From contig NZ_QGNA01000002.1 of NCBI RefSeq assembly GCF_003173615.1, positions 496,001 to 560,000 of the forward strand: DNA of 64,000 nucleotides. Reading direction: 5' to 3'. Both the position numbers and the translations under genes were made by a program. How positions within the stretch are numbered: the first letter of the stretch is position 1; each line of letters begins with the position of its first letter. Origin of the DNA: Falsiroseomonas bella. GTDB taxonomy: Bacteria; Pseudomonadota; Alphaproteobacteria; Acetobacterales; Acetobacteraceae. Under the pieces are notes generated by a model. The model saw only the letters and a program-made list of their open reading frames with translations, did not search any database and had not been told where the DNA came from. Below, in pieces: positions 1 through 64,000 of this stretch.

Positions 1-791
1 GGATCGCGCCGCACAACCCGTTCGACCTGGCCAGCCTGCAATTGCTGGACGCTTTCAAGCCGCCGGCCTGGTCGCCCGAGGGCGACCCGAACTACCTGCT
101 CGGCACCGACGACCAGGGGCGCGACGTGCTCTCCGCCATCATGTACGGCGCGCGCGTGTCGCTGCTGGTTGGCTTCCTGGCGGTAGTCATGTCCGTCGTG
201 CTCGGCGTCTCCGCCGGGCTGGCGGCGGGCTATCTCGGTGGCACCGTGGACGCGGTGCTGATGCGCATCGCCGACATCAAGCTCACCTTCCCCACCATCC
301 TGATCGCGCTGCTGATCGACGGCGTCACCCGCGCCGCCCTGCCGCGCGACGTGCATGACCAGATCGCCCTCTATGTCGTGATCTTCGCCATCGGCTTTTC
401 CAACTGGCCGAGCTTCGCGCGCACCGTGCGTGGCTCGACCATGGTGGAGCGCAACAAGGAGTACGTGCAGGCGGCGCGGGTGATCGGGCTTGGCCGCGGG
501 CGCATCATGGTCACGCATGTGCTGCCCAACGTGCTCGGGCCGGTGCTGGTGATCGCGACGCTGCAGCTCGGCTTCGCGATCCTCGCGGAGGCGACGCTCT
601 CCTTCCTCGGCGTCGGCGTGCCGCCGACCCAGCCCTCGCTCGGCACGCTGATCAGGATCGGCAACGACTTCCTGTTCTCGGGCGAGTGGTGGATCACCAT
701 CTTTCCGGGCATCGCGCTGATCGTGCTGGTGCTGAGCGTGAACCTGCTGGGCGACTGGCTGCGCGACGCGCTGAATCCGAAGCTGCGGTGA
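1..791 (+). CDS. Dipeptide/oligopeptide ABC transporter permease (DppC type), 5' end missing
   Basis: Inner-membrane permease subunit of a peptide-type ABC importer. The reading frame is open from base 3, so the start lies before the window; the N-terminal cytoplasmic part and first membrane helix are missing. The visible part opens near the family motif GTDDQGRDV, followed by about five hydrophobic segments. The cytoplasmic EAA-type coupling loop (EYVQAARVIGLGRGRI) lies about two thirds along and would contact the ATPases. The stop is two bases before the start of the next gene, so it is cotranscribed with the two ATPase genes. Substrate cannot be told: the binding protein and partner permease are outside the window, and nickel or opine transport is possible. 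Confidence 0.9.
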   Translation, partial: IAPHNPFDLASLQLLDAFKPPAWSPEGDPNYLLGTDDQGRDVLSAIMYGARVSLLVGFLAVVMSVVLGVSAGLAAGYLGGTVDAVLMRIADIKLTFPTILIALLIDGVTRAALPRDVHDQIALYVVIFAIGFSNWPSFARTVRGSTMVERNKEYVQAARVIGLGRGRIMVTHVLPNVLGPVLVIATLQLGFAILAEATLSFLGVGVPPTQPSLGTLIRIGNDFLFSGEWWITIFPGIALIVLVLSVNLLGDWLRDALNPKLR

Positions 792-793
792 GC

Positions 794-1804
794 ATGTCCA
801 ACACCCAACCGCTCCTCGAGGTCCGCAACCTGCGCGTGGAATTCCCCACGCGGCGCGGCACGCTGGTCGCGCTCGACGACGTCTCCTTCGAGATCCAGCC
901 GGGCGAGGTGCTGGGCGTCGTCGGCGAATCCGGCGCCGGCAAGTCCATGACCGGCGCGGCCATCATCGGCCTGCTGGAGCCGCCCGGCCGCATCGCCGGC
1001 GGGCAGATCCTGCTGAACGGCCGCCGCATCGACAACCTGCCCTACAAGGAGATGCGCACCGTCCGGGGGCGGGAGATCGGCGCGATCTTCCAGGACCCGC
1101 TGACCACGCTGAACCCGCTCTACACCGTCGGCCGGCAGCTGGTGGAGACGATGACCACCCACCTGCCCATCGGCCCCGGTGAGGCGCGGAAGAAGGCGAT
1201 CGAGTGGCTGGAACTGGTCGGCATCCCCGCCGCCGCGCAGCGCATCGACAGCTACCCGCACGAATTCTCGGGCGGGATGCGCCAGCGCGTGGTGATCGCG
1301 CTCGCGCTCTGCGCCGAGCCGAAGCTGATCGTGGCGGACGAGCCGACCACCGCGCTCGATGTCAGCATCCAGGCGCAGGTCATCGCGCTGCTGAAGACGC
1401 TGGCGCGGGAGAAGGGCACCTCCATGATGCTCGTCACCCACGACATGGGCGTGATCGCCGAGACGGCCGACCGCGTCGCGGTGATGTATGCCGGGCGCAT
1501 CGCGGAGATCGGCGCGGTGCGGCAGGTGGTGAAGCACCCCTCGCACCCCTACACGATCGGCCTGATGGGCTCGATCCCGCCGATCACCCACCGGCTGGAG
1601 CGGATGCAGCAGATCGAGGGTTCAATGCCGCGCCTTTCCGCCATCCCGCGCGGCTGCGCCTACAACCCGCGCTGCCCGCAGGTCTTCGCGCGCTGCCGCG
1701 AGGAGCGCCCGGAGCTGACTCCGGCCGGAGAGACGCGGGCGTCGTGCTGGCTCTACGACGCGGAGAGCGAGCAGCAGGTGCTGCGGGCCGGCGCGCATGC
1801 CTGA
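794..1804 (+). CDS. Peptide ABC transporter ATP-binding protein (DppD/OppD type)
   Basis: 336-residue ATPase that powers the upstream permease on the cytoplasmic face. Walker A is GESGAGKS near residue 45, the signature is FSGGMRQR, and Walker B with the catalytic Glu is VADEPTTALD. After the H-loop (VTHDMG) comes the C-terminal oligopeptide/dipeptide extension with the cysteine pattern (CAYNPRCPQ and later Cys residues) typical of this subfamily. The ATG at 794 was chosen because it follows the permease stop by two bases; the longer open frame upstream lies inside the permease gene. It overlaps the next ATPase gene by 8 bases. Confidence 0.93.
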   Translation: MSNTQPLLEVRNLRVEFPTRRGTLVALDDVSFEIQPGEVLGVVGESGAGKSMTGAAIIGLLEPPGRIAGGQILLNGRRIDNLPYKEMRTVRGREIGAIFQDPLTTLNPLYTVGRQLVETMTTHLPIGPGEARKKAIEWLELVGIPAAAQRIDSYPHEFSGGMRQRVVIALALCAEPKLIVADEPTTALDVSIQAQVIALLKTLAREKGTSMMLVTHDMGVIAETADRVAVMYAGRIAEIGAVRQVVKHPSHPYTIGLMGSIPPITHRLERMQQIEGSMPRLSAIPRGCAYNPRCPQVFARCREERPELTPAGETRASCWLYDAESEQQVLRAGAHA

Positions 1805-2846
1805 CGCCATGACCGCACCGGCGATGCTGGAGACGCGCGACCTCGCGCGCTTCTTCGACGTCTCCCGCCCGCTGATCCAGCGCGTGCTGGCCGGCGAAGG
1901 CAAGCGCATGCTGCGCGCGGTGGACGGCGTCTCCTTTGCCATCCCGAAGGGCAAGACGCTGTCGCTGGTCGGCGAGTCCGGCTGCGGCAAGTCCACCGTC
2001 GCGCGTCTGGTCGTCGGGCTCTACGGGCCGACGCGCGGCGAGGTGATCTTCGACGGGCAGGACCTGGCACAGGCCCGCTCCAACGCCGCGCAGCGGCGCC
2101 GGATGCAGATGATCTTCCAGGACCCCTACGCCTCGCTCAATCCGCGCTGGCGCGTGCGGGAGATCATCTCCGAGCCCATCCGTGCCTTCGGCCTCCTGTC
2201 CGACCGCGGCCAGATCGAAGCGCGGGTGGGACAGCTGCTGACCCAGGTCGGCCTCTCGCCGCTCGACGGCCAGAAATACCCGCATGAATTCTCGGGCGGC
2301 CAGCGGCAGCGCATCTCCATCGCGCGCGCGCTGTCCTCCAACCCGGAATTCCTGGTCTGCGACGAGCCGACCAGCGCGCTCGACGTCTCCGTGCAGGCGC
2401 AGATCCTGAACCTGATGAAGGATTTGCAGCGGGAACTCGGGCTTACCTACCTCTTCATCAGCCACAACCTGGCGGTGGTGCGGCAGGTCAGCGATCGGGT
2501 GGGCGTGATGTATCTCGGGCGCCTCGTGGAGAACGCGCCGGCGGAGACGCTCTTCACCACGCCGCGGCACCCTTACACGCGCGCGCTGATGGAGGCGATC
2601 CCGGACCTCGACATGACGGGGCGCCAGCGCATCCCGGTCGGCGGCGAGGTCCCGAGTCCGATCAGCCCACCTTCCGGCTGCCCCTTCCATCCGCGCTGCC
2701 CCCTGGCCAATGACCGTTGCAAGGCGGAACGGCCGGAGCTGATGCCGGCGCGCGGCACGGCGGAGACGCAGGTCGCCTGCCATGCGGTGGAGGAAGGCCG
2801 GGACGGCGGCCCGCAGTTGGAGCCGGCGGCGATGGCGGCGGGCTGA
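1797..2846 (+). CDS. Peptide ABC transporter ATP-binding protein (DppF/OppF type)
   Basis: 349-residue second ATPase of the heterodimer. Walker A GESGCGKS, signature FSGGQRQR, Walker B VCDEPTSALD and H-loop FISHNL are all present, with the C-terminal Cys-containing extension (CPFHPRCPLAND). An insertion between the first strand and Walker A (around residues 20-40) is normal for OppF-type proteins. Two starts are possible, ATG at 1797 or ATG at 1809; the first overlaps dppD-like by 8 bases. It is the last gene of the operon: the next 108 bases hold only the start region of an interrupted lipoprotein gene. Confidence 0.93.
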   Translation: MPDAMTAPAMLETRDLARFFDVSRPLIQRVLAGEGKRMLRAVDGVSFAIPKGKTLSLVGESGCGKSTVARLVVGLYGPTRGEVIFDGQDLAQARSNAAQRRRMQMIFQDPYASLNPRWRVREIISEPIRAFGLLSDRGQIEARVGQLLTQVGLSPLDGQKYPHEFSGGQRQRISIARALSSNPEFLVCDEPTSALDVSVQAQILNLMKDLQRELGLTYLFISHNLAVVRQVSDRVGVMYLGRLVENAPAETLFTTPRHPYTRALMEAIPDLDMTGRQRIPVGGEVPSPISPPSGCPFHPRCPLANDRCKAERPELMPARGTAETQVACHAVEEGRDGGPQLEPAAMAAG

Positions 2847-2954
2847 GCGGCCGCAACAGGCCGTTGCATACCGAGACCCATCGCGATCTCGCAACCTGTT
2901 ACATTCCCTCCACGCGGAGCGGCATGGGGCCGCGCCGCATGGAGGATTGTTCGT

Positions 2955-3009
2955 TTGGCCCTGCGCCGTTCGGCTCTGGCGTCCCTGGTCCTTGCCGGCG
3001 CGATGCTGG
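2955..3009 (+). pseudogene. 5' fragment of an M48 metalloprotease lipoprotein gene (signal peptide), cut by IS66
   Basis: Start and first 18 codons of the gene continued at 5535-6275. A TTG at 2955 is preceded by GGAGG at 2941-2945 and opens a frame reading MALRRSALASLVLAGAML, a lipoprotein signal peptide missing its lipobox end. The frame is broken at 3009/3010 by the IS66 terminal repeat. Removing the element and one 8-bp duplicate joins it in frame to AGCGD, giving the lipobox LAGC. The rejoined gene is 789 bases (263 codons including stop), a whole number of codons, which supports the reconstruction. Confidence 0.8.
3002..3009. repeat. Left copy of 8-bp target site duplication
   Basis: GATGCTGG immediately outside the left inverted repeat of the IS66 element; the identical 8 bases are at 5534-5541 outside the right end. 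IS66 elements typically duplicate 8 bp on insertion. Confidence 0.93.
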
Positions 3010-3031
3010 GTAAGCGTTGCCCCGAGGCCCT
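3010..3031 (+). repeat. IS66 left terminal inverted repeat
   Basis: 22 bp beginning GTAAGCGTTGC; matches the reverse complement of 5512-5533 at 19 of 22 positions, with mismatches at positions 12, 14 and 16. Confidence 0.92.
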
Positions 3032-3084
3032 TCTTGCGACGGCCTGCTGAGGGTTGAGAGGAAGGCCATCGCGGAGGTGGAGCG

Positions 3085-3525
3085 ATGGCGAGAGGAGTGG
3101 CTGGCACTGGTGCCAGCATCGGTGCTGGCACCGTGGCGTCGGAGCGGGTCGAGATCATCACCCGCGGCGAGGGCCGGCGGCGCTTCAGCGCGGAGGAGAA
3201 GGTCCGGCTGGTGGCGGAGACGCTGCGGCCCGGCGAGACGGTGACGGCGGTGTCGCGGCGGCACGGCATCTGCACGAGCCTGCTGCATCGCTGGCGGCGT
3301 GCCGCACGGGGCGAGGTACCGACCCGGCGGAAGGCGAGGCCGCAACTGCTGCCGGTGCGCGTCGTGGCGCCCGATGCGCCGCCGCTGCAACCCAAGCCCG
3401 CGCCCGTTCCTGGCATCGCGCCGGGCTCGATCGAGGTGGTGCTGCGCAACGGGCGGATGCTGCGGGTTGCGGCCACGACGGATGCCGAGGCGGTCGCGCG
3501 TCTCGCGGCGGCGCTGGAGGCGTGA
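3085..3525 (+). CDS. tnpA: IS66 family accessory protein TnpA (helix-turn-helix)
   Basis: 146-residue IS66 OrfA-type protein. Residues around 30-75 form a transposase-8-like helix-turn-helix (RRFSAEEKVRLVAETL, then GETVTAVSRRHGI and LHRWRR). In this family TnpA is needed with TnpB for transposition, probably for DNA recognition; the exact role is not settled. It is the first gene of the element, about 50 bases inside the left repeat, and its TGA overlaps the GTG start of tnpB. Confidence 0.9.
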   Translation: MARGVAGTGASIGAGTVASERVEIITRGEGRRRFSAEEKVRLVAETLRPGETVTAVSRRHGICTSLLHRWRRAARGEVPTRRKARPQLLPVRVVAPDAPPLQPKPAPVPGIAPGSIEVVLRNGRMLRVAATTDAEAVARLAAALEA

Positions 3526-3869
3526 TCGGCCCGCCGCCGGGCGTGCGGGTCTGGCTGGCTGCCGGCCCGACCGACATGCGCCAGGGCTTCGACGGGCTGG
3601 CGCGGCTGGTGCAGGAGGTGCTGGGGCGGGACCCGTTCAGCGGCCACGTCTTTGCGTTCCGTGGCAGGCGCGGTCACCTGGTGAAGCTGCTGTTCTGGGA
3701 CGGCCAGGGCCTGTGCCTCTACGCCAAGCGCCTTGAGCGCGGGAAGTTCGTCTGGCCCGCTGCGCAGGGTGGCGTGGTGTCGCTGACGCCGGCGCAGCTG
3801 TCGATGCTGCTGGAAGGGATCGACTGGCGGATGCCGGCCTGGACGGCGCGGCCCGAGGTCGCGGGATAG
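3522..3869 (+). CDS. tnpB: IS66 family accessory protein TnpB (Orf2)
   Basis: 115-residue protein with the typical IS66 Orf2 sequence: PTDMRQGFDGLA near the N-terminus, then GHVFAFRGRRG and KLLFWDGQGLCLYAKRLERG in the middle. The GTG start overlaps the tnpA stop (GTGA), which implies translational coupling. The frame is open further upstream, but that part is the out-of-frame shadow of tnpA. It lacks catalytic residues of its own and is thought to assist the TnpC transposase. Confidence 0.92.
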   Translation: MIGPPPGVRVWLAAGPTDMRQGFDGLARLVQEVLGRDPFSGHVFAFRGRRGHLVKLLFWDGQGLCLYAKRLERGKFVWPAAQGGVVSLTPAQLSMLLEGIDWRMPAWTARPEVAG

Positions 3870-3915
3870 CGCTTTCCGCTTGGTGCGACGCGGCATTGTC
3901 GGCGACGATTCCGCC

Positions 3916-5496
3916 GTGCCTGACGCGCTCGACATCGCCGCACTCCCCGACGATCCGGCGATCCTCCGCGCGCTGCTGATCGAGGTGCTGGCTGAGCGCG
4001 ACAACGCCTGCGCCGCGCGTGATGCGCTGGAGGCGCAGAACGACCGGCTCCGGCACATCCTGCTGAAGCTGCAGCGCCACCAGTTTGGCCGGAGGTCAGA
4101 GCGGCTGCCGGAGGAGCAGCTGGAACTCGGCCTGGCCGACCTCGAGACGGCAATCGCCAAGGCCGATGCGGAGGCAGAGAAGCGCGATCCGGATCTGCGG
4201 AAGGAACGCACTGCGAAGCGCCGTGCCAGCCGCGGCGCGCTGCCCGCCCATCTGCCGCGCATCGAGGTGGTGCTGGCGCCGGAGAGCACTGCCTGCCCGT
4301 GCTGTGCGGCGGCGATGGTGGAGATCGGCGCCGACACCTCGGAGCGGCTGGACGTGATCCCCGCGCAGTTCCGGGTGGTCGTGACGAAGCGGCCGAAGCT
4401 CGCCTGCCGGTCCTGCGCCGGCGTGGTGGTGCAGCGACCTGCACCTGCACGCCTGGTCGAGGGCGGACTGCCGACCGAGGCGACGGTCGCGCATGTGATG
4501 GTCTCGCGCTACGCTGACCATCTGCCGCTCTATCGGCAGGCCGGGATCCTCGCCAGGCAGGGCATCCTCGTGGACCGCGCGACGCTCGCCGCCTGGGTCG
4601 GGACGGGTGCGGCCGAGGCCATCCCCGTGGTGCGTCGGATGAAGGCGATCCTGCTGGCCTCGGCGCGGCTGTTCGCCGACGAGACCTCGGTGCCGGTGCT
4701 CGATCCAGGCCGCGGCAAGACCAAGACCGGCTGGTTCTGGACGATCGCGCGCGACGACCGGTCCTGGGGCGGCGCCGACCCGCCGGCGATCGTCTACACC
4801 TACGCCCCGGGCCGCGGGCGCGAGCACGCCAGGGCGCTGCTGGGCGGCTACCGCGGCATCCTGCAGTGCGACGGGTATGCCGGCTACAAGACGCTCGCCG
4901 CGCCGGCCACGGGGCCGGGCCCGGCGGTCGTGGCGTTCTGCTGGAGCCACGCGCGGCGACAGTTCTACGACCTGGCGCTGAAGGCCAAGGCGCCGGTTGC
5001 CGAGGAGGCGCTGCGCCGCATCAGCGCGCTCTACGCCATCGAGGCTGAGATCCGCGGCATCCCGCCCGAGCGGCGGCTGGCCGTGCGCCAGGACCGCAGT
5101 CGCCCGCTCGTCCAGGCGTTGTTCGCCTGGTTCGAGGCGACGCTGGCGAAGCTGCCGGCCCGCAGCACGATGGCGGATGCGATCCGCTACGCGCTGAACC
5201 ACCGCGACGGCCTGCTGCGGTTTCTCGACGACGGCCGGATCGAGCTCGACACCAACAGCGTCGAGCGCGCCGCCAGGCCTGTGGCGCTCGGCCGTAAGAA
5301 CGCGCTGTTCGCCGGCTGCGACGAGGGCGCCGAGGCCTGGGCCGCCATCGCCTCGCTGATCGAAACCTGCAAGCTCAACGGCGTCGATCCGCAGCGATAC
5401 CTCACCAACCTGCTCACCCGCCTCGTCAACGGCTGGCCGCAGAACCGCATCGACGAACTCATGCCGTGGTGCTGGGCGAAGACAGGCCAGGCCTGA
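3916..5496 (+). CDS. tnpC: IS66 family transposase TnpC (DDE)
   Basis: About 526 residues, full length for the family. The N-terminal part has a leucine-rich coiled segment and a DRLRHILLKLQRHQFGRRSE block. A zinc-binding region follows, with CPCC near residue 130 and CRSCAG further on. The catalytic core contains LFADETSVPVLD (first Asp), LQCDGYAGYKTL (second Asp) and DTNSVERAARPVALGRKN (the Glu). A GTG at 3916 gives the usual short start (VPDALDIAALPDDP); TTG at 3880 and GTG at 3883 are alternatives. The stop lies 37 bases before the right end of the element. Confidence 0.93.
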   Translation: MPDALDIAALPDDPAILRALLIEVLAERDNACAARDALEAQNDRLRHILLKLQRHQFGRRSERLPEEQLELGLADLETAIAKADAEAEKRDPDLRKERTAKRRASRGALPAHLPRIEVVLAPESTACPCCAAAMVEIGADTSERLDVIPAQFRVVVTKRPKLACRSCAGVVVQRPAPARLVEGGLPTEATVAHVMVSRYADHLPLYRQAGILARQGILVDRATLAAWVGTGAAEAIPVVRRMKAILLASARLFADETSVPVLDPGRGKTKTGWFWTIARDDRSWGGADPPAIVYTYAPGRGREHARALLGGYRGILQCDGYAGYKTLAAPATGPGPAVVAFCWSHARRQFYDLALKAKAPVAEEALRRISALYAIEAEIRGIPPERRLAVRQDRSRPLVQALFAWFEATLAKLPARSTMADAIRYALNHRDGLLRFLDDGRIELDTNSVERAARPVALGRKNALFAGCDEGAEAWAAIASLIETCKLNGVDPQRYLTNLLTRLVNGWPQNRIDELMPWCWAKTGQA

Positions 5497-5511
5497 GCCA
5501 CCTCGCCGCCA

Positions 5512-5533
5512 AGGGCCGCAGAGCAACGCTTAC
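5512..5533 (-). repeat. IS66 right terminal inverted repeat
   Basis: 22 bp ending in GCAACGCTTAC; reverse complement of the left repeat at 3010-3031 with three mismatches. Confidence 0.92.
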
Positions 5534-5541
5534 GATGCTGG
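5534..5541. repeat. Right copy of 8-bp target site duplication
   Basis: GATGCTGG directly after the right inverted repeat, identical to 3002-3009. Confidence 0.93.
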
Positions 5542-6275
5542 CCGGCTGCGGCGATGCGCTCGCGCCGCCGCGCCCCGACCGCGCCGCCATCGCGGAGGCG
5601 GCCCGCGACATCGCCGCCACGCCCCCGCCCGCCCATCCACCGCGGCATCCGCAGCAGGACATGGCGATGCTGCGCCGCGTGGCGGAGCGCAGCGCGGCGG
5701 CCGCGCAGCCCTTCTGCGAGGCGGAGCTCGGCCGCGCCTGCCGCTTCACCGTGGACCTCGCCCCGTCGCGGGTGGCGAACGCCTATGCCTCGGGCGAGGA
5801 CCGTATCACCTTCACCACCGGCCTGATGCGCGTGATCCGCAACGAGGACGAGCTGGCGGCGATCATGGCGCATGAGATGGCGCACCACATCGCCGGCCAC
5901 ATCCCGGAGGGCACCTGGCGCGTCGAAGCCGGCGCGCGCATCGGCGCCGTGCTGGGCAATGCGGTGGCGACGGTGATCGGCTTCGATCCCGGCCTGGCGC
6001 AGCTCGGCGCCGAGACGGGGGCGCATGTGGCCTCGTTGACCTTCTCGAAGGCGCAGGAGCGGGAGGCCGACTACCTGGGGGCCTGGATCACCGCCCGTGC
6101 GGGCTACGACCTCGACCGGGCGGCGGCGATCTGGGCGACGCTCACCCGGCTTTCGGGCGACCAGGTCACCTCCATCACGGACACCCACCCGGCCGGTCCC
6201 GAAAGGCTGGCGCAGTGGCGGCGCGTCGCGGCGGAGATCGGGCGGGACCCGGAGGCGGGGCCGCGCCGGGCGTGA
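5535..6275 (+). pseudogene. M48 family metalloprotease lipoprotein, main part, separated from its start by IS66
   Basis: Body of a zinc metalloprotease whose signal peptide start lies at 2955-3009. It begins with the lipobox remnant MLAGCGD. The zinc motif HEMAHH (HExxH) sits in AAIMAHEMAHHIAGH, and the third ligand region is QEREADYLGAW, as in M48 peptidases such as BepA/LoiP that act in the periplasm on envelope proteins. The protease domain itself is intact. Translation could only begin at the ATG at 5535, or by read-through from a GTG at 5466 inside tnpC; either way the signal peptide is lost, so an exported lipoprotein is unlikely to be made. Whether a cytosolic form is made cannot be seen. 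Confidence 0.85.
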
Positions 6276-6324
6276 GCCGCAGCGTCATCGGGGCGTTGGC
6301 GGCAATGGCTCCGTCGCGCCGGCC

Positions 6325-7089
6325 TCACCGAAGGTAGGACGCCCCGTTCACGTCGATGGTCGCGCCGGTCAGGTGCCTGACGCGGCCGGTGGCGAGGAAG
6401 GCGACGAGCTCGCCAAGCTCCTCCGGCGGCACCCATTCGCCCATGGCGAGACCGGCGGTCACCTGCGCCTCGCCGCCGGCGACCGCGGCTGCATCCACGC
6501 TCATCTGCGTGCGCACCACGCCCGGCGCCACGATGTAGGAGAGCACGCCGGCCTTGGCGTAGTGCCGCGCGACCGTCTGCGCCGCGGCACGCACGGCAGC
6601 CTTGCTCGCCGCATAGGCGACGGTCTTCGGGCTGCCGGCGCCGCGCTGCGCCGTCCAGGATGACATGGTGACCAGCACGCCGCCCCCCGCCCCGACGAAA
6701 TGGTTGACGGCATGCTTCATCAGCCGCGTCGGCGCGGCGACATTCACGCGCCACTGCGTCTCCCAGGCGGTCTCCCAGGCATCGAGATCGTCCTCGATGC
6801 CGCCGGTGTTGAGGAAGACCGCGGCGTTGAGCACCACCACGTCGATACGCGGCGCCAGGGCGAGCGCATCGCGCCACAGCGCATCCATCGCGCGGGGATC
6901 CGCCTGGTCGGCCTGCAGGATGTACCGGCGTTCCGGCGGCACGGCCGAAAGCGCGGCTTCGGCGCCCGCGCGATCGCTTCGGCAATGCGCGATGACGGTG
7001 GCGCCGGCGGCGCCGACGGCGCGCACGATCTCCGCGCCGATGCCCTTGGAGGCGCCGGTCACCAGGACCGTCCTGCCCGCCAGTTCCAC
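6325..7089 (-). CDS. SDR family NAD(P)-dependent oxidoreductase
   Basis: 254-residue Rossmann-fold dehydrogenase/reductase. The cofactor motif TGASKGIG is near the N-terminus and the catalytic Tyr-Lys is in YAASKAAV. The usual NNAG is replaced by LNAAV. GTG at 7089 was chosen because GGGAGG stands six bases before it; an ATG at 7146 would add a 19-residue unmatched leader. It is the last gene of the minus-strand arm after dctP (62-base gap), so its substrate is probably a product of the compound imported by that TRAP transporter. The substrate cannot be named. Confidence 0.85.
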   Translation of the reverse strand: MELAGRTVLVTGASKGIGAEIVRAVGAAGATVIAHCRSDRAGAEAALSAVPPERRYILQADQADPRAMDALWRDALALAPRIDVVVLNAAVFLNTGGIEDDLDAWETAWETQWRVNVAAPTRLMKHAVNHFVGAGGGVLVTMSSWTAQRGAGSPKTVAYAASKAAVRAAAQTVARHYAKAGVLSYIVAPGVVRTQMSVDAAAVAGGEAQVTAGLAMGEWVPPEELGELVAFLATGRVRHLTGATIDVNGASYLR

Positions 7090-7150
7090 GGCGATCCTCC
7101 CTTCGGATGCCGACACGGGCCGGCGGACCGGCCCGTGCCCGTTCATGGCC

Positions 7151-8146
7151 TCAGGCGCGGGCCTTGGCCGCGTTGATCCGCTCGACCCAGGCGCGGCCGT
7201 TTGGCGCCTCGGCCAGGATGGTGTCGTAGCTGCGCCGCGCGATGACCTTGAACGGCTCGAGGTCGGGCTCGGTCACCGCGACGCCGCGCGCACGCACCGC
7301 CGCGAGGCCTTCCACGTTCAGGCGGTCATGGGCGGCCAGGCCGTGCTGGATCGCCTCCTTCGCCGCCGTCCGCAGCGTGGCCTGCACATCGGCGGGCAGC
7401 GCGCGGAAGCGGGCACCGCTCACCGCAAAGACCGTGGTGGACTGGTGCACCTTGGTCAGCGCGTAGTGCTGGATGACTTCCACGAAGCGGTCGGCGACGA
7501 CCGCGTCGTTGCTGATCTCCAGCGCGTCCACCACGCCGTTCTGCAGCGCGAGGAAGACCTCGCCATAGGCCATCGGCGTCGGCTGGGTGCCGAGGACGCG
7601 ATAGGCCTCGACGAAGCCCGGCGTCTGCAGCACGCGGATCTTGAGGCCCTGCAGGTCGGCGGGCGTGCGGATGGCGCGGCGGCCGGCGATGTTGCGCTCG
7701 AAGATCGCGCCGAAGCCGAGGCCCATCATGCCGAGCGGCTCGAGCTCCTTCAGCAGTTCCTCGCCGATCGGGCCCTGCAGCACGCGGTTGGCCTGGGGAT
7801 GGTCGTCGAAGATGTAGGGCAGGGACAGCACGCGGTAGTCGCGCACCACCGTCTCCAGCGAGGATCCGCCGACGAAGGCGCCGTCGATCACGCCGGTGCG
7901 GAGCGACTGAATCAGACGGCCTTCGTTCCCGGCGGCGCCGCCGCCCTGGATGTTGACCGTGACGCGCCCGTTGGTGCGCTGCGCGGCCAGTTCCTTGAAG
8001 CGCTCGAAGATCACCTGGTAGGCGCTGGTGGCGCTCAGCACATGGCCGAGATTCATGGTGATGCCCTGCGCGCGGGCGATGCCGGGCAGGCCGAGTGCCG
8101 CGCCGGCGGCGACGAGGCCGAGGCCGCGGCGGGTGATGCTGGTCAT
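7151..8146 (-). CDS. TRAP transporter substrate-binding protein (DctP family)
   Basis: 331-residue periplasmic binding protein. It starts with a twin-arginine-like leader (SITRRGLGLVAAGAALGLPG, cleavage near ARAQG), then a DctP fold with GHVLSATSAYQ, the ligand-contact stretch QGLKIRVLQTPG, and AYGEVFLALQNGVVDA, where the conserved Arg binds the ligand carboxylate. TRAP systems carry organic acids, including keto acids and amino-acid derivatives. The open frame continues far upstream of 8146, but that is antisense-type shadow over dctM; the ATG is preceded by GGAGACCACCCCA. Order here is dctQ, dctM, dctP. Confidence 0.93.
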   Translation of the reverse strand: MTSITRRGLGLVAAGAALGLPGIARAQGITMNLGHVLSATSAYQVIFERFKELAAQRTNGRVTVNIQGGGAAGNEGRLIQSLRTGVIDGAFVGGSSLETVVRDYRVLSLPYIFDDHPQANRVLQGPIGEELLKELEPLGMMGLGFGAIFERNIAGRRAIRTPADLQGLKIRVLQTPGFVEAYRVLGTQPTPMAYGEVFLALQNGVVDALEISNDAVVADRFVEVIQHYALTKVHQSTTVFAVSGARFRALPADVQATLRTAAKEAIQHGLAAHDRLNVEGLAAVRARGVAVTEPDLEPFKVIARRSYDTILAEAPNGRAWVERINAAKARA

Positions 8147-8175
8147 TGGGGTGGTCTCCTCTCCCGTTGGTTGGT

Positions 8176-9447
8176 CTAGCGCACCAGCGCGAGGCTCAGC
8201 GCGGGCACGTAGGTGATGATCATGAGGTTCAGCAGCAGCACGGCCAGGAAGACCAGCAGCGGGCGCATCAGCTGCTCCATGCTGATCCGGGCGATGCCGC
8301 AGGCGACGAAGAGGTTCACGCCGACCGGCGGCGTGACCATGCCGACGGCGAGGTTGACGATGACGATCAGCCCGAAATGCACGGGGTCGATGCCGAAGGC
8401 CATGGCAACGGGCGCCAGGATCGGAGCGAGGATGATGATGGCGGCGAAGGTTTCCATGAACATGCCGACCACCAGCAGGAACAGGTTGACCAGCAGCAGG
8501 AAGACCAGCGGGTCGGAGGACACCCCGGAGAGCATCGCGGCGATCTTCTGCGGCGCCTGCAGCAGTTGCAACGCGTAGCCGAACATCGCCGCGAAGCCGA
8601 CGATGATCATGACGACGGAAGCGGTCAGCGCGGCGTCGGCGAAGATCCTCGGCACCTCCGTGATGCGGATCTCGCGATAGACGAAGAGGCCGAGCACCAG
8701 CGCATAAGCCACGGCGACGACCGCCGCCTCGGTCGGCGTGAACAGGCCGCCATAGATGCCGCCGAGGATGATCACCGGCATCAGCAGGGACAGGAAGGCG
8801 CGGCGGAAGGCCGAGAACAGGTTGGCGGCATATTCCGGCAGGCTCACGCGCATCCGCTCGCCATGGCCGGCGACCATGGCCATCAGGCTCGCGGTCAGCA
8901 TCAGCGACAGGCCGATCATCAGACCCGGCAGCGCGCCGGCGATGAAGAGGTCGGTGATGGAGACGCCGGTCAGCACCGCATAGATCACCATCGGCACCGA
9001 GGGCGGGATGATGACGCCGAGCTCGCCCGAGGAGGCGACGACGGCGGCCGAATAGGGCCTCGGGTAGCACTGCCGCTCCATCTCCGGGATCAGCACGCCG
9101 CCGATCGCGGCGGCCGTCGCGGCGGAACTGCCGCTGATCGTGGCGAAGAGCATCGAGGTCAGCACCACCGCCGCGGCCAGGCCGCCCGGCAGGACCCCGA
9201 CCACCGCGATGGCGAAGCCGACCAGCCGCTTTGCGATGCCGCCCACCTGCATCAGCCGTCCCGCCAGCACGTAGAGCGGAAGGGCCATGAGCGCGAAGCT
9301 GTCGAGGCTCTCGAACACCACCTGCGGGATGGCGATGAGCGGGATGCCGAGGCCGATCATGGTCGGCAGCGGCGCGATGCCGAGGGCGAGGGCGATCGGC
9401 AGGCCGCCGAGGAACAGCGCCGCCAGCAGGAGAAGCGCGCCGCCCAT
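8176..9447 (-). CDS. TRAP transporter large permease (DctM)
   Basis: 423-residue sodium-dependent permease with about twelve hydrophobic segments, full length for the family. Visible family blocks are GSSAATAAAIGGVLIPEM, SGELGVIIPPSVPMVIYA and GMVTPPVGVNLFVACGI. It starts three bases after the dctQ stop and is followed after 29 bases by dctP. It moves the ligand delivered by DctP across the inner membrane. Confidence 0.95.
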   Translation of the reverse strand: MGGALLLLAALFLGGLPIALALGIAPLPTMIGLGIPLIAIPQVVFESLDSFALMALPLYVLAGRLMQVGGIAKRLVGFAIAVVGVLPGGLAAAVVLTSMLFATISGSSAATAAAIGGVLIPEMERQCYPRPYSAAVVASSGELGVIIPPSVPMVIYAVLTGVSITDLFIAGALPGLMIGLSLMLTASLMAMVAGHGERMRVSLPEYAANLFSAFRRAFLSLLMPVIILGGIYGGLFTPTEAAVVAVAYALVLGLFVYREIRITEVPRIFADAALTASVVMIIVGFAAMFGYALQLLQAPQKIAAMLSGVSSDPLVFLLLVNLFLLVVGMFMETFAAIIILAPILAPVAMAFGIDPVHFGLIVIVNLAVGMVTPPVGVNLFVACGIARISMEQLMRPLLVFLAVLLLNLMIITYVPALSLALVR

Positions 9448-9450
9448 CGC

Positions 9451-10020
9451 CTACTCCACGCCTTCGGTCGTGGCGCCGATGGCGCGGATGTCGCGCCGGT
9501 CGAGCAGCGACTCCGCCATCAGCGCGGCGGTGTTGAGGATCATCAGCGCTGCCCCGGCCGGCATCGCCGCATAGACCCAGGCTTTCGGGATCTGCATCAC
9601 GGGGCTGGCCTCGACCGCGCCCAGTTCCATGAAGGCGAGCCCGACCGAGATCAGCAGCCCGAAGAAGCCAAGGCAGACCAGCAGGCCGAGATGCACGAGC
9701 CCCTGACCCGGCAGCGACGGCAGCGCGCGCACGATGAATTCCAGGGAGATCAGCTGGCGCTTCCGGCAGCCGATACCGGCGCCGAGGAAGACGATCCAGA
9801 TCAGCACGTACCGCGCCACTTCCTCGGTCCAGGCGGCGGAAAGGTTGATGCCCGCGGTGGTGAGGACGAAGCGCACCATCACCTGCGTGAAGACAGCCAG
9901 CGTCATCACCGCCAGCAGCAGGCCGATGACATAGGTCAGCACAAGGTTCAGTCGGTCCACCAGCCAGAGCAGCGCGCGCAACCCGTCCCCCCCGATGCGC
10001 CCCGGCGGCAGACTAGGCAT
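9451..10020 (-). CDS. TRAP transporter small permease (DctQ)
   Basis: 189-residue membrane protein with four predicted helices and the family block AAWTEEVARYVLIWIVFLG. The start is ATG at 10020; the longer frame upstream is shadow of the oxidase gene. It is the first transporter gene, 35 bases after the flavin oxidase stop, which suggests the oxidase and transporter share a transcript. Confidence 0.92.
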   Translation of the reverse strand: MPSLPPGRIGGDGLRALLWLVDRLNLVLTYVIGLLLAVMTLAVFTQVMVRFVLTTAGINLSAAWTEEVARYVLIWIVFLGAGIGCRKRQLISLEFIVRALPSLPGQGLVHLGLLVCLGFFGLLISVGLAFMELGAVEASPVMQIPKAWVYAAMPAGAALMILNTAALMAESLLDRRDIRAIGATTEGVE

Positions 10021-10055
10021 CCCGCACGCGGGTTCGCAATGGGGGTGGATGTTCG

Positions 10056-11207
10056 TCAGGCGAACGCGGCGAAGCGGTCGGCGCGGAAGGGCGCGAGGTC
10101 GAAGCCCGGGTCGCGGCCGAGCAGCAGGTCCGCGGTGATCCGCGCCGTGATGGGCGCGCCGGAAAACCCCATCCAGGGGAAGATGGCGTGGAAGAAGCCG
10201 GGGATGCCAGGCGCCTCGCCGAGGATCGGCCGCCAGTCGTCGGTGCCGTTGACGATGGCGGGCCAGGTGCGGAGCAGGCGGAGATCGGCGATGGCCGGCA
10301 CGGCGGCGATGGCGACGGCGATGTTTTCCGCCATGCTGCGCGGATCGGCCGCCAGTCGCCCGTCGGCCCGCAGGCAGGACGGCCAGCCGCCGCCGATCAG
10401 CACGCCGCCGTTGCGCGCCTGCTTCAGGCTCAGCCGCTCCACCGCATGATAGACCAGGTGGCGGATCAGCGGCGCGGCGGGCTCTGTGACGTTGACCTGG
10501 ATCGGATGCGCCTCGATCGGCAGGTCGAGGCCGAGCAGGGCGGAGACACGCGCCGCCTCGGCGCCCGCCGCGTTCACGACGCGTGCGGCGCTGATGACGC
10601 CGGCATCGGTCTCCGCCCGGAAGCCGCGCGCTTCCCGCGTCAGCGCGCGCAGCGCGACAGGGGCCAGAAGTCGCGCTCCGGCGGCGGTTGCAGCACGGGC
10701 AAGTGCAGGGGTTGTCGCCAGCGGATTCGCCTTGCCCTCGGCCGGGCAGAACAGGCCGCCGATGACGCGCGGCGAGACGTACGGCGCGACGCGACGGATG
10801 CCGGCGGCGTCCAGCAGCTCCACCGCGACGCCGGCCGCGCGCTCGATCGCCGCCTTCCGCGCGATGTCGGCAAGCTGCGATTCGGTCTCCGCCACGAGCA
10901 GGCCGCCGGGCGTCGCGAGGTCGAGGTCGGTCGCCAGCTCCTCCGGCCAGCGCTGCCACAATGCGAGGGACGCGCCGAGCAGGGGCAGCGTCGGCGCATA
11001 GGCGCGCGCCCAGGCCTCGCCCTTGGTCAGGAAGGGCTCATGCGCGATCTGCGCGTGCAGGCTGCCAGCATTGGCCCCCGAGGCCCCGGCGCCGATCGCG
11101 CGGCGCTCGAGGATCGTGACCTCCACGCCCTCCCGCGCCAGCATCCAGGCGGTGGCGCAGCCGGCGATGCCGCCGCCGACCACCAGCACATCCGTCGTGT
11201 TCGCCAT
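10056..11207 (-). CDS. FAD-dependent oxidoreductase, DAO family (small catalytic subunit type, HcnC/OoxB-like)
   Basis: 383 residues. The N-terminal dinucleotide fold reads DVLVVGGGIAGCATA and is followed by ERRAIGAGASGANAGSLH, where FAD is bound. The C-terminal part, with VIGGGWPSC-type GGGW and GFSGAPITA, is of the D-amino acid/sarcosine oxidase class. Proteins of this type pair with a larger [2Fe-2S]/FAD protein to form opine oxidase, hydrogen cyanide synthase or D-hydroxyproline dehydrogenase; the genes at 12277 and 19085 encode that partner. ATG at 11207 is used because it directly precedes the dinucleotide fold. A paralogue lies at 20788-21936. It is transcribed divergently from the DapA-family gene, with a 94-base shared gap. 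Confidence 0.88.
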   Translation of the reverse strand: MANTTDVLVVGGGIAGCATAWMLAREGVEVTILERRAIGAGASGANAGSLHAQIAHEPFLTKGEAWARAYAPTLPLLGASLALWQRWPEELATDLDLATPGGLLVAETESQLADIARKAAIERAAGVAVELLDAAGIRRVAPYVSPRVIGGLFCPAEGKANPLATTPALARAATAAGARLLAPVALRALTREARGFRAETDAGVISAARVVNAAGAEAARVSALLGLDLPIEAHPIQVNVTEPAAPLIRHLVYHAVERLSLKQARNGGVLIGGGWPSCLRADGRLAADPRSMAENIAVAIAAVPAIADLRLLRTWPAIVNGTDDWRPILGEAPGIPGFFHAIFPWMGFSGAPITARITADLLLGRDPGFDLAPFRADRFAAFA

Positions 11208-11301
11208 GCGCACGGCTGCCGCTCTCCGGTCGCTGCGTTTACACGAGCATGGCGTCCCTGTAACCTCCCGCCCCCGTATCCGAGGCAGAGGTCGCGCCGC
11301 C

Positions 11302-12249
11302 ATGGCGAAGCAGTTCCGCGGCTCCTATTCCGTCATCGTCACGCCCTTCACCGAGGACGGGAAGGGCCTCGACCTGCCGGCGCTGCGGCGCTTCCTGGAC
11401 TGGCAGATCAACGAGGGCGCGCCGGGCTTCATCATCCTCGGCACGACGGGCGAGTTCCTGACCGTTTCCGACGAGGAGCGGACGCAGCTGGTCGAGGCGA
11501 CGGTCGCGCACTGCAAGGGCCGCGCCGACGTGCTGGTGGGCACCGCGAACGCCCACACGCCGCACGCCGTGCGCTACAGCCGGGAAGCCGAGAAGCTCGG
11601 CGCCGACGGGCTGATGATCATCCCGCCCTACTACTACTCGCCGACGCATGACGAGATCCACGGCTACTACAAGGCGATCTGCGAGGCCGTCTCGATCCCG
11701 ATCATGCTCTACAACAACCCCTTCACCTCCAATGTGGACATGCCGGCGAAGCTGGTGGCGCGGCTGACCAAGGATTTCGAGCAGATCCGCTACATCAAGG
11801 AAGCCAGCCAGGATGTCGCGCGCGTCTACGACATCATCGAGGCGACGGACGGCGTGATGAACGTCTTCGCCGGCGAGCGCATCGTCGAGAGCTACGCCCT
11901 CGGCGCCGTGGGCTATGTGAACCCCTTCGGCAACTACATGCCGCTGCCCTCCACGCGCATCTGCGAGCTGCTGGCCGCCGGCCGCGTGGCGGAGGCGAAG
12001 CGCATCCAGCGCTGCATCACGGAGATCGAGCACATCATCGCGGAAGGCCACCCGACCTATGGCCACCAGTGCTACTCCAAGGCGCTGGCCGCGATCATGG
12101 GCTACCCGGTGGGCGATGTGCGCGCGCCGCTGACCACCTTCGCCTCGCTCGGCCAGGAAGGGCGTGACCGCGTCGCGCGGCTGAAGCCGATCATCGAGCG
12201 CGCGAACCAGCTGGCGCGCGAGGCCGCCCTGCCGCGCGCCGCCGAGTAG
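11302..12249 (+). CDS. Dihydrodipicolinate synthase (DapA) family lyase
   Basis: 315-residue TIM-barrel aldolase/lyase. It has the family motif GTTGE at 48-52, catalytic Tyr137 in LYNNP and Schiff-base Lys166 in YIKEAS. Members include DapA, N-acetylneuraminate lyase and pyrroline-4-hydroxy-2-carboxylate deaminase. Next to an amine dehydrogenase module the last activity is tempting: that enzyme deaminates the product of D-hydroxyproline dehydrogenase. No hydroxyproline epimerase is in the window, so this is only a suggestion. It is not expected to serve lysine synthesis. It is the first gene of a roughly 10.6-kb operon ending at 21936. Confidence 0.9.
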   Translation: MAKQFRGSYSVIVTPFTEDGKGLDLPALRRFLDWQINEGAPGFIILGTTGEFLTVSDEERTQLVEATVAHCKGRADVLVGTANAHTPHAVRYSREAEKLGADGLMIIPPYYYSPTHDEIHGYYKAICEAVSIPIMLYNNPFTSNVDMPAKLVARLTKDFEQIRYIKEASQDVARVYDIIEATDGVMNVFAGERIVESYALGAVGYVNPFGNYMPLPSTRICELLAAGRVAEAKRIQRCITEIEHIIAEGHPTYGHQCYSKALAAIMGYPVGDVRAPLTTFASLGQEGRDRVARLKPIIERANQLAREAALPRAAE

Positions 12250-12276
12250 TCGTGCGGAGAGCGCGCGGATAACGCC

Positions 12277-13998
12277 ATGCGCATCGCGGGGCGGGGAACC
12301 GCGCCGCAGGGCGCGCCCGTCGCCTTCAGCTTCGAGGGCGAGGCAATCGCCGGCTACGACGGCGAGACCGTTGCGGCCGCGCTGACCGCGGCGGGCCGTC
12401 GCGCGTTCCGTCACGCGGCGCAGGGCGGCATGCGCGGCCTGTGGTGCGGCATGGGCGTCTGCCAGGAATGCCTGGTGACGGTGGATGGCCGGCCGAACCG
12501 GCGCGCCTGCATGACGACGCTGCGCGCCGGCATGTGCGTGACGACGCAGGTCGCGCATCCCATCCCCTGCGCCGAGCCGTCGCCCGCTCCGGCGCCGGGG
12601 GCCGCGACCCAGTGCGAGATCCTGGTGATCGGCGCCGGGCCGGCCGGCCAGCACGCCACGCTCGCCGCGCGCGCGGCGGGCGCGCAGGTGACGCTGGTGG
12701 ATGAGCGCGGCAGCCTCGGCGGGCAATACTTCAAGCCGCTGGCCAAGGCGCATCGCCATGTCGCTCCGCCCGATGCGCAGATGCGCGCGGGGCTGGAGCT
12801 TGCCGCGCGAACGCGCGCGAGCGGGGCCGAGGTTTTGGCCGGCGCTACGGTCTGGAGCGCGGTGGCGCCGGACGCCGTCGCGCTGACGATGCCGGATGGC
12901 GGCACGCGCTTCCTGGCGCCGCGCCGCGTGATCCTGGCGACCGGCGCGCATGAGCGGGCAGTGCCCTTTCCCGGCTGGACGCTGCCCGGCGCGATGACCA
13001 CCGGCGCGGGGCAGACCCTGGTGCGGTCCTGGCGCGTGGCGCCGGGGCGGCGCGTGCTCGTCGCCGGCAACGGGCCGCTGAACCTGCAGCTTGTCGTCGA
13101 ATTGCTGGAGGCCGGGATCGAGGTGGTGGCGCTGGCCGAATCGGCGCCCGCACCGCGCGATGCCGCGGCGCTGCTGGCTATGGCCGCGACTGCGCCGGAC
13201 CTGCTCGCGCGCGGCCTGCGCGACCGGCTGCGCCTGCTGGCCGCGCGCGTGCCGGTGCTGCACCGGCATGTGGTGCTACGGGCGGAGGGCCAGGACTCGC
13301 TCGCCCGTGTGACGCTCGCGCGGATCGACGCGGAGGGCCGCCCGGTCGCTGGCAGCGAGCGGGTGTTCGAGGCCGACGCGCTCTGCTGCGGCTACGGCTT
13401 CCAGCCCCAGGGCGAGCTGGCGCGTGCGCTGGGCTGCGCGCAGCACTGGGATGCCGCGCGGCGCATGCTGGTGACGCAGCGCGATGCGGATGGGCGCAGC
13501 AGCCTGTCCGAGATCTTCGTCGTCGGCGACGGCGCGGGGCTCGGCGGCGCGCGCGTCGCCGCCACCGAGGGGCACATTGCCGGCGCGACGGCGGCGGCGG
13601 ATCTCGGGCACGCGCCGGATCGCGCGGCGCTGGACGGGGCGCGGCGCGAGCTGGACCGGGCGCGGCGCTTCCAGGCGGCGCTGTGGCAGCTCTACCGCGC
13701 GCCCGATCCGGGCTGGGACCTGGCGGCGCCCGACACGCCGGTCTGCCGCTGCGAGGGCGTGACGCGCGGCGCGCTGGAGGCCGCGATTGCCGCGGCGCCC
13801 GATCCCGGTGCGGCGAAGCGCGCGACGCGCTGCGGCATGGGGCGTTGCCAGGGGCGCTATTGCGGGCCGCTGCTGGCCGCGGCGGTCGCCGAGGCGCAGG
13901 GCGCGACGCCATCCGAGGATGTGTTCCTCGCGCCGCGCGCTCCGGCCCGGCCGGTGGCGCTTCGAGACATCGCGCAGGCGGCGGACGCAGGGCGGTAG
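12277..13998 (+). CDS. Fused [2Fe-2S] / FAD-NAD(P) dehydrogenase large subunit (HcnA-HcnB/OoxA-like), copy 1
   Basis: 573 residues with three parts. Residues 1-90 are a ferredoxin-like [2Fe-2S] domain with Cys57, Cys62, Cys65 (WCGMGVCQECL) and Cys78. Residues from about 110 form a pyridine-nucleotide-disulfide-type flavoprotein (LVIGAGPAGQHATL, later VVGDGAGLGG). From about 488 there is a BFD-like second [2Fe-2S] domain with CRCEGVTRG and RCGMGRCQGRYC. In related systems the first domain is often a separate small subunit; here it is fused. It likely forms a complex with a DAO-type subunit (10056-11207 or 20788-21936) and passes electrons from amine oxidation. Copy 2 is at 19085. Confidence 0.9.
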   Translation: MRIAGRGTAPQGAPVAFSFEGEAIAGYDGETVAAALTAAGRRAFRHAAQGGMRGLWCGMGVCQECLVTVDGRPNRRACMTTLRAGMCVTTQVAHPIPCAEPSPAPAPGAATQCEILVIGAGPAGQHATLAARAAGAQVTLVDERGSLGGQYFKPLAKAHRHVAPPDAQMRAGLELAARTRASGAEVLAGATVWSAVAPDAVALTMPDGGTRFLAPRRVILATGAHERAVPFPGWTLPGAMTTGAGQTLVRSWRVAPGRRVLVAGNGPLNLQLVVELLEAGIEVVALAESAPAPRDAAALLAMAATAPDLLARGLRDRLRLLAARVPVLHRHVVLRAEGQDSLARVTLARIDAEGRPVAGSERVFEADALCCGYGFQPQGELARALGCAQHWDAARRMLVTQRDADGRSSLSEIFVVGDGAGLGGARVAATEGHIAGATAAADLGHAPDRAALDGARRELDRARRFQAALWQLYRAPDPGWDLAAPDTPVCRCEGVTRGALEAAIAAAPDPGAAKRATRCGMGRCQGRYCGPLLAAAVAEAQGATPSEDVFLAPRAPARPVALRDIAQAADAGR

Positions 13999-14070
13999 TT
14001 GCCGGTTGCCTCGCCCCGGCGGTGGCCTAAGATGCACGCAAGGCGGTCAGGCGTTCGGCCTGCGCACAGA

Positions 14071-15225
14071 ATGTCGGGAGAGGGCGGTCGGCGAGCGGTG
14101 CGGCGGCGGGTCGGCATCATCGTGAACCCCATCGCGGGCATGGGCGGGCGCGTCGGCCTGAAAGGCACCGACGGCGCCGAGATCCAGCGCCGCGCGCGCG
14201 AACTGGGCGCTGTGCCGCAGGCCGGCGCGCGCTGCGCCCTGGCCCTGCGCGCGATGGCCGAGGAAGGCGGTGCAGCGGAGCTGGTCGCGCCCGCTGGCGA
14301 GATCGGCGAGGCGGCGCTGGCCGAGGCGAGGCTTGAGGCGCGCATCCTGCGCGACCTGCCGCCGCCCACCGGAAGCGCCGCTGACACCAGGGCCGCCGCC
14401 GAAAGGCTGCGCGCCGAGGGCGTGGACCTGATCCTGTTCGCGGGCGGCGACGGCACCGCGCGCGACGTGGCGGGCGCCGTGGGCACGGCGCTGCCGCTGC
14501 TCGGCGTGCCCACCGGCGTGAAGATGCATTCCGCCGTCTTCGGCACCTCGCCGCGCGCCGCGGGTCGTCTGGCGGCGCGCTTCCTGGAAGGCGCGCCGTC
14601 GGTGCGGCTGCGCGAGGCGGAGGTGATGGACCTCGACGAGGCGGCGCTGCGCGAGGGGCGGGTCGCGGCGCGGCTCTTCGGCCTGGCGCGGGTGCCGCAT
14701 GAGCGCGGCTTCCTGCAGGCCTGCAAGGCCGGCGCGCGCGCCGATGACGAGGCGGCGCTGGACGCGCTGGCGCGGCGCATCGCGCGCGAATGGCCTTCGG
14801 ACCGGCTGATGATCCTCGGCTGCGGCACCACGCTGCGCCGCGTGAAGCGCGCGCTGGGCGGAGAAGGCACGCTGCTCGGCGTGGATGTTGCGCTCGGCGG
14901 CCGGTTGATCGCGACGGATGTGACGGAGGCGCAGCTGCTGCGCCTGCTCGGCGCGGCGCCCGCCGGCATCGTCGCCGGCGCGACGGGCGGGCAGGGCTTC
15001 CTGTTCGGCCGCGGCAACCAGCAGATCAGCGCGGAGGTCATCCGCCGCGTCGGGCGCGATGGCATCACCGTGATGGCGGGCCAGAACAAGCTCGCCGCGC
15101 TCGATCCGCCGGTGCTGCATGTGGACACCGGCGATGCCGAGGTGGACGCGATGCTGGCCGGCTACATGCAGGTGCACACCGCGCCGGGGCAGCGCATGGT
15201 CATGCGCGTCGCGGCGCCGGACTGA
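14071..15225 (+). CDS. ATP-NAD kinase family protein (AcoX-like)
   Basis: 384 residues. The N-terminal GIIVNPIAGMGG and central LILFAGGDGTARDV carry the GGDGT motif of NAD/diacylglycerol-kinase-like enzymes; GVPTGVKMHSAVF and GATGGQGFLFGRGNQQ are typical of the AcoX-like branch found in catabolic operons. Function in this branch is not settled; it may phosphorylate NAD or a small intermediate. ATG at 14071 was chosen because the conserved fold begins 15 residues later; the frame is open back to 13999. It lies 72 bases after copy 1 of the dehydrogenase and 20 bases before the gcvPA-like gene. Confidence 0.85.
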   Translation: MSGEGGRRAVRRRVGIIVNPIAGMGGRVGLKGTDGAEIQRRARELGAVPQAGARCALALRAMAEEGGAAELVAPAGEIGEAALAEARLEARILRDLPPPTGSAADTRAAAERLRAEGVDLILFAGGDGTARDVAGAVGTALPLLGVPTGVKMHSAVFGTSPRAAGRLAARFLEGAPSVRLREAEVMDLDEAALREGRVAARLFGLARVPHERGFLQACKAGARADDEAALDALARRIAREWPSDRLMILGCGTTLRRVKRALGGEGTLLGVDVALGGRLIATDVTEAQLLRLLGAAPAGIVAGATGGQGFLFGRGNQQISAEVIRRVGRDGITVMAGQNKLAALDPPVLHVDTGDAEVDAMLAGYMQVHTAPGQRMVMRVAAPD

Positions 15226-15245
15226 ACAGCGAACGGGAGAGGCGT

Positions 15246-16637
15246 ATGGGACATCCCTGGATGGCGAATGCGACGCCGGAGGCGAAGGCAGCGATGCTGC
15301 GCGCCATCGGTGCGCCGGACATCGAATCGCTCTTCGCGCAAATCCCTGCGGAGCATCGCTTCCGCGGCAAGCTCGACCTGCCGCCGGCGCTGGCCAGCGA
15401 GGTCGCGCTGAAGCGGCACATGCTCGGGCTGCTGCAGAAGAATGCCGATTGCGAGCAGAACCTCTCCTTCCTCGGCGCCGGCATCTGGCAGCACCACGTC
15501 CCGGCAATCGTGGACGAGGTGGTGGGGCGCACGGAATTCCTCACCAGCGTCTGGGGCACGCCGATGTCCGACCACGGCCGCAACCAGGCCTGGTTCGAGT
15601 TCTGCTCGATGCTGGGCGAGCTGGTCGGCATGGAATTCGTCGGCCTGCCTGTCTATTCCTGGGGCTGCGCCATCGGCAATGCGGTGCGCATGGCGTCGCG
15701 CCTGAACGGGCGGCGCGAGGTGCTGGTGCCGGCGGGCATGGACCCGGAGCGCCTGGACGTGCTGCGACAGTATTGCGAGCCGAAGGGCAGCCACGGGCAC
15801 ATCGCGGTGGTGCCGGTGGCGTGGGAGAAGGCGAGCGGCTTCCTCGACCTCGATGACCTGAAGGCGAAGCTGTCCGACAAGACCGCCGGCGTCTACATCG
15901 AGAATCCCGGCAGCTTCGGCGTGATCGAGGCGCGCGCCGCGGAGATCGGCAAGCTGGCGCGCGCGAGGGGCGCCGAGTTCATCGTCGGCGTGGACCCGAT
16001 CTCGCTCGGCGTGCTGGCGCCGCCGGGCGACTACGGCGCGGACATCGTAGTGGGCACGATCCAGACGCTCGGCGCGCATATGATGGCGGGCGGCGGCGCG
16101 GGCGGGTTCCTCGCGTCGCGCGACGAGGAGCGCTATGCCCGCGAATACCCCACGCTCAACATCTCCATCGCGCCGACGGACAAGCCCGGGGAGCACGGCT
16201 TCGCGCTGAGCCTGGCGCATCAGTCCAGCTACGGCATGCGGGAGGAAGGCAAGGACTGGACAGGCAATTCGGTCTACCTGACCACCATCGGCTGCGCCGC
16301 CTACATGGCGCTGCTCGGCCCGCAGGGCTTCCGCGAGGTCGGCGAGGTGATCGTCCAGCGCAGCCATCACGCGGCGAAGACTCTGGCCGGCATCAAGGGC
16401 CTGCGCATCGGCTTCCCCTGCGGCTTCTTCAAGGAGTTCGTCGTGAATTTCGACGGCGCGGGGAAGACCGTCGCGCAGGTGAACGATGCGCTGCGCGCGC
16501 AGGGGATCTTTGGCGGACGCGATCTGTCGGCCGACTTCCCGGCGCTCGGGCAGAGCGCGCTCTATGCCGTGACGGAAGTGCACACCGCGGAGGACATCGC
16601 CCGGCTTGCCGCGGCGCTGCAGGAGATCGTGGCATGA
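15246..16637 (+). CDS. Glycine decarboxylase P-protein subunit 1-like protein (GcvPA type, divergent)
   Basis: 463 residues, normal length for GcvPA, the N-terminal half of the PLP-dependent glycine decarboxylase. The start of the fold is recognisable (NLSFLGAGIWQHHVPAIVDE). The next conserved block differs: where GcvPA normally has EFYTAYTPYQ followed by a Q-rich stretch, this protein has EFLTSVWGTPMSDHGRNQ. The usual SxYDGxTAxAEA is replaced by PVYSWGCAIGNAVRMA. These blocks line the active site in P-proteins, so the substrate may not be glycine. It overlaps the next gene by 4 bases (ATGA). No gcvH, gcvT or lpd lies nearby. Confidence 0.82.
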   Translation: MGHPWMANATPEAKAAMLRAIGAPDIESLFAQIPAEHRFRGKLDLPPALASEVALKRHMLGLLQKNADCEQNLSFLGAGIWQHHVPAIVDEVVGRTEFLTSVWGTPMSDHGRNQAWFEFCSMLGELVGMEFVGLPVYSWGCAIGNAVRMASRLNGRREVLVPAGMDPERLDVLRQYCEPKGSHGHIAVVPVAWEKASGFLDLDDLKAKLSDKTAGVYIENPGSFGVIEARAAEIGKLARARGAEFIVGVDPISLGVLAPPGDYGADIVVGTIQTLGAHMMAGGGAGGFLASRDEERYAREYPTLNISIAPTDKPGEHGFALSLAHQSSYGMREEGKDWTGNSVYLTTIGCAAYMALLGPQGFREVGEVIVQRSHHAAKTLAGIKGLRIGFPCGFFKEFVVNFDGAGKTVAQVNDALRAQGIFGGRDLSADFPALGQSALYAVTEVHTAEDIARLAAALQEIVA

Positions 16638-18196
16638 GCGACGTGACGCCCCGCGAATACCACCAGGCCCGCTGGAACGAGCCGGTGGTGATGGAACTCG
16701 GCGCGCCGGGTCGCCGCGGCATCACCTTCGCCGCGCCGGACAGCGCGGCGGCCGTCGGCCCCGCCGCGGACCTGCTGCCGCCGGCGATGCGCCGCAAGTC
16801 GGCGCCCGTCCTGCCGGAGATGACGGAGCACGACACGCTGCGCCACTACGTGCGGCTGTCGCAGCAGGTGCTGGGCATGGTGGGCATCAGCCTCTTCGGC
16901 ACCTGCACCATGAAGTACAACCCGCGCGTCAACGAGGCGCTGGGCCTCCGCCCGCAGATGGCCGAGATCCATCCGCTGCAGGACCCATCCACGCTGCAGG
17001 GGCTGCTGGAGATCGTCTGGAACTTCGAGCAGATCCTGAAGGCGCTCTCCGGCATGGACCGCTTCACCTTCCAGGCGGCGGGCGGCGCGGACGCGGCCTA
17101 CACCCATGTCTGCGTCACGCGCGGCTGGCTGGAGGCGACCGGGCAGCTCGGGCAGCGCGACGAGATCGTCACCTCGATCCAGGCGCATCCCTGCAACCCG
17201 GCGACCGCCGCGGCCGGCGGCTTCAAGGTGATCACGCTGCCGCTCGAGGAGGGCGGCTACCCGAGCGTGGAGGCGCTGAAGGCGGCGATCGGCCCGCGCA
17301 CCGCGGCGCTGATGATCAACAACCCCGACGACATGGGCATCTACAACCCGCACATGAAGGAATGGGTGCGGCTGGTGAAGGAAGCCGGCGGCCTGGCCTT
17401 CTACGACCACGCCAACTTCAACGGCGTGATGGGCAAGATCCGCGCGCGCGACCTGGGCTTCGATGCCTGCATGTTCATGCTGCACAAGACCTTCGGCGGC
17501 CCGAAGGGCGGCGGTGGCCCGGCGACCGGCGCCTATGGCTGCACGGAGGAGCTCGCGCGCTTCCTGCCGAAGCCGATGGTGAACAGGACCGCCTCCGGCT
17601 TCACGCTGGACGTGCCGGAGAACAGCGTGGGCAAAGTGCGGGAGTTCATGGGCAACCTGCACATCGTCATGCGCGCCTATGCCTGGGCGCGCGGGATGGG
17701 CGCGGAGGGCATCAACGAGGCTTCCGACATCTCGGTGCTGGCGAACAACTACATGGAGAAGGGCCTGCTCGCGATCCGCGGCGTGACGAAGAGCCACCCC
17801 GACATCGGTGGCCCGCGCATGGAGATGACGCGCTACTCCCTCGGCACGCTGAAGGAGGAGACGGGCATCGGCGTCGGCGAGGTCGCGAACCGCATGACGG
17901 ACTATGGCGTGGACGCGCCCTGGCTCGCGCATGAGCCGTGGCTTTTCCCGGAACCCTTCACGCCGGAAGCGGGCGAGTTGTGGTCGAAGGAGGACATCGA
18001 CACCTGGGTCGCCGTGGTGCGGAAGGTCTGCGAGGAAGCCTATGCGAATCCCGACCTGGTGAAGTCGGCGCCGCACAACGCCGCCATCGCCAAGGTGCAG
18101 GGCGAGGGCTGCGAGGACCCGGCGCGCTGGGCGACCACCTGGCGGGCCTACCTCCGCAAGCATCGCGGCGGCGCGGCGCAGCAGGCGGCGGAGTGA
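16634..18196 (+). CDS. Glycine decarboxylase P-protein subunit 2-like protein (GcvPB type, divergent)
   Basis: 520 residues; carries the PLP-binding half. The hallmark TCTMKYNPRVNE and the PLP lysine Lys285 in MLHKTFGGPKGGGGP are present. Several positions conserved in GcvPB differ: PHGGGGPG has become PKGGGGPA, SAHGTNPASA has become QAHPCNPATA, and YDGANLNA has become YDHANFNG. It is translationally coupled to subunit 1. I infer a PLP enzyme related to glycine decarboxylase that acts on another amino acid or without a lipoyl partner; canonical glycine cleavage is less likely but not excluded. Confidence 0.82.
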   Translation: MSDVTPREYHQARWNEPVVMELGAPGRRGITFAAPDSAAAVGPAADLLPPAMRRKSAPVLPEMTEHDTLRHYVRLSQQVLGMVGISLFGTCTMKYNPRVNEALGLRPQMAEIHPLQDPSTLQGLLEIVWNFEQILKALSGMDRFTFQAAGGADAAYTHVCVTRGWLEATGQLGQRDEIVTSIQAHPCNPATAAAGGFKVITLPLEEGGYPSVEALKAAIGPRTAALMINNPDDMGIYNPHMKEWVRLVKEAGGLAFYDHANFNGVMGKIRARDLGFDACMFMLHKTFGGPKGGGGPATGAYGCTEELARFLPKPMVNRTASGFTLDVPENSVGKVREFMGNLHIVMRAYAWARGMGAEGINEASDISVLANNYMEKGLLAIRGVTKSHPDIGGPRMEMTRYSLGTLKEETGIGVGEVANRMTDYGVDAPWLAHEPWLFPEPFTPEAGELWSKEDIDTWVAVVRKVCEEAYANPDLVKSAPHNAAIAKVQGEGCEDPARWATTWRAYLRKHRGGAAQQAAE

Positions 18197-19083
18197 GCCA
18201 CCCCAGGCCCTGGGAGTGGCCGGAGGATCGCTGGCGCGGTCTCGTCTCTCGCGTGCGCGCGGGGCGGCGGCTGCGGCCGCGCGAATGGCCCGGCGGCGCG
18301 CGCTGCGCCGTCGCGCTCTCCTTCGACTGCGACCACGAGACCTTCGAGATGGGCGCGGGCGGCGAGGCGATCGGCCGCCTCGCCTGGGGCGAGTTCGGGC
18401 GGCGCGTCGGCGTGCCGCGCATCCTCGCGCTGCTCGAGAAGCACGGTGTGCCGGCCACCTTCTTCTGCCCTGCCGTCGCCGCGCTGATCGGGCCGGATGA
18501 GCCGGCGCGCATCGCAGCCGCGGGCCACGAGATCGGCATCCATGGCTGGATCCACGAGAACACCTCCATCCTCGACGCTGCGAGCGAGCGCGAGCTGATG
18601 CTGCGCGCGCGCGACGCGCTCGCGGGCCTGTCGGGGCGCGAGCCGGTCGGACATCGCGCGGCGCAATGGGACACCAGCCCGAACACGGTCGCGCTCGTGA
18701 AGGAGCTCGGCCTGCTCTACGACAGCAGCCTGATGGCCGATGAGGAACCGTATGAGCTGCTGCTCGACGGCGCGCCGACCGGCGTCGTCGAGATCCCGGT
18801 CGAATGGCTGCGCGACGACGCGGTGTATTTCCTGTTCAACCGCAATCCGGCGACGCGCCCCTACGTCACGCCGGAGGACGTGCTGCGCATCTTCCTGCGT
18901 GAATTCGACGCGGCGTGGGAGGAGGGCAGCGTCTTCCAGCTGGTGATGCATCCCTTCGTCATCGGCTACCGCAGCCGCATCTGGATCCTCGACGAGATCA
19001 TCCGGCACGCGGCCGCCAAGGGCCGCGTCTGGTTCGCCACCCATGCCGACGTCGCGCGCCACGCGCTTGCCCATGCCGCCTGA
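18193..19083 (+). CDS. Polysaccharide deacetylase (NodB-homology) family hydrolase
   Basis: 296 residues. The NodB fold has the metal/catalytic Asp in LSFDCDHETFE and the His pair in GHEIGIHGWIHEN. The segment with FGRRVGVPRILALLEKHGV and ATFFCPAV resembles the PuuE allantoinase/cyclic imidase branch rather than chitin or peptidoglycan deacetylases, so an amide or cyclic amide is a plausible substrate. There is no signal peptide, so it is cytoplasmic, in line with a metabolic role. GTG at 18193 overlaps the stop of the preceding gene (GTGA). Confidence 0.85.
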   Translation: MSHPRPWEWPEDRWRGLVSRVRAGRRLRPREWPGGARCAVALSFDCDHETFEMGAGGEAIGRLAWGEFGRRVGVPRILALLEKHGVPATFFCPAVAALIGPDEPARIAAAGHEIGIHGWIHENTSILDAASERELMLRARDALAGLSGREPVGHRAAQWDTSPNTVALVKELGLLYDSSLMADEEPYELLLDGAPTGVVEIPVEWLRDDAVYFLFNRNPATRPYVTPEDVLRIFLREFDAAWEEGSVFQLVMHPFVIGYRSRIWILDEIIRHAAAKGRVWFATHADVARHALAHAA

Positions 19084-19084
19084 C

Positions 19085-20788
19085 ATGCACCTGACCTGGC
19101 ACGACGCGGATGGCGTCGCGCGCGCGGTGGCGTTCCGCGCCGGGCAGAGCGTCGCGGCCGCGCTGACCTCGGCCGGCATCCGGGAGATGCGCGCGACGCG
19201 GCGCGGCCTGGATGGCGAAGGGCGCGGCCTGTTCTGCGGCATGGGCGTCTGTCAGGACTGCCTGGTGGAGCTCGACGGCACGCCGAATACGCGCGCCTGC
19301 ATGGCCAAGGCGACGCCCGGTCTCGTGGTGCGGCACCAGCCGTTCCCCGGCGTCGCGCGCCTGCCCGCCGGGCCCGTACCGATCCCGGACGACACGCCGC
19401 CGCCTGCGCCCGAAGCGGTGGATCTTCTCGTCCTCGGCGGCGGGGCAGCAGGCCTTTCCGCCGCCATCGCGGCGCGGCGCTGCGGGCTGGACGTGCTGGT
19501 GGTGGAGGAGCGCGCCGCGCTCGGCGGGCAATACTACAAGCAGCCGTCGCCCGGCCTCGACGCACCGCCGCTCGATGCGCAGCATGCGCAGGGCGCGGCG
19601 CTTGCGGCGCAAGCGGAGTCGTCGGGCGCGCGCATCCTGCGCGGCGCGGAACTCTGGGGTGCCTTCGAGCCGGACCGGATCGCGGTGTTCGACGGCGCGC
19701 GCACGCGCCTGCTTGCGCCACGCGCGCTGATCGTCGCATCCGGCGCCTATGAGCGCCCGCATGTCGTGCCGGGCTGGACGCTGCCCGGCGTGATGACGAC
19801 GGGCGCGGCGCAGACGCTGTGGCGCAGCCACCGCGTGCTGCCGGGCCGGCGCGTGCTGGTCGCCGGCAACGGGCCGCTGAACATGCAGGTGGCCTGCGAG
19901 CTGGCGGAAGGCGGCGCCACCCTGGTCGCCGTCGCCGAGGCGGCGCCCGGCCCCGCGACGCGCCTGAAGGATGCGATCGCGATGGCCGTCGCTGATCCGG
20001 CACTGGCCACCAAGGGCGCCCGCTACCTCGCCATGCTCGCGCGGCGCCACGTTCCTCTGCGGCATGGCACGGTGCTGACGCGCATCGCGCGATCCCCGGA
20101 TGGCGCGTTGCGCGTCACGCTCCGCGGCGCGTGGGGCGAGGGCGTGCATGAGACGGATGCCGTTCTGCTCGGCTACGGCTTCCTGCCGAGCCAGGAGACG
20201 CTGCGCGCGCTCGGCGCCGAATGCGTGTTCGACGCGGCGCGTGGCCAGTTCGTGCCGCGGCGCGACGACGCGATGATGACCAGCGTCCCGGGTCTCTACG
20301 CGATCGGCGACTGCGCTGGCCTCGGCGGCGCGCCGGCGGCGCGGGAGGAGGGCGTGATCGCCGCGCTCGCGGCCGCCGAACGGCTGGGACGGACCGTGCC
20401 TGCCGCGATAGCGGCCGAAGGCGACGCCGCGCGACGGCGCCTTGCGCGCCATCGCCGCTTCCAGGCCGCACTGTGGCGGCTTTTCGCCGCGCCGCGCACG
20501 GGGCTTGCGCTGGCCGATCCAGGGACGGTCGTCTGCCGCTGCGAGGAAGTGACCAAGGGCGAGATCGACGCCGCGCTGGCCGATGGCGCACCGCCGCTCG
20601 GCGAGGTGAAGCGGCGCACGCGCTGCGGCATGGGGCGCTGCCAGGGGCGCTACTGCGCGCCGCTGCTGGCCGAGCACCTGGCCGAGACGCAGGGACGACC
20701 GCTGGACGATCGCGCGCTGTTCGCGCCGCGCGCGCCGGTGAAGCCGATCGCCATCGCCGACATCGTCGCGCTCGCCGAGACGCCGTGA
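19085..20788 (+). CDS. Fused [2Fe-2S] / FAD-NAD(P) dehydrogenase large subunit (HcnA-HcnB/OoxA-like), copy 2
   Basis: 567 residues with the same three-part plan as the protein at 12277: an N-terminal [2Fe-2S] domain (Cys51, Cys56, Cys59 in FCGMGVCQDCL, Cys72), a flavoprotein core (LVLGGGAAGLSAA, then AIGDCAGLGG), and a C-terminal BFD-like domain (CRCEEVTKG, RCGMGRCQGRYC). The two copies are clearly homologous but far from identical, so this is an old duplication or two separate acquisitions. ATG at 19085 follows the previous stop directly; ATG at 19073 is an alternative. Its stop overlaps the start of the partner DAO gene by one base. Confidence 0.9.
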   Translation: MHLTWHDADGVARAVAFRAGQSVAAALTSAGIREMRATRRGLDGEGRGLFCGMGVCQDCLVELDGTPNTRACMAKATPGLVVRHQPFPGVARLPAGPVPIPDDTPPPAPEAVDLLVLGGGAAGLSAAIAARRCGLDVLVVEERAALGGQYYKQPSPGLDAPPLDAQHAQGAALAAQAESSGARILRGAELWGAFEPDRIAVFDGARTRLLAPRALIVASGAYERPHVVPGWTLPGVMTTGAAQTLWRSHRVLPGRRVLVAGNGPLNMQVACELAEGGATLVAVAEAAPGPATRLKDAIAMAVADPALATKGARYLAMLARRHVPLRHGTVLTRIARSPDGALRVTLRGAWGEGVHETDAVLLGYGFLPSQETLRALGAECVFDAARGQFVPRRDDAMMTSVPGLYAIGDCAGLGGAPAAREEGVIAALAAAERLGRTVPAAIAAEGDAARRRLARHRRFQAALWRLFAAPRTGLALADPGTVVCRCEEVTKGEIDAALADGAPPLGEVKRRTRCGMGRCQGRYCAPLLAEHLAETQGRPLDDRALFAPRAPVKPIAIADIVALAETP

Positions 20789-21936
20789 TGATGCCGCGCG
20801 AGGCCGAGATCGCCATCATCGGCGCCGGCATCGTCGGCCTGTGCGCGGCGCTGGAACTGGCGCGCGACGGTGCGGAGGTGGTGGTGCTGGACGACGCCGC
20901 GCGGCATGCCGGCACCGTGGCGAATGCCGGCAGCCTGCATGTGCAGATGCAGAGCCGGTTCATCCGCATGTATCCCGACCAGGTGCCGGGGCTGGAGCGG
21001 TCGCTGCCGCTCTACGTTGCCGCGGCGCGGCGCTGGGCGGAGCTGGAAGCGGAGCTCGGAACGGGCTTCGAGCTGAAGGCCAGTGGCGGGCTGATGGTGG
21101 CGGAGACGCCCGAATCCTACGAATTCCTCGCCCGCAAATGCGAGCGAGAGAACCGGCTTGGCCTGACGGTAGAGATGCTGGGCCGCGCCGAGCTGGCGCG
21201 CATCGCGCCCTATCTGGGAGAGGCGGTGATTGGCGCGGAGTTCTGCGCCGAGGAAGGCAAGCTGAACCCGCTGCTCGCGAACCAGGCGGTGCGCCGCGCG
21301 CTGCTCGCCGTCGGCGGCCTGCTGCTGCCCGAATCGCGCGTGGCGCGGATCGAGCGCGACGGCGCGGCCTGGCTGCTGCACCATGCCGGCGGAACGCTGC
21401 GCGCGGGGCGCGTGGTGATCGCGGCCGGTGCCGGCACCGGCGCGCTGCTGGCGCCGCTGGGCCTCGATGTGCCGACGGTGGCGGAGCCGCTGCACATGAA
21501 CGTGACGGAGGCGACGGCGCCGCTGATCGGCCATCTGGTGCAGCATGCGGAGCGGATGATCACGCTGAAGCAGCTCGCTGCCGGGCAATGCGTCATCGGC
21601 GGCGGCTGGCCGGCGCGACTCGCCGGAGCCGAGCAGCATCCGACGGTCGAGGCATCGAGCCTGATCGGCAATCTGCGCCTGGCGAGCCACATCGTGCCGC
21701 GACTTGCGCGGCTGCGCCTGATCCGTACCTGGGCTGGCGTGAACACCACCTGTGACGGCCAAAACATCCTGGGTGAGGCGCCGGGACTGCCGGGCCTGTT
21801 CCTCGCCGTGCCGGGCGATGCCGGCTACACGCTCGGGCCGCTGGTCGGGCGGCTTGCCGCGGCGGCGCTGCAGGGGCGCGACGGCGGCTTCGACATCGCG
21901 CCCTTCTCCGCCGCTCGGTTCCGCGCCGCAGCCTGA
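20788..21936 (+). CDS. FAD-dependent oxidoreductase, DAO family (small catalytic subunit type), copy 2
   Basis: 382 residues; paralogue of the oxidase at 10056-11207. FAD fold EIAIIGAGIVGLCAA at the N-terminus, then GTVANAGSLHVQ, and VIGGGWPARL in the substrate domain. Overlapping ATGATG/TGA with copy 2 of the large subunit shows the two are made together, so they most likely form one dehydrogenase complex. Last gene of the operon; an inverted repeat at 22041-22062 separates it from the convergent IclR gene. Confidence 0.9.
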   Translation: MMPREAEIAIIGAGIVGLCAALELARDGAEVVVLDDAARHAGTVANAGSLHVQMQSRFIRMYPDQVPGLERSLPLYVAAARRWAELEAELGTGFELKASGGLMVAETPESYEFLARKCERENRLGLTVEMLGRAELARIAPYLGEAVIGAEFCAEEGKLNPLLANQAVRRALLAVGGLLLPESRVARIERDGAAWLLHHAGGTLRAGRVVIAAGAGTGALLAPLGLDVPTVAEPLHMNVTEATAPLIGHLVQHAERMITLKQLAAGQCVIGGGWPARLAGAEQHPTVEASSLIGNLRLASHIVPRLARLRLIRTWAGVNTTCDGQNILGEAPGLPGLFLAVPGDAGYTLGPLVGRLAAAALQGRDGGFDIAPFSAARFRAAA

Positions 21937-22040
21937 TAGCGAGCAGCGTTGGTGGTGATCCGATGGCGGATGGCGCCCTTGGCCCCGGCCGAGGCCGCGA
22001 GCGCGGCCCGCCGCCAGTGCGACGGCCGGCGCTTGAGGCG

Positions 22041-22062
22041 CGTGAATGTGTCAACATTCACG
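22041..22062. terminator. Perfect 9-bp inverted repeat between convergent genes
   Basis: CGTGAATGT, a four-base loop GTCA, then ACATTCACG. It sits between the ends of the DAO gene (21936) and the IclR gene (22077). The position suits a bidirectional transcription stop, but there is no T-run on either strand, so it could instead be a protein-binding palindrome. Confidence 0.45.
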
Positions 22063-22076
22063 CCGCTGGGTCTAAC

Positions 22077-22919
22077 CTATTCGATCGCGGCCTGGATGCG
22101 CGACGCGGCCTCCAGCAGCTCACCGAGGAAGCGCGTGCGCAGCTCCTCCAGCGAGACGCGGGAGGTCGGGCCGCAGACATTGATCGCGCCCACCGTCACG
22201 CCGCCGCGCCCGCGGAGCGGCACGGACAGCGAGCGAAGGCCGAGCTCAAGCTCCTCGTCCACGATGGACCAGCCCTGGCGCCGCGCCTGCTCCACCGCGT
22301 CCAGCAGCTTGCCCTTCGCGGTCACGGTCTTCGGCGTGCGTGACTCCGGCTTGCCTGCCGCGAGGACGCGCTCTGCCGCGGCGGGCGTCAGCCCGGCGAG
22401 CAGGACGCGACCGACCGAAGTGCAATACGCCGGCGTGCGGCTGCCGACGCGGAGATCCACGTTGATCAGATGCCGGGAGCTGGGGATGTGGAGGACGTAG
22501 AGCACCTCCGCGCCGTCGAGCACGGCGCCGTAGCAGGATTCGCCGAGTTTCTCTGACAGCGCCTCCAGCACCGGCCGCGCGACGTCCCACACCGAGGAGC
22601 CGGCCATCACCGCATGGCCGAGCTCGAGCAGACGCGGCGTGAGGGCGAAGCGCTTGCCGTCGGTCTCGGCGTAGCCCGCATGGACCAGCGTGAGCAGGAA
22701 GCGCCGTGCGCTGGCGCGGGTGAGGCCGGCATATTCGGCGACCTCGCTCAGCGTCATGCGAGGCCGTTCGCGGCGGAAGGCCTTCAGCACCTCGAAAAGG
22801 CGCAGCACGGAATGGACCAGCTCGCGGTCGGCACCCGCGCGCAGATCGGTTTCCAGCTCCTCGGCCAGGAGGGATGTGGCTTCCTCCTCATGGCGTCGCG
22901 GCGCCTTGTCGTGCTCCAT
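22077..22919 (-). CDS. IclR family transcriptional regulator
   Basis: 280 residues. A winged helix-turn-helix spans roughly residues 35-95 (LVHSVLRLFEVLKAF, then MTLSEVAEYAGLTRASARR), followed by the IclR effector domain (HLINVDLRVGSRTPAYCTSVGRVLLA). The GSRTP.YCTS.GRVLLA pattern is that of the PcaR/PobR branch. It is divergent from the sugar-type ABC operon at 23105, and palindromes with GTTCGC/GCGAAC in the gap are likely operators. It probably controls that operon in response to a sugar acid or aromatic acid. ATG at 22919 was chosen because upstream sequence is the divergent promoter region. Confidence 0.9.
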   Translation of the reverse strand: MEHDKAPRRHEEEATSLLAEELETDLRAGADRELVHSVLRLFEVLKAFRRERPRMTLSEVAEYAGLTRASARRFLLTLVHAGYAETDGKRFALTPRLLELGHAVMAGSSVWDVARPVLEALSEKLGESCYGAVLDGAEVLYVLHIPSSRHLINVDLRVGSRTPAYCTSVGRVLLAGLTPAAAERVLAAGKPESRTPKTVTAKGKLLDAVEQARRQGWSIVDEELELGLRSLSVPLRGRGGVTVGAINVCGPTSRVSLEELRTRFLGELLEAASRIQAAIE

Positions 22920-22959
22920 CGTCGGCAATGTCCCGTGTCCCCCGCCGATCCTGTCGCGC

Positions 22960-22974
22960 GTTCGCGCTGCGAAC
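22960..22974. promoter_or_regulatory. Candidate IclR operator 1
   Basis: GTTCGC-GCT-GCGAAC is a perfect 6+3+6 palindrome 41 bases upstream of the iclR-type start. Palindromes of the TTCGC/GCGAA kind are common operators of IclR regulators. A related partial copy, TTTCGCGAAC, lies near 22997-23010. Confidence 0.55.
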
Positions 22975-23043
22975 AAGAGGGGCGAGGCGATGCGGGTTTC
23001 GCGAACAACCCTCTTGCCGGCCAGCGCATCCTCCTGTTCACTC

Positions 23044-23061
23044 TGCGAAATCGTGTTCGCA
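23044..23061. promoter_or_regulatory. Candidate IclR operator 2
   Basis: TGCGAA-ATCGTG-TTCGCA, a 6+6+6 inverted repeat 43 bases before the ABC binding-protein start, built from the same half-site as the palindrome at 22960-22974. Its position would let the regulator act on the transporter promoter. Confidence 0.5.
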
Positions 23062-23104
23062 TGACAGCACAGTCCGGAAGCAGGGACGAGACGGGAGAGA
23101 AGGC

Positions 23105-24433
23105 ATGTCCGATCGCAACATGACGGTGCTCGGCCGTCGCACGCTTCTGGGCGGCACTGCCGCGCTGGGGCTGGGCACGCCGATGCTCGCGCGTGCGCAG
23201 GCGCAGACCACCATCCGCTGGTGGTCGCCGCAGACCGCGCCGGCGCAGCGTGAAGCCTACAATTTCCAGATCCGCGCCTTCGAGCAGGCGAATCCCGGCG
23301 TCCGCGTCGTGTTCGAGGCGACCAGCGACGAGGGCTATCCGGCGCAGATGGCCGCTGCCTTCGCCTCGCAGCAGGTGCCGAGCGTGGTGACGCACCTGCC
23401 ATCCTTCGCTCTCGCGACCTACTGGCAGAACGGCCTTCTCGAGCCGATGAACGACGTGATTCAGGCGGTCGGACCGCAGAACTACTACGAGGGCGCAAAC
23501 CGCATCTACGAAATCACGCCTGGCCAGTATTGCGGCACCGGCATCGGCAACTCGGCGGCCAACATGCTGTGGCTGCGCGCCGACCTGATGCAGGCGGCCG
23601 GCATCTCCGCCCCGCCCCGCACCTGGGACCAGCTGCGCGACGCCTGCCGCCGCATGCAGGGCCGCGGCGTGTTCGGCGCACCGCTGCCCTATGGCCGGAA
23701 CTCCATGACCAGCCTGATCTTCATCTGCTTCGTGCATGGCGCGGGCGGGCAGATCTTCACGCCCGACCTGCAGGTGGCGGTGGACAGCGACGCGTTCCGC
23801 AATGCGCTGGAATTCTACAAGTCCATGCGGGAGCTCTGCCCGCCCGGCGCGACCGGCTATTCCTGGGGCGAGAGCCTGACGGCCTTCGTCTCCGGTGCGA
23901 CGGCGACGGGCATCTACACCGGCCGCGTGCTGGCGAACGTCGCGGCGCAGAACCCGCGCATCGCCGACCACATCTCCTGCCACCGCTATCCGACGATCTC
24001 GGCGGATATCGCGCACTGGACCTTCAACGACTTCCCCTCCGTGATGATCCCGAAGGTCGCGCCGAACATGGATCTGGCGAAGCGCTTCGCCGCGCATCTC
24101 TTCCAGCCGGAAGGCTACATCCGCCAGCTGCATGCGGCGCCGGGCCATGTGCTGCCGGTCCTGAAGACGATCTCCGCGATGCCGCAGTATCAGGACAACG
24201 CGATCATCAACAAGTATCGCGCCATGGTGGACCTGATGTCGGAAAGCGCCGCGGCCGGCCATAACCTCGGCTGGGAGACGCCGCGCCACAAGCCGAACAC
24301 CCGCGCCGGCGCGATCATCGCCAGCCACGCCCTGTCGGAGGCGGTGCAGCGTTACGTGATCAACAACGAGCCGATGGCGCAGGTGGTCTCCGTCACCGCC
24401 CAGCGGCTCGAGCAGCTGATGCGCGCGTCCTGA
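23105..24433 (+). CDS. Extracellular solute-binding protein, family 1 (CUT1 sugar ABC transporter)
   Basis: 442 residues. A twin-arginine-type leader (LGRRTLLGGTAALGLG, cleavage near ARAQ) precedes a family 1 binding fold that starts TTIRWWSPQT and includes FEQANPGVRVVFEA and GIYTGRVLANVA. It delivers a sugar or sugar derivative to the permeases encoded just downstream. The ATG at 23105 follows a GGAGAGAAGGC stretch; open frame upstream of it is intergenic. First gene of the operon. Confidence 0.92.
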   Translation: MSDRNMTVLGRRTLLGGTAALGLGTPMLARAQAQTTIRWWSPQTAPAQREAYNFQIRAFEQANPGVRVVFEATSDEGYPAQMAAAFASQQVPSVVTHLPSFALATYWQNGLLEPMNDVIQAVGPQNYYEGANRIYEITPGQYCGTGIGNSAANMLWLRADLMQAAGISAPPRTWDQLRDACRRMQGRGVFGAPLPYGRNSMTSLIFICFVHGAGGQIFTPDLQVAVDSDAFRNALEFYKSMRELCPPGATGYSWGESLTAFVSGATATGIYTGRVLANVAAQNPRIADHISCHRYPTISADIAHWTFNDFPSVMIPKVAPNMDLAKRFAAHLFQPEGYIRQLHAAPGHVLPVLKTISAMPQYQDNAIINKYRAMVDLMSESAAAGHNLGWETPRHKPNTRAGAIIASHALSEAVQRYVINNEPMAQVVSVTAQRLEQLMRAS

Positions 24434-24451
24434 TCGGGGCGGAGCGGCAGG

Positions 24452-25417
24452 ATGGCGCAGCGCGGCGCATCCGCCGCTCGTGAAGCCATGGCCGTGCCGG
24501 GCCTCACCGCGGCGGATCGCGCCGCGGTGAATCCGCTCGACCGCGGCTATGCGCTGCTGGGCATGGTGCTGATCGCGCCCACCGTGCTGATCTTCTGCGC
24601 CGTGATCGTCTATCCGCTCGTCTCGGCGATCTATCTCAGCCTGTTCTCGATCTTCACGCCGACGCTCTCCGGCAGCTTCGTCGGCTTCCGCAACTATGCT
24701 GAGCTGGCGAACTCGCCGGAGTTCTGGCGATCGCTGCTGAACAACCTGATCTGGACGGTGCTGACGCTCACGTTGCAGGTGGTGCTCGGCATCGCCGCGG
24801 CGCTGATGCTGAACCAGGCGATGGTCTTCCGCAGCCTGGCGCGCAGCCTGATCCTGTTCCCCTATTTCGTCTCGACCGTCGTCGCGGTGCTGGTCTGGCG
24901 TTGGCTGTTCAACGACCTCTACGGCGTCCTGAACCACCTGATGATGTGGGCCGGCATCCTGGACATGCCGCTCGACTGGCTCGGTGCGATGCCGAACGCG
25001 ATGGTGAGCGTGGTGCTGGTGGGGGCCTGGAAGTATTTCCCCTTCGTCGTCATCGCGGTGCTGGCGCGGCTGCAGACCATCCCTGAGACGCTCTACGAGG
25101 CCGCGACGATCGATGGCGCGGGCGCCTGGGGCCGCTTCACGGACGTGACGCTGCCGCAGCTGCGCGACGTGCTGGTGGTGGTCGTGCTGCTGCGCGCGAT
25201 CTGGGACTTCAAGGAGTTCGACCTGATCTACCTGCTGACCGGCGGTGGCCCGATCATCGGCACGCAGACCCTGCCGCTGATGGTCTACAAGGAAGCCTTC
25301 GGCCTGAACGAGATGGGCCGCGCCTCGGCCGTCGCGGTGGCGATGATGCTGGTGATGCTGGTCTTCATGCTGGTCTACTTCCGCGTCCTCCGCGCGCGGG
25401 GGGAGGAGCCGCGGTGA
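24452..25417 (+). CDS. CUT1 sugar ABC transporter permease 1 (MalF/UgpA type)
   Basis: 321 residues with six predicted membrane helices. The coupling loop EAATIDGAGAWGRFTDVTLPQ carries the EAA motif (EAATIDGAG...P). It follows the binding protein after 18 bases and overlaps the second permease by 4 bases (start at 25414). Confidence 0.93.
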   Translation: MAQRGASAAREAMAVPGLTAADRAAVNPLDRGYALLGMVLIAPTVLIFCAVIVYPLVSAIYLSLFSIFTPTLSGSFVGFRNYAELANSPEFWRSLLNNLIWTVLTLTLQVVLGIAAALMLNQAMVFRSLARSLILFPYFVSTVVAVLVWRWLFNDLYGVLNHLMMWAGILDMPLDWLGAMPNAMVSVVLVGAWKYFPFVVIAVLARLQTIPETLYEAATIDGAGAWGRFTDVTLPQLRDVLVVVVLLRAIWDFKEFDLIYLLTGGGPIIGTQTLPLMVYKEAFGLNEMGRASAVAVAMMLVMLVFMLVYFRVLRARGEEPR

Positions 25418-26244
25418 AGCGCATCCTCGGCCGCGTCGCCTTCAACCTCTTCGCCTGGACGATCGTGCTGGTCACCGCCTTTCCGCTGGTCTGGATGGTG
25501 ATCACCTCGGTCAAGCCGCAATTCGAGCTGTTCCGCATCCCGCCGACCTTCTGGCCGGAGCAGATCACCTTCGAGCACTACGCGCGGCTGCTGTGGGAGA
25601 CGCCCTTCCTGCTCTACATGCGCAACTCGCTGTTGCTGTCCACGGCGACGACGCTGCTGGTGGTGACGGTGGCGACGCTCGGGGCGCACAGCCTGGTGCG
25701 CTTCCGCTATCGCGGGCGGGAGAGGCTGGCGCAGCTGGTGCTGTTCACCTACCTGCTGCCCTCCGTCGTGCTGATCCTGCCGCTGTATCTGATGATGGTC
25801 TGGATCGGCGTGGCCAATTCGCTGCTCAGCCTGGTGATCGCCTACACCACCTTCGCGCTGCCCTATGCGCTGTGGCTGCTGCGCAGCTTCATGCAGGGCA
25901 TCCCGGACGATCTGGAGAACGCGGCGCTGGTGGATGGCGCGACGCGCATGGGTGCCTTTTTCGACGTGATCCTGCCGCAGGCGCTGCCAGGCATCATCTC
26001 CACCAGCCTGTTCACCTTCATCCTGTCCTGGAACGAGTACCTCTACGCGTTGGTGCTGGTGAACACGGACGAGGCGCGGCCGCTCACGACGGGCGTGATG
26101 AACATGCTGATCAGCGCCTTCAACATCGAATGGTCGCTGCTGATGGCGGCCTCCGTCATGATGAGCATCCCCTTGATCGTCATCTTCGCCTTCCTGCAGA
26201 AATTTCTGACGCGCGGCTTCGGTGCCGGGGGCGTGAAGGGATGA
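25414..26244 (+). CDS. CUT1 sugar ABC transporter permease 2 (MalG/UgpE type)
   Basis: 276 residues, six predicted helices, EAA-type loop ENAALVDGATRMGAFFDVIL and the C-terminal [17 protein letters not shown] typical of MalG-like subunits. Forms the heterodimeric channel with the product of the previous gene; overlaps both neighbours by 4 bases. Confidence 0.93.
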   Translation: MKRILGRVAFNLFAWTIVLVTAFPLVWMVITSVKPQFELFRIPPTFWPEQITFEHYARLLWETPFLLYMRNSLLLSTATTLLVVTVATLGAHSLVRFRYRGRERLAQLVLFTYLLPSVVLILPLYLMMVWIGVANSLLSLVIAYTTFALPYALWLLRSFMQGIPDDLENAALVDGATRMGAFFDVILPQALPGIISTSLFTFILSWNEYLYALVLVNTDEARPLTTGVMNMLISAFNIEWSLLMAASVMMSIPLIVIFAFLQKFLTRGFGAGGVKG

Positions 26245-27344
26245 GCGCGATGGATGCCCGCCGGGCCGAGGGCGAGGTCCGGTTCGAGAAGGTGCGCAAG
26301 GTCTTCGGCACCAACCTTGTGGTGCGGGAGCTCGACCTGCTGATCCGCGGCGGCGAGTTCCTGAGCCTGCTCGGTCCTTCCGGCTGCGGGAAGACGACGT
26401 CGCTGCGCATGCTGGCCGGCCTCGAATTTCCGACCTCTGGCACCATCTCGATCGGCGGGCGCGTGGTGAACGAGGTGGCGCCGGGCGCGCGCGATGTCGC
26501 GATGGTGTTCCAATCCTACGCGCTCTATCCGCACATGACGGTTGCGGAGAACATCGCCTATCCGCTGAAGAAGCGCGGCGTGCCGCGCGCGGAGCGCGAG
26601 GAGCGGGTGAAGCGCGCGGCGGAGTCGCTGCACCTGACGGAGCTCCTGCCGCGCAAGCCGCGCCAGCTTTCGGGCGGGCAGCAGCAGCGCGTCGCGCTGG
26701 GCCGTGCGCTGGTGCGCGATCCGCGCGTCTTCCTGCTGGATGAGCCGCTGTCCAACCTGGATGCGAAGCTGCGTGCCCATATGCGTGCCGAGCTGATCGA
26801 GCTGCACCAGCGCGTCGGCCGCACCTTCGTCTATGTCACGCATGACCAGCTCGAAGCGATGACCATGTCGGACCGCATCGCCGTCATGCATGAGGGCGTG
26901 CTGCAGCAGGTCGGCACGCCAAGCGAGGTGTACAACCGGCCGGCCAACCTGTTCGTCGCGGGCTTCATCGGCGCGCCGACAATGAACCTGCTGCGCGGGC
27001 GCGCGGAGAACGGCGCCTTCGCACATCCGGCGGTCCGTGTTGGGCTGTCGGGACATGTGACGCCGGATCTGGTGCTCGGCCTCAGGCCCGAGGACATCGT
27101 GGTGGGCGAGGGGCCGTTCGAATCCCGCATCCGCCTGGTGGAGCCGCATGGGCATGAGCAGATCGCCCAGCTCGATATCGCCGGCGGCGACGTGCTGACC
27201 ATCCGCGCCGATGCCGCGCTGCCGCTCGCGGCCGGCGAGACGCTGCGTTGGGGCGTGCGCGCCGCGCGACTGCACCTGTTCGATGCGGCGTCGGGTCTGC
27301 GGCTGGATGCCACCTGCACCGCGCCGCAAGCCCTTGCGGCCTAG
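26241..27344 (+). CDS. CUT1 ABC transporter ATP-binding protein (MalK/UgpC type)
   Basis: 367 residues. Walker [11 protein letters not shown]-loop [13 protein letters not shown], signature LSGGQQQRV, Walker [12 protein letters not shown] and the H-loop [10 protein letters not shown] are all present. A C-terminal TOBE/regulatory domain follows ([21 protein letters not shown]). Energises the two preceding permeases. ATGA overlap with the upstream gene. Confidence 0.94.
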
Positions 27345-27354
27345 GAGGACTGGA

Positions 27355-28260
27355 ATGGACCGCAACAGCGTGGACTGGTCGGGCCCGATGCCCGCCGTGA
27401 CGACGCCCTTCGACGCGGAGGGTCGAGTCGATTCCGCCGGCTTTCGCGCCAACATCGCGCGGCTGCTGGACGAGGGTGCGACCGGGGTTGTCGCATGCGG
27501 CTGCACCGGCGAGTTCTGGTCCCTCGCGATGGAGGAGCGCAAGGCGCTGTATCGCGACGCCGTGGCGGCGGGTAAGGGCCGCGGCACGGTGATCGTCGGC
27601 ACGGGCTGCGTCGGCGCGGACGACACCATCGCCCTGGCCCATGCGGCGAAGGAAGCGGGCGCGGACGGCATCCTGGTGCTGCCGCCCTATTTCGTGAAGC
27701 TGACCGACGACGAGATCTTCTGGCATTTCGCCGCCGTCTCGGCCGGCTCGCCGCTGCCGATCGTCGCCTACAACATCCCGGGCAATGCGGTGAATGCGAT
27801 CTCCCCGGCGCTGGCCGTGCGGCTCGCGGCGCTCGACAAGGTGGTGGCGATCAAGGAGAGCAGCGGGGACTGGAACAACTTCTACGCCACGCTGCTGGCG
27901 GTGAAGGACTCCCTTCGCGTCTTCTGTGGCCCGTCCTCCGTCTTCGGCGTGCCGGCGATCCATGCCGGCGCCGACGGCACGGTGGATTGCTTCCCCAATG
28001 TGTGGCGCGGCACGACAGAGCTCTGGTACGCCGCGCGCGATCCGGCGCGACAGGCGGAAGCGGAGCAGCTTCAGGCCACGTCGCGCCGCCTGACGGACCT
28101 GTTCGTCACCGGCGGCCGCACCCTCTATCCCGCGACGAAGGCGGCGATGGATCACCTGGGCTTCCCCGGCGGCGGCGTGCCGCGCCCGCCCTTGCAACCG
28201 CTTAAGGGCGAGCCCCTGGACGGGCTGAAGCGCGGCCTCGCGGATCTCGGGATCGGCTGA
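27355..28260 (+). CDS. Dihydrodipicolinate synthase (DapA) family enzyme
   Basis: 301 residues. GCTGE at 49-53, catalytic Tyr139 in AYNIPG and Schiff-base Lys167 in AIKESS mark it as a class I aldolase/dehydratase of the DapA family. In a sugar-uptake operon beside two SDRs and an isomerase-like protein, a 2-keto-3-deoxy sugar acid aldolase or dehydratase is more likely than lysine synthesis. ATG at 27355 has AGGAGGA eight bases upstream. It is only distantly like the DapA-family gene at 11302. Confidence 0.9.
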   Translation: MDRNSVDWSGPMPAVTTPFDAEGRVDSAGFRANIARLLDEGATGVVACGCTGEFWSLAMEERKALYRDAVAAGKGRGTVIVGTGCVGADDTIALAHAAKEAGADGILVLPPYFVKLTDDEIFWHFAAVSAGSPLPIVAYNIPGNAVNAISPALAVRLAALDKVVAIKESSGDWNNFYATLLAVKDSLRVFCGPSSVFGVPAIHAGADGTVDCFPNVWRGTTELWYAARDPARQAEAEQLQATSRRLTDLFVTGGRTLYPATKAAMDHLGFPGGGVPRPPLQPLKGEPLDGLKRGLADLGIG

Positions 28261-28261
28261 G

Positions 28262-29044
28262 ATGGACCTCGGTATCCGTGGCCGCCACGCGATCGTCTGC
28301 GCCGCAAGCCAGGGCCTCGGCCGCGCCTGCGCCGAAAGCCTGGCGCGCGAGGGCTGCGACCTGACCATCATGGCCCGCACGCCCGGGCCGCTCGAGGAAG
28401 CGGCCGAATCCATCCGGCGCGCGCATGGCGTGCGCGTCACGACCGTCGCCGGCGACGTGAACAGCGATGCCGGGCACGATGCGCTGCTTGCCGCCTGTCC
28501 CAACCCCGACATCCTCGTCACCAGCCCCGGCACGCGCCAGGTTCCCGGCGATTTTCGCACCTGGGACCGCGGCGAGTGGCAGCGCTGGTGGAACGAGCAT
28601 TTCTACACGGCGGTGGAACTGATTCGCCGTACCGCGCCGGGCATGTGCGAGCGGAAATTCGGCCGCATCGTCAACATCAGCGTCAGCTTCATCAAGTTCC
28701 CGCAGGTCGGCTTCGCGCATAGCCACTCCGCGCGCGCGGGACTTTCGGCGGCCATCGCTTCCATGGCGCGGGAGCTCATCCCGCACAACGTCACTGTCAA
28801 CAGCGTCTGCCCCGGCCTTTTCGACACCGAGGCGCTTCGCGTGAACCTGCATGGCCACGCGAAGCGCGGCAACACGACCTATGAGGCGATCGTGCAGGAC
28901 CGGCTGAAGACCTGCCCGGCCGGCCGCTTCGCCGACCCGTCGGAATGCGGCGACCTCGTCGCCTATCTCTGCAGCGCGCAGGCCGGCTTCATGACGGCCC
29001 AGAACATCGTCAACGACGGCGGCGTGTACCAAGGACTGTTCTGA
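28262..29044 (+). CDS. SDR family protein lacking the canonical Tyr-Lys catalytic pair
   Basis: 260 residues. The cofactor loop reads CAASQGLG instead of TGxxxGxG, NNAG is replaced by TSPG, and at the active site the expected Tyr-x-x-x-Lys is SHSAR (Ser154, Arg158) after Ser140. The rest of the fold, including NSVCPGLFDTE and NDGGVYQGLF, is normal. A subclass of SDRs with this ASQGLG loop and an Arg in place of Lys does exist, so this is a family trait rather than damage, but the reaction is unclear. One base separates it from the DapA-family gene and it overlaps the next SDR by one base. Confidence 0.85.
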   Translation: MDLGIRGRHAIVCAASQGLGRACAESLAREGCDLTIMARTPGPLEEAAESIRRAHGVRVTTVAGDVNSDAGHDALLAACPNPDILVTSPGTRQVPGDFRTWDRGEWQRWWNEHFYTAVELIRRTAPGMCERKFGRIVNISVSFIKFPQVGFAHSHSARAGLSAAIASMARELIPHNVTVNSVCPGLFDTEALRVNLHGHAKRGNTTYEAIVQDRLKTCPAGRFADPSECGDLVAYLCSAQAGFMTAQNIVNDGGVYQGLF

Positions 29045-29766
29045 TGGAGGCGATGCTGCCTGCCGCAGGCCGTGTCGTCGCCATCTCCGGCGCGGGGCGC
29101 GGCCTCGGCGCGGCGATCGCGCGGCGGCTGCATGCCGAAGGTTTTTGCCTGGCTTGCGGCGTGCGCGATCCGTCGCGCAGACTGTCGCTACCAGATGGTC
29201 CCCGCGTCACCTGGCACCGCTACGATGCGGCGCAGCCGGACAGCGCGGGATCGTGGATCGCGGAGGCTGTCGCCGCGCATGGCAGGCTCGATGCGCTCGT
29301 GAATAATGCCGGCATCCTCAAGCGCTTCACGCTGGAGGAAGGCGACGAGGCCGCGCTCGACGAGATGTGGGCGGTCAATGTGAAGGGCCCGCTGCGCGCC
29401 ATCCGTGCCGCCATGCCGCATCTGCGCGCGGCGGGGCATGGGCGCCTGGTGAACGTCGCCTCCACCGACGGCAAGCGCATCCGCGATCCCTCCGCGCCGC
29501 TCGGCTACGCGATGACCAAGCATGCGCTGATGGCGCTGACGCACGCCGCGCGCTTCGCAGGCCACGCCGATGGCGTGCGTGCCACCGCGCTCTGCCCCGG
29601 CGCGATCGACACCGAGCTCATCGCCGGGCTGCCCGGCGCGACGCCTGCAGCCGGCCGGATGCAGCCCGAGACCATCGCGGAGGTCGTCTGCCTGCTGCTC
29701 CGCCTGCCAGACCAGGCGCATGTCGCCGAGCTGATCGTCAACACGCGTCTCGAATCCACGCTCTGA
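29044..29766 (+). CDS. SDR family NAD(P)-dependent oxidoreductase
   Basis: 240 residues with the full classical set: SGAGRGLG cofactor loop, LVNNAGIL, catalytic Ser in VNVASTDGK and Tyr-Lys in GYAMTKHAL. Probably oxidises or reduces a sugar or sugar acid in the pathway served by the upstream transporter. ATG overlaps the stop of the previous SDR (TGATGG). Confidence 0.9.
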   Translation: MEAMLPAAGRVVAISGAGRGLGAAIARRLHAEGFCLACGVRDPSRRLSLPDGPRVTWHRYDAAQPDSAGSWIAEAVAAHGRLDALVNNAGILKRFTLEEGDEAALDEMWAVNVKGPLRAIRAAMPHLRAAGHGRLVNVASTDGKRIRDPSAPLGYAMTKHALMALTHAARFAGHADGVRATALCPGAIDTELIAGLPGATPAAGRMQPETIAEVVCLLLRLPDQAHVAELIVNTRLESTL

Positions 29767-29785
29767 CCCATCGGAGGGATCCGTC

Positions 29786-30634
29786 ATGTCCGATCTGCGC
29801 GTCGCCGCCTCGACCTTCCCCTTCCTCTATTCGCATTCGGGCCTGGGTGCGCTGAAGCACCTGGCGTCGCAAGGCTACAAGAATTTCGAGCTGATGATCT
29901 TCCCGCCGCATCTCTGGCCGTCCGCGATGGCGCCAGCGGAGAAGGCGGAGCTGAAGGCCTGGCTCGACGGCAACGGCCATCGCATCACCAGCTTCTGCTA
30001 CCCGCTGCTCGACAACAACCCGAACAGCACCTGCCCGATCATGCGGCGCTACACGCTGGACCGCTACAAGGAAGCGATCGACCTCGCGGACTACCTCAAC
30101 TGCCCATTCGTCTGCGCCATCCCCGGCCCGGTGAACTCGCTGATCAACCCGCCGGTGCCCTGGATGCGCGAGTGGTTCGTGCAGGGCATGAAGGAGCTGG
30201 TCGCGCACGCCAAGGGCAGCCGCACCGAGATCATCCTGGAGAACGTGCCCTTCACCTTCCTGCCCACCGCGAAGGACATGCTGGACGTCGCCAACGACAT
30301 CGATCCCTCCGTCGGCATCAACTTCGACGTCTGCAACAGCGCCTACATCAAGGAGGATCCGGCGGCCGCCATCCGCATGCTCGGCAAGCGGGTGAAGAAC
30401 GTGCACATCAGCGACAGCGGCTATGAGGTGTTCAAGCATGACCGCCTTGGCACTGGCATGGTCCAGCCCGGACCGGCCGCCGCGGCGCTGAAGGAGACCG
30501 GCTACACCGGGCTGACGGTGCTGGAGATCATCACCGATGCCTGCCAGCCCGGCACCGATCCCGATGGCGACCTCGCGGCCAGCCACGACATCCTCGCCAG
30601 ACATGGCTGGGAAAAGCGGCCCGGCGCGCGCTGA
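29786..30634 (+). CDS. Sugar phosphate isomerase/epimerase-like TIM-barrel protein
   Basis: 282 residues of the xylose-isomerase-like TIM-barrel superfamily. Metal-binding-type positions appear in EIILENVPFTF (Glu), NFDVCNSAY (Asp), NVHISDSG (His) and LTVLEIITD (Glu). Such proteins include 3-dehydroshikimate dehydratases, hydroxypyruvate isomerases and ketose epimerases; the precise one cannot be told. A GGAGGG site stands seven bases before the ATG. Last gene of the transporter operon. Confidence 0.85.
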   Translation: MSDLRVAASTFPFLYSHSGLGALKHLASQGYKNFELMIFPPHLWPSAMAPAEKAELKAWLDGNGHRITSFCYPLLDNNPNSTCPIMRRYTLDRYKEAIDLADYLNCPFVCAIPGPVNSLINPPVPWMREWFVQGMKELVAHAKGSRTEIILENVPFTFLPTAKDMLDVANDIDPSVGINFDVCNSAYIKEDPAAAIRMLGKRVKNVHISDSGYEVFKHDRLGTGMVQPGPAAAALKETGYTGLTVLEIITDACQPGTDPDGDLAASHDILARHGWEKRPGAR

Positions 30635-30655
30635 GCGGCGCCGGGGCAGGGCGCC

Positions 30656-31168
30656 TCAACCCGCTTCGGCCAGCAGCGCCCGCAGGTCGAGCCGGCGGGT
30701 GACCATGTCGAGGTTGCCGGCCGCGTCGCGCGGCCATTCCGCGCGGTCGCGGTCGCGATAGAGCTCCACGCCGTTGCCGTCAGGATCGCGGAGGTAGATC
30801 GCCTCCGACACGCCGTGGTCCGAGGCGCCTTCCAGCGGATAGCCAGCCTCGACCAGGCGCTTCAGCGCGCGCGCCAGGGCAGGGCGGTCGGGGTAGAGCA
30901 GGGCGACGTGATACAGGCCCGTGCTGCCCATGGGCGGCGGGCTGCCGCCGGCGCTTTCCCAGGTGTTCAGGGCGATATGGTGGTGGTAGCCGTCGGCCGA
31001 GAGGAACACGGCCTGCGCGCCCATGCGCTGCTGCACCTCCAGCCCGATCAGGTCGCGCCAGAAAGCGAGCGCACGCTCCAGCTCGGCAACCTTGAGATGG
31101 ACATGGCCGATGCGGATCCCGGCGATGGCGGCCGGCTTCTCCATCGGGGCTTCGAGAGTGGCGGACAT
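30656..31168 (-). CDS. VOC family protein (catechol-2,3-dioxygenase-like)
   Basis: 170 residues with a paired beta-alpha-beta-beta-beta fold. Candidate metal ligands: His in GHVHLKVAELERA, His in GYHHHIALNTW and Glu in NGVELYRDR, with a second motif half beginning LYHVALLYPDR. Extradiol dioxygenases and glyoxalase-like isomerases share this fold, so the reaction stays open. It is convergent with the sugar operon and a single gene. MEKP at residue 9 is an alternative start. Confidence 0.85.
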   Translation of the reverse strand: MSATLEAPMEKPAAIAGIRIGHVHLKVAELERALAFWRDLIGLEVQQRMGAQAVFLSADGYHHHIALNTWESAGGSPPPMGSTGLYHVALLYPDRPALARALKRLVEAGYPLEGASDHGVSEAIYLRDPDGNGVELYRDRDRAEWPRDAAGNLDMVTRRLDLRALLAEAG

Positions 31169-31299
31169 CGCGGATGCTCCATGCTGCTGGATGAAGATGG
31201 CAGCGTGCGGAGCCCGAGGCCAATGAATGGAGCCTGGGCGATATCATTCAGCGTCTGAATGGAAGGGCGGCACGGAAGCCGCCGCGCCGCCGCATGTCA

Positions 31300-31323
31300 C
31301 CCTCCCCCGCGGACGGGGGAGGG
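31300..31323. terminator. Strong hairpin downstream of rpoH
   Basis: CCCTCCCCCG, loop CGGA, CGGGGGAGGG: a perfect 10-bp stem ending 12 bases beyond the rpoH stop. No T-run follows on the minus strand, so it is a hairpin-type stop at best, or a dispersed GC-rich element. Confidence 0.4.
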
Positions 31324-31335
31324 TAGGCGGGCTGG

Positions 31336-32220
31336 TCAGCCGACGCCGAGCCTGCGCTCGACGATCTGGCTCTTCATGCTCTTCTGCAGCTTCTCGAAGG
31401 CGCGGACCTCGATCTGGCGGACGCGCTCGCGGCTGATGTTATACTGCTGCGAGAGCTCTTCCAGCGTCGTCGGTTCGTCCTTCAGGCGGCGCTCGATCAG
31501 GATGTGGCGCTCGCGGTCGTTCAGCGTCTTCAGCGCCTCGCCGAGAAGCTGGCGGCGGTTGGACATGTCCTGCCGCTCGGCCAGTTCGGTCTCCTGGCTC
31601 TCGCTGTCGTCCACCAGCCAGTCCTGCCACTCGCCCTCGCTGTCGGCGCGGACAGGTGCGTTCAGGCTGTTGTCCGGCGAGGCGAGGCGCCGGTTCATGC
31701 TGATCACGTCCTGCTCGGGCACCTGCAGCGCCTTGGCGATCTTCTCGACCTGCTCGGGCTTGAGGTCGCCTTCCTCCAGCGCGCTCATCTGGCCCTTCAG
31801 GCGGCGCAGGTTGAAGAACAGCTTCTTCTGCGCGGCCGTGGTGCCCATCTTCACCAGCGACCAGCTGTGCAGGATGTATTCCTGGATGGCCGCACGGATC
31901 CACCACATGGCGTAGGTCGCCAGGCGGAAGCCGCGGTCGGGATCGAAGCGCTTGACGGCCTGCATCATGCCGACGTTGCCCTCGGAGATCAGCTCGCCGA
32001 CGGGAAGGCCATAGCCGCGGTACCCCATCGCGATCTTCGCCACCAGGCGCAGATGCGACGTGACCAGCTTGTGGGCGGCCTGCTCGTCGCCCTGATCCTT
32101 CCACCGCTTGGAGAGGTTGTACTCCTCCTCGGCGGTCAGCATCGGAAACTTGCGGATCTCCTGGAGGTACCGGGCGAGGTTGCCCTCCGGGGCGATCGGG
32201 ATGCTCATGCTGGAAGCCAT
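31336..32220 (-). CDS. rpoH: RNA polymerase sigma factor RpoH (sigma-32, heat shock)
   Basis: 294 residues. Region 2 has LISEGNVGMMQAVKRFDPDRG and TYAMWWIRAAIQEYIL; the RpoH box QKKLFFNLR is at 131-139 and separates this sigma from RpoD; region 4 ends with ISRERVRQIEVRAFEKLQ. It directs transcription of chaperone and protease genes. ATG at 32220 has AAGGAGG about 12 bases upstream; the open frame further upstream is not part of the protein. The 280 bases to rluD contain its promoter region. Confidence 0.95.
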   Translation of the reverse strand: MASSMSIPIAPEGNLARYLQEIRKFPMLTAEEEYNLSKRWKDQGDEQAAHKLVTSHLRLVAKIAMGYRGYGLPVGELISEGNVGMMQAVKRFDPDRGFRLATYAMWWIRAAIQEYILHSWSLVKMGTTAAQKKLFFNLRRLKGQMSALEEGDLKPEQVEKIAKALQVPEQDVISMNRRLASPDNSLNAPVRADSEGEWQDWLVDDSESQETELAERQDMSNRRQLLGEALKTLNDRERHILIERRLKDEPTTLEELSQQYNISRERVRQIEVRAFEKLQKSMKSQIVERRLGVG

Positions 32221-32500
32221 ATACGGATTTGCCTCCTTGCCGTTCGGCGCCCCCCGTGACGGCGGGGACCGGATCGGCATGCCGGGTTGCGGCCTGCGTG
32301 GGTCATCAACGTCCGCCGGGCCCTCCCGTGCCGTCCCCGCTCCGGTCACGACGGAGCGAGAGCGGTCGGGGCCCTCTTGTCGGCAGGACCGTTGCGGCCC
32401 GCGACACGACAGGTGCAAGCGGCACCCGGCGACTATCGACACGGGCCTTATAGCGGATTCGGGGCGCCGGGGTCCAGAAAAACCGACCAGCAAGGTAGGT

Positions 32501-33478
32501 TTACGCGCTGTAACCTTTCGACACAGGGTTGTCCAACATCGCGAGAAGTCGCGCCATGTCGGGCGGCAGCGGCGCCTTGAAGGACAGGTGCTCGCCCGTG
32601 ACGGGATGCCGAAAGCCGAGCGACTCCGCATGCAGCGCCTGTCGAGGGAAGGCGAGCAGGGCGTCGCGCACCGGCTCCGCCAGCAGCCGCGCCGAGGCCG
32701 GCACACGGCGCAGATAGACCGGATCGCCGACGACCGGATGCCCGATATGCGCCAGGTGCACCCGGATCTGGTGTGTCCGGCCAGTCCCCAACCGGCAGCG
32801 CAGCAAAGACGCGGCGGTGCCGAAGCCGCGCTCCAGCCGCCAGCGCGTCAGGGCCGGCTTGCCGGCGCGCGCGCCTTGCTTGCCCACCACCGCCATGCGC
32901 TTGCGGTCCATCGCGTGGCGCCCGATCGGCGCCTCGATCTCGCCGGCCGCGGTGGCCGGCAGGCCCCAGGCCAGCGCCAGATACTCGCGGTCGAGGTCGC
33001 GGCTGGCGAAGGCGGCGGAGAGCGCGGTGTGCGCCCGCTCCGTCTTGGCCACCACCATCACGCCTGAGGTGTCCTTGTCGAGCCGGTGCACGATGCCGGG
33101 CCGCGCCTCGCCGCCGATGCCGGTGAGGTCCTCCGCGGCATGGGCCAGCACCGCGTTGACCAGGGTGCCCTGCTGGTTCCCCGGGGCGGGATGCACGACG
33201 AGCCCCGCGGGCTTGTCGAGCACGATGAGGTCCGCATCCTCGAACAGGATGGTCAGCGGGATCGCCTGCGGCTGCGGCGCGGCGGGGACGGCGGGGGGGA
33301 TCCGCAGCGCATAGCGCGCGCCGGCGCGCACCGACTCCGCCGGGTCGGCCAGCGCCGCGCCGTCCCGCATGGCGTGCCCCGCTTCTATGAGCGCCTTGAC
33401 CCGGGATCGCGAGAGGCCCTCTAGAGCGCTGGCCAGAAAGCGGTCGGCGCGGGTGCCGGCAGCCTCGGGCGGCGCCAC
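32501..33478 (-). CDS. rluD: Ribosomal large subunit pseudouridine synthase (RluD/RluA family)
   Basis: 325 residues. An N-terminal S4-like RNA-binding region (ADRFLASALEGLSRSRVKALI) is followed by the catalytic motif GIVHRLDKDTSG with Asp134, and later GRTHQIRVHLAHIGHPVVGD. RluD modifies 23S rRNA helix 69. The start is uncertain: GTG at 33478 avoids overlap with the divergent gene, while TTG at 33535 would add 19 residues and overlap it by 14 bases. It lies upstream of rpoH on the same strand, an arrangement seen in other alphaproteobacteria. Confidence 0.92.
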   Translation of the reverse strand: MAPPEAAGTRADRFLASALEGLSRSRVKALIEAGHAMRDGAALADPAESVRAGARYALRIPPAVPAAPQPQAIPLTILFEDADLIVLDKPAGLVVHPAPGNQQGTLVNAVLAHAAEDLTGIGGEARPGIVHRLDKDTSGVMVVAKTERAHTALSAAFASRDLDREYLALAWGLPATAAGEIEAPIGRHAMDRKRMAVVGKQGARAGKPALTRWRLERGFGTAASLLRCRLGTGRTHQIRVHLAHIGHPVVGDPVYLRRVPASARLLAEPVRDALLAFPRQALHAESLGFRHPVTGEHLSFKAPLPPDMARLLAMLDNPVSKGYSA

Positions 33479-33521
33479 GACCTCGCGGAGGTCGTCGGCC
33501 GGGTGCAGGGCAGGGGGTGTC

Positions 33522-33800
33522 GTGGCAGCGCTCAAGTGGCTTGTCGGTGTGATGGGGGTGCTGATCGTTGCCGGCACCGTGGCCCTGGTTGTGGCGATCG
33601 TCCAGCGGATGAATGCGGGGGAGCAGGCGTCCGCGATCGGACAGCGCCATCTGGGCCAGCCCGCGGGGACGAGGATCCTGTCCATTGCCGGCGCGGAGGG
33701 GCGGGTCGCGGTGCTCGTCTCCCGTCCCGACGGGGAGCGCGTGCTGCTGGTGGATCCGCAGCGTGGGCGTGTGGTGGGCGAGTTGCGCGCGGCGGAATGA
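33522..33800 (+). CDS. DUF6476 family small membrane protein
   Basis: 92 residues from GTG at 33522. One membrane helix near the N-terminus ([20 protein letters not shown]), then a short soluble domain with [20 protein letters not shown] and [16 protein letters not shown]. Proteins of this kind are found divergent from rluD in alphaproteobacteria; the function is unknown. Confidence 0.8.
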
Positions 33801-33810
33801 GGTGCGGCCG

Positions 33811-34014
33811 ATGGCGCGCAGCGGCGGGCATCGGAAGCCTCATCTGCCGGAGAAGGTCTGCGCCGCCTGCGGCCGGCCTTTCGCCTGGCGTCGGAAATGG
33901 GCGCGTGACTGGGAGATGGTGCGCTTCTGCTCCGACGCCTGCCGCGAGGGCAGGAGGGCGCGGGCGCGCGGAGTGAGTTCGGCGCGTCTTGATCGCGGAG
34001 CGGGGCGAGGCTAG
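33811..34014 (+). CDS. DUF2256 family small zinc-ribbon-like protein
   Basis: 67 residues. The family core is visible: [16 protein letters not shown], then [11 protein letters not shown], giving four Cys as two pairs that could bind zinc. Function unknown. ATG at 33811 follows the DUF6476 stop by ten bases; the longer frame upstream is shadow of that gene. Confidence 0.85.
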
Positions 34015-34054
34015 ATAGCCGGCCTCGCGGCACATTTGGTCGCGCTGGCCTTGG

Positions 34055-34130
34055 GTCCCATTCGTCTAGAGGCCTAGGACACCGCCCTCTCACGGCGGCA
34101 ACAGGGGTTCGAATCCCCTATGGGACGCCA
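34055..34130 (+). tRNA. tRNA-Glu (anticodon CTC), CCA encoded
   Basis: Cloverleaf visible: acceptor GTCCCAT pairs with ATGGGAC; the anticodon arm CCGCC-CTCTCAC-GGCGG has anticodon CTC; the T arm is AGGGG-TTCGAAT-CCCCT. Discriminator G at 34127 is followed by encoded CCA at 34128-34130. It reads codon GAG. A GC hairpin with a T-run lies about 95 bases downstream. Confidence 0.96.
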
Positions 34131-34222
34131 GACTTTTCAAACACTTAGATGCGCCATGCTCGGCATGGTCCAATCTTGGGGTCCAAGATCGCCTCGGCAG
34201 GTGGTTGCGCCGCTCCCCATCG

Positions 34223-34247
34223 CGCGCGCGTGCGCGCGTGTTTTTTT
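34223..34247 (+). terminator. Rho-independent terminator after tRNA-Glu
   Basis: CGCGCG, loop CGTG, CGCGCG, then TG and seven T at 34241-34247. It is the only hairpin plus T-run seen in this part of the window, on the strand and at the distance expected for ending the tRNA transcript. Confidence 0.65.
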
Positions 34248-34499
34248 CCTCGGGTACTTCCCGGTGTCGTGACGATGTAGGGGTAAAGCGGCATCGTGCG
34301 GCTAGGCTGGCACGCACAACAGGGATTCCTCACCCGTTGCAAGATACTCCGGCCACCGGCCGTGCGACCTCAAACAAGCTGCTACAGGGTTGGAAGCTTC
34401 ATCTCCTGACACTGGGCGATCCTTGCTCGGCGGTCTGACTGCCGCTGCCTAGCGTGCGCGCATCCTTTCCGTCCGGGCAGGCGACGCTCCGCGGCGCGG

Positions 34500-34676
34500 T
34501 TGATGGCGGGGAAGTCGGGCGGCGGCTTCGATACCGCGATGCGCTCCACCGCCACCTTCTGGCGCTCCGTTAGCGGCAGGCGCGCGGCCTGCCGCTTGAG
34601 GTCCGACAGGAAGGCGCGCGTCCTATGGGAGAGCCCGCCATGCGCGAGCAGCGCCGCAATCCAGGGTCGCGGTCAT
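34500..34676 (-). pseudogene. Frameshifted remnant of an unrecognised protein
   Basis: An ATG at 34676 overlaps the stop of the preceding small frame (ATGA). After five codons the frame must shift by one to continue as a protein-like stretch: WIAALLAHGGLSHRTRAFL, then a basic helical segment LKRQAARLPLTERQKVAVER. In the original frame it ends after 17 codons. I do not recognise the family. Codon usage in the shifted frame is normal for this genome, which suggests decay of a once-real gene. Confidence 0.35.
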
Positions 34677-34807
34677 CGCGAGTCCCCTTCCAGCCACGCC
34701 GAGGCGAGCGCGATGGCACCGCCATGTTCCAGCGTCGCGGCGGCCAGCGCCTCGCCGCGTGCGTTGGGCCGCGTCAGGCCGGCATCGTGTGTCAGTAGCG
34801 CCGACAT
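34673..34807 (-). CDS. Possible small ORF or 3' end of an unrecognised gene (44 residues)
   Basis: ATG at 34807, beginning MSALLTHDAGLTRPNARGEA and ending LASAWLEGDSR, stop overlapping the start of the next remnant by ATGA. The coupling and composition look like real coding DNA, but no family is recognised and it may be the tail of a longer lost gene. Confidence 0.3.
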   Translation of the reverse strand: MSALLTHDAGLTRPNARGEALAAATLEHGGAIALASAWLEGDSR

Positions 34808-35271
34808 GCCGCCGGTCCGCACATGCTGCGCCCGGCGGTTTTCACGTCGGGGACTCCGCGCCGAGCATCCGGCGCACGGAATTTGCGTCTACCAGTGTCC
34901 GGTACCAGTGTCGGGCCGCCGCAGCGTGGCGGGATGCAGGCTCGAGAGGCCCGGGGCGCGAGCAGGCGATCCTTGTCGGCGTCACGGCGGGCCGGCACCG
35001 CTTGCGTGTGGATCGGCCGCGCCCACCGGCCCGCCCGCCGGCATCTGCGGATCCTGAAAAGGCGTGATCGAGGGTCCGACGCACGCAGGCGAGCCGGTCG
35101 TTATTGATGCAAGCTGAGGTTGTTCAAAGCATAGCCGATGCAGCACAGCCTCTTCGGCCGGGTTCGATGATGCGCCGCAGTATTCGGTCGACCGTTGTGT
35201 AAACCTTCCGATTACATCACTGTGAAGAGGGGTGCCGGCAACAGGCGCTCGCGAAGGGAGAGTCCGGCGTC

Positions 35272-38200
35272 ATGGTGGCCATTCGGATCAGCGGCGTCCA
35301 GAGCGCGATCACCACGGACGAGGAAAAGCTCAACGCGCCAGTTGATCCTCTGATCCCTCCCTCCGATACCCTCTTCGGTCAGCCCCGCGGTCTGCTTCCC
35401 TTCGCCGGGGTCACGGTCCAGTACGGCGCCTACCTGAACGGCGGCGCGCAGTTCAGCGCGGCGACCGCCGGCCAGTTGGGCAACTCGACCGTGGATGTCA
35501 CGATCACCATCAGCGGCCTCGCGCCCGGCGAGATGTTCATCGACAACGTGGGCAAGCTCGCCGTCATGAGTGCCAGTGGCGGCGTCAGGACCGCCACCCT
35601 GATCCTGCAGGACGTCGTCGAGTCCGGGAAGGCCGACTTCGTGACCCGCGTGGTGAGGGGATTGGAACTGGCCAGCACCAGCGACACGCCGCCAGCACAG
35701 CACGCGCTCACGGTCTCGATCGACGATCCGAAGACCGACAAGGGCTCCTTCAGCACCATCCTCAACGTCACGCCCTACAACGACGGTCCGTCGGTCGTAT
35801 GGGCTCCTGCGCCTACGAAAGGGAACTTCGGAAACTACACCGTGCCCGAGGGCTCCCGCGAAGTCGGCGGGTTCATCTTCGGCAAGGATCCGGAGACGGG
35901 CGAGGCAGGCACGCGCAGCCTGATCGGGCCGGATGCGTCGCGCTTCGAGATGGATGCCGTCGGCTTCCTGCGCTTCCGCACCGCGCCCGACTTTGAGACG
36001 CCGCGCGACGCCAATGGCGACAACATCTATGAGCTGTTCGTCGAGACCAGGGACGCGAGCGGCAGCCAGACCCAGGGCTTCGAGCTTCTCCCCCTGAAGA
36101 TCACCGTCACGAACAGGGCGGAGACGGCGAGACTCGGCGGCCTGACCAGCCTGCTGGAACTCAGCGAAAACGCGGTGAACGCGCAGCCACGGGTGATCGA
36201 TCCCGATATCGGCTATACCGCCGGCGACAAGCCCCGCGAACTGCTCGTCACCGGCCTGCTGGCGGAGGATGCCGTCAGCTTCGTGCCGGTCTTCTCGGCC
36301 GACGGCCAGAGCTACCTGGTGGACGACCTGGGTGACGGCTCCGGCTCGATCCTGCGCGACGGCAGCCTGATCGCCAGCTTCGCGGGCGGCCGGGGCAACA
36401 ACCTGCGCGTGACCTTCGAAGCCATCGCGACGCCGGGCGACGTGGATGCGCTGCTCGACCACGTCACCTACCAGAACCTCAGCGACACGCCGACATTCAG
36501 CCGCAGCCTGAGCTTCAGGGTCACCGATGTCACCGGCGGCGTGGCGAACCGGCCCATCGCCTCGACCTTCACGGAACTGACCGGCAGCGCCAATCCCTTC
36601 GCAGGGATCGATGTCGGCAGCTTCTCCTCGCCGGCGCGCGTGGACCTCGTGCATCCGCGCGGTGATCTGAGCCTCGATGGCCGGCCCGATCTCGTCCTGG
36701 GCGAGGGCGCGGGCGGGCTCGTCGTGCTGCGCGCGACCGGCGGCAATCCGGCCTGGGAGCTCGGCTTCCCGCCCTTCGGCACCCATTCGCTGATGCAGTC
36801 CGGCGGGGTCCCGTACGACTTCGGCGAGCGCAGCGCGCCGGCGGCGGTGGACCTCGACCGCGACGGCGTGGCGGAGATCGTCGTCGGCGGCACGGACGGC
36901 CAGCTCCGGGTGTTCAAGGTGAACAGTTCCAACGACCTCTACCAGGAGCAGGTCGGGGCCGCGAACCCCTTCGCCTACGCACAGCACCAGTGGATCGGCG
37001 CCCTCACCGGCCGACAGCTCGGCACCTTCCTGGAGCGGCAGCAGGTGGATGTCGGCGCGGGATCGGTCCCGGCCTTCGGCGACATCGATCGCGACGGCCT
37101 GACCGATCTGGTGGTCAGCAACAGCGCCGGGCGGTTCTTCGTCTACAAGAACCTCGGCCACGACTTCCTGGAACGCGCGTCCCGAGAGGTGGAAGTTCTT
37201 TTCGGCGCCGCACTGCCGGCGGAGGGCTTCCGCCAGTTCGTGACCTATGAGGACGCCTGGCTGATCAATGGCGGCGAGCTGCGGCCGAGCCTGCGCTGGT
37301 CCAGCAATCCTCTGGCCGGCGTGGACGGCAACAATGGCGCGGCGCCGGCGCTGGTGGACCTCGACCTGGACGGGTGGCTCGATCTCGTGGTCGGCGACAA
37401 TGCGGGGCGGTTCGAGGCTTTCCGCAACGCCGCAGGCGGCTTCACGCCCTTCGCCACCAATCCCTTCGCGGGCATCGACGTCGGCGACGGCGCGCGGCCG
37501 TTCTTCCAGGACCTGGATGGCGACCTGCTGCCGGACCTGATCGTCGGCAACGAGCAGGGCACGCTTCGCGCCTGGAAGAACACGACGAATCCGGGCGCGC
37601 GCGTCGAGATCCAGGTCGCGCCGCAGAACGACGCACCAAGGATCGTCATCCCGCCGGGCCCCTACACCTTCACCGAAGGCGACCTCATCGCGATCCAGGC
37701 ATCCGTCGTCGATCCCGACGGGCCGATCCTCTTCAAGCCCTGGTCGCTCACCGGGAACGACGCAGGACGGTTCACGATCTCCGACAACGGGCTCATCCGC
37801 TTCGTGGGGACGACGGACTTCGAGCTGCCCACCGACAGCGACGGCAACAACGTCTATCTCGCCACCATCCAGTATTTCGACGGCTACAGCACGGCATCGG
37901 CGCCGCTGAGCGTCACCATCGCCGACCGGGTTGAGACGTCGGTCGTCTCCGGGCTGAACACCAACCTGCTGACCAGCGAGCAGGCGGCCGCGACCCGCCT
38001 CGATACCGATGTCTCCTTCACGCATGGCTGGCCCGTGGCGAACCAGCAGATGGTCGTGTCGGGCCTCGCACCTGGCGACGTGGTCGCGATCGCAAGCGGC
38101 GACGGGCTGACCACGATCGGCGCCAACCTGATCTTCGGCACCACGGTGATCGGCAGCGTCTCCGGCGGCCAGGGCAACAACCTGGTGGTGACACTGAATG

Positions 38201-41200
38201 GGTTCGCGACGCCGCTGGCCGTGGAGCGGCTGATCGAGGCGCTGACATTCCGGAACACCTCCGACACGCCGCAGCAGAGCCGCACGCTGGTGATCGACAT
38301 GCCCGGCGGCGCCGATGGCAGCCTGAACGGCGTGGCCGGCGGGCGCCGCTACGTGGAGCAGACCGGTGACGCGAACCCCTTCTTCGGCATCGCCACGGGC
38401 TTCGGCAACATCGCGCCCGCGCTGCTCGACGTTACCGGCGATGGCCGGCTGGATGTCACCTACGGCACCACGCTCGGCTTCCTGCAGACCTGGCGCAACC
38501 AGCCCATCCCCACCGAGCTCGTCGGCTACGACTTCCGCGGCATCGCCGATGCGGACAACCCGCTGGCCGGCATCGCGCTGCCGCCGGGCATCCAGAATGC
38601 CGCGCCGGCCTTCGGCGACATCGATGGCGACGGCCGCAAGGACCTGGTGGTCGGCAGCAGCTCCGGCATCTATGCCTGGAAGAACACCGAAGCCGGCTTC
38701 GTGCCCTTCGCCAGCAACCCGATGCCGAATCCGGCCGCGGCGCCGGGCAACACCGACAACACCGCCACGCTGGTGAACCTGGACGCGGACGCCGCGCTCG
38801 AGCTCGTCATCGGCACGGCGACGGCGATCCACGCCTATGACTGGAACGGCACCGCCTTCGTCCACAACGCGAACACCTTTGCCGGGCAGGAGGTGGCCGA
38901 CTACCGCGGCATCCAGTTCATCGACCTCAACGGCGACGGCTTCCTCGACTTCATCACCGGCGCAGCCGATGGCCAGATCGTCGGCTGGCGGCGCAACGTG
39001 GCGGGCGAGGGCACGTTTGAGATCAACGCCCCGCGCACCTATTCGCCGATCGGCCCCCACCCGTTCCGCGGCATCGATGTGGGCGACCGTTCCCGCCCCT
39101 ATCTCGGCGACGTGGACGGGGACGGCTTCACCGACCTGGTGGTCGGCAACGCCGCCGGGGAGATCCGCTTCTTCCGCAACCTGCCGATGCAGCCCAGCAT
39201 CACCATCCAGGTCACGCCGGTGAATGATGCGCCGGCGCCGACGGTGCCGGCCTCGCCGGTCGTCGTCGCCGTGGAGGAGGGCTTCACCGGCGTCGTGCAT
39301 CGCTTCGTCGTCACCGATCCCGACGCGTCCATGCAACTGCGCCTGTTCGGCGACGACGCAGCGCGCTTCGTGATCGACCAGGATGACGGCGAGATCCGCT
39401 TCGCCGCCGCGCCGGATTTCGAGGTACCGGCAGACCGCGACCGCAACGGCAGCTACAGCTTCACCGTCGGCTTCGAGGATTACGGCAACCCGACCGGAAC
39501 CGGCACGCACTTCAATGCCTCGGTCTATGCCGTGACGGTCAACGTGACCGACAAGGCCGAGCCGACGCGCCTCGACGCACTGCCGGCAACGCTGGCCTTC
39601 ACCGAAGGCCAGGCGGCGTGGCGTCTCTTCGGCGGCGCCGACTTCACTGCCGGCACGGCGCTCGGTGGCGCGACGCTCCGCATCAGCGGTCTGGACACGG
39701 CGGACGTCATCTCGATCCTGAGTGCCGGGACGATCAGCTACGCGGCCGGCCAGGTGACGTCGAACGGCGTGACCTTCGCCACGGCCACGGGCGGCGTCGG
39801 CAGCGACTTCGTCATCACCTTCGGCGCCAACGCGACCGAGGCGATGGTCGACCAGCTGATCGACTTCCTGACCTTCTACAATGGCGACGACTCGCCGACG
39901 GCGACGCGCACGCTGGCCTTCACCTACAGCGGCCCGGGTGGCCAGCAGTTCGAGGCCGGCTCCACCGTCAGCACCACCCTGACGGTGCGCGCCACCAACG
40001 ACGCGCCGGCGATCGGCAACGCGCCGCTCTCCATCGGCTACGTCAACGAGAACAGCACCGACATCGCCTTCCAGGCCATCGGCACCGACCCCGATGGCGA
40101 CACCATCACCTGGTCCATCAGCGGCCTTGATTCCGGCTTCCTGCTGGTGGACCCGCAGACCGGCGCGGTGCGGCTCAAGGATCCGGCCGATTTCGAGAAC
40201 CTGCCGGCCGCCGCGCCCGGCGGCGTCTTCGAGTTCAACCTCAACGCCAGCGACGGACGCCTCTCCGCGAGCGGCACGTTCCAGATCGTCGTGCAGAACG
40301 TGAACGAGGGCTCGTCGCTCACCGGCTTAGGCCCGCAGATGCAGACGCAGGAAGGCGCGGCGCCGGCGTTGCTGGACGAAAGCGTCGTTTTCACGCGCGC
40401 GGACCCGCTCGACGGCACGCAGCTCGTCGTCAGCGGCCTGGTCGCCGGCGACGAGGTCTCGGTGCTCGACGGCGGCGCGCTTGGCGGCATCGGCTTCGTC
40501 GGCGGCGTGGTGAGCTTCGGCGGCACGGCGATCGGCACCGCAACCGGCGGCAGCGGCGGCAGCGACTTCGTCGTGACGCTGAACGGCGATGCCACGCAGC
40601 AGGCCGTGGACGCGCTGATCGAGGCGCTGACCTTCCGCAACGCCAGCCCGACGGCAGCCGCCTCGCGCACGCTGCGCCTCGATTTGGTGGATGCCGATGA
40701 CATGCACCTCACCGCCGGCCCGCCCTATGGGCAGGAGATCGTGGTGCAGGTCCTGCCGGTGAACCAGGCGCCGGACGGGCCGCTGCATGTGGTGCTGCCG
40801 GCGACCGACGAGGACAACGCAGTCATTCTCTCGCAGAACGCGCTGCTGGCGGACTGGAGCGACCCCGACGGCGACACGCTCTCCGTCGTGAACCTGTCCT
40901 CGCCGACGCGGCCCTTCGTGCGCATCGACACCGGCGCGGACGTGATCTTCGTCGCGCAGCCGCCGCAGCAGGGCCAGGAGTTCGTCGGGCCGCTGGTCAT
41001 CACCTTCGGTGTCTCGGACGGCAACACCGTGGTCGCGGCAAGCGTCGAGGTGCCGCTGACGCCCGAGAACGACGCGCCCTTCGCGCCGCTCGGCTACGGA
41101 CTGCCGGCGATCGACGAGGACGAGACTGCCACCATCACCGCGGACGATCTTCTTGCGCTCTGGATCGACCCGGAGGGCGACGCGCTGACAGCGAGCAACG

Positions 41201-43116
41201 TCTCGGCTTCCCTCGGCACGGTGCAGGAGGTCGGCCCGGGCGAGTGGGAGTACACGCCGCCGGCCGACTACGCCGGCAACGTCGTGTTCTTCTTCGACGT
41301 CTCGGACGGCACGGTGACAGTGCCGGGCGGCAACGTGGTGCTGTTCGTGGTGCCGGTGAACGATGCCCCGACCGGGCCCGGCAACATCGTGCTGCCCTCC
41401 CTGCCGGAAGACACCGACGGTTTCGTCACGGCCGCCGAGCTGCTGACCGGCTGGACCGACATCGACACAATCGAGCTGTCCGTCGTCGCCCTGACCACCT
41501 CGACGCCCGGCGCGGTGGTGGAGAGCCTCGGCGGTGGCGAGTGGCGCGTGCGCGGCGCGCCGGACGACGAGGGGGGCATTGCGCTCGCCTATGTGGTGAG
41601 CGACGGCACCGACACGGCCGCCGGCACCGCGACGATCGACTTGACGAAGGCCGCCGAGCAACCGGTCGGGCCCTCCGACGTGCTGCTCTTCCCCGGCCTG
41701 CTCGAAGAGGGCATGCGGGAGATCACCGCGGCCGAGCTGCTGGCCGGCTGGAGCCATCCGGACGGGCTGGAGCTCTCGGTGCTGGACCTCGTCGCCGGCG
41801 CGGGCGCGCTGACGCAGATCGACGCGGGGCGCTGGAGCTACCAGGCGGCGCAGGATGACGACGGCGCGGCCGGCTTCACCTACCTGGTGACCGACGGCGC
41901 GGCGACCGTGCCCGGCAGCGCGACGATGGACCTCCTCCCGGTGCAGGATGCGCCGATCGGCCCGGCGCTGATCGCGCTGTCGCCGGTCGCCGAGGACTTC
42001 CTCACCACCATCAACGTCGCGGATCTCCTGGCCGGCTGGAGCGATCCGGACGATGACGAGCTGGCGGTGCTGAACCTCGTCGCGTCCTCCGGCACGCTGA
42101 CGCCGCTGGCGGGCGGCGGCTGGAGCTTCCGCGGCGCGGCGGACGACGACAGCTTCGTGGACTTCACCTACCAGGTCAGCGACGGGACGACGACGGTGGC
42201 CGCAGCGGCGCAGCTCGAGCTGCTGCCGGTCACCGCCGGCCTGATCCGGACCGGCAACGGCGGCGCCAACAGCATCGCGGGCGGTGCGGACAACGACACC
42301 ATCAGCGGCCTCGCGGGCGACGACAGCCTGTTCGGCAATGCCGGTAACGACGCGCTGCTGGGCAGCACAGGCAACGACCTGCTCGAAGGCGGCTCCGGTT
42401 TCGACAGGCTGACCGGCAGCAGCGGAGCCGACAGCCTCCTTGGCGGGGACGATGCAGACACGCTGAACGGCGGGGATGGCGCCGACCTGATGGAGGGCGG
42501 TGCAGGCAACGACCTGTACGACCTGGTCGACCCGGGCGACATCATCGTCGAGGCGTCGGGCGGAGGTCGCGACACCGTGCGAAGCCGCTTCGACTGGTCG
42601 CTGGAGGAGGAGGTCGAGGACCTGGTGCTCGTCGGCACCGGCGCGGCAAGCGGCACCGGCAATGCAGCAGCCAACGTCCTCATTGGGAATGCGGCTGGCA
42701 ACGCGCTCGACGGCGGGGGAGGAGACGACAAGCTGTATGGCCGCGCCGGAAACGATACCTTGCGCGGCGGCCTCGGCGCGGACTCGCTGTACGGCGAGGG
42801 TGATGCCGACACGTACCACTACGGCTCGGCGTCCGAAGGCGGCGATCGCATCGTCGCCTATCGCGGGGTGGCGGACACCATCACGGTGTCCGGTCTCGGC
42901 TTCGGCCTCGATCCCGGCACCGACCTCGTCGCCACCGGACGCTATGCGGCGAATGCGACGGGAACGGCGAAGGGCGGGCTGGGCCAGTTCATCTGGGACA
43001 CCGACGACTTCACCCTGAGCTGGGACGCAGACGGCGAGGGCCTGAACTCACCGATACTCATCGCCGACCTGAGGGGCGCCGCGAACTGGTCCGGTTCGGA
43101 GCTCATCGTCGTGTGA
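35272..43116 (+). CDS. Giant secreted/surface protein with FG-GAP, cadherin-like and RTX calcium-binding repeats
   Basis: 2614 residues, no classical signal peptide. Residues about 440-760 and 1045-1300 hold FG-GAP/VCBS-type repeats with calcium-loop motifs such as DIDRDGLTDLVV and DVDGDGFTDLVVGN. A block of the form LTFRNTSDTPQQSRTL recurs four times (near residues 390, 983, 1525 and 1780). Residues about 1835-2320 are five tandem cadherin-like units of roughly 97-103 residues. Residues about 2326-2510 contain some twelve RTX nonapeptides (GGxGxDxxx). The C-terminal 100 residues resemble the export signal region of type I secreted proteins. Adhesion or matrix function is inferred; no type I exporter gene is in the window. 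Start ATG 35272 has a GAAGGGAGAG site upstream. Confidence 0.88.
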   Translation: MVAIRISGVQSAITTDEEKLNAPVDPLIPPSDTLFGQPRGLLPFAGVTVQYGAYLNGGAQFSAATAGQLGNSTVDVTITISGLAPGEMFIDNVGKLAVMSASGGVRTATLILQDVVESGKADFVTRVVRGLELASTSDTPPAQHALTVSIDDPKTDKGSFSTILNVTPYNDGPSVVWAPAPTKGNFGNYTVPEGSREVGGFIFGKDPETGEAGTRSLIGPDASRFEMDAVGFLRFRTAPDFETPRDANGDNIYELFVETRDASGSQTQGFELLPLKITVTNRAETARLGGLTSLLELSENAVNAQPRVIDPDIGYTAGDKPRELLVTGLLAEDAVSFVPVFSADGQSYLVDDLGDGSGSILRDGSLIASFAGGRGNNLRVTFEAIATPGDVDALLDHVTYQNLSDTPTFSRSLSFRVTDVTGGVANRPIASTFTELTGSANPFAGIDVGSFSSPARVDLVHPRGDLSLDGRPDLVLGEGAGGLVVLRATGGNPAWELGFPPFGTHSLMQSGGVPYDFGERSAPAAVDLDRDGVAEIVVGGTDGQLRVFKVNSSNDLYQEQVGAANPFAYAQHQWIGALTGRQLGTFLERQQVDVGAGSVPAFGDIDRDGLTDLVVSNSAGRFFVYKNLGHDFLERASREVEVLFGAALPAEGFRQFVTYEDAWLINGGELRPSLRWSSNPLAGVDGNNGAAPALVDLDLDGWLDLVVGDNAGRFEAFRNAAGGFTPFATNPFAGIDVGDGARPFFQDLDGDLLPDLIVGNEQGTLRAWKNTTNPGARVEIQVAPQNDAPRIVIPPGPYTFTEGDLIAIQASVVDPDGPILFKPWSLTGNDAGRFTISDNGLIRFVGTTDFELPTDSDGNNVYLATIQYFDGYSTASAPLSVTIADRVETSVVSGLNTNLLTSEQAAATRLDTDVSFTHGWPVANQQMVVSGLAPGDVVAIASGDGLTTIGANLIFGTTVIGSVSGGQGNNLVVTLNGFATPLAVERLIEALTFRNTSDTPQQSRTLVIDMPGGADGSLNGVAGGRRYVEQTGDANPFFGIATGFGNIAPALLDVTGDGRLDVTYGTTLGFLQTWRNQPIPTELVGYDFRGIADADNPLAGIALPPGIQNAAPAFGDIDGDGRKDLVVGSSSGIYAWKNTEAGFVPFASNPMPNPAAAPGNTDNTATLVNLDADAALELVIGTATAIHAYDWNGTAFVHNANTFAGQEVADYRGIQFIDLNGDGFLDFITGAADGQIVGWRRNVAGEGTFEINAPRTYSPIGPHPFRGIDVGDRSRPYLGDVDGDGFTDLVVGNAAGEIRFFRNLPMQPSITIQVTPVNDAPAPTVPASPVVVAVEEGFTGVVHRFVVTDPDASMQLRLFGDDAARFVIDQDDGEIRFAAAPDFEVPADRDRNGSYSFTVGFEDYGNPTGTGTHFNASVYAVTVNVTDKAEPTRLDALPATLAFTEGQAAWRLFGGADFTAGTALGGATLRISGLDTADVISILSAGTISYAAGQVTSNGVTFATATGGVGSDFVITFGANATEAMVDQLIDFLTFYNGDDSPTATRTLAFTYSGPGGQQFEAGSTVSTTLTVRATNDAPAIGNAPLSIGYVNENSTDIAFQAIGTDPDGDTITWSISGLDSGFLLVDPQTGAVRLKDPADFENLPAAAPGGVFEFNLNASDGRLSASGTFQIVVQNVNEGSSLTGLGPQMQTQEGAAPALLDESVVFTRADPLDGTQLVVSGLVAGDEVSVLDGGALGGIGFVGGVVSFGGTAIGTATGGSGGSDFVVTLNGDATQQAVDALIEALTFRNASPTAAASRTLRLDLVDADDMHLTAGPPYGQEIVVQVLPVNQAPDGPLHVVLPATDEDNAVILSQNALLADWSDPDGDTLSVVNLSSPTRPFVRIDTGADVIFVAQPPQQGQEFVGPLVITFGVSDGNTVVAASVEVPLTPENDAPFAPLGYGLPAIDEDETATITADDLLALWIDPEGDALTASNVSASLGTVQEVGPGEWEYTPPADYAGNVVFFFDVSDGTVTVPGGNVVLFVVPVNDAPTGPGNIVLPSLPEDTDGFVTAAELLTGWTDIDTIELSVVALTTSTPGAVVESLGGGEWRVRGAPDDEGGIALAYVVSDGTDTAAGTATIDLTKAAEQPVGPSDVLLFPGLLEEGMREITAAELLAGWSHPDGLELSVLDLVAGAGALTQIDAGRWSYQAAQDDDGAAGFTYLVTDGAATVPGSATMDLLPVQDAPIGPALIALSPVAEDFLTTINVADLLAGWSDPDDDELAVLNLVASSGTLTPLAGGGWSFRGAADDDSFVDFTYQVSDGTTTVAAAAQLELLPVTAGLIRTGNGGANSIAGGADNDTISGLAGDDSLFGNAGNDALLGSTGNDLLEGGSGFDRLTGSSGADSLLGGDDADTLNGGDGADLMEGGAGNDLYDLVDPGDIIVEASGGGRDTVRSRFDWSLEEEVEDLVLVGTGAASGTGNAAANVLIGNAAGNALDGGGGDDKLYGRAGNDTLRGGLGADSLYGEGDADTYHYGSASEGGDRIVAYRGVADTITVSGLGFGLDPGTDLVATGRYAANATGTAKGGLGQFIWDTDDFTLSWDADGEGLNSPILIADLRGAANWSGSELIVV
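40774..42230 (+). repeat. Five tandem cadherin-like repeats inside the giant RTX protein
   Basis: Units begin near 40774, 41083, 41377, 41668 and 41956, so the period is about 290-310 bases. Each encodes an ED-containing start, LLAxWxDPDGDxLxVxNL in the first half and a [FV]xYxVSDG motif in the second. The DNA has diverged between copies, while the protein pattern is kept. Confidence 0.8.
42250..42810 (+). repeat. RTX nonapeptide repeats (calcium-binding)
   Basis: About twelve nine-residue units such as GLAGDDSLF, GNAGNDALL, GGDGADLME and GRAGNDTLR, in two blocks separated by a linker. These fold into a parallel beta-roll on binding calcium after type I export. Confidence 0.9.
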
Positions 43117-43192
43117 TGGCGCCACGACGGGCCTGTTGAGAACGGCGCGGCGCTCTACCGCCGCCGCCGAACCACCTCCGCAGGTTCCTTCG

Positions 43193-43960
43193 TCATTGCG
43201 GCTCGCTGAAACCGGAGCCGGAGCCGGGCTCGACGAAGCGGCGGCTGTCGCCGGTCATCGTGACGGGGCGCCCCTGGCGGCAGTTGGTCATGCAGGCCTC
43301 GTCCGGCGTGTCGGGCCGAGCCTCCAGCACGAAGCCGTCGCGGTTCGGCATCTGCACGCGCGGCAGCGTCTCGCGATTCATCTCCGCGTCGTCCGGAATC
43401 AGCTCGTTCAGGAACAGGACATAGGCGGTGATCGCGTAGTACTCGTCGTTGGTCAGGCTCTGCGGCGCCGGATAGGGCATGGCGCGGCGGATGTAGTCGA
43501 AAACCCCCGGCGCATGCTGCCAGTAGGAGCCGACCGTGCGGCGCACCTCAGGCCCGCGAAGCGATCCACGGCCGCCCATCAGCGCCGGCCACCGCTCCAG
43601 TCCTTCGCCGAAGTCGCCGTGACAGGCCGAGCAGTGCTGCACGTAGAGCTCCTCGCCCTGCTGTGCCGTGCCGCTCCCAGGCGGCAGGTTATGGCCGTCG
43701 CCGCGCACGGCGATGTCCCACCCTGCGATTTCCTGCGATGTCGCGGCGCGCCCGATGCCCGGGATCGGCCGCGGCAGCGCGATGCCGCCCGGCGCGGGCC
43801 AGGCGACGTCGGCGCGCGTGCGCTCGCCAGACGGGGCTTCGAAGGGGCGGTAGAGCGCGCCCCGCCCCGGCTGTTGCTGCTGCTGCGCCAGCGCGCTTCC
43901 GCCAGCCAGCGCGACCGCCATCCCCGCCGCGATCGCGGCGCCCTTAATCGATCTGGACAT
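43193..43960 (-). CDS. soxD: SoxD-like c-type cytochrome, short monoheme form
   Basis: 255 residues: signal peptide ending near GGSALAQ, then one haem site CSACH at 110-114. It partners the molybdoprotein SoxC in the sulfane dehydrogenase of the Sox pathway in the periplasm. Classical SoxD is about 380 residues with two CxxCH haems; this one lacks the second, so it is closer in size to cytochrome subunits of sulfite dehydrogenases. Its start overlaps the end of soxC by 17 bases, so the two are translated together. ATG at 43960 gives the signal peptide. Confidence 0.85.
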   Translation of the reverse strand: MSRSIKGAAIAAGMAVALAGGSALAQQQQQPGRGALYRPFEAPSGERTRADVAWPAPGGIALPRPIPGIGRAATSQEIAGWDIAVRGDGHNLPPGSGTAQQGEELYVQHCSACHGDFGEGLERWPALMGGRGSLRGPEVRRTVGSYWQHAPGVFDYIRRAMPYPAPQSLTNDEYYAITAYVLFLNELIPDDAEMNRETLPRVQMPNRDGFVLEARPDTPDEACMTNCRQGRPVTMTGDSRRFVEPGSGSGFSEPQ

Positions 43961-45212
43961 TCGCCACCGTCCCGTCGCGGTCCACCAGCCAGGTGTGGAT
44001 GGAGTTCTTGTGGTAGATGCTCTCGACGCCACGGACCCGCCGCAGCGTGTCGAGCGTCGGCTGCACCCGGCCCGCCTCGTCCATGGCGCGGCTCTGCAGG
44101 AAGGCCTGGCGTCCCTCCTGCCACTCCCACGGGATGCGGAAGCGCGTGACGGCCTTGGACAGCACGGGCTCCTGTAGTTCCGCGGTGCGCCAGGTGTCGC
44201 CGCCATCCACCGATACATCCACGCGCGCGATGCGCCCCGCCCCCGACCAAGCGAGGCCGGAGATCTCGACGAAGCCCGGTCGGCCGCGGAGCGACTTCTC
44301 GGGGCAGGGATTGGTGATGCAGGAATTCACCTCGTTGACGAAGGTGAACTGGCGCGAGAGCCCGTCCGGCATCAGGTCGGCATAGGTCCGCGTTTCCCAG
44401 CGCGTGAACCAGGGGCGGTCGCCCACCTCGATCCGGCGGATCCACTTGATCCACATGTTGCCCTCGTAGCCGGGCAGCACGAGGCGCGCCGGATAGCCCT
44501 GCTGTGGCCGCACCGCCTCGCCATTCTGGCCGAAGGCGATGAACGCGTCGTCGAGCAGCTTGCGCAGCGGGATGGATCGCGCGAGGTGGCTGGCATCGCC
44601 GCCCTCCGCCAGCACCCAGGAGGCGCCGGGGCGCAGCCCGGCCGCGGCCAGCAGAACCTTCAACGGCACGCCCGTCCATTCCGAGCAGGACAGCATGCCG
44701 TGCGTGTACTGCACGCCCGACATCTGCGCGCCGCGCCATTCCATGCCGCCATTCGCGGGGCATTCCAGGAAGTGGATGCGGCTGACGGAGGGCAGGCGCT
44801 TCAGATCCTCGAGCGTGAAGACCAGCGGCCGCTCCACCATGCCGTGGATCATCAGCCGATAGTCGGAGGGATCGATGTCCGGCACGCCGCCATGGTGCCG
44901 CTCGAAATGCAGGCCGGACGGCGTGATGATTCCGTTCATCTCCGCGAGCGGCGTGAAGGAGACGGAGGACTGCCGGTCCTGCGTCAGCCAGGGCACGTAG
45001 CGCCGTGCCGCGGTTTCGTGCCGGCTTCGCGTGCCATAGGCCTCCTCGATCACGCCGGGGCCGAGGGTGCGGCTCCATTCCGGCTGGTTCGGCGGCAGGT
45101 TGTCGGGGTTGCCCGCGGCCTGCGCCCCCTTTCCCGCCGCACCGAGCGCCGCGCCGGCGCCCGCCGCGACGAGCAGGCGGCGTCGCGATGCCGTCATCTC
45201 CGGCCTGTTCAT
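43944..45212 (-). CDS. soxC: Sulfane dehydrogenase molybdenum subunit SoxC
   Basis: 422 residues. A twin-arginine leader (ASRRRLLVAAGAGAALG) shows folded export to the periplasm. The molybdopterin domain has the Mo-ligand Cys151 in HFLECPANGG, and the C-terminal dimerisation domain begins near the NSCITNPCPEKSLRGRPG segment. With SoxD it oxidises the sulfur still bound to SoxY, giving full yield of electrons from thiosulfate. Sulfite dehydrogenase SorA is related; location among sox genes favours SoxC. ATG at 45212 was chosen because upstream sequence in the frame has no leader-like features. Confidence 0.9.
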   Translation of the reverse strand: MNRPEMTASRRRLLVAAGAGAALGAAGKGAQAAGNPDNLPPNQPEWSRTLGPGVIEEAYGTRSRHETAARRYVPWLTQDRQSSVSFTPLAEMNGIITPSGLHFERHHGGVPDIDPSDYRLMIHGMVERPLVFTLEDLKRLPSVSRIHFLECPANGGMEWRGAQMSGVQYTHGMLSCSEWTGVPLKVLLAAAGLRPGASWVLAEGGDASHLARSIPLRKLLDDAFIAFGQNGEAVRPQQGYPARLVLPGYEGNMWIKWIRRIEVGDRPWFTRWETRTYADLMPDGLSRQFTFVNEVNSCITNPCPEKSLRGRPGFVEISGLAWSGAGRIARVDVSVDGGDTWRTAELQEPVLSKAVTRFRIPWEWQEGRQAFLQSRAMDEAGRVQPTLDTLRRVRGVESIYHKNSIHTWLVDRDGTVANVQID

Positions 45213-45277
45213 GAGTGCCTGGCCTCCTTCGTCTCTCGCGACCGGCGGCGCATCTGCGCCGGTCCGCCGCACCGCCC

Positions 45278-45475
45278 TCAAGCCAGCGCGAACATGTCCT
45301 GCGTGATGCTCTCGTACCAGCCATCGATGCGGAGCGCCTCGAGCCTGCGGTGCTCGCCCGTCGTCGCACCTGGAGCGTGGTTGCGCGGACTTGCGCCGCA
45401 GTCTTGTGCGATGCGGCTCATCACCGCGGCGACCGCCGCAAGAAGGCCCGACGCGAACAGGAAAATTCGCAGCAT
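45278..45475 (-). CDS. Small membrane-anchored protein at the head of the soxC-soxD operon, unknown
   Basis: 65 residues. One N-terminal hydrophobic helix (LRIFLFASGLLAAVAAVM) is followed by a short polar tail ending GWYESITQDMFALA. The ATG at 45475 has a strong AGGAGGAGG site ten bases upstream, which argues for a real gene. It is followed 65 bases later by soxC on the same strand and preceded by the ECF-type promoter at 45567-45595. No family recognised; it could be a small assembly or signalling protein of the Sox system. Confidence 0.6.
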   Translation of the reverse strand: MLRIFLFASGLLAAVAAVMSRIAQDCGASPRNHAPGATTGEHRRLEALRIDGWYESITQDMFALA

Positions 45476-45566
45476 GGCGACACGCCTCCTCCTCACTCGC
45501 CTCTTCCTTCTTCGCCGCACTCCGTCGCGGCGCGAGGCAGGATCGCCATGCACTGCCGACCGCAAG

Positions 45567-45595
45567 TGAGACGCGCCGTCATCGTCATCTATTCC
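45567..45595 (-). promoter_or_regulatory. ECF-type sigma promoter of the small gene-soxC-soxD operon
   Basis: On the minus strand: GGAATAGAT, ten variable bases, GCGCGTCTCA. Read as -35 GGAATA, 16-base spacer, -10 CGTCTC. The same bases at the same spacing occur at 55285-55313 before the ECF sigma gene: 19 of 29 positions are identical and all ten differing-region bases lie in the middle. It lies about 92 bases before the first start codon. Confidence 0.75.
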
Positions 45596-45698
45596 GCTTC
45601 GATCGCGACTTCTTTTTCTGCAACGAACACCTCCTCGGCATGGACGTCGGCAAGCTGGCGGCGGCATGATTCCGCGCAGCGATAGAGGGGACGAACGC

Positions 45699-46073
45699 AT
45701 GCTGCGCTTCGGTGCACTTGCCCGATCGCCGCACCGCCTCGGCCTTGCGGCCGAGGGGCCCGCCTCGCTCGTCATGCTGGAACGGCACGACTGTCCCTGG
45801 TGCCGTCGCTGGCACCGCGAAGTCGGGCAGCAATCCTGGGACCGGTCGAACCTGGGCCAACGGGCGCCGCTGCGCCGCGTGGACGTCGCATCCGGCCTCC
45901 CGGCCAATCTCGGCTTCCTGCGCAACTGGCGCTTCACGCCGACCTTCGTGCTCGTCCAGGACGAGGCGGAGATCGGACGCATCATCGGCTACCAGGCCGA
46001 CCTGTTCTTCTGGCAGCAGGCGGAGGCGCTCATCGCCCGCCTGCCGCAAACCGCAAGGGAGGAGAGACGATGA
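45699..46073 (+). CDS. soxS: Thioredoxin-like protein SoxS
   Basis: 124 residues. A CxxC redox site lies in LERHDCPWCRRWHREV, followed by the thioredoxin-fold strand FTPTFVLVQDEAEIGRIIGY. SoxS-type proteins keep the sulfur carrier SoxY in its active thiol state. ATG at 45699 has GAGGGG about eight bases upstream; ATG at 45666 is a less likely alternative. No clear signal peptide is seen, which is unusual for a periplasmic partner. Divergent from the small gene-soxC-soxD operon and coupled to the next gene (ATGA). Confidence 0.75.
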   Translation: MLRFGALARSPHRLGLAAEGPASLVMLERHDCPWCRRWHREVGQQSWDRSNLGQRAPLRRVDVASGLPANLGFLRNWRFTPTFVLVQDEAEIGRIIGYQADLFFWQQAEALIARLPQTAREERR

Positions 46074-46561
46074 CCCGACGCCTTCTGCTGGCCGTCCTGG
46101 CCGCTGCCTCGATCGGCACCGCGCGCGCGGAGGATTTCGCGACCTTCCGCGTCATGTCGCCGCCGCTCGCCCTCGACCTCGCGCGCGCGGCGCTCGAGGC
46201 CTGCCGTCAGCGCGGCTTCCAGATTGCGGTCGCGGTGGTGGATCGGTTCGGCGTGACGCAGGTGGTGCTGCGCGACACGCTGGCCGGCGCGCACACGCCG
46301 GACACGGCAGCGGCCAAGGCCCGCGCGGCGGTCAGCTTCCGCACCTCGACGGAAGAGCTCTCCGCGGCGACGCAGGCCGGGCAGGTCAACAGCGCGATCC
46401 GACACATCCCCGGCTACGTGTTCCTCGGCGGCGGCGTGCCGGTCGAGTCCGCCGGCTCGATCGTCGGCGGCGTCGGCGTCTCCGGCGCACCGGGCGGGGC
46501 GGAAGACGACGCCTGCGCGCGCGCCGGCATCAGCGCGGTGGAGGATCGCCTGGCATTCTGA
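46070..46561 (+). CDS. Heme-binding protein, GlcG/HbpS (DUF336) family, exported
   Basis: 163 residues with a signal peptide (LLLAVLAAASIGTARA) and the GlcG/HbpS fold: ALEACRQRGFQIAVAVVDRFG, HTPDTAAAKARAAVSF, GGGVPVESAGSIVGGVGVSG. Members bind haem or small ligands; several sox clusters carry one. Overlaps soxS by 4 bases, so it is made with it. Role in sulfur oxidation is inference from position. Confidence 0.85.
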   Translation: MTRRLLLAVLAAASIGTARAEDFATFRVMSPPLALDLARAALEACRQRGFQIAVAVVDRFGVTQVVLRDTLAGAHTPDTAAAKARAAVSFRTSTEELSAATQAGQVNSAIRHIPGYVFLGGGVPVESAGSIVGGVGVSGAPGGAEDDACARAGISAVEDRLAF

Positions 46562-46573
46562 ACTCCGGCCCGC

Positions 46574-47020
46574 TCAGGGCCGGAGATGCACCCAGCCGCG
46601 CAACTGCCGCTCCACGATCTCCGGCAGGCCGTTCTGCACCACCGCGATGCCGGGCAGCACGGCCTCCGGCCCCAAGCCGAGCGTGTCGAGCGTGGCGCCG
46701 CAGGCCAGGAACTCGATGCCATAGGCCTGCAGGCTCGCCACGCGTTCCGCCACCTGGCTGTCCTCCTTCAGCAGGTGCCGCACGCCGGGGCCGTAGGCGA
46801 CGACGACGATCTCCACCATGTCCTGGCCGTAGAAGCCCTGGATGTTGATGACGTTCGAGAACACTGCGTTGGCGCGATCCTGATCGCGCTCGCTGATCGA
46901 CACCACGATGCGCCGCGGCGCGTCGATCGAAGGCTTCGGGTCGGACAGTTCCGTCTCCCGCCGGCCGGCCGCCATCAGCGGCAGCGCGGCGAGCCCCGCG
47001 AGAAGTCTGCGTCGCCTCAT
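46574..47020 (-). CDS. DsrE family protein with leader peptide
   Basis: 148 residues. An N-terminal basic-hydrophobic leader (MRRRRLLAGLAALPLMAAG) precedes a DsrE-like fold (RIVVSISERDQDRANAVFSNV, EIVVVAYGPGVRHLL, and IEFLACGATLDTLGL with a Cys at the position often used for sulfur transfer). Exported DsrE proteins accompany sulfur oxidation genes and may carry or sense sulfur. Start overlaps the stop of the upstream spermidine-synthase-like gene by 4 bases. Confidence 0.82.
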   Translation of the reverse strand: MRRRRLLAGLAALPLMAAGRRETELSDPKPSIDAPRRIVVSISERDQDRANAVFSNVINIQGFYGQDMVEIVVVAYGPGVRHLLKEDSQVAERVASLQAYGIEFLACGATLDTLGLGPEAVLPGIAVVQNGLPEIVERQLRGWVHLRP

Positions 47021-48582
47021 CGTCCGCTCCCCTCCCTGCTCCAGACCAGATGCGTCATCAGCCGGTCCACCGGTGCGAAGTCGTCCGTCAGCACCGGCAC
47101 GCCGGAGGCCGCGATGCGCTGTCGCACGACCGCGTCCGGCAGCCGCGCCCAGCCGCGCGACGGGCCGTTCCGGCTGACGATCCGTCCTGCCGGCGTCGGC
47201 GTGTCGGAGGCGAGGAGCAGATAGGTAACGCGCCGCCCCTCGGCTTCCGCCATTTCCACCCAGACCTCGACGACAGGGAAATCCATCATGAGCGTGCGGG
47301 CCAGGGCGAAGAGGAAGCGCGGCTCCCGCTTGTCCTCCATGACGTTCGCCAGATAGGCGCCGCCCGGCTTCAGCCGCGCGCGCACCGCCTGGTGCCATTC
47401 CCGCGTGGCGAGATGCACCGGCATCGCGATGTCGAGGAAGGCGTCGGCCAGGATTACGTCATGGGCGGGCACCGCCGCAGTCGCCTGCAGCGCGACGCGG
47501 CCATCCGCGGCGACGATGCGCAGCGCCTCGCCTTCCTCCAGCCAGAAGTCGCGGCGCGCGGCGGCGGACACGGCAGGATCGATCTCGGCGACGGTGAAGC
47601 GCCCCCCGGGATGCGCGGCGGCCCAGGCGCGCGGCAGCGTGAAGGCGCCACCGCCGACGAAGAAGGCGCTGGGGCTGGCGGGCAGCCCTCGGTGCGCGAC
47701 GATCTCGTCTGCGAGGTGCAGGTAAGACTGCACGAGTAGCCCCGGTTCGTCGCGCACATTGGCGCCATGCGCGAGGTGGTCCAGCACCATCAGCCGCGCC
47801 GGCTGGCCGACCACGGGCTCGATGTCCACCACGCGGATGCAGAAATAGGCGCTCTCCGCGTCGCACGCGCTGGCGAGCGCCGGCAGCCGCCCGATGCCGA
47901 GCGGCAGCAGCAGCGCCGCCGCGACACCCGCCGACGCCACGATGCTCCGCGCGCGCCGCGCCGCCGCGACGGCATGGCCCGCCGCCATCAGCCCGTAGGC
48001 CGCCGCACAGGCCAGCATCGTCCCGGTCGAACCGATCCAGGCCACGAAGACGAAGCCCGCAAGCAGCGTGCCCGCGATGGCGCCGAGCGCCGACAGCGCG
48101 AACAGCCGGCCGAGCACGCGTCCGACCTCGCCTGCGCGCGCCTCCTCCACCGCAAGCTTCGTCACGATGGGGGAGACGGCGCCGACCAGCAGGCTCGGCA
48201 GGAAGAAGCCGGCAATGGCAAGGCCGAGGATCGCGACCAGCGGATGCACGCCTTCCGCGTCGAAGACCGGTGCGGCGAGACGCAGCGCCGGCACGGCGAG
48301 CAGGCAGGTGGCGGCGCAGCCCGCGAGCAGCCAGGCGAGCCGCCGATGGCCCGTGCGCCGATCCCCCTCCGCCAGCCTGCCGCCCCACCAATGGCCGAGC
48401 GAGAAGCCACCCAGCACCACGGCGATGATCGCCGTCCAGCTGTGCAGCGACATGCCGACATGCGGCGCGAGCAGGCGCCCCGCCACGATCTCCACGACCA
48501 GGCCGAGCGCAGAGGCGAGCAGGATCGTGGCGGCATCGCCAAGCGCACGGGGTCGCGTCGCGTCGTTGCCGCGAAAAGTCAT
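47017..48582 (-). CDS. Membrane protein fused to a spermidine synthase-like methyltransferase-fold domain
   Basis: 521 residues. The first 220 residues contain about seven hydrophobic helices (starting ATILLASALGLVVEIVAGRL). The C-terminal half is a spermidine synthase-like Rossmann fold with FFVGGGAFTLPRA, FTVAEIDPAVSAAARRDF and HDVILADAFLD. Such fusions are widespread and rarely make spermidine; the substrate is unknown. It is coupled to the DsrE gene and divergent from soxW, so a link to sulfur metabolism is suggested by position only. Confidence 0.83.
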   Translation of the reverse strand: MTFRGNDATRPRALGDAATILLASALGLVVEIVAGRLLAPHVGMSLHSWTAIIAVVLGGFSLGHWWGGRLAEGDRRTGHRRLAWLLAGCAATCLLAVPALRLAAPVFDAEGVHPLVAILGLAIAGFFLPSLLVGAVSPIVTKLAVEEARAGEVGRVLGRLFALSALGAIAGTLLAGFVFVAWIGSTGTMLACAAAYGLMAAGHAVAAARRARSIVASAGVAAALLLPLGIGRLPALASACDAESAYFCIRVVDIEPVVGQPARLMVLDHLAHGANVRDEPGLLVQSYLHLADEIVAHRGLPASPSAFFVGGGAFTLPRAWAAAHPGGRFTVAEIDPAVSAAARRDFWLEEGEALRIVAADGRVALQATAAVPAHDVILADAFLDIAMPVHLATREWHQAVRARLKPGGAYLANVMEDKREPRFLFALARTLMMDFPVVEVWVEMAEAEGRRVTYLLLASDTPTPAGRIVSRNGPSRGWARLPDAVVRQRIAASGVPVLTDDFAPVDRLMTHLVWSREGSGR

Positions 48583-48632
48583 TGACGACGTCCTCCGCCG
48601 GCGCGATGCAGCGACCTCCGGAGGAGATGCGC

Positions 48633-49193
48633 ATGCTGCTCACGCGCCGTCACCTGGTCGCCGCTGGCCTTGCCCTGCCCGCCGCACTGTCCTCGGCCGC
48701 GCGCGCTGCGCCGGTGCGCACCGACCACGGCTTCACGCAGGACTGGTTCCTGGACAGCTTCCTGAACCTGCAGGAGGACCTCGCGGAAGCGACCGCCGCC
48801 GGCCAGCGCTTCGCCGTCGTGTTCGAGCAGCGCGGCTGCCCCTACTGCGTCGAGATGCACACGGACCATCTGGCGCAGTCCGAGATCGAGGGCTTCATCC
48901 GCCCGCGCTTCCGCATCCTGCAGCTCGACCTGCACGGCGCGCGCCCGGTCACCGATTTCGACGGGGAGGTGCTGGAGGAACGCGCCCTCGCGCGGCGCTG
49001 GCGCGTGACCTTCACGCCCACGATGCTGTTCTTCCCCGAGCAGGCGCCGCAGCGTCCGGGCCGTGAGATCGAGGTCGCGCGGATGCACGGGCTGATGCGC
49101 AAGCCGGAGTTCCTCGGCCTGTTCACCTATGTCGCGGACCACGCCTATGCCGACGGCACGCAGTTCCGCGCCTGGTGGCAGCGCAGGGGATAG
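48633..49193 (+). CDS. soxW: Periplasmic thioredoxin SoxW
   Basis: 186 residues from ATG at 48633, which has GGAGGAG six bases upstream; ATG at 48627 or 48582 would lengthen it. Signal peptide MLLTRRHLVAAGLALPAALS, then a CxxC site in FEQRGCPYCVEMH and FTPTMLFFPEQAP. SoxW receives electrons from the membrane protein SoxV/CcdA, encoded convergently just downstream, and reduces periplasmic Sox components. Confidence 0.85.
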   Translation: MLLTRRHLVAAGLALPAALSSAARAAPVRTDHGFTQDWFLDSFLNLQEDLAEATAAGQRFAVVFEQRGCPYCVEMHTDHLAQSEIEGFIRPRFRILQLDLHGARPVTDFDGEVLEERALARRWRVTFTPTMLFFPEQAPQRPGREIEVARMHGLMRKPEFLGLFTYVADHAYADGTQFRAWWQRRG

Positions 49194-49201
49194 GCCGGCG
49201 C

Positions 49202-49936
49202 TCACCCGAAGTGGCCCAGCTCGGGCCAACGCTCCAGCAGCCAGCCGCCGATCGCCTGGAAGCTGCCGGTCAGCAGCAGGATGCCGGTCAGGATCAGCAG
49301 GCCGCCCACCACAAGCTCCACCGCGTGGAAATAGCGCCGGAAACGCCCGACGAAGCGGAGGAAGGGCGTGACGAAGGCGGCGGCGAGCAGGAAGGGCACA
49401 CCCATCCCGAGCGCGTAGGCGAAGAGCAGCAGCGCGCCTTCCGCCACGCTGTCCTGCGCCGCGGCGATGGTGAGCACGCCGGCCAGCACCGGCCCGACAC
49501 AGGGCGTCCAGCCGAAGGCGAAGGCGAGCCCGACGACATAGGCGCCGCCCAGGCCGACGGGCCGCGACTGCACCTGCATGCGCTTCTCGTAGTTCAGGAA
49601 GCCGATGCGCATCACACCCGCGAAGTGCAGCCCGAACAGGATCAGCACGATCCCCGCCACGACGGCGAGCGTATCCATGTGGTCCGCGAAGAGCCGCGAC
49701 AACGCGCTTGCGGTGGCGCCCATCAGCGTGAAGACGCTGGCGAAGCCCAGCACGAAGAACAGCGCGGCCAGCATCACTCGCGCGCGGTCGCCCACGACCG
49801 CGACCGGGCCGCCCGGCGCCGCGCGCAGCGTCACCCCGCCGAGGAAGCCGAGATAGGGCACGATCAGCGGCAGCACGCAGGGGCTGAGGAAGGAGAGCGC
49901 CCCCCCGAGCAGCGCCGCGCCGAGCCCGACCTCCAC
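49202..49936 (-). CDS. soxV: Cytochrome c biogenesis/thiol transporter CcdA (SoxV)
   Basis: 244 residues, six predicted membrane helices. The family motif LSPCVLPLIVPYLGFL near residue 20 and the second Cys in AFGWTPCVGPVLAG are the pair that passes electrons from cytoplasmic thioredoxin across the membrane to SoxW. GTG at 49936 directly abuts the soxB stop. It is the last gene of the sigma-to-sox operon and convergent with soxW. Confidence 0.9.
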   Translation of the reverse strand: MEVGLGAALLGGALSFLSPCVLPLIVPYLGFLGGVTLRAAPGGPVAVVGDRARVMLAALFFVLGFASVFTLMGATASALSRLFADHMDTLAVVAGIVLILFGLHFAGVMRIGFLNYEKRMQVQSRPVGLGGAYVVGLAFAFGWTPCVGPVLAGVLTIAAAQDSVAEGALLLFAYALGMGVPFLLAAAFVTPFLRFVGRFRRYFHAVELVVGGLLILTGILLLTGSFQAIGGWLLERWPELGHFG

Positions 49937-51610
49937 TCACGCCCCGCGCAGGCGCAGATGCTCGTGCGGCACCGGCCGCACCGGGCCCTTGGCGAGATGC
50001 GCCATCAGCACCTCCCACACCGGCGGGCCCTGCACGCCCTCGGCGACCGAGGCCCAGCCGGCGACGGTGTATTCCCGCGTCGCCTCGATGGGCCGGCCGG
50101 TGCGGAGCAGGGTGAGGTCGGAGATGCGCCGCCCGGCCGGCGCCGCGACGTCGAGGGTCCAGCCGATGCCGCCGACGCGCACCATGTCGCCGCCCTGCTG
50201 GTAGTAGGGATCGGGGTTGTAGAGGTTGTCGGCCACGTCCTCGAGGATTGTCTTGATCTGCGCTCCGGTCATGCGCTGCCGCCAGACGGCAGGATAGGTC
50301 ATGGCCGTATGGGCCCAGACATCCTCCGCCGTGATGTCGCTGTTCGCCAGCAGCGCGTATCCCCAACGAAAGGCCGGCGAGAGCGCGATCTCCGCGTCCT
50401 GGCCTTCCATCAGCGCCGCCAGGATCACGTCGTCCATCGTGCCGTTCAGGTTGCCGCGCCGCCAAAGCGTCGTCTCGGTATGGCCGACGACGCGGGCGAG
50501 GTCCGCCGCGTAGGGCGCGCGCAGGCGTTGCACCAGCGCGGTCGTCTCGGCATCGGGCGTGATGGCGTCCGCGAAGACCGGGATCAGCGCGTGCCGGTGC
50601 CCCACCACGCGCCCGTCTTCGACGCGCAGGTCGAGGCGCGAGATGAACTTGCCGTGGCAGCCGGAGGCGACGAGCAGCGTATTGCCGACGCGCAGCGCCT
50701 CGGGCAGCGCGTCATGCGTGTGGGCGGTGAGGATCACGTCGATCCCCTCCACGCGTCCGGCCAGCTTGCGGTCCACGTCGAAGCCGTTGTGCGAGAGCAG
50801 CACGACGAGCTGCGCCCCGTCGTCGCGCGCGGCCTGCACGCGCTCGCGCAGCTTGTCCTCCTTGATGCCGAAGGCCCAGTCCGGGATCATCCAGCGCGGG
50901 TTGGCGATCGGCGTGTAGGGGAAGGCCTGGCCGATGACGGCGACCTTGACCCCGCCGCGCTCGAACATCTTCGTATGGTCGAAGACGTCCTCGTTCCACT
51001 CGGTGTCCTGCACGTTGCCGGCCAGGAAGGCGCAGGACATGGCCGCCACCAGCTCCTTCACGCGGTCGGCGCCGTAGGTGAATTCCCAGTGGCCGGTGGT
51101 GGCATCCGCGGTCAGCGCCTTCAGCGCCTCCACCATGTCGCCGCCCTTCGTCTGCAGCGCGGTCCAGGAGCCCTGCAGCGTGTCGCCGCCGTCAAGCACC
51201 AGCGTGTTCCCCGGGCGCTCCGCGCGGATCGCCTTGATCAGCGTGACGATGCGATCGAGGCCGCCCATCGGGCCATAGGCACGCGCCAGCCGGTCGAAAT
51301 CCACATAGGCCAGGGCATGCGCCATCGGGCTGCCCACCGGGATGCGGTAGTGATCCAGCAACGCCCGGCCGGTGAGGTGCGGCACGACGCCGCGCGCCTC
51401 GCCCACGCCGACATTGGTCGTGGCTTCGCGGAAATACATCGGGACGAGCTGCGCGTGCAGGTCCGTGACATGCACCAGCGTCACCTGGCCGACGGCGTCG
51501 AAGCGCAGCAGGTCCGCCTGGGTCGGCCTGGTCTGGCCGCGTGCCGGCCCATGCGCGCCCAGCGCCGCCAGCGCGGCGCCGGCGGCCATCAGATCGCGAC
51601 GTGAAAGCAT
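49937..51610 (-). CDS. soxB: Thiosulfohydrolase SoxB
   Basis: 557 residues, normal length. Leader SRRDLMAAGAALAALG, then the dimanganese metallophosphatase-like domain: VTLVHVTDLHAQLVP, LVLDGGDTLQGSW, TGHWEFTYGADRV and VVLLSHNGFDVD. It releases sulfate from the thiosulfate-SoxY conjugate in the periplasm. Located between soxA and ccdA in the same transcript. Confidence 0.95.
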   Translation of the reverse strand: MLSRRDLMAAGAALAALGAHGPARGQTRPTQADLLRFDAVGQVTLVHVTDLHAQLVPMYFREATTNVGVGEARGVVPHLTGRALLDHYRIPVGSPMAHALAYVDFDRLARAYGPMGGLDRIVTLIKAIRAERPGNTLVLDGGDTLQGSWTALQTKGGDMVEALKALTADATTGHWEFTYGADRVKELVAAMSCAFLAGNVQDTEWNEDVFDHTKMFERGGVKVAVIGQAFPYTPIANPRWMIPDWAFGIKEDKLRERVQAARDDGAQLVVLLSHNGFDVDRKLAGRVEGIDVILTAHTHDALPEALRVGNTLLVASGCHGKFISRLDLRVEDGRVVGHRHALIPVFADAITPDAETTALVQRLRAPYAADLARVVGHTETTLWRRGNLNGTMDDVILAALMEGQDAEIALSPAFRWGYALLANSDITAEDVWAHTAMTYPAVWRQRMTGAQIKTILEDVADNLYNPDPYYQQGGDMVRVGGIGWTLDVAAPAGRRISDLTLLRTGRPIEATREYTVAGWASVAEGVQGPPVWEVLMAHLAKGPVRPVPHEHLRLRGA

Positions 51611-51621
51611 CGCTCTTCCTC

Positions 51622-52431
51622 TCAGCGCCGGACGGACGGCGTCTCCACGGGGAGGCCCTGCGCGCGCCAGGCCAGGTAGAACTCGAGGTTCGTGAATTCC
51701 TCGCTGCCCATCGCCGGCGGCTCGCCGCGCACGTCGTTGACGCAGCCCTGCAGGCGGAACTGCAGGCTGATCACCCGCTGCTCCTTCAGGCGATAGGTGG
51801 GGAAGCCGTTGCTCATGCCCTGGCTGAGCAGGTCGGCGCGCAGCGAGCGGCCGTAATTGTCCTCGTGGCAGGAGCCGCAGCGCATGTCGAGCTGGCCGCG
51901 CCGCGTGTTGTAGAACTCCTCGCCGCGATCGAAGAACGGCCGGGCAGGACCGGAGATGTCCACGTTCATCGGCATGCCGCGCGACTGCAGCCCGATGAAG
52001 GCGGTCATCGCGTTCAGCTCGCGGCTGTCGATCCGCAGCTCCGGCGCGCCCATCCGCTCCGTGCGGCAGATGTTCACCTGCTGCTCGAGCGTGACGACGC
52101 GCCCCTTCGCCGCGTTGTAGGCCGGGTAGCGCGCACGCACGCCGCGCATGGATGCCGTCGCGTCCTGGTGGCAGGACGCGCAGGACTGCCCGGCGGAGCC
52201 GGCGGGATGGTTCCAGGCCTGCTCGCCCTCCTCCACCCAGAGGAAGGCGGGGTTCTGGAAGTCGTCGTCCTGGATCGCGAGCGTCTCGGGCGTGGCGTAG
52301 TTGCGCCCGCTTTCCGGGCTGGTGATGGTGCGGTGCGGCTCCGGGGCGGGGCCCGGCGCCTGGGCGAGGGCAAGCCCGGCGGCCAGAGCCGCCGCGCCCG
52401 CACCCGCGAGAAAGGCCGCGCGGCGCGCCAT
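51622..52431 (-). CDS. soxA: L-cysteine S-thiosulfotransferase subunit SoxA, diheme
   Basis: 269 residues. A signal peptide (to about residue 24) is followed by two haem sites, CASCH at 84-88 and CGSCH at 185-189, so this is the diheme form. The catalytic Cys230 lies in LQGCVNDVRGEP and carries the cysteine persulfide ligand of the second haem. With SoxX it joins thiosulfate to the SoxY cysteine. Starts seven bases after soxZ. Confidence 0.94.
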   Translation of the reverse strand: MARRAAFLAGAGAAALAAGLALAQAPGPAPEPHRTITSPESGRNYATPETLAIQDDDFQNPAFLWVEEGEQAWNHPAGSAGQSCASCHQDATASMRGVRARYPAYNAAKGRVVTLEQQVNICRTERMGAPELRIDSRELNAMTAFIGLQSRGMPMNVDISGPARPFFDRGEEFYNTRRGQLDMRCGSCHEDNYGRSLRADLLSQGMSNGFPTYRLKEQRVISLQFRLQGCVNDVRGEPPAMGSEEFTNLEFYLAWRAQGLPVETPSVRR

Positions 52432-52438
52432 GGCGCGC

Positions 52439-52774
52439 CTACTCGGCCAGCCGGACCGCCTGGGTGAGCTTGCGCTGCTCCCCGGCGTCGTTGGTCCAGA
52501 CCATCTCCAGGTTCCCCGCCCGCTCCGCCTTGAAGGGGAAGGCGATGTAGGGGTTGGCGGAGATCGCCGGATGCAGGTCCATCGAGAACACCGGCTGCCC
52601 TTCGAAGGTGCAGGTGAAGCTCTTGATGATGTCGCGCGGGATGATCTGGCCTTCCTGGTTCCGGCGCTGTCCGGTCTCCATGATGTGGGAGATCAGGGTG
52701 CGGATCTCGATCACCTCGCCCGCCTTGATCTGGGCGGGAAGCCGCACGCGCGGCTGTCCGATCGGGGCTGCCAT
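52439..52774 (-). CDS. soxZ: Sulfur carrier complex subunit SoxZ
   Basis: 111 residues, full length. Family blocks: VIEIRTLISHIMETGQRR, FTCTFEGQPVFSMDLHPAIS and LEMVWTNDAGE. SoxZ binds SoxY to form the carrier on which the sulfur substrate rides; it has no signal peptide and is exported as a complex with SoxY. It follows soxY by 16 bases. Confidence 0.95.
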   Translation of the reverse strand: MAAPIGQPRVRLPAQIKAGEVIEIRTLISHIMETGQRRNQEGQIIPRDIIKSFTCTFEGQPVFSMDLHPAISANPYIAFPFKAERAGNLEMVWTNDAGEQRKLTQAVRLAE

Positions 52775-52790
52775 GGTTCTTCCCTCCTGC

Positions 52791-53252
52791 TCAGCCGCCG
52801 CAGCCGCCGATGGTGACCTTCACCTCGGCCCGCGAGATGTAGAGCTTGCCGTCGCTCATCTCCGCCACGGCGATCACGTCCTGCGTCTGACCGAGGCGGA
52901 TGCGCGTGTCGGCCTGCGCGCGGCCCATCGCCGGGCTGAAGCGGAAGGTCGCGACATCCGGCGTCGGGTTCTTGTCGGCGAAGACGTGCACGGCCTTGAC
53001 GTGGTCGGCCGCCGTCATCGGGCTCTCGACCGTGACGGTCAGCGGCACCGTGTTGCCGTTCTCCGCGATCGGCGGCAGGCGGAGCTGGACGCGTCCTTCC
53101 TCCGGCGTGCGCTCGCCGATGATCTTGCGGATCGCCGCCGCGGTGGCCGGCTCCATCTGCGCCGCGGCCGGCTTGGGCAGCAGCGACAGGCCGACAAGGC
53201 CCGCCGCCGCCGCGAGCGCACCGCGGCGACCCAGTGTCGTCGCCTGCATCAT
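52791..53252 (-). CDS. soxY: Sulfur carrier protein SoxY
   Basis: 153 residues from ATG at 53252 (a second ATG at 53249 has better spacing from AGGAGA). The twin-arginine leader TLGRRGALAAAAGLVGLSLL exports the folded SoxYZ complex. The C-terminal swinging arm ends VTIGGCGG, whose cysteine (residue 151) carries the sulfur during oxidation. The frame is open upstream with GTG/ATG codons inside the soxX-soxY gap, but those lack leader structure. Confidence 0.94.
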   Translation of the reverse strand: MMQATTLGRRGALAAAAGLVGLSLLPKPAAAQMEPATAAAIRKIIGERTPEEGRVQLRLPPIAENGNTVPLTVTVESPMTAADHVKAVHVFADKNPTPDVATFRFSPAMGRAQADTRIRLGQTQDVIAVAEMSDGKLYISRAEVKVTIGGCGG

Positions 53253-53275
53253 GGTCTCTCCTGTCCCGTGTGTTG

Positions 53276-53740
53276 TCATCGCAGCGTCAGCAGGTAGGCG
53301 AGGATGTCCTCCACCTCCTGCGCCTCCAGCATGGGCCTGCCCGCCCAGTCGCGGCGGACGCGGTTCAGCCCCTCGACGCGGTAGTAGGAAGGCATGTTGC
53401 TGTCGGGGTTGATGCGCTTCGTGTCCACGATGCGCAGGCGCAGCTCGCCCGGCTCGTAGCGGTCGGCGACGCCGGTGAGCGGCGGACCGAGGTTGCCCTG
53501 GAAGTCGGCCGAGAGCGGCAATTCGTGGCAGGTCACGCAGTTGCCCTTGGAGCGGTCGAGCGCGAGACGCTGGCCGCGCTCGGCATTGCCCGGCGTGTCC
53601 GTCAGCGGGCGGGGGATCGCCTGGTCCACCACCTCGAACGGGACGAGGCGGACCGGCTCGCGTGCCGCCGTTTGCGCCACGGCCTCGGTGAACGGCGCCG
53701 CGCACGCGATCGCCACAACCAGCAGCAGACTGCCTCTCAA
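53276..53740 (-). CDS. soxX: Cytochrome c subunit SoxX
   Basis: 154 residues from a TTG start at 53740, chosen because GGGAGGAGG stands just upstream and the first residues form a perfect signal peptide (MRGSLLLVVAIACAAPF, cleavage after AVAQ). One haem site CVTCH at 68-72, and MPSYYRVEGLNRV near the C-terminus with the Met ligand. Forms the SoxAX enzyme with SoxA. The 134-base gap to the anti-sigma stop could hold a second promoter, but no copy of the ECF site was seen there. Confidence 0.9.
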   Translation of the reverse strand: MRGSLLLVVAIACAAPFTEAVAQTAAREPVRLVPFEVVDQAIPRPLTDTPGNAERGQRLALDRSKGNCVTCHELPLSADFQGNLGPPLTGVADRYEPGELRLRIVDTKRINPDSNMPSYYRVEGLNRVRRDWAGRPMLEAQEVEDILAYLLTLR

Positions 53741-53874
53741 GGCGCCCTCCTCCCCGATCACGTCGCGCGGCGCGGTCGCAAGGACGAACCGTGCCGCCGC
53801 ACCCAAGCCCCGCATGACAATGCACCGCCGCTCGGCCACGCCGCGGCGGACACGCAGGGGCGCATTCGCCCGGC

Positions 53875-54711
53875 TCATCCGACGGTGTCGCAAGGGCGCC
53901 GCACGAGCCCGGCCACGAGCCCCGAACGCTCGGGTGCAGGTGGCTGCATCGCGCGCTCCACCGCCTGTGCGATCGGTCGCAGCCGCTCGCGCGGCAGGAA
54001 GGCAGTCACGGCGTGCAGGTGCCGCCCATCCGACCAGCTGTAGGTGACGAGGCCACCCGGTTCGTCGGCGCAGCGCATCGGGCGCGGCACCGGGTCATGC
54101 GCCGGCCGGCGCCAGACGGAGACGGCGATGCCATCCGGGTCCACGAAGAGCAGCATCGCCGAAGGGCGGGCCTGGGCCGGCAGCACCCATGCCACCTCGA
54201 GCGCGAAGCCGAAGCCGGAGAGATCGGGCAGCGGTATCGCCTCCCCGAGGTGCTCACGCAGCCAGCCGGTGATGTTCGTGTCGCGCGCCGAAGCCTCCAG
54301 CCGGGTCGGCCCCTGCGCGATCAGCCGGTGCAGCGCGGTCGGCGCGGAGGGAAGCTCGGCGGGCACCAGGTTGGCCTGGAGCGTGCCGCGCATGGTCCAG
54401 CCGAGCCCGGCGCCCGCCAGCAGCAGCAGGACCACCGCCGCCGCGATGCGCCCCCATGCGAGGGCCGCCCGGCGCCGCGCCGCGCGCAGGGTCTCGATCC
54501 GCAGCCGCGTGGGTATGGGCTCGACCGCCTTGAAGGCCAGGGCCGCCCGCAGCGCATCGCGCTGTGAAGCGAAGGCCCGGACCCGTGCGGCTTCCTCGGG
54601 CCGCTCGGCAAGGTAGCGCTCCACGGCGGGCGCCCGCATCGGGTCGAGCCTGCCATCCACGAAGGCGTGCAGGTCGTCCTCGCCGATCGGCGCCTGGGGA
54701 TCAGAGCGCAT
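53875..54711 (-). CDS. Membrane-anchored anti-sigma factor
   Basis: 278 residues. The cytoplasmic N-terminal part (DDLHAFVDGRLDPMRAPAVE, then ERPEEAARVRAFASQRDAL) is an anti-sigma domain of the type that pairs with alphaproteobacterial ECF factors; it has no zinc-binding His-Cys-Cys motif. One membrane helix follows near residues 88-106 (IAAAVVLLLLAGAGLGW). The remaining 170 residues would face the periplasm, where Sox chemistry takes place, and could sense a sulfur compound. It starts three bases after the sigma stop. Confidence 0.87.
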   Translation of the reverse strand: MRSDPQAPIGEDDLHAFVDGRLDPMRAPAVERYLAERPEEAARVRAFASQRDALRAALAFKAVEPIPTRLRIETLRAARRRAALAWGRIAAAVVLLLLAGAGLGWTMRGTLQANLVPAELPSAPTALHRLIAQGPTRLEASARDTNITGWLREHLGEAIPLPDLSGFGFALEVAWVLPAQARPSAMLLFVDPDGIAVSVWRRPAHDPVPRPMRCADEPGGLVTYSWSDGRHLHAVTAFLPRERLRPIAQAVERAMQPPAPERSGLVAGLVRRPCDTVG

Positions 54712-54714
54712 GGA

Positions 54715-55233
54715 TCAGACCACCCGGCGCAAGGGAACGACGCCCGCAGGCCGCCCCTCGCCAAGCCGGCGCAGCCTTTCCCGCGCGCGGGAGAGACGCG
54801 ACATCACGGTGCCGATCGGCACGGCGAGCACCTCCGCCGCCTCGTCGTAGGCAAGGCCCTCGACGCCCACGAGCAGCAGGACCGCGCGCTGTTCCTCCGG
54901 CAAGGTGTCGAGCTGATCCAGCACCTCGGCGCAGTGCACCGAGGCATCCGCGCCGCCGACCGGGGTGGCGATCTCCCCGAACTGGGCGACCTGCTCCAGC
55001 AGCCGCGCACGCCGGGCCGAGCGCCGGCGGCCGGAGACGTAGAGGTTGTAGAGGATGGCGAAGAGCCAAGCGCGAAGGTTCCCATCCGCATGTCGTCGGT
55101 GCCAGGCGCCAAGGGCGTGCTCCAGGCAGTCCTGCACCAGATCGTCGGCCTCATCGGCGTTGCGGGTCAGGGACCAGGCAAAGCGGCGCAGGGCGGGCAC
55201 CAGCACCTCCATGCGCCTGTCCCGGTCCGCCAC
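54715..55233 (-). CDS. ECF-family RNA polymerase sigma factor
   Basis: 172 residues. Sigma region 2: LRRFAWSLTRNADEADDLVQD and NLRAWLFAILYNLY; region 4: LPEEQRAVLLLVGVEGLAYDE followed by VPIGTVMSRLSRARERLRR. GTG at 55233 is preferred because GGGGAGG is six bases upstream; ATG at 55248 would place that site inside the coding region. It heads an operon with its anti-sigma factor and soxX, Y, Z, A, B and V. The promoter-like site at 55285-55313 suggests it drives its own transcription. Confidence 0.9.
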   Translation of the reverse strand: MADRDRRMEVLVPALRRFAWSLTRNADEADDLVQDCLEHALGAWHRRHADGNLRAWLFAILYNLYVSGRRRSARRARLLEQVAQFGEIATPVGGADASVHCAEVLDQLDTLPEEQRAVLLLVGVEGLAYDEAAEVLAVPIGTVMSRLSRARERLRRLGEGRPAGVVPLRRVV

Positions 55234-55284
55234 AGCCTGCCTCCCCATCCGCGGTTCGCTTCGCAGCGACGCCGTTGTCGAGCA

Positions 55285-55313
55285 TGAGACGCGCGGGCCG
55301 GGCGATCTATTCC
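55285..55313 (-). promoter_or_regulatory. ECF-type promoter of the sigma-anti-sigma-soxXYZAB-soxV operon
   Basis: Minus strand GGAATAGAT, ten variable bases, GCGCGTCTCA; identical core and spacing to the site at 45567-45595. -35 GGAATA, 16-base spacer, -10 CGTCTC, about 50 bases before the GTG start. Autoregulation by the encoded ECF factor is the simplest reading. Confidence 0.75.
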
Positions 55314-55636
55314 AACCTTCGAATGCGCCAGCCGGTGCGATGCGGAATCACGGCCGCCGGCAGCTGTCTGCCCTGAGACCAGATGGCGTGAAGCGATCGC
55401 CGGCTTTCCTTCCGGAAGCCCGCGGCAAGCCGCGGTCGCGCTGCCCACTGGGGAAGCTTCGCGGTGCCGTTACCGCGAGCGGCTGAAGGCTACCGCGGCG
55501 CGCCGGACCGGCGTCTGGTCCTCCGCCGAGACACGCGCGGATGGCGCCCTGGAAGGCCTCCCGGTCATCCTGCGGCGCCCCGCGCCCGGGGACGCCGAGG
55601 CGACAGCGGATCGGGACGGAGATCGGCCGCCGCGGC
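55314..55636. other. Intergenic region without a recognised gene
   Basis: About 320 bases between the ECF promoter and the stop of the next minus-strand gene. Open frames here have no recognisable protein features and no ribosome site. No strong hairpin with T-run was seen. Confidence 0.5.
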
Positions 55637-56359
55637 TCACCGCGGCTCTGTAACGCGGATCGGCCGTATGCCCCGCGGCGTCCCGTCCGCCATCGCGGTG
55701 ACGCAGGCTTCGGCGGCGGAGGCGGGGATCACCCGCTCCGGCGTCCTGCCCATGCCGCCCGCCACGCCGGCGAGCGCCCGGCACAAGGCGCCGAGGCGGG
55801 CGGTGGCGTCCTGCCGCGGGGCCTGCCCGCCGAGCGCGAAGGCGGCAGCGCCGTCGCCCAGCGCGACCGCGGCCGCATATTGCAATGCCTCCATGCCGGA
55901 GGCGCCGGCGAGTGGTGCGGCCAGGAGGTCCAGCATGGCCGTGCTGCCCGGGCCGTAGCCGATCGCCACCACCAGGCCGCTTCCCATCACCTGCTGCATC
56001 GCGGCCAGCGCGTCGCCCGCGCCGGCGATGACGCCGTCCGTCGTGGCCGTTTGGCCGGCGCACGTGGTGGGCGCGACCTCGAGCACGGCCGCGTGCTCAT
56101 GGAGCAGCGTCGCGATCAGGGCGTCGCGGACGGTATCGCCGGCCGGCTGCCTGCTCGCCGGCTGCATGCTCAGCAGCACGACGGCGCCGTCGCCGGTCCG
56201 CCAGCCTTCCGGCAGTGTCAGCAGCATGCCGTTGCGGCAGGGCCGCACCGCTTCAGCGGGGGGATCGAGCAACTGGTAAGTCGCGTATTCCTGGGCGAGG
56301 GCAGGCGGCGCGGCCAGGCCAGCCGCAAGCAGCGCCGCGCCGAGGCGGGTTGGCGTCAT
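55637..56359 (-). CDS. Exported protein of unknown function
   Basis: 240 residues. Signal peptide (LGAALLAAGLAAPPALAQ) and an AGGAGG site six bases before the ATG at 56359 support the call. The mature part has a Cys in VRPCRNGML, another in PTTCAGQTA and others near the end (LCRALAG, EACVTAM), so disulfides are possible. GLVVAIGYGPGSTAMLDLL hints at an alpha/beta fold but I do not recognise the family. Same strand as, and about 390 bases upstream of, the ECF sigma operon; no link can be shown. Confidence 0.65.
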   Translation of the reverse strand: MTPTRLGAALLAAGLAAPPALAQEYATYQLLDPPAEAVRPCRNGMLLTLPEGWRTGDGAVVLLSMQPASRQPAGDTVRDALIATLLHEHAAVLEVAPTTCAGQTATTDGVIAGAGDALAAMQQVMGSGLVVAIGYGPGSTAMLDLLAAPLAGASGMEALQYAAAVALGDGAAAFALGGQAPRQDATARLGALCRALAGVAGGMGRTPERVIPASAAEACVTAMADGTPRGIRPIRVTEPR

Positions 56360-56722
56360 CGGTGTCCTCCTGTCATGCGATGGGCCGGGCCGGGCCGGCG
56401 TGTGCGCGGCTCATCTCCGGGCGATCGGCAGGCAGCAGATCCCGGACGACGCGCGCGAAGCGGACGAACAGGGCCCGGTTCACCGCGCCGGCACAGGCGT
56501 GCCTGGGCAGCCGCCGCGCGCCTGTCCCGGATCCGTCGGGCACCCTTGTGTCGGTCCGTATCGCGCATGGCTGGCTGCTCCGATGGCCAGACACTTGCAC
56601 GCCCGGGCAGGGGCAGGACTTGGGAAGCGGCGCCGTCCCGCATTCGGCTACCGGATCCGTCCGGCCCTTGCCGGATCTGTCCGCCGGCCCCCTCGCGCTT
56701 CCCGCTGGCGCCCGGCGGCGGC
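56360..56722. other. Intergenic region between divergent genes
   Basis: About 360 bases between the exported protein (minus) and the AraC regulator (plus). It should contain both promoters. Open frames on either strand look like chance GC-rich frames. The last 30 bases are less GC-rich (TAAGAATACAATAATG). Confidence 0.5.
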
Positions 56723-57781
56723 ATGCGTAAGAATACAATAATGTGCAGTGACCGGATCGGTTCCGCTGCCGCGGGGTTGGAGACCTTCACCGTCGTTCGC
56801 GCGAACGACACGGCGGAACTCGATGCGCGCTCCCGCGTCAGCGACCGCCTGCCGGGCCGCGGCCGCGACTACCGCTATCGGCTACGCGACCGCGCGCTCT
56901 GGCACAGGCGGTTCGAGGCTCCGATCTTCACACTGGCGACGCGCAGCGCCGGCTCCATCCTGGTGAGCCATGGCGAGAGCCGCTTTGCGACCGAGGTGGC
57001 GATCGAGGGCGAGAGCGATCTCCTCTGCCTCACGACCATGCTGCGTGGCGACGTGACGGTGATCCAGCAGGGCGAACCGGCGAGCGGCACGCTGTCCTGC
57101 GGCCTCGTCTTCAGGCCCGGCCACGGCACAGGCGTCGTGACCAGCGACGACAGCCTGCGCACCAATGTCTTCATCAAGGCCGTCGAGGTGGAGAACGCGC
57201 TGGAGCACATGCTCGACGCCCGGCTTCGCAAGCCGCTGGAGTTCAGCCCCCACCTGGATTGGACCAGGGGACTCGCCGCGAGCCTGCGCTTCCAGCTCGA
57301 CTTCGTGATGCACGAGTTCGGGCGGCCCGATGGGGTGGCCGACAACCCCGTCGCGCTTGCCTCGACGACCGACCTGCTCGCCGCCTTGATCCTGCGCGCG
57401 ACTCACCACAACCATTCCGGGATGCTGGAAGCCGGGCGTGGCGTCGCCGTGCCGGCCTATGTGCAGCGCGCGGAGGAGTTCATGCGCACGCATTGCGACA
57501 CGCCGATCCGCATGACCGACATCGCCGCGGCGGCCGGCTGCAGCCTTCGCACTCTGAGCGCCGTGTTCCGGCATTTCCGCGACCGGACCCCGCTAGCGGT
57601 GCTGCACGGCATCAGGCTGCAGCAGGTGCATGCCGAGCTCAGCCGCGGCGAGAGCGGCACGACCCCCGGCGCGGTCGCGCGTCGTTACGGCTTCTCCAAT
57701 GCCTCCCGCTTCGCCGCCGCCTTCCGCCGCCGGTTCGGCGAAGCGCCCGCCGAGGTGCTGCGGCGCGCATCGCGGCCCTGA
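56723..57781 (+). CDS. AraC family transcriptional regulator
   Basis: 352 residues. The C-terminal DNA-binding domain has two helix-turn-helix motifs (IRMTDIAAAAGCSLRTLSAV and VARRYGFSNASRFAAAFRRR). The N-terminal 220 residues resemble the cupin-like sensing domain of regulators of the AraC_binding_2 kind (SGTLSCGLVFRPGHGTG). ATG at 56723 or ATG at 56741 may be the start. Upstream of, and same strand as, the GST and CoA-transferase genes, which may be its targets. Confidence 0.87.
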   Translation: MRKNTIMCSDRIGSAAAGLETFTVVRANDTAELDARSRVSDRLPGRGRDYRYRLRDRALWHRRFEAPIFTLATRSAGSILVSHGESRFATEVAIEGESDLLCLTTMLRGDVTVIQQGEPASGTLSCGLVFRPGHGTGVVTSDDSLRTNVFIKAVEVENALEHMLDARLRKPLEFSPHLDWTRGLAASLRFQLDFVMHEFGRPDGVADNPVALASTTDLLAALILRATHHNHSGMLEAGRGVAVPAYVQRAEEFMRTHCDTPIRMTDIAAAAGCSLRTLSAVFRHFRDRTPLAVLHGIRLQQVHAELSRGESGTTPGAVARRYGFSNASRFAAAFRRRFGEAPAEVLRRASRP

Positions 57782-57868
57782 ACTGTCTGCATCCCCCCTG
57801 GCGTTATCGACGAACGGTGTCATCTGGTCGCCGGGTTCGTCCCCTCGGCCATTCGCCAGGAGTTGCGC

Positions 57869-58741
57869 ATGAACAGCACGCCCGACTACGTCCCGCCGCC
57901 CGTCTGGACCTGGAACAAGGCCAATGGCGGGCGCTTCGCCAACATCAACCGCCCCGTCGCCGGCCCGACGCATGAGAAGGAACTGCCGGTCGGCCGCCAT
58001 CCGCTGCAGCTCTACTCGCAGGGGACGCCGAACGGCGTGAAGGTGACGGTGCTGCTGGAGGAACTTCTCGCGCTCGGTCACGCCGGCGCCGAATACGACG
58101 CCTGGCTGATCCGCATCGGGGAGGGCGCGCAGTTCGGCAGCGGCTTCGTCGCCGTCAATCCGAACTCGAAGATCCCGGCCCTGCTGGACCGCAGCGGCCC
58201 GCAGCCGGTGCGCGTCTTCGAATCGGGCGCGATCCTGGTCTACCTGGCCGAGAAGTTCGGCGCCTTCCTGCCAGCATCGGGTCCGGCGCGGGCCGAGTGC
58301 CTCTCCTGGCTGTTCTGGCAGATGGGCAGCGCGCCCTATCTCGGCGGCGGCTTCGGGCATTTCTACGCCTATGCGCCGACGAAGATGGAATACCCGATCG
58401 ACCGCTTCACGATGGAGGTGAAGCGCCAGCTCGACGTGCTGGACCGCCGCCTGGCGGAGAGTGCGTTCGTCGCCGGCCCCGACTACACCATCGCCGACAT
58501 GGCGATCTGGCCCTGGTATGGCGGCCTGGTGAAGGGGTGGCTCTACGGCGCAGCGGAGTTCCTCGACGTGCAATCCTACCGCAACGTGGTGCGCTGGGCC
58601 GATGCGATCCATGCGCGCCCGGCGGTGCAGCGCGGCCGCATGGTCAACCGCACCTCGGGCGAGCCCTCGAGCCAGCTCTGGGAGCGGCACGACGCCGGCG
58701 ACTTCGAGACGAAGACGCAGGACAAGCTGGCCGGCGCCTGA
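57869..58741 (+). CDS. yghU: Glutathione S-transferase family protein, YghU type
   Basis: 290 residues. The long N-terminal extension (PPPVWTWNKANGGRFANINR) before the thioredoxin-like domain, and LYSQGTPNGVKVTVLLEEL, NPNSKIPALLDRSGP and VFESGAILVYLAEKFG, match YghU/YfcG-type disulfide-bond oxidoreductases that use two glutathiones. Cytoplasmic. ATG at 57869 with AGGAG seven bases upstream. Confidence 0.92.
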   Translation: MNSTPDYVPPPVWTWNKANGGRFANINRPVAGPTHEKELPVGRHPLQLYSQGTPNGVKVTVLLEELLALGHAGAEYDAWLIRIGEGAQFGSGFVAVNPNSKIPALLDRSGPQPVRVFESGAILVYLAEKFGAFLPASGPARAECLSWLFWQMGSAPYLGGGFGHFYAYAPTKMEYPIDRFTMEVKRQLDVLDRRLAESAFVAGPDYTIADMAIWPWYGGLVKGWLYGAAEFLDVQSYRNVVRWADAIHARPAVQRGRMVNRTSGEPSSQLWERHDAGDFETKTQDKLAGA

Positions 58742-58802
58742 CCGTGTCTCTGGCCGGAGGCCGCGCCGGCTGGCAGGCTGGCGCGGCACGGCGAGGGACG
58801 GG

Positions 58803-59969
58803 ATGATGCAGGGCGCGCTCCATGGGCTTCTGGTGGTGGACCTCACCAGCCATCTCTCCGGCCCCTATTGCACCATGCTGCTCGGCGACATGGGCGCCGA
58901 GGTGATCAAGGTGGAGCGCCCCGGCGCCGGCGACGATTCCCGCCGCATGCCGCCGATGGTGGACGGCATGGGCGCGCCCTATGCGCTGTGGAACCGCAAC
59001 AAGCGCAGCATTGCGCTCGACCCGAAGGCGCCGGAGGACGCGGAGGTGCTGCGCCGCCTGATCGCGCGCGCCGACGTGCTGGTGGAGAACATGCGGCCCG
59101 GCGCGCTCGCGCGCATGGGATGGGACTGGCCCGCGCTGCACGCGCTCAACCCGCGCCTCATCCTCGCTTCCATCTCGGGCTTCGGGCAGGACGGCCCGTG
59201 GGCCGCACATGGCGGCTTCGACCTGATGGCGCAGGGCATGGCCGGGCTGATGGCGAGCAACGGGCCGGTGGAGGGCGAGCCGCATCGCCTGCCCATCGCG
59301 ATCTCCGACATCAGCGCCGGCATGTTCGCCTGCATCGGCATCCTCGGCGCGCTGCAGGCGCGCCAGCGCACCGGCCGCGGGCAGCAGGTCGAGGCCTCGC
59401 TGTTCGAATCCGCGCTGGCGTTGAGCATCTACGAGGCGGCCGCGGTGCTCGGCACCGGGCGTCGGCCGGAGCGGCTCGGCCAGGCGCATCGCGGCGCGGC
59501 GCCCTACCAGATCTTCCGCACGGCCGATGGCTACATCACGCTCGGTGCCGGGCAGGACCATTTCTTTGCCCGACTCTGCGACCTGCTGGGCCAGCCGGAC
59601 CTGGCGAAGGATGCGCGCTTCGCCACCGTCGCCGCGCGCGTCGCGAACCACGGCGCGCTGGTGGCCATCCTGAACGAGCACCTAGCGCGGCGCGACAGCG
59701 CGACGTGGCTTGCGGCGCTGGAGGAAGCGGGCATCCCCGCCGAGAAGGTGCTGCACTACGACGAGGCGCTGGCCCATCCGCAGGCCATCGCGCGCGGCGT
59801 GGTCACGGAGGTGCCGGGCGCACGGCAGGGCCTGCGGCGAACCCTCGCCCCCGCCGTGCAGCTGAAGGACACGCCCTCAGCCGTGCGCCGCCCCGCGCCG
59901 GCGCTGGACGAGCACGGCGCGGAGATCCGGCGCTGGGTCATGCAGGATCCGCCGCCTGCTACCAGGTGA
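58803..59969 (+). CDS. CaiB/BaiF family (class III) CoA-transferase
   Basis: 388 residues. N-terminal LLVVDLTSHLSGPYCTMLLG and GAEVIKVERPGAGDDSR, ISGFGQDGPWAAHGGFD with the candidate catalytic Asp140, and C-terminal REGxQ-like HPQAIARGVVTEVPG. Moves CoA between carboxylic acids; substrates cannot be named. Follows the GST gene by about 60 bases. Its 3' end overlaps the end of the convergent giant gene by 11 bases. Confidence 0.92.
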   Translation: MMQGALHGLLVVDLTSHLSGPYCTMLLGDMGAEVIKVERPGAGDDSRRMPPMVDGMGAPYALWNRNKRSIALDPKAPEDAEVLRRLIARADVLVENMRPGALARMGWDWPALHALNPRLILASISGFGQDGPWAAHGGFDLMAQGMAGLMASNGPVEGEPHRLPIAISDISAGMFACIGILGALQARQRTGRGQQVEASLFESALALSIYEAAAVLGTGRRPERLGQAHRGAAPYQIFRTADGYITLGAGQDHFFARLCDLLGQPDLAKDARFATVAARVANHGALVAILNEHLARRDSATWLAALEEAGIPAEKVLHYDEALAHPQAIARGVVTEVPGARQGLRRTLAPAVQLKDTPSAVRRPAPALDEHGAEIRRWVMQDPPPATR

Positions 59970-62900
59970 TGCGCTCGATCTGCGCGAGTTCCACCTGCGT
60001 GCCGTCGGCGAAGTGGACGGAGCCGGAGGCGGGCTGCGCGAAGTCGAAGGCGCGCTCGCCTTGCGTCGTGCCGAAGTCGGCGTCGAGCACCAGCGTCCAG
60101 CCGCCTTCGCCGGGCGCCCCCGCGTCGCGCACCTCCACCGTGTCGATCCAGCTTCCGGTGCCGCCCTCGATGCGGTCGTTGCCGCCGCCGGCCATGACGA
60201 GGAACAGGTCCGCGCCGTCGCCGCCGCGCATCGTCTCGCTGCCGGCGCCGCCCTGGAAGCTGTCATGCCCGGCCGTGCCCTGCAGCACGGCATCCGGCGC
60301 GCCGCCTGCAACGAATGATGGCTGCACTTCGATCGCCACATGCTGCGTCGCCGCCGTGGCGCCTTCCGCGTCGCGGAGCGTCACGGCGATGCCGCGCGTG
60401 CCGGCGCCGAGCCCGGTGGGATTTTCGATGGCGAGCGATTCCAGCACGCGCTCATAGAGGCCCGCCTCCGCCGTGCCGGCGAGGGTGACCGTGCCGTCGG
60501 GCGCGCGGGCGATCTCGACGCCGGTGTCACCGAGCAGGCTGCGACCATCCTGCTCCCGCACCTCGTAACCCTCGAAGACCAGCTGCTCCCCCGCTTCGGC
60601 GCCGGAGAGCGTGATCGTCGCGCCGCCCATGCGCGGACTGTCCACATCGGCGATGCCGGCATCGCCGAGCAAGGCGGCGCGTTCCTGCCCAACGGCCGCC
60701 ACCTGCGCGGCGTGCAGCGTGAGCGTCGGCGCGTCGTTCTCGGGCGTGATGGTCACCGCGAAGCCGCGCGTCGCCGTCGTGGTGGAAGCGCCATCCTGCG
60801 CCGTGGCGGAGAGCGTGAGCGCAAGCGTGCCGTTCCAGTCCGCCGGCGGCACCAGCCGAAGCCCCGCCAACTCCGCTTCTGCCAAGCGCCATGTGCCGTC
60901 GCCCTGCCGCGTGCCGGCCGAGAGCGCGAAGCCGGCCGGCAGCCCGCCCAGCGCGATGGCGGCGATGCGCTCCGACCCGTCCGTGTCGGCCTGCAGCACG
61001 GATAGATCGAGCGCGACGGCGCTGTCCTCGACGCCGTGCGCGTCCGTGGCGGCGAGCAGCGGCGCATCCGCGATGGCCGTCACGGTCACGGGCAGCGTGG
61101 TGCTGCGTGCCGCTTCCTCGCCGGTCACCGCCTCGCGCGAGACGGCCGTGACGGTCAGCTCCAGGCTGCCCGACCAGTTTGCGGGCGGGGTCAGCCTGAG
61201 GCCCGCCACCTCCTCCGGCCGCAGCGTCCACACACCGTCCGCGCCACGCGCGCCGGCCGACAGTGCGAACCCTTCCGGCACGCCGCCGATGACGACACGC
61301 ACGAGGCTTTCGGAGCCGTCCGTGTCAGCGAGCGTCGCCAAGATGGGCAGCGCGATCGCGCTGTCCTCCGCGCCGCTTGCAGGCGTCACCGCCAGGTTCG
61401 GCGCATCGGCCAGCGGCGTGACCGTGACGGTGAGCGGCGCGCTGCCCGACGCCTCCTCCCCGGTGGCCGTCTCGCGCGAAACGGCGGTGACGAGGAGGTC
61501 GAGCCGCCCGGAAAAATGCGCCGGCGGCGTCAGCGTGACGCCCGGCGCCTCGGCCGGCGTCAGCGTCCAGGAACCATCAGCCCTGCGCGTGCCGGCGGAG
61601 AGCGTGGCACCGGGCGGCAGGCCGGCGACGACGAAGCGCACCAGGCTTTCGGAGCCGTCGGTGTCGGTCAGCGTCGCCGCGATCGGCAGAGGGATCGGCC
61701 CGTCTTCCGCGCCTGTCACGCCGGCCAGCGCGATCAGCGGCGCATCGGCCACGGGGTCCACCGTGACCGTCATCGCGAAGCGCGTCGCCGCGACATCGCC
61801 ATCGGCTTCCGTCGCCGTTGCGGCGAAGTCCAGCCGCAGAGTCCCGGCGAAATGCGGCGACGGCGTGAAGCTCAGCGTCGGCAGCGCCGCGCCGGGGATC
61901 GTCCAGCTGCCATCGGGGTTGGCGTGGCCCGCGGAGAAGCTTGCTCCCGCCGGCACGCCGGTGACGACGAGCGTGAGCGTCTCCGATCCGTCCCTGTCGG
62001 TCAGCCGCGCGACGATGTCGAGCGCGATCGCCTCGTCCTCCCGCCCGGCGGCGCTGCTCGCGGCATCCACCAGCGGCGCGTCGGCCGCACCCGCGACGGA
62101 GACGCGGAAGGGCAGGGAGGTGGTGGCCACCTGGCCGGTGCGGCGTTCCATCGCATGGCCGTGCAGTGTCAGCGCCATGGTCCCGGACCAGTCGGCTGGC
62201 GGCGTGACGGTGAGGCCGGAAAGCTGCGCGGGCGTCAGGGTCCAGCTGCCATCGCCGTTGTTGATTCCCGCCGAGAGCCGCGCGCCCTCCGGCAGGCCGG
62301 ACACGACCACGGAAAGCGCCTCCGACCCGTCGCGATCCAGCAGCGCGGCGGAGAGGGCGAGCGCGATCGGCCGGTCTTCCGTGCCGGCGGCATCGGCGGC
62401 GGCGATGGCCGGCGCATCCGGCACTGGCGCGACGGTGACGCCGACGGCACGTGAGGCCGTCGCGGTCGCGCCGTTCGACGCCTCGCGCACCGTCGCGGTG
62501 ACCGTCAGGCCAAAGGTGCCATGCGCATTCTCCGGCGGGATCAGGCGGACGGCGCCGAGCGCTTCCGGGTCCACCGTCCAGGTGCCGTCGCCATTGTCCG
62601 TGACACCCGCCGCCGGCGCGATGCGCACGCCGGGCGATAGGCCGGAGAGTGTCACCGCCACGACGCTCTCGCTGCCATCGGCGTCGGCGCCGGTGATGCG
62701 CAGGTTCAGCGGGATCGTCGCGTCCTCGGCGCCGGCGGGCGGCGCGGCGGCGATTGCAGGGCCATCCGCCACGGCCTCGAAGACGAGCTTCACGTCCTGG
62801 ACGGTGCTGGCGGTCGCGCCTGTGCCATCCATCGCGATGGCCGTCACATGCGGCACGATGCTGCCGGCGAAGTCGGCGGGCGGGATCACCTGCAGGCCGT

Positions 62901-64000
62901 CGAGCTCCTCCGGCCGCAGCACCCAGGTATCGCGCTCGGGATCGAGGATGCCGGCCGACAGGCTCGCGCCGGCGGGCAGGCCCGTGACGAGGATGGTGAG
63001 CGTCGTGCCGTCTGCCGGGTCGTCAAGCTTCATGGGCAGCGGCAGCTTCTCGTCCTCCTTGCCGCACGCCGCCTCCGCCCAAAGCATCGGAGCGACCGGA
63101 CCGGCCCCGTCGCCTCCGCCGCTGTCATCGCCGCCCTTGCCGTCCCCGCTGCCGTCAGCGGGCGGCGCGACGCGCAACTCAAGCTTGGCCGCTTCCTCTG
63201 CCCGGCCGCCCTCGCGTTCGAGCGCGACGGCCTGCACGCGCAGCACGGCTTCGCCGGCATAGCCCGCCGGCGGGCGGAACTGCAGGCCGGGCAACTCCGC
63301 CTCGCGCAACAGCCAGGCGCCGTCGCCCGCCGCCACGCCAGCGGACAGTACGAAGCCCGGCGGAACGTCGCGGATCCAGACATGCAGGTTTTCCGAGCCA
63401 TCCATGTCGGCCAGGGCCGCCGCGACCGGCAGCGCGCTCCAGCCTTGCCGCGGATCGCTGCTGCCGTGCCCTTCGGCGGCTACGCTGCCGACTTTGAGGG
63501 CTGGCATGTCCGCAATACCCGCCGGGTCCACTGTGACGACGCCGCGCAAGGTCGCGCTGGTCCCGTCCGGTTCCGCCAGCGTCACCGTCACGGCGAGCCG
63601 CGCCGCGACGTCGCTGTCCTGCGGCATGGTGATGGTGACACCCGCCAGGCGCTCCACAGCGATCCGCGCCGCGCCGCCGCTGGTGTCCACCAAGCTGCCA
63701 TCGGCAAGCCGCAGCACCGCGCCCACCGGGACGCCTTCCACCAGCGCCTCGCCGGTCATGCGTTCGGAGCCGTCGCGGTCGCGCAGCGGCGGTGCCAGGT
63801 TCAGCGCGATCGGTGCATCCTCCGCGCCGCGCGCGCTCGCCGACCAGTTGGTGCTGTCGATCACCGAGGCGACGCGCACCGGGAAGCTGACGCTGGCCAG
63901 CGCCTGCGAACCACCATGCGTCTCCTGCGCGACCGCCGTGGCCGTCAGCGTGATGGTGCCGCCGAAATCGGCGGGCGGCGTCAGCGTGACGCCCGCCGCT
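59959..64000 (-). CDS. Giant repeat protein with C-terminal RTX-like region, 5' end outside the window
   Basis: At least 1347 residues; the frame is open to the right edge, so the start lies beyond it. The visible part is a series of nine to ten units of about 112 residues, each with an acidic ED...I.L.L..LxDxDGSE start, a VxxGxPxGxxLSAG middle, DGSWTLTPAELxGLxxTPP and a W/FxGTLxLTVTAxAxE end. A divergent unit follows, then a short RTX region (GTAGHDSFQGGAGSETMRGG, then GGGNDRIEGG) and a C-terminal domain typical of type I secreted proteins. Likely a surface adhesin. The GTG at 63879 is not the real start. Confidence 0.85.
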   Translation of the reverse strand, partial: AAGVTLTPPADFGGTITLTATAVAQETHGGSQALASVSFPVRVASVIDSTNWSASARGAEDAPIALNLAPPLRDRDGSERMTGEALVEGVPVGAVLRLADGSLVDTSGGAARIAVERLAGVTITMPQDSDVAARLAVTVTLAEPDGTSATLRGVVTVDPAGIADMPALKVGSVAAEGHGSSDPRQGWSALPVAAALADMDGSENLHVWIRDVPPGFVLSAGVAAGDGAWLLREAELPGLQFRPPAGYAGEAVLRVQAVALEREGGRAEEAAKLELRVAPPADGSGDGKGGDDSGGGDGAGPVAPMLWAEAACGKEDEKLPLPMKLDDPADGTTLTILVTGLPAGASLSAGILDPERDTWVLRPEELDGLQVIPPADFAGSIVPHVTAIAMDGTGATASTVQDVKLVFEAVADGPAIAAAPPAGAEDATIPLNLRITGADADGSESVVAVTLSGLSPGVRIAPAAGVTDNGDGTWTVDPEALGAVRLIPPENAHGTFGLTVTATVREASNGATATASRAVGVTVAPVPDAPAIAAADAAGTEDRPIALALSAALLDRDGSEALSVVVSGLPEGARLSAGINNGDGSWTLTPAQLSGLTVTPPADWSGTMALTLHGHAMERRTGQVATTSLPFRVSVAGAADAPLVDAASSAAGREDEAIALDIVARLTDRDGSETLTLVVTGVPAGASFSAGHANPDGSWTIPGAALPTLSFTPSPHFAGTLRLDFAATATEADGDVAATRFAMTVTVDPVADAPLIALAGVTGAEDGPIPLPIAATLTDTDGSESLVRFVVAGLPPGATLSAGTRRADGSWTLTPAEAPGVTLTPPAHFSGRLDLLVTAVSRETATGEEASGSAPLTVTVTPLADAPNLAVTPASGAEDSAIALPILATLADTDGSESLVRVVIGGVPEGFALSAGARGADGVWTLRPEEVAGLRLTPPANWSGSLELTVTAVSREAVTGEEAARSTTLPVTVTAIADAPLLAATDAHGVEDSAVALDLSVLQADTDGSERIAAIALGGLPAGFALSAGTRQGDGTWRLAEAELAGLRLVPPADWNGTLALTLSATAQDGASTTTATRGFAVTITPENDAPTLTLHAAQVAAVGQERAALLGDAGIADVDSPRMGGATITLSGAEAGEQLVFEGYEVREQDGRSLLGDTGVEIARAPDGTVTLAGTAEAGLYERVLESLAIENPTGLGAGTRGIAVTLRDAEGATAATQHVAIEVQPSFVAGGAPDAVLQGTAGHDSFQGGAGSETMRGGDGADLFLVMAGGGNDRIEGGTGSWIDTVEVRDAGAPGEGGWTLVLDADFGTTQGERAFDFAQPASGSVHFADGTQVELAQIERITW
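60950..63800 (-). repeat. Nine tandem ~336-base repeats in the partial giant gene
   Basis: The DGSE-type motif recurs near 63765, 63400, 63010, 62670, 62325, 61990, 61650, 61312 and 60976, giving a period of about 336-390 bases (112-130 residues). Neighbouring units near 61312-61990 are the most alike, which suggests recent unequal exchange there. Confidence 0.8.

Follow-up and report, generated by a model that had tools for sequence, protein, structure and literature searches.

The window, by which we mean the whole stretch of 64,000 nucleotides of Falsiroseomonas bella DNA analysed here, carries two sox operons, all of whose genes lie on the minus strand. The first opens with the gene of an ECF sigma factor of 177 aa (54715..55248; Pfam Sigma70_r4_2 and Sigma70_r2), followed after a gap of 3 nt by that of a membrane anti-sigma factor of 278 aa (53875..54711), in which a ChrR-like N-terminal domain, a hydrophobic helix and an RseB/MucB-like domain are recognised, together with two cysteines, C214 and C274. 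Next comes soxX (53276..53878; TIGR04485), whose possible ATG overlaps the stop codon of the anti-sigma gene, and then soxY (52791..53252; PF13501), soxZ (52439..52774; TIGR04490), soxA (51622..52431; TIGR04484) and soxB (49937..51610; TIGR04486). The last gene of this operon encodes a CcdA/SoxV-like membrane thiol transporter (49202..49936), assigned from DsbD-type NCBIfam matches below cut-off and from gene context. These profile matches uphold the order given in the initial annotation (sigma, anti-sigma, soxX, Y, Z, A, B, ccdA), and a search for terminators called no likely site anywhere from the sigma gene to the ccdA end. In the second operon, a small gene is followed by soxC (43944..45212), which matches the sulfite-dehydrogenase model TIGR04555, and by the soxD cytochrome (43193..43960); the soxXYZABCD set is thus complete in the window, with soxD recognised by its cytochrome c matches and its position only. 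The sigma/anti-sigma pair has no adjoining SorT gene. The absence of the repressor SoxR, claimed from the outset, agrees with a search by the ArsR-type HTH_5 model (PF01022), the only one applied, which gave no match in the window and 15 elsewhere in the genome.

Each operon is preceded by a predicted ECF26-type promoter of the form GGAATA-N16-CGTCTC on the minus strand: P1 (55286..55313), before the sigma gene, and P2 (45568..45595), before the soxCD operon, both obtained by motif scan and the latter also from relatives. Counted from the first base of P1, the ATG assumed to open the sigma gene lies 65 nt away, and a GTG slightly downstream (around 55233) is a possible alternative start. The two equally spaced sites had been noticed in the initial annotation and are indeed found where it placed them, but the identity between them comes to 22 of 29 positions (19 fixed ones and three in the spacer) instead of the 19 reported. 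The full motif occurs twice in the window, against no match in 100 dinucleotide shuffles. A scan of the whole 5.94-Mb genome, as had been suggested, returned P1 and P2 as the sole exact matches even with a spacer of 16 or 17 allowed, both before sox operons, which favours the idea of sigma control; a reversed control pattern gave none. The shorter core GGAATR-N16-CGTC has 14 genome matches, most of them probably background. The published promoter of sulfite-responsive ECF26 factors consists of a -35 GGAAT and a -10 CGTC, and the listed sorT promoter of Sinorhizobium meliloti, as we parse it, of GGAAT and CGTCTC (PMC6527743, PMC6180224); P1 and P2 agree with the published promoter in the -35 GGAAT(A) and the -10 CGTC, with a spacing within 1 bp.

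The second site is conserved together with the linkage of the sigma gene to sox. It was present before soxC or soxEFCD in all four genomes found with the sigma gene beside sox and in none of seven without this linkage, with a chance expectation of about 0.002 such sites over the four linked stretches combined; when one mismatch was allowed, two of the seven unlinked stretches also held a match. The homology search gave no close sigma in six of these seven genomes, and the remaining one (G095) has one adjoining SorT on a different contig. In Crenalkalicoccus roseus (G021; stretch identical to L003), a third copy of the site lies before the SorT operon, so that sox and sulfite oxidation would be joined in one putative regulon. 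In another genome (G166), the sigma, anti-sigma, SorT, soxXYZAB and ccdA genes follow each other in this order on a single strand.

Among its relatives, the window sigma is 64-76% identical to seven ECF factors that head SorT or sox operons, and GGAATA-N16-CGTC lies upstream of all eight sigma genes found at or above 64% identity, the query included. From homology, promoter and context, the pair thus appears to be of the ECF26 type. F. bella itself encodes a paralogous sigma on another contig (C1), 71% identical to that of the window, which heads a SorT-type sulfite dehydrogenase operon preceded by GGAATA-N16-CGTCCC. Cross-talk with this paralog is likely, and it probably reads P1 and P2 too.

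The anti-sigma factor deserves separate attention. Its helix spans residues 72-107 in a structure model, where a hydrophobic stretch was read from the sequence, and the RseB-like domain would lie on the periplasmic side. RseB and MucB are periplasmic regulators of RseA and MucA, whereas here the RseB-like domain is built into the anti-sigma factor itself and carries a cysteine pair; the common fold does not show a common function. ChrR of Rhodobacter sphaeroides, on the other hand, is a cytoplasmic anti-sigma factor, unlike the window protein with its hydrophobic helix and extra sensor-like domain. One cysteine of the pair sits in the RseB-like domain and the other in the C-terminal tail. Within the close SorT/sox-linked clade the pair is found in 8/8 anti-sigma factors, against 0/52 of the other aligned relatives, a contrast that ancestry could explain because the pair coincides with one clade within the Acetobacteraceae. 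Outside this clade, it is present in 52/52 members of a Nitratireductor/Sulfitobacter group and 22/22 of a Sinorhizobium group, homologs whose gene neighbourhood is known for a minority only, and at all eight of the retrieved named SorT loci that have a sigma/anti-sigma pair. The first cysteine lies on a different strand in the Rhizobiales/Rhodobacterales proteins (GCRL) from that in Acetobacteraceae. Three anti-sigma factors without the cysteines are possible exceptions: one followed by a 34% SorT-like gene (L052), one with a 28% SorT-like match upstream (L066) and one with a 37% SorT-like gene about 5 kb off (G205, at L084). With these few doubtful exceptions, the anti-sigma factors adjoining SorT or sox would have the cysteine pair in common, a feature that appears to be new here; in the excerpts of two earlier studies, mentions of cysteines concern a cited reference (PMC3511301) and an ECF16 anti-sigma factor (PMC6180224).

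Sequence comparison, which yielded the paired promoters and their conservation, the membership of the operons, the likeness to mapped promoters and the conserved cysteines, leads us to a model to which we give a probability of roughly 0.7: an ECF26-type sigma/anti-sigma pair, encoded at the head of the sox operon, would drive soxXYZAB-ccdA and soxCD through two GGAATA-N16-CGTCTC promoters, under the control of a sulfite latch. Sigma control of both operons, as put forward in the initial annotation, is supported by the uniqueness of the motif in the genome, its presence in 4/4 linked versus 0/7 unlinked genomes and its likeness to mapped promoters. As long as the signal is absent, the anti-sigma would keep the sigma factor at the membrane through its N-terminal domain, and the RseB-like periplasmic domain would be shut by a putative disulfide from C214 to C274 in the C-terminal tail. 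Sulfite, which we infer as the signal by analogy with the relatives, would arise from the breakdown of thiosulfate or organosulfur compounds and cleave this disulfide by sulfitolysis; the tail would open, the anti-sigma would be inactivated, possibly through proteolysis, and the freed sigma would transcribe its own operon, in a positive feedback, as well as soxCD. More tentatively, at less than even odds, the cysteine pair may be the device by which ECF26 anti-sigma factors of alphaproteobacteria generally sense sulfite, a disulfide latch captured, possibly repeatedly, in some Acetobacteraceae to run the whole sox system, with a pathway product feeding forward.

Several other readings of these data have to be weighed. 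That neither motif is a promoter and the resemblance is due to chance is highly improbable: the 14 genome matches of the short core speak for it, whereas the full motif has only two and the second site recurs in all four linked genomes. P1 and P2 could also be true ECF26 promoters driven equally or more by the SorT-linked paralog, with sox forming part of a general sulfite regulon. The 71% identity between the two sigmas, the similar motif before the paralog operon, the cross-activation of RpoE1 and RpoE4 in S. meliloti (PMC3511301, PMC6527743) and the sites before the sox, soxC and SorT operons of C. roseus, with one close sigma listed, all point in this direction. We nevertheless find it unlikely, as both sox sites read CGTCTC and the paralog site CGTCCC, and as C. 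roseus and G166 show only one close sigma each, so that a sox-linked sigma can serve alone.

The remaining doubts concern the latch and its signal. The cysteine pair might be structural, merely pinning the tail, or bind a metal or haem without being cleaved by sulfite, and the C214-C274 bond is a putative one, as the structure model places C274 in a low-confidence tail (pLDDT around 54); we regard a purely structural or ligand-binding role as somewhat unlikely, given that almost every sulfite-linked anti-sigma factor looked at has retained both cysteines, which ECF26-like ones of like architecture outside this set lack. As to the signal, the reported behaviour of the relatives is divided: the fusions of Bastiat et al. 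did not respond to sodium sulfite at concentrations of up to 50 mM, and these authors assumed that sulfite must be generated intracellularly (PMC3511301), an assumption that fits poorly with a periplasmic sensor, while Tan et al. obtained rapid induction with added sulfite (PMC6527743). The pair could respond instead to thiosulfate, tetrathionate, polysulfide or the periplasmic redox state, in line with the former study, with the thiosulfate processed by the sox operon and with an RpoE1-type sigma of Starkeya novella that responded to tetrathionate (PMC6527743). This, too, seems quite unlikely to us, since the anti-sigma factor is closest to SorT-linked ones and sigmas of the RpoE4/SigE types respond to sulfite (PMC6527743).

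Sulfite-responsive ECF factors of Sinorhizobium, mentioned in the initial annotation, do exist. The closest known systems, both of the ECF26 type, are RpoE4/EcfR4-sorT of S. meliloti and SigE-sorAB of S. novella (PMC3511301, PMC6527743). The window shares with them a sigma gene followed by an anti-sigma gene, a GGAAT plus CGTC core and the placement of the pair ahead of a sulfur-oxidation operon; a site before its own operon, recalling the autoregulation of RpoE4; and, with the S. meliloti proteins that we take for EcfR4, the cysteine pair. It differs in that its predicted targets are soxXYZAB-ccdA and soxCD instead of a lone sulfite dehydrogenase, and in its first cysteine, which lies on the next strand. 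How sulfite releases these sigmas has been termed unknown (PMC6527743), and the way in which ECF26 factors are activated hypothetical (PMC6180224); the cysteine pair turns this question into one testable by two point mutants of a laboratory strain of S. meliloti, a species for which a strain free of ECF and anti-sigma factors has been described (PMC10880074). The sox clusters of Hyphomicrobium denitrificans are controlled by SoxR, an ArsR-type repressor for sulfane sulfur (PMC10451225, PMC12423496). The window would likewise place thiosulfate-oxidation genes under a dedicated sulfur-signal regulator, yet has no ArsR HTH_5 match, and its sigma-sox arrangement, with two matching promoters over thiosulfate oxidation, would be an alternative to SoxR-type control. 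On this reading, a detoxification sensor would have been taken over for an energy-yielding pathway.

Direct sigma control of sox was initially described as unusual, which it is, but it has one looser precedent: the ECF sigma-2 of Arcobacter butzleri (AB1044) raises sox transcripts (PMC3445524), again an ECF sigma/anti-sigma pair over sox, as predicted here. However, AB1044 lies away from the sox genes AB0563-AB0570 by locus numbers, and ECF sigma-2 acts on further loci as well, among them nap, nrf and hydrogenase; the excerpts of that study name neither a sulfite signal nor a promoter for it (PMC3445524), and those of PMC2147049 and PMC9230146 hold no case of ECF control of sox.

The small gene of the second operon, a 65-aa ORF (45278..45475, minus strand), does lie ahead of soxC, as initially described, and can now be identified as a probable remnant of SoxF. 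It resembles the C-terminal end of this flavocytochrome c sulfide dehydrogenase (PF09242, E 2.6e-4, below the family cut-off), and its start is assumed, because the frame is open upstream through P2 to 45985. By tblastn, a counterpart was matched at the equivalent place in eight relatives, and a complete soxE-soxF could be read in two of these (L145 and L148).

The ECF sigma gene (54715..55248, minus strand) heads an operon running ECF sigma, anti-sigma, soxX, soxY, soxZ, soxA, soxB and ccdA, with small intergenic gaps throughout, a possible soxX ATG overlapping the anti-sigma stop, and no terminator-like sites called inside it. The candidate promoter of this operon, P1, reads GGAATAGATCGCCCGGCCCGCGCGTCTCA (55313-55285, minus strand), and a second site, P2, reads GGAATAGATGACGATGACGGCGCGTCTCA (45595-45567, minus strand), the two having the same base at 22 of 29 positions. 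The initial annotation had proposed a sigma/anti-sigma switch acting on the sox system through these sites, together with a genome scan for GGAATA-N16-CGTCTC, and the scan speaks for it: GGAATA-N16/17-CGTCTC occurs twice in the window (no match in any of 100 shuffles) and twice in the whole 5.94-Mb genome, against none for the reversed control pattern. With one mismatch and a spacer of 16, the genome holds 17 more places, one of which, GGAATA-N16-CGTCCC, is found at G000:C1:1342073-1342100, 39 nt upstream of a sigma gene (at 1342139) that is 71% identical to the window sigma.

Passages of Tan et al. 2019 (PMC6527743) give -35 GGAAT and -10 CGTC for SmsorT, SnsorA and SmrpoE4, promoters whose spacing varies by 1 bp and whose signal is sulfite, and part of PMC6180224 states a cross-species ECF26 consensus of -35 GGAATA and -10 GT. 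The sorT promoter listed in the latter, parsed here as GGAAT-N16-CGTCTC, shares the -10 hexamer CGTCTC with the window sites, but its spacer is one shorter. RpoE1 and RpoE4 are assigned to ECF26 in a passage of Bastiat et al. 2012 (PMC3511301), according to which Staron et al. tentatively ascribed thiosulfate oxidation to this group. Sulfite dehydrogenases are known targets of ECF26 sigma factors; a sulfite-type ECF pair sitting within a sox operon, both sox operons carrying matching promoters, was not found in the literature searched, mostly of non-subscription journals. For ECF control of sox as such there is a precedent in Arcobacter butzleri: an excerpt of PMC3445524 reports sox transcripts raised by ECF sigma-2 and lowered by sigma-7, sox being there part of a broad regulon.

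The search of 299 genomes from the family and 15 from the genus yields eight ECFs, the window sigma itself counted, that share at least 64% identity with it. Each has GGAATA-N16-CGTC upstream: in seven the site lies 54-86 nt ahead of the sigma start, and in Crenalkalicoccus roseus 91 nt ahead of an in-frame ATG. The sulfite dehydrogenase gene SorT directly follows the anti-sigma in six of the eight (the own paralog at L075, G095, G681, G127, G047 and G166), with soxXYZAB-ccdA coming after SorT in G166, and the window and C. roseus loci share the order sigma, anti-sigma, soxXYZAB, ccdA. In the trees, the window sigma and anti-sigma group with SorT-linked ones of their own genus; C. roseus and G166 are nearest in the soxB tree by path distance, without a resolved grouping, and the window soxC is placed apart from both. 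Because these placements differ, the sigma and the sox genes may have become linked on more than one occasion. Nine of 24 family loci (L055, L056, L064, L068, L069 and L071-L074, among L051-L074) have GGAATA-N15-CGTC nearby and no sulfur genes found beside the ECF; this spacer, one base under the sulfur-linked N16, may keep paralogs apart.

The second site was sought as GGAAT-N17-CGTC facing soxC or soxE in hand-chosen stretches of 501-1105 bases, spacers of 15-18 being allowed. It is present in all four genomes where the sigma adjoins sox genes (window, C. roseus, G166 and G047) and in none of seven without this linkage (G188, G087, G045, G160, G095, G154 and G203), whose long stretches gave no sigma or anti-sigma match; with one mismatch allowed, G045 and G203 also show a match. 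Genome-wide rates predict about 0.002 chance sites over the four linked stretches, which are not independent owing to shared ancestry. In Caldovatus aquaticus (G047, locus L077), SorT is followed by soxX and part of soxY, a ccdA-like gene also remains, and the second site adjoins a divergent cytochrome gene; soxZAB and soxCD were not found there. This sox cluster is decayed, yet both ECF sites are kept. C. roseus also carries GGAATA-N16-CGTC just upstream of a SorT-cytochrome operon (L190, G021:C66, 5660, minus strand), likely a third member of its sigma regulon. At 5641 of G166:C15 (L191, minus strand), GGAATAGAT...GCGCGTC stands near the point where a cytochrome oxidase subunit II-like gene begins; the site could have arisen by chance or mark a respiratory gene under the sigma's control.

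P2 has a divergent thioredoxin-like gene (45666-46073, plus strand) on one side and a 65-aa ORF (45278-45475), soxC and soxD on the other. The ORF, which is the small gene annotated initially before soxC, resembles the SoxF C-terminus (Pfam PF09242, E 2.6e-4, below the family cut-off) and has a match before soxC in eight relatives (L145-L148, L150-L152, L154), and complete soxE and soxF stand in L145 (16212-17821) and L148; it is thus a remnant left by deletion. P2 was probably once a soxEFCD promoter, since in G166 the site starts 124 nt upstream of a soxE start. Both the window and C. roseus lack soxE and most of soxF, no match to the ORF being found in C. roseus in the same comparison. Elsewhere in the own genome, L153 (G000:C1:8000-27900) holds a second, more divergent soxX-soxY-soxZ-soxA set (~9250-11170, 35-47% identical) near a soxF-end match.

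In the favoured reading, the signal, which we infer to be sulfite in this organism, would open a C214-C274 latch in the anti-sigma (53875..54711, minus strand), which would then let go of the sigma, leaving it to transcribe soxCD and the sox operon that it heads. Cleavage of disulfides by sulfite (sulfitolysis) is general chemistry. No mention of a cysteine pair in such anti-sigmas was found in the literature searched, mostly of non-subscription journals. In strain 1021, C-terminal truncation of the RpoE1 anti-sigma abolishes effective sequestration, according to a passage of Tan et al. (PMC6527743), which fits a role of the C-terminal part. Against the latch, an excerpt of Bastiat et al. (PMC3511301) states that added sulfite gave no induction and assumes that sulfite is made inside the cell; in Tan et al., likewise seen in excerpt (PMC6527743), added sulfite did induce.

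The sox region is flanked by two very long ORFs, one of 2614 aa (35272-43116, plus strand) and one of 1306 aa with repeated similar segments (59959-63879, minus strand).
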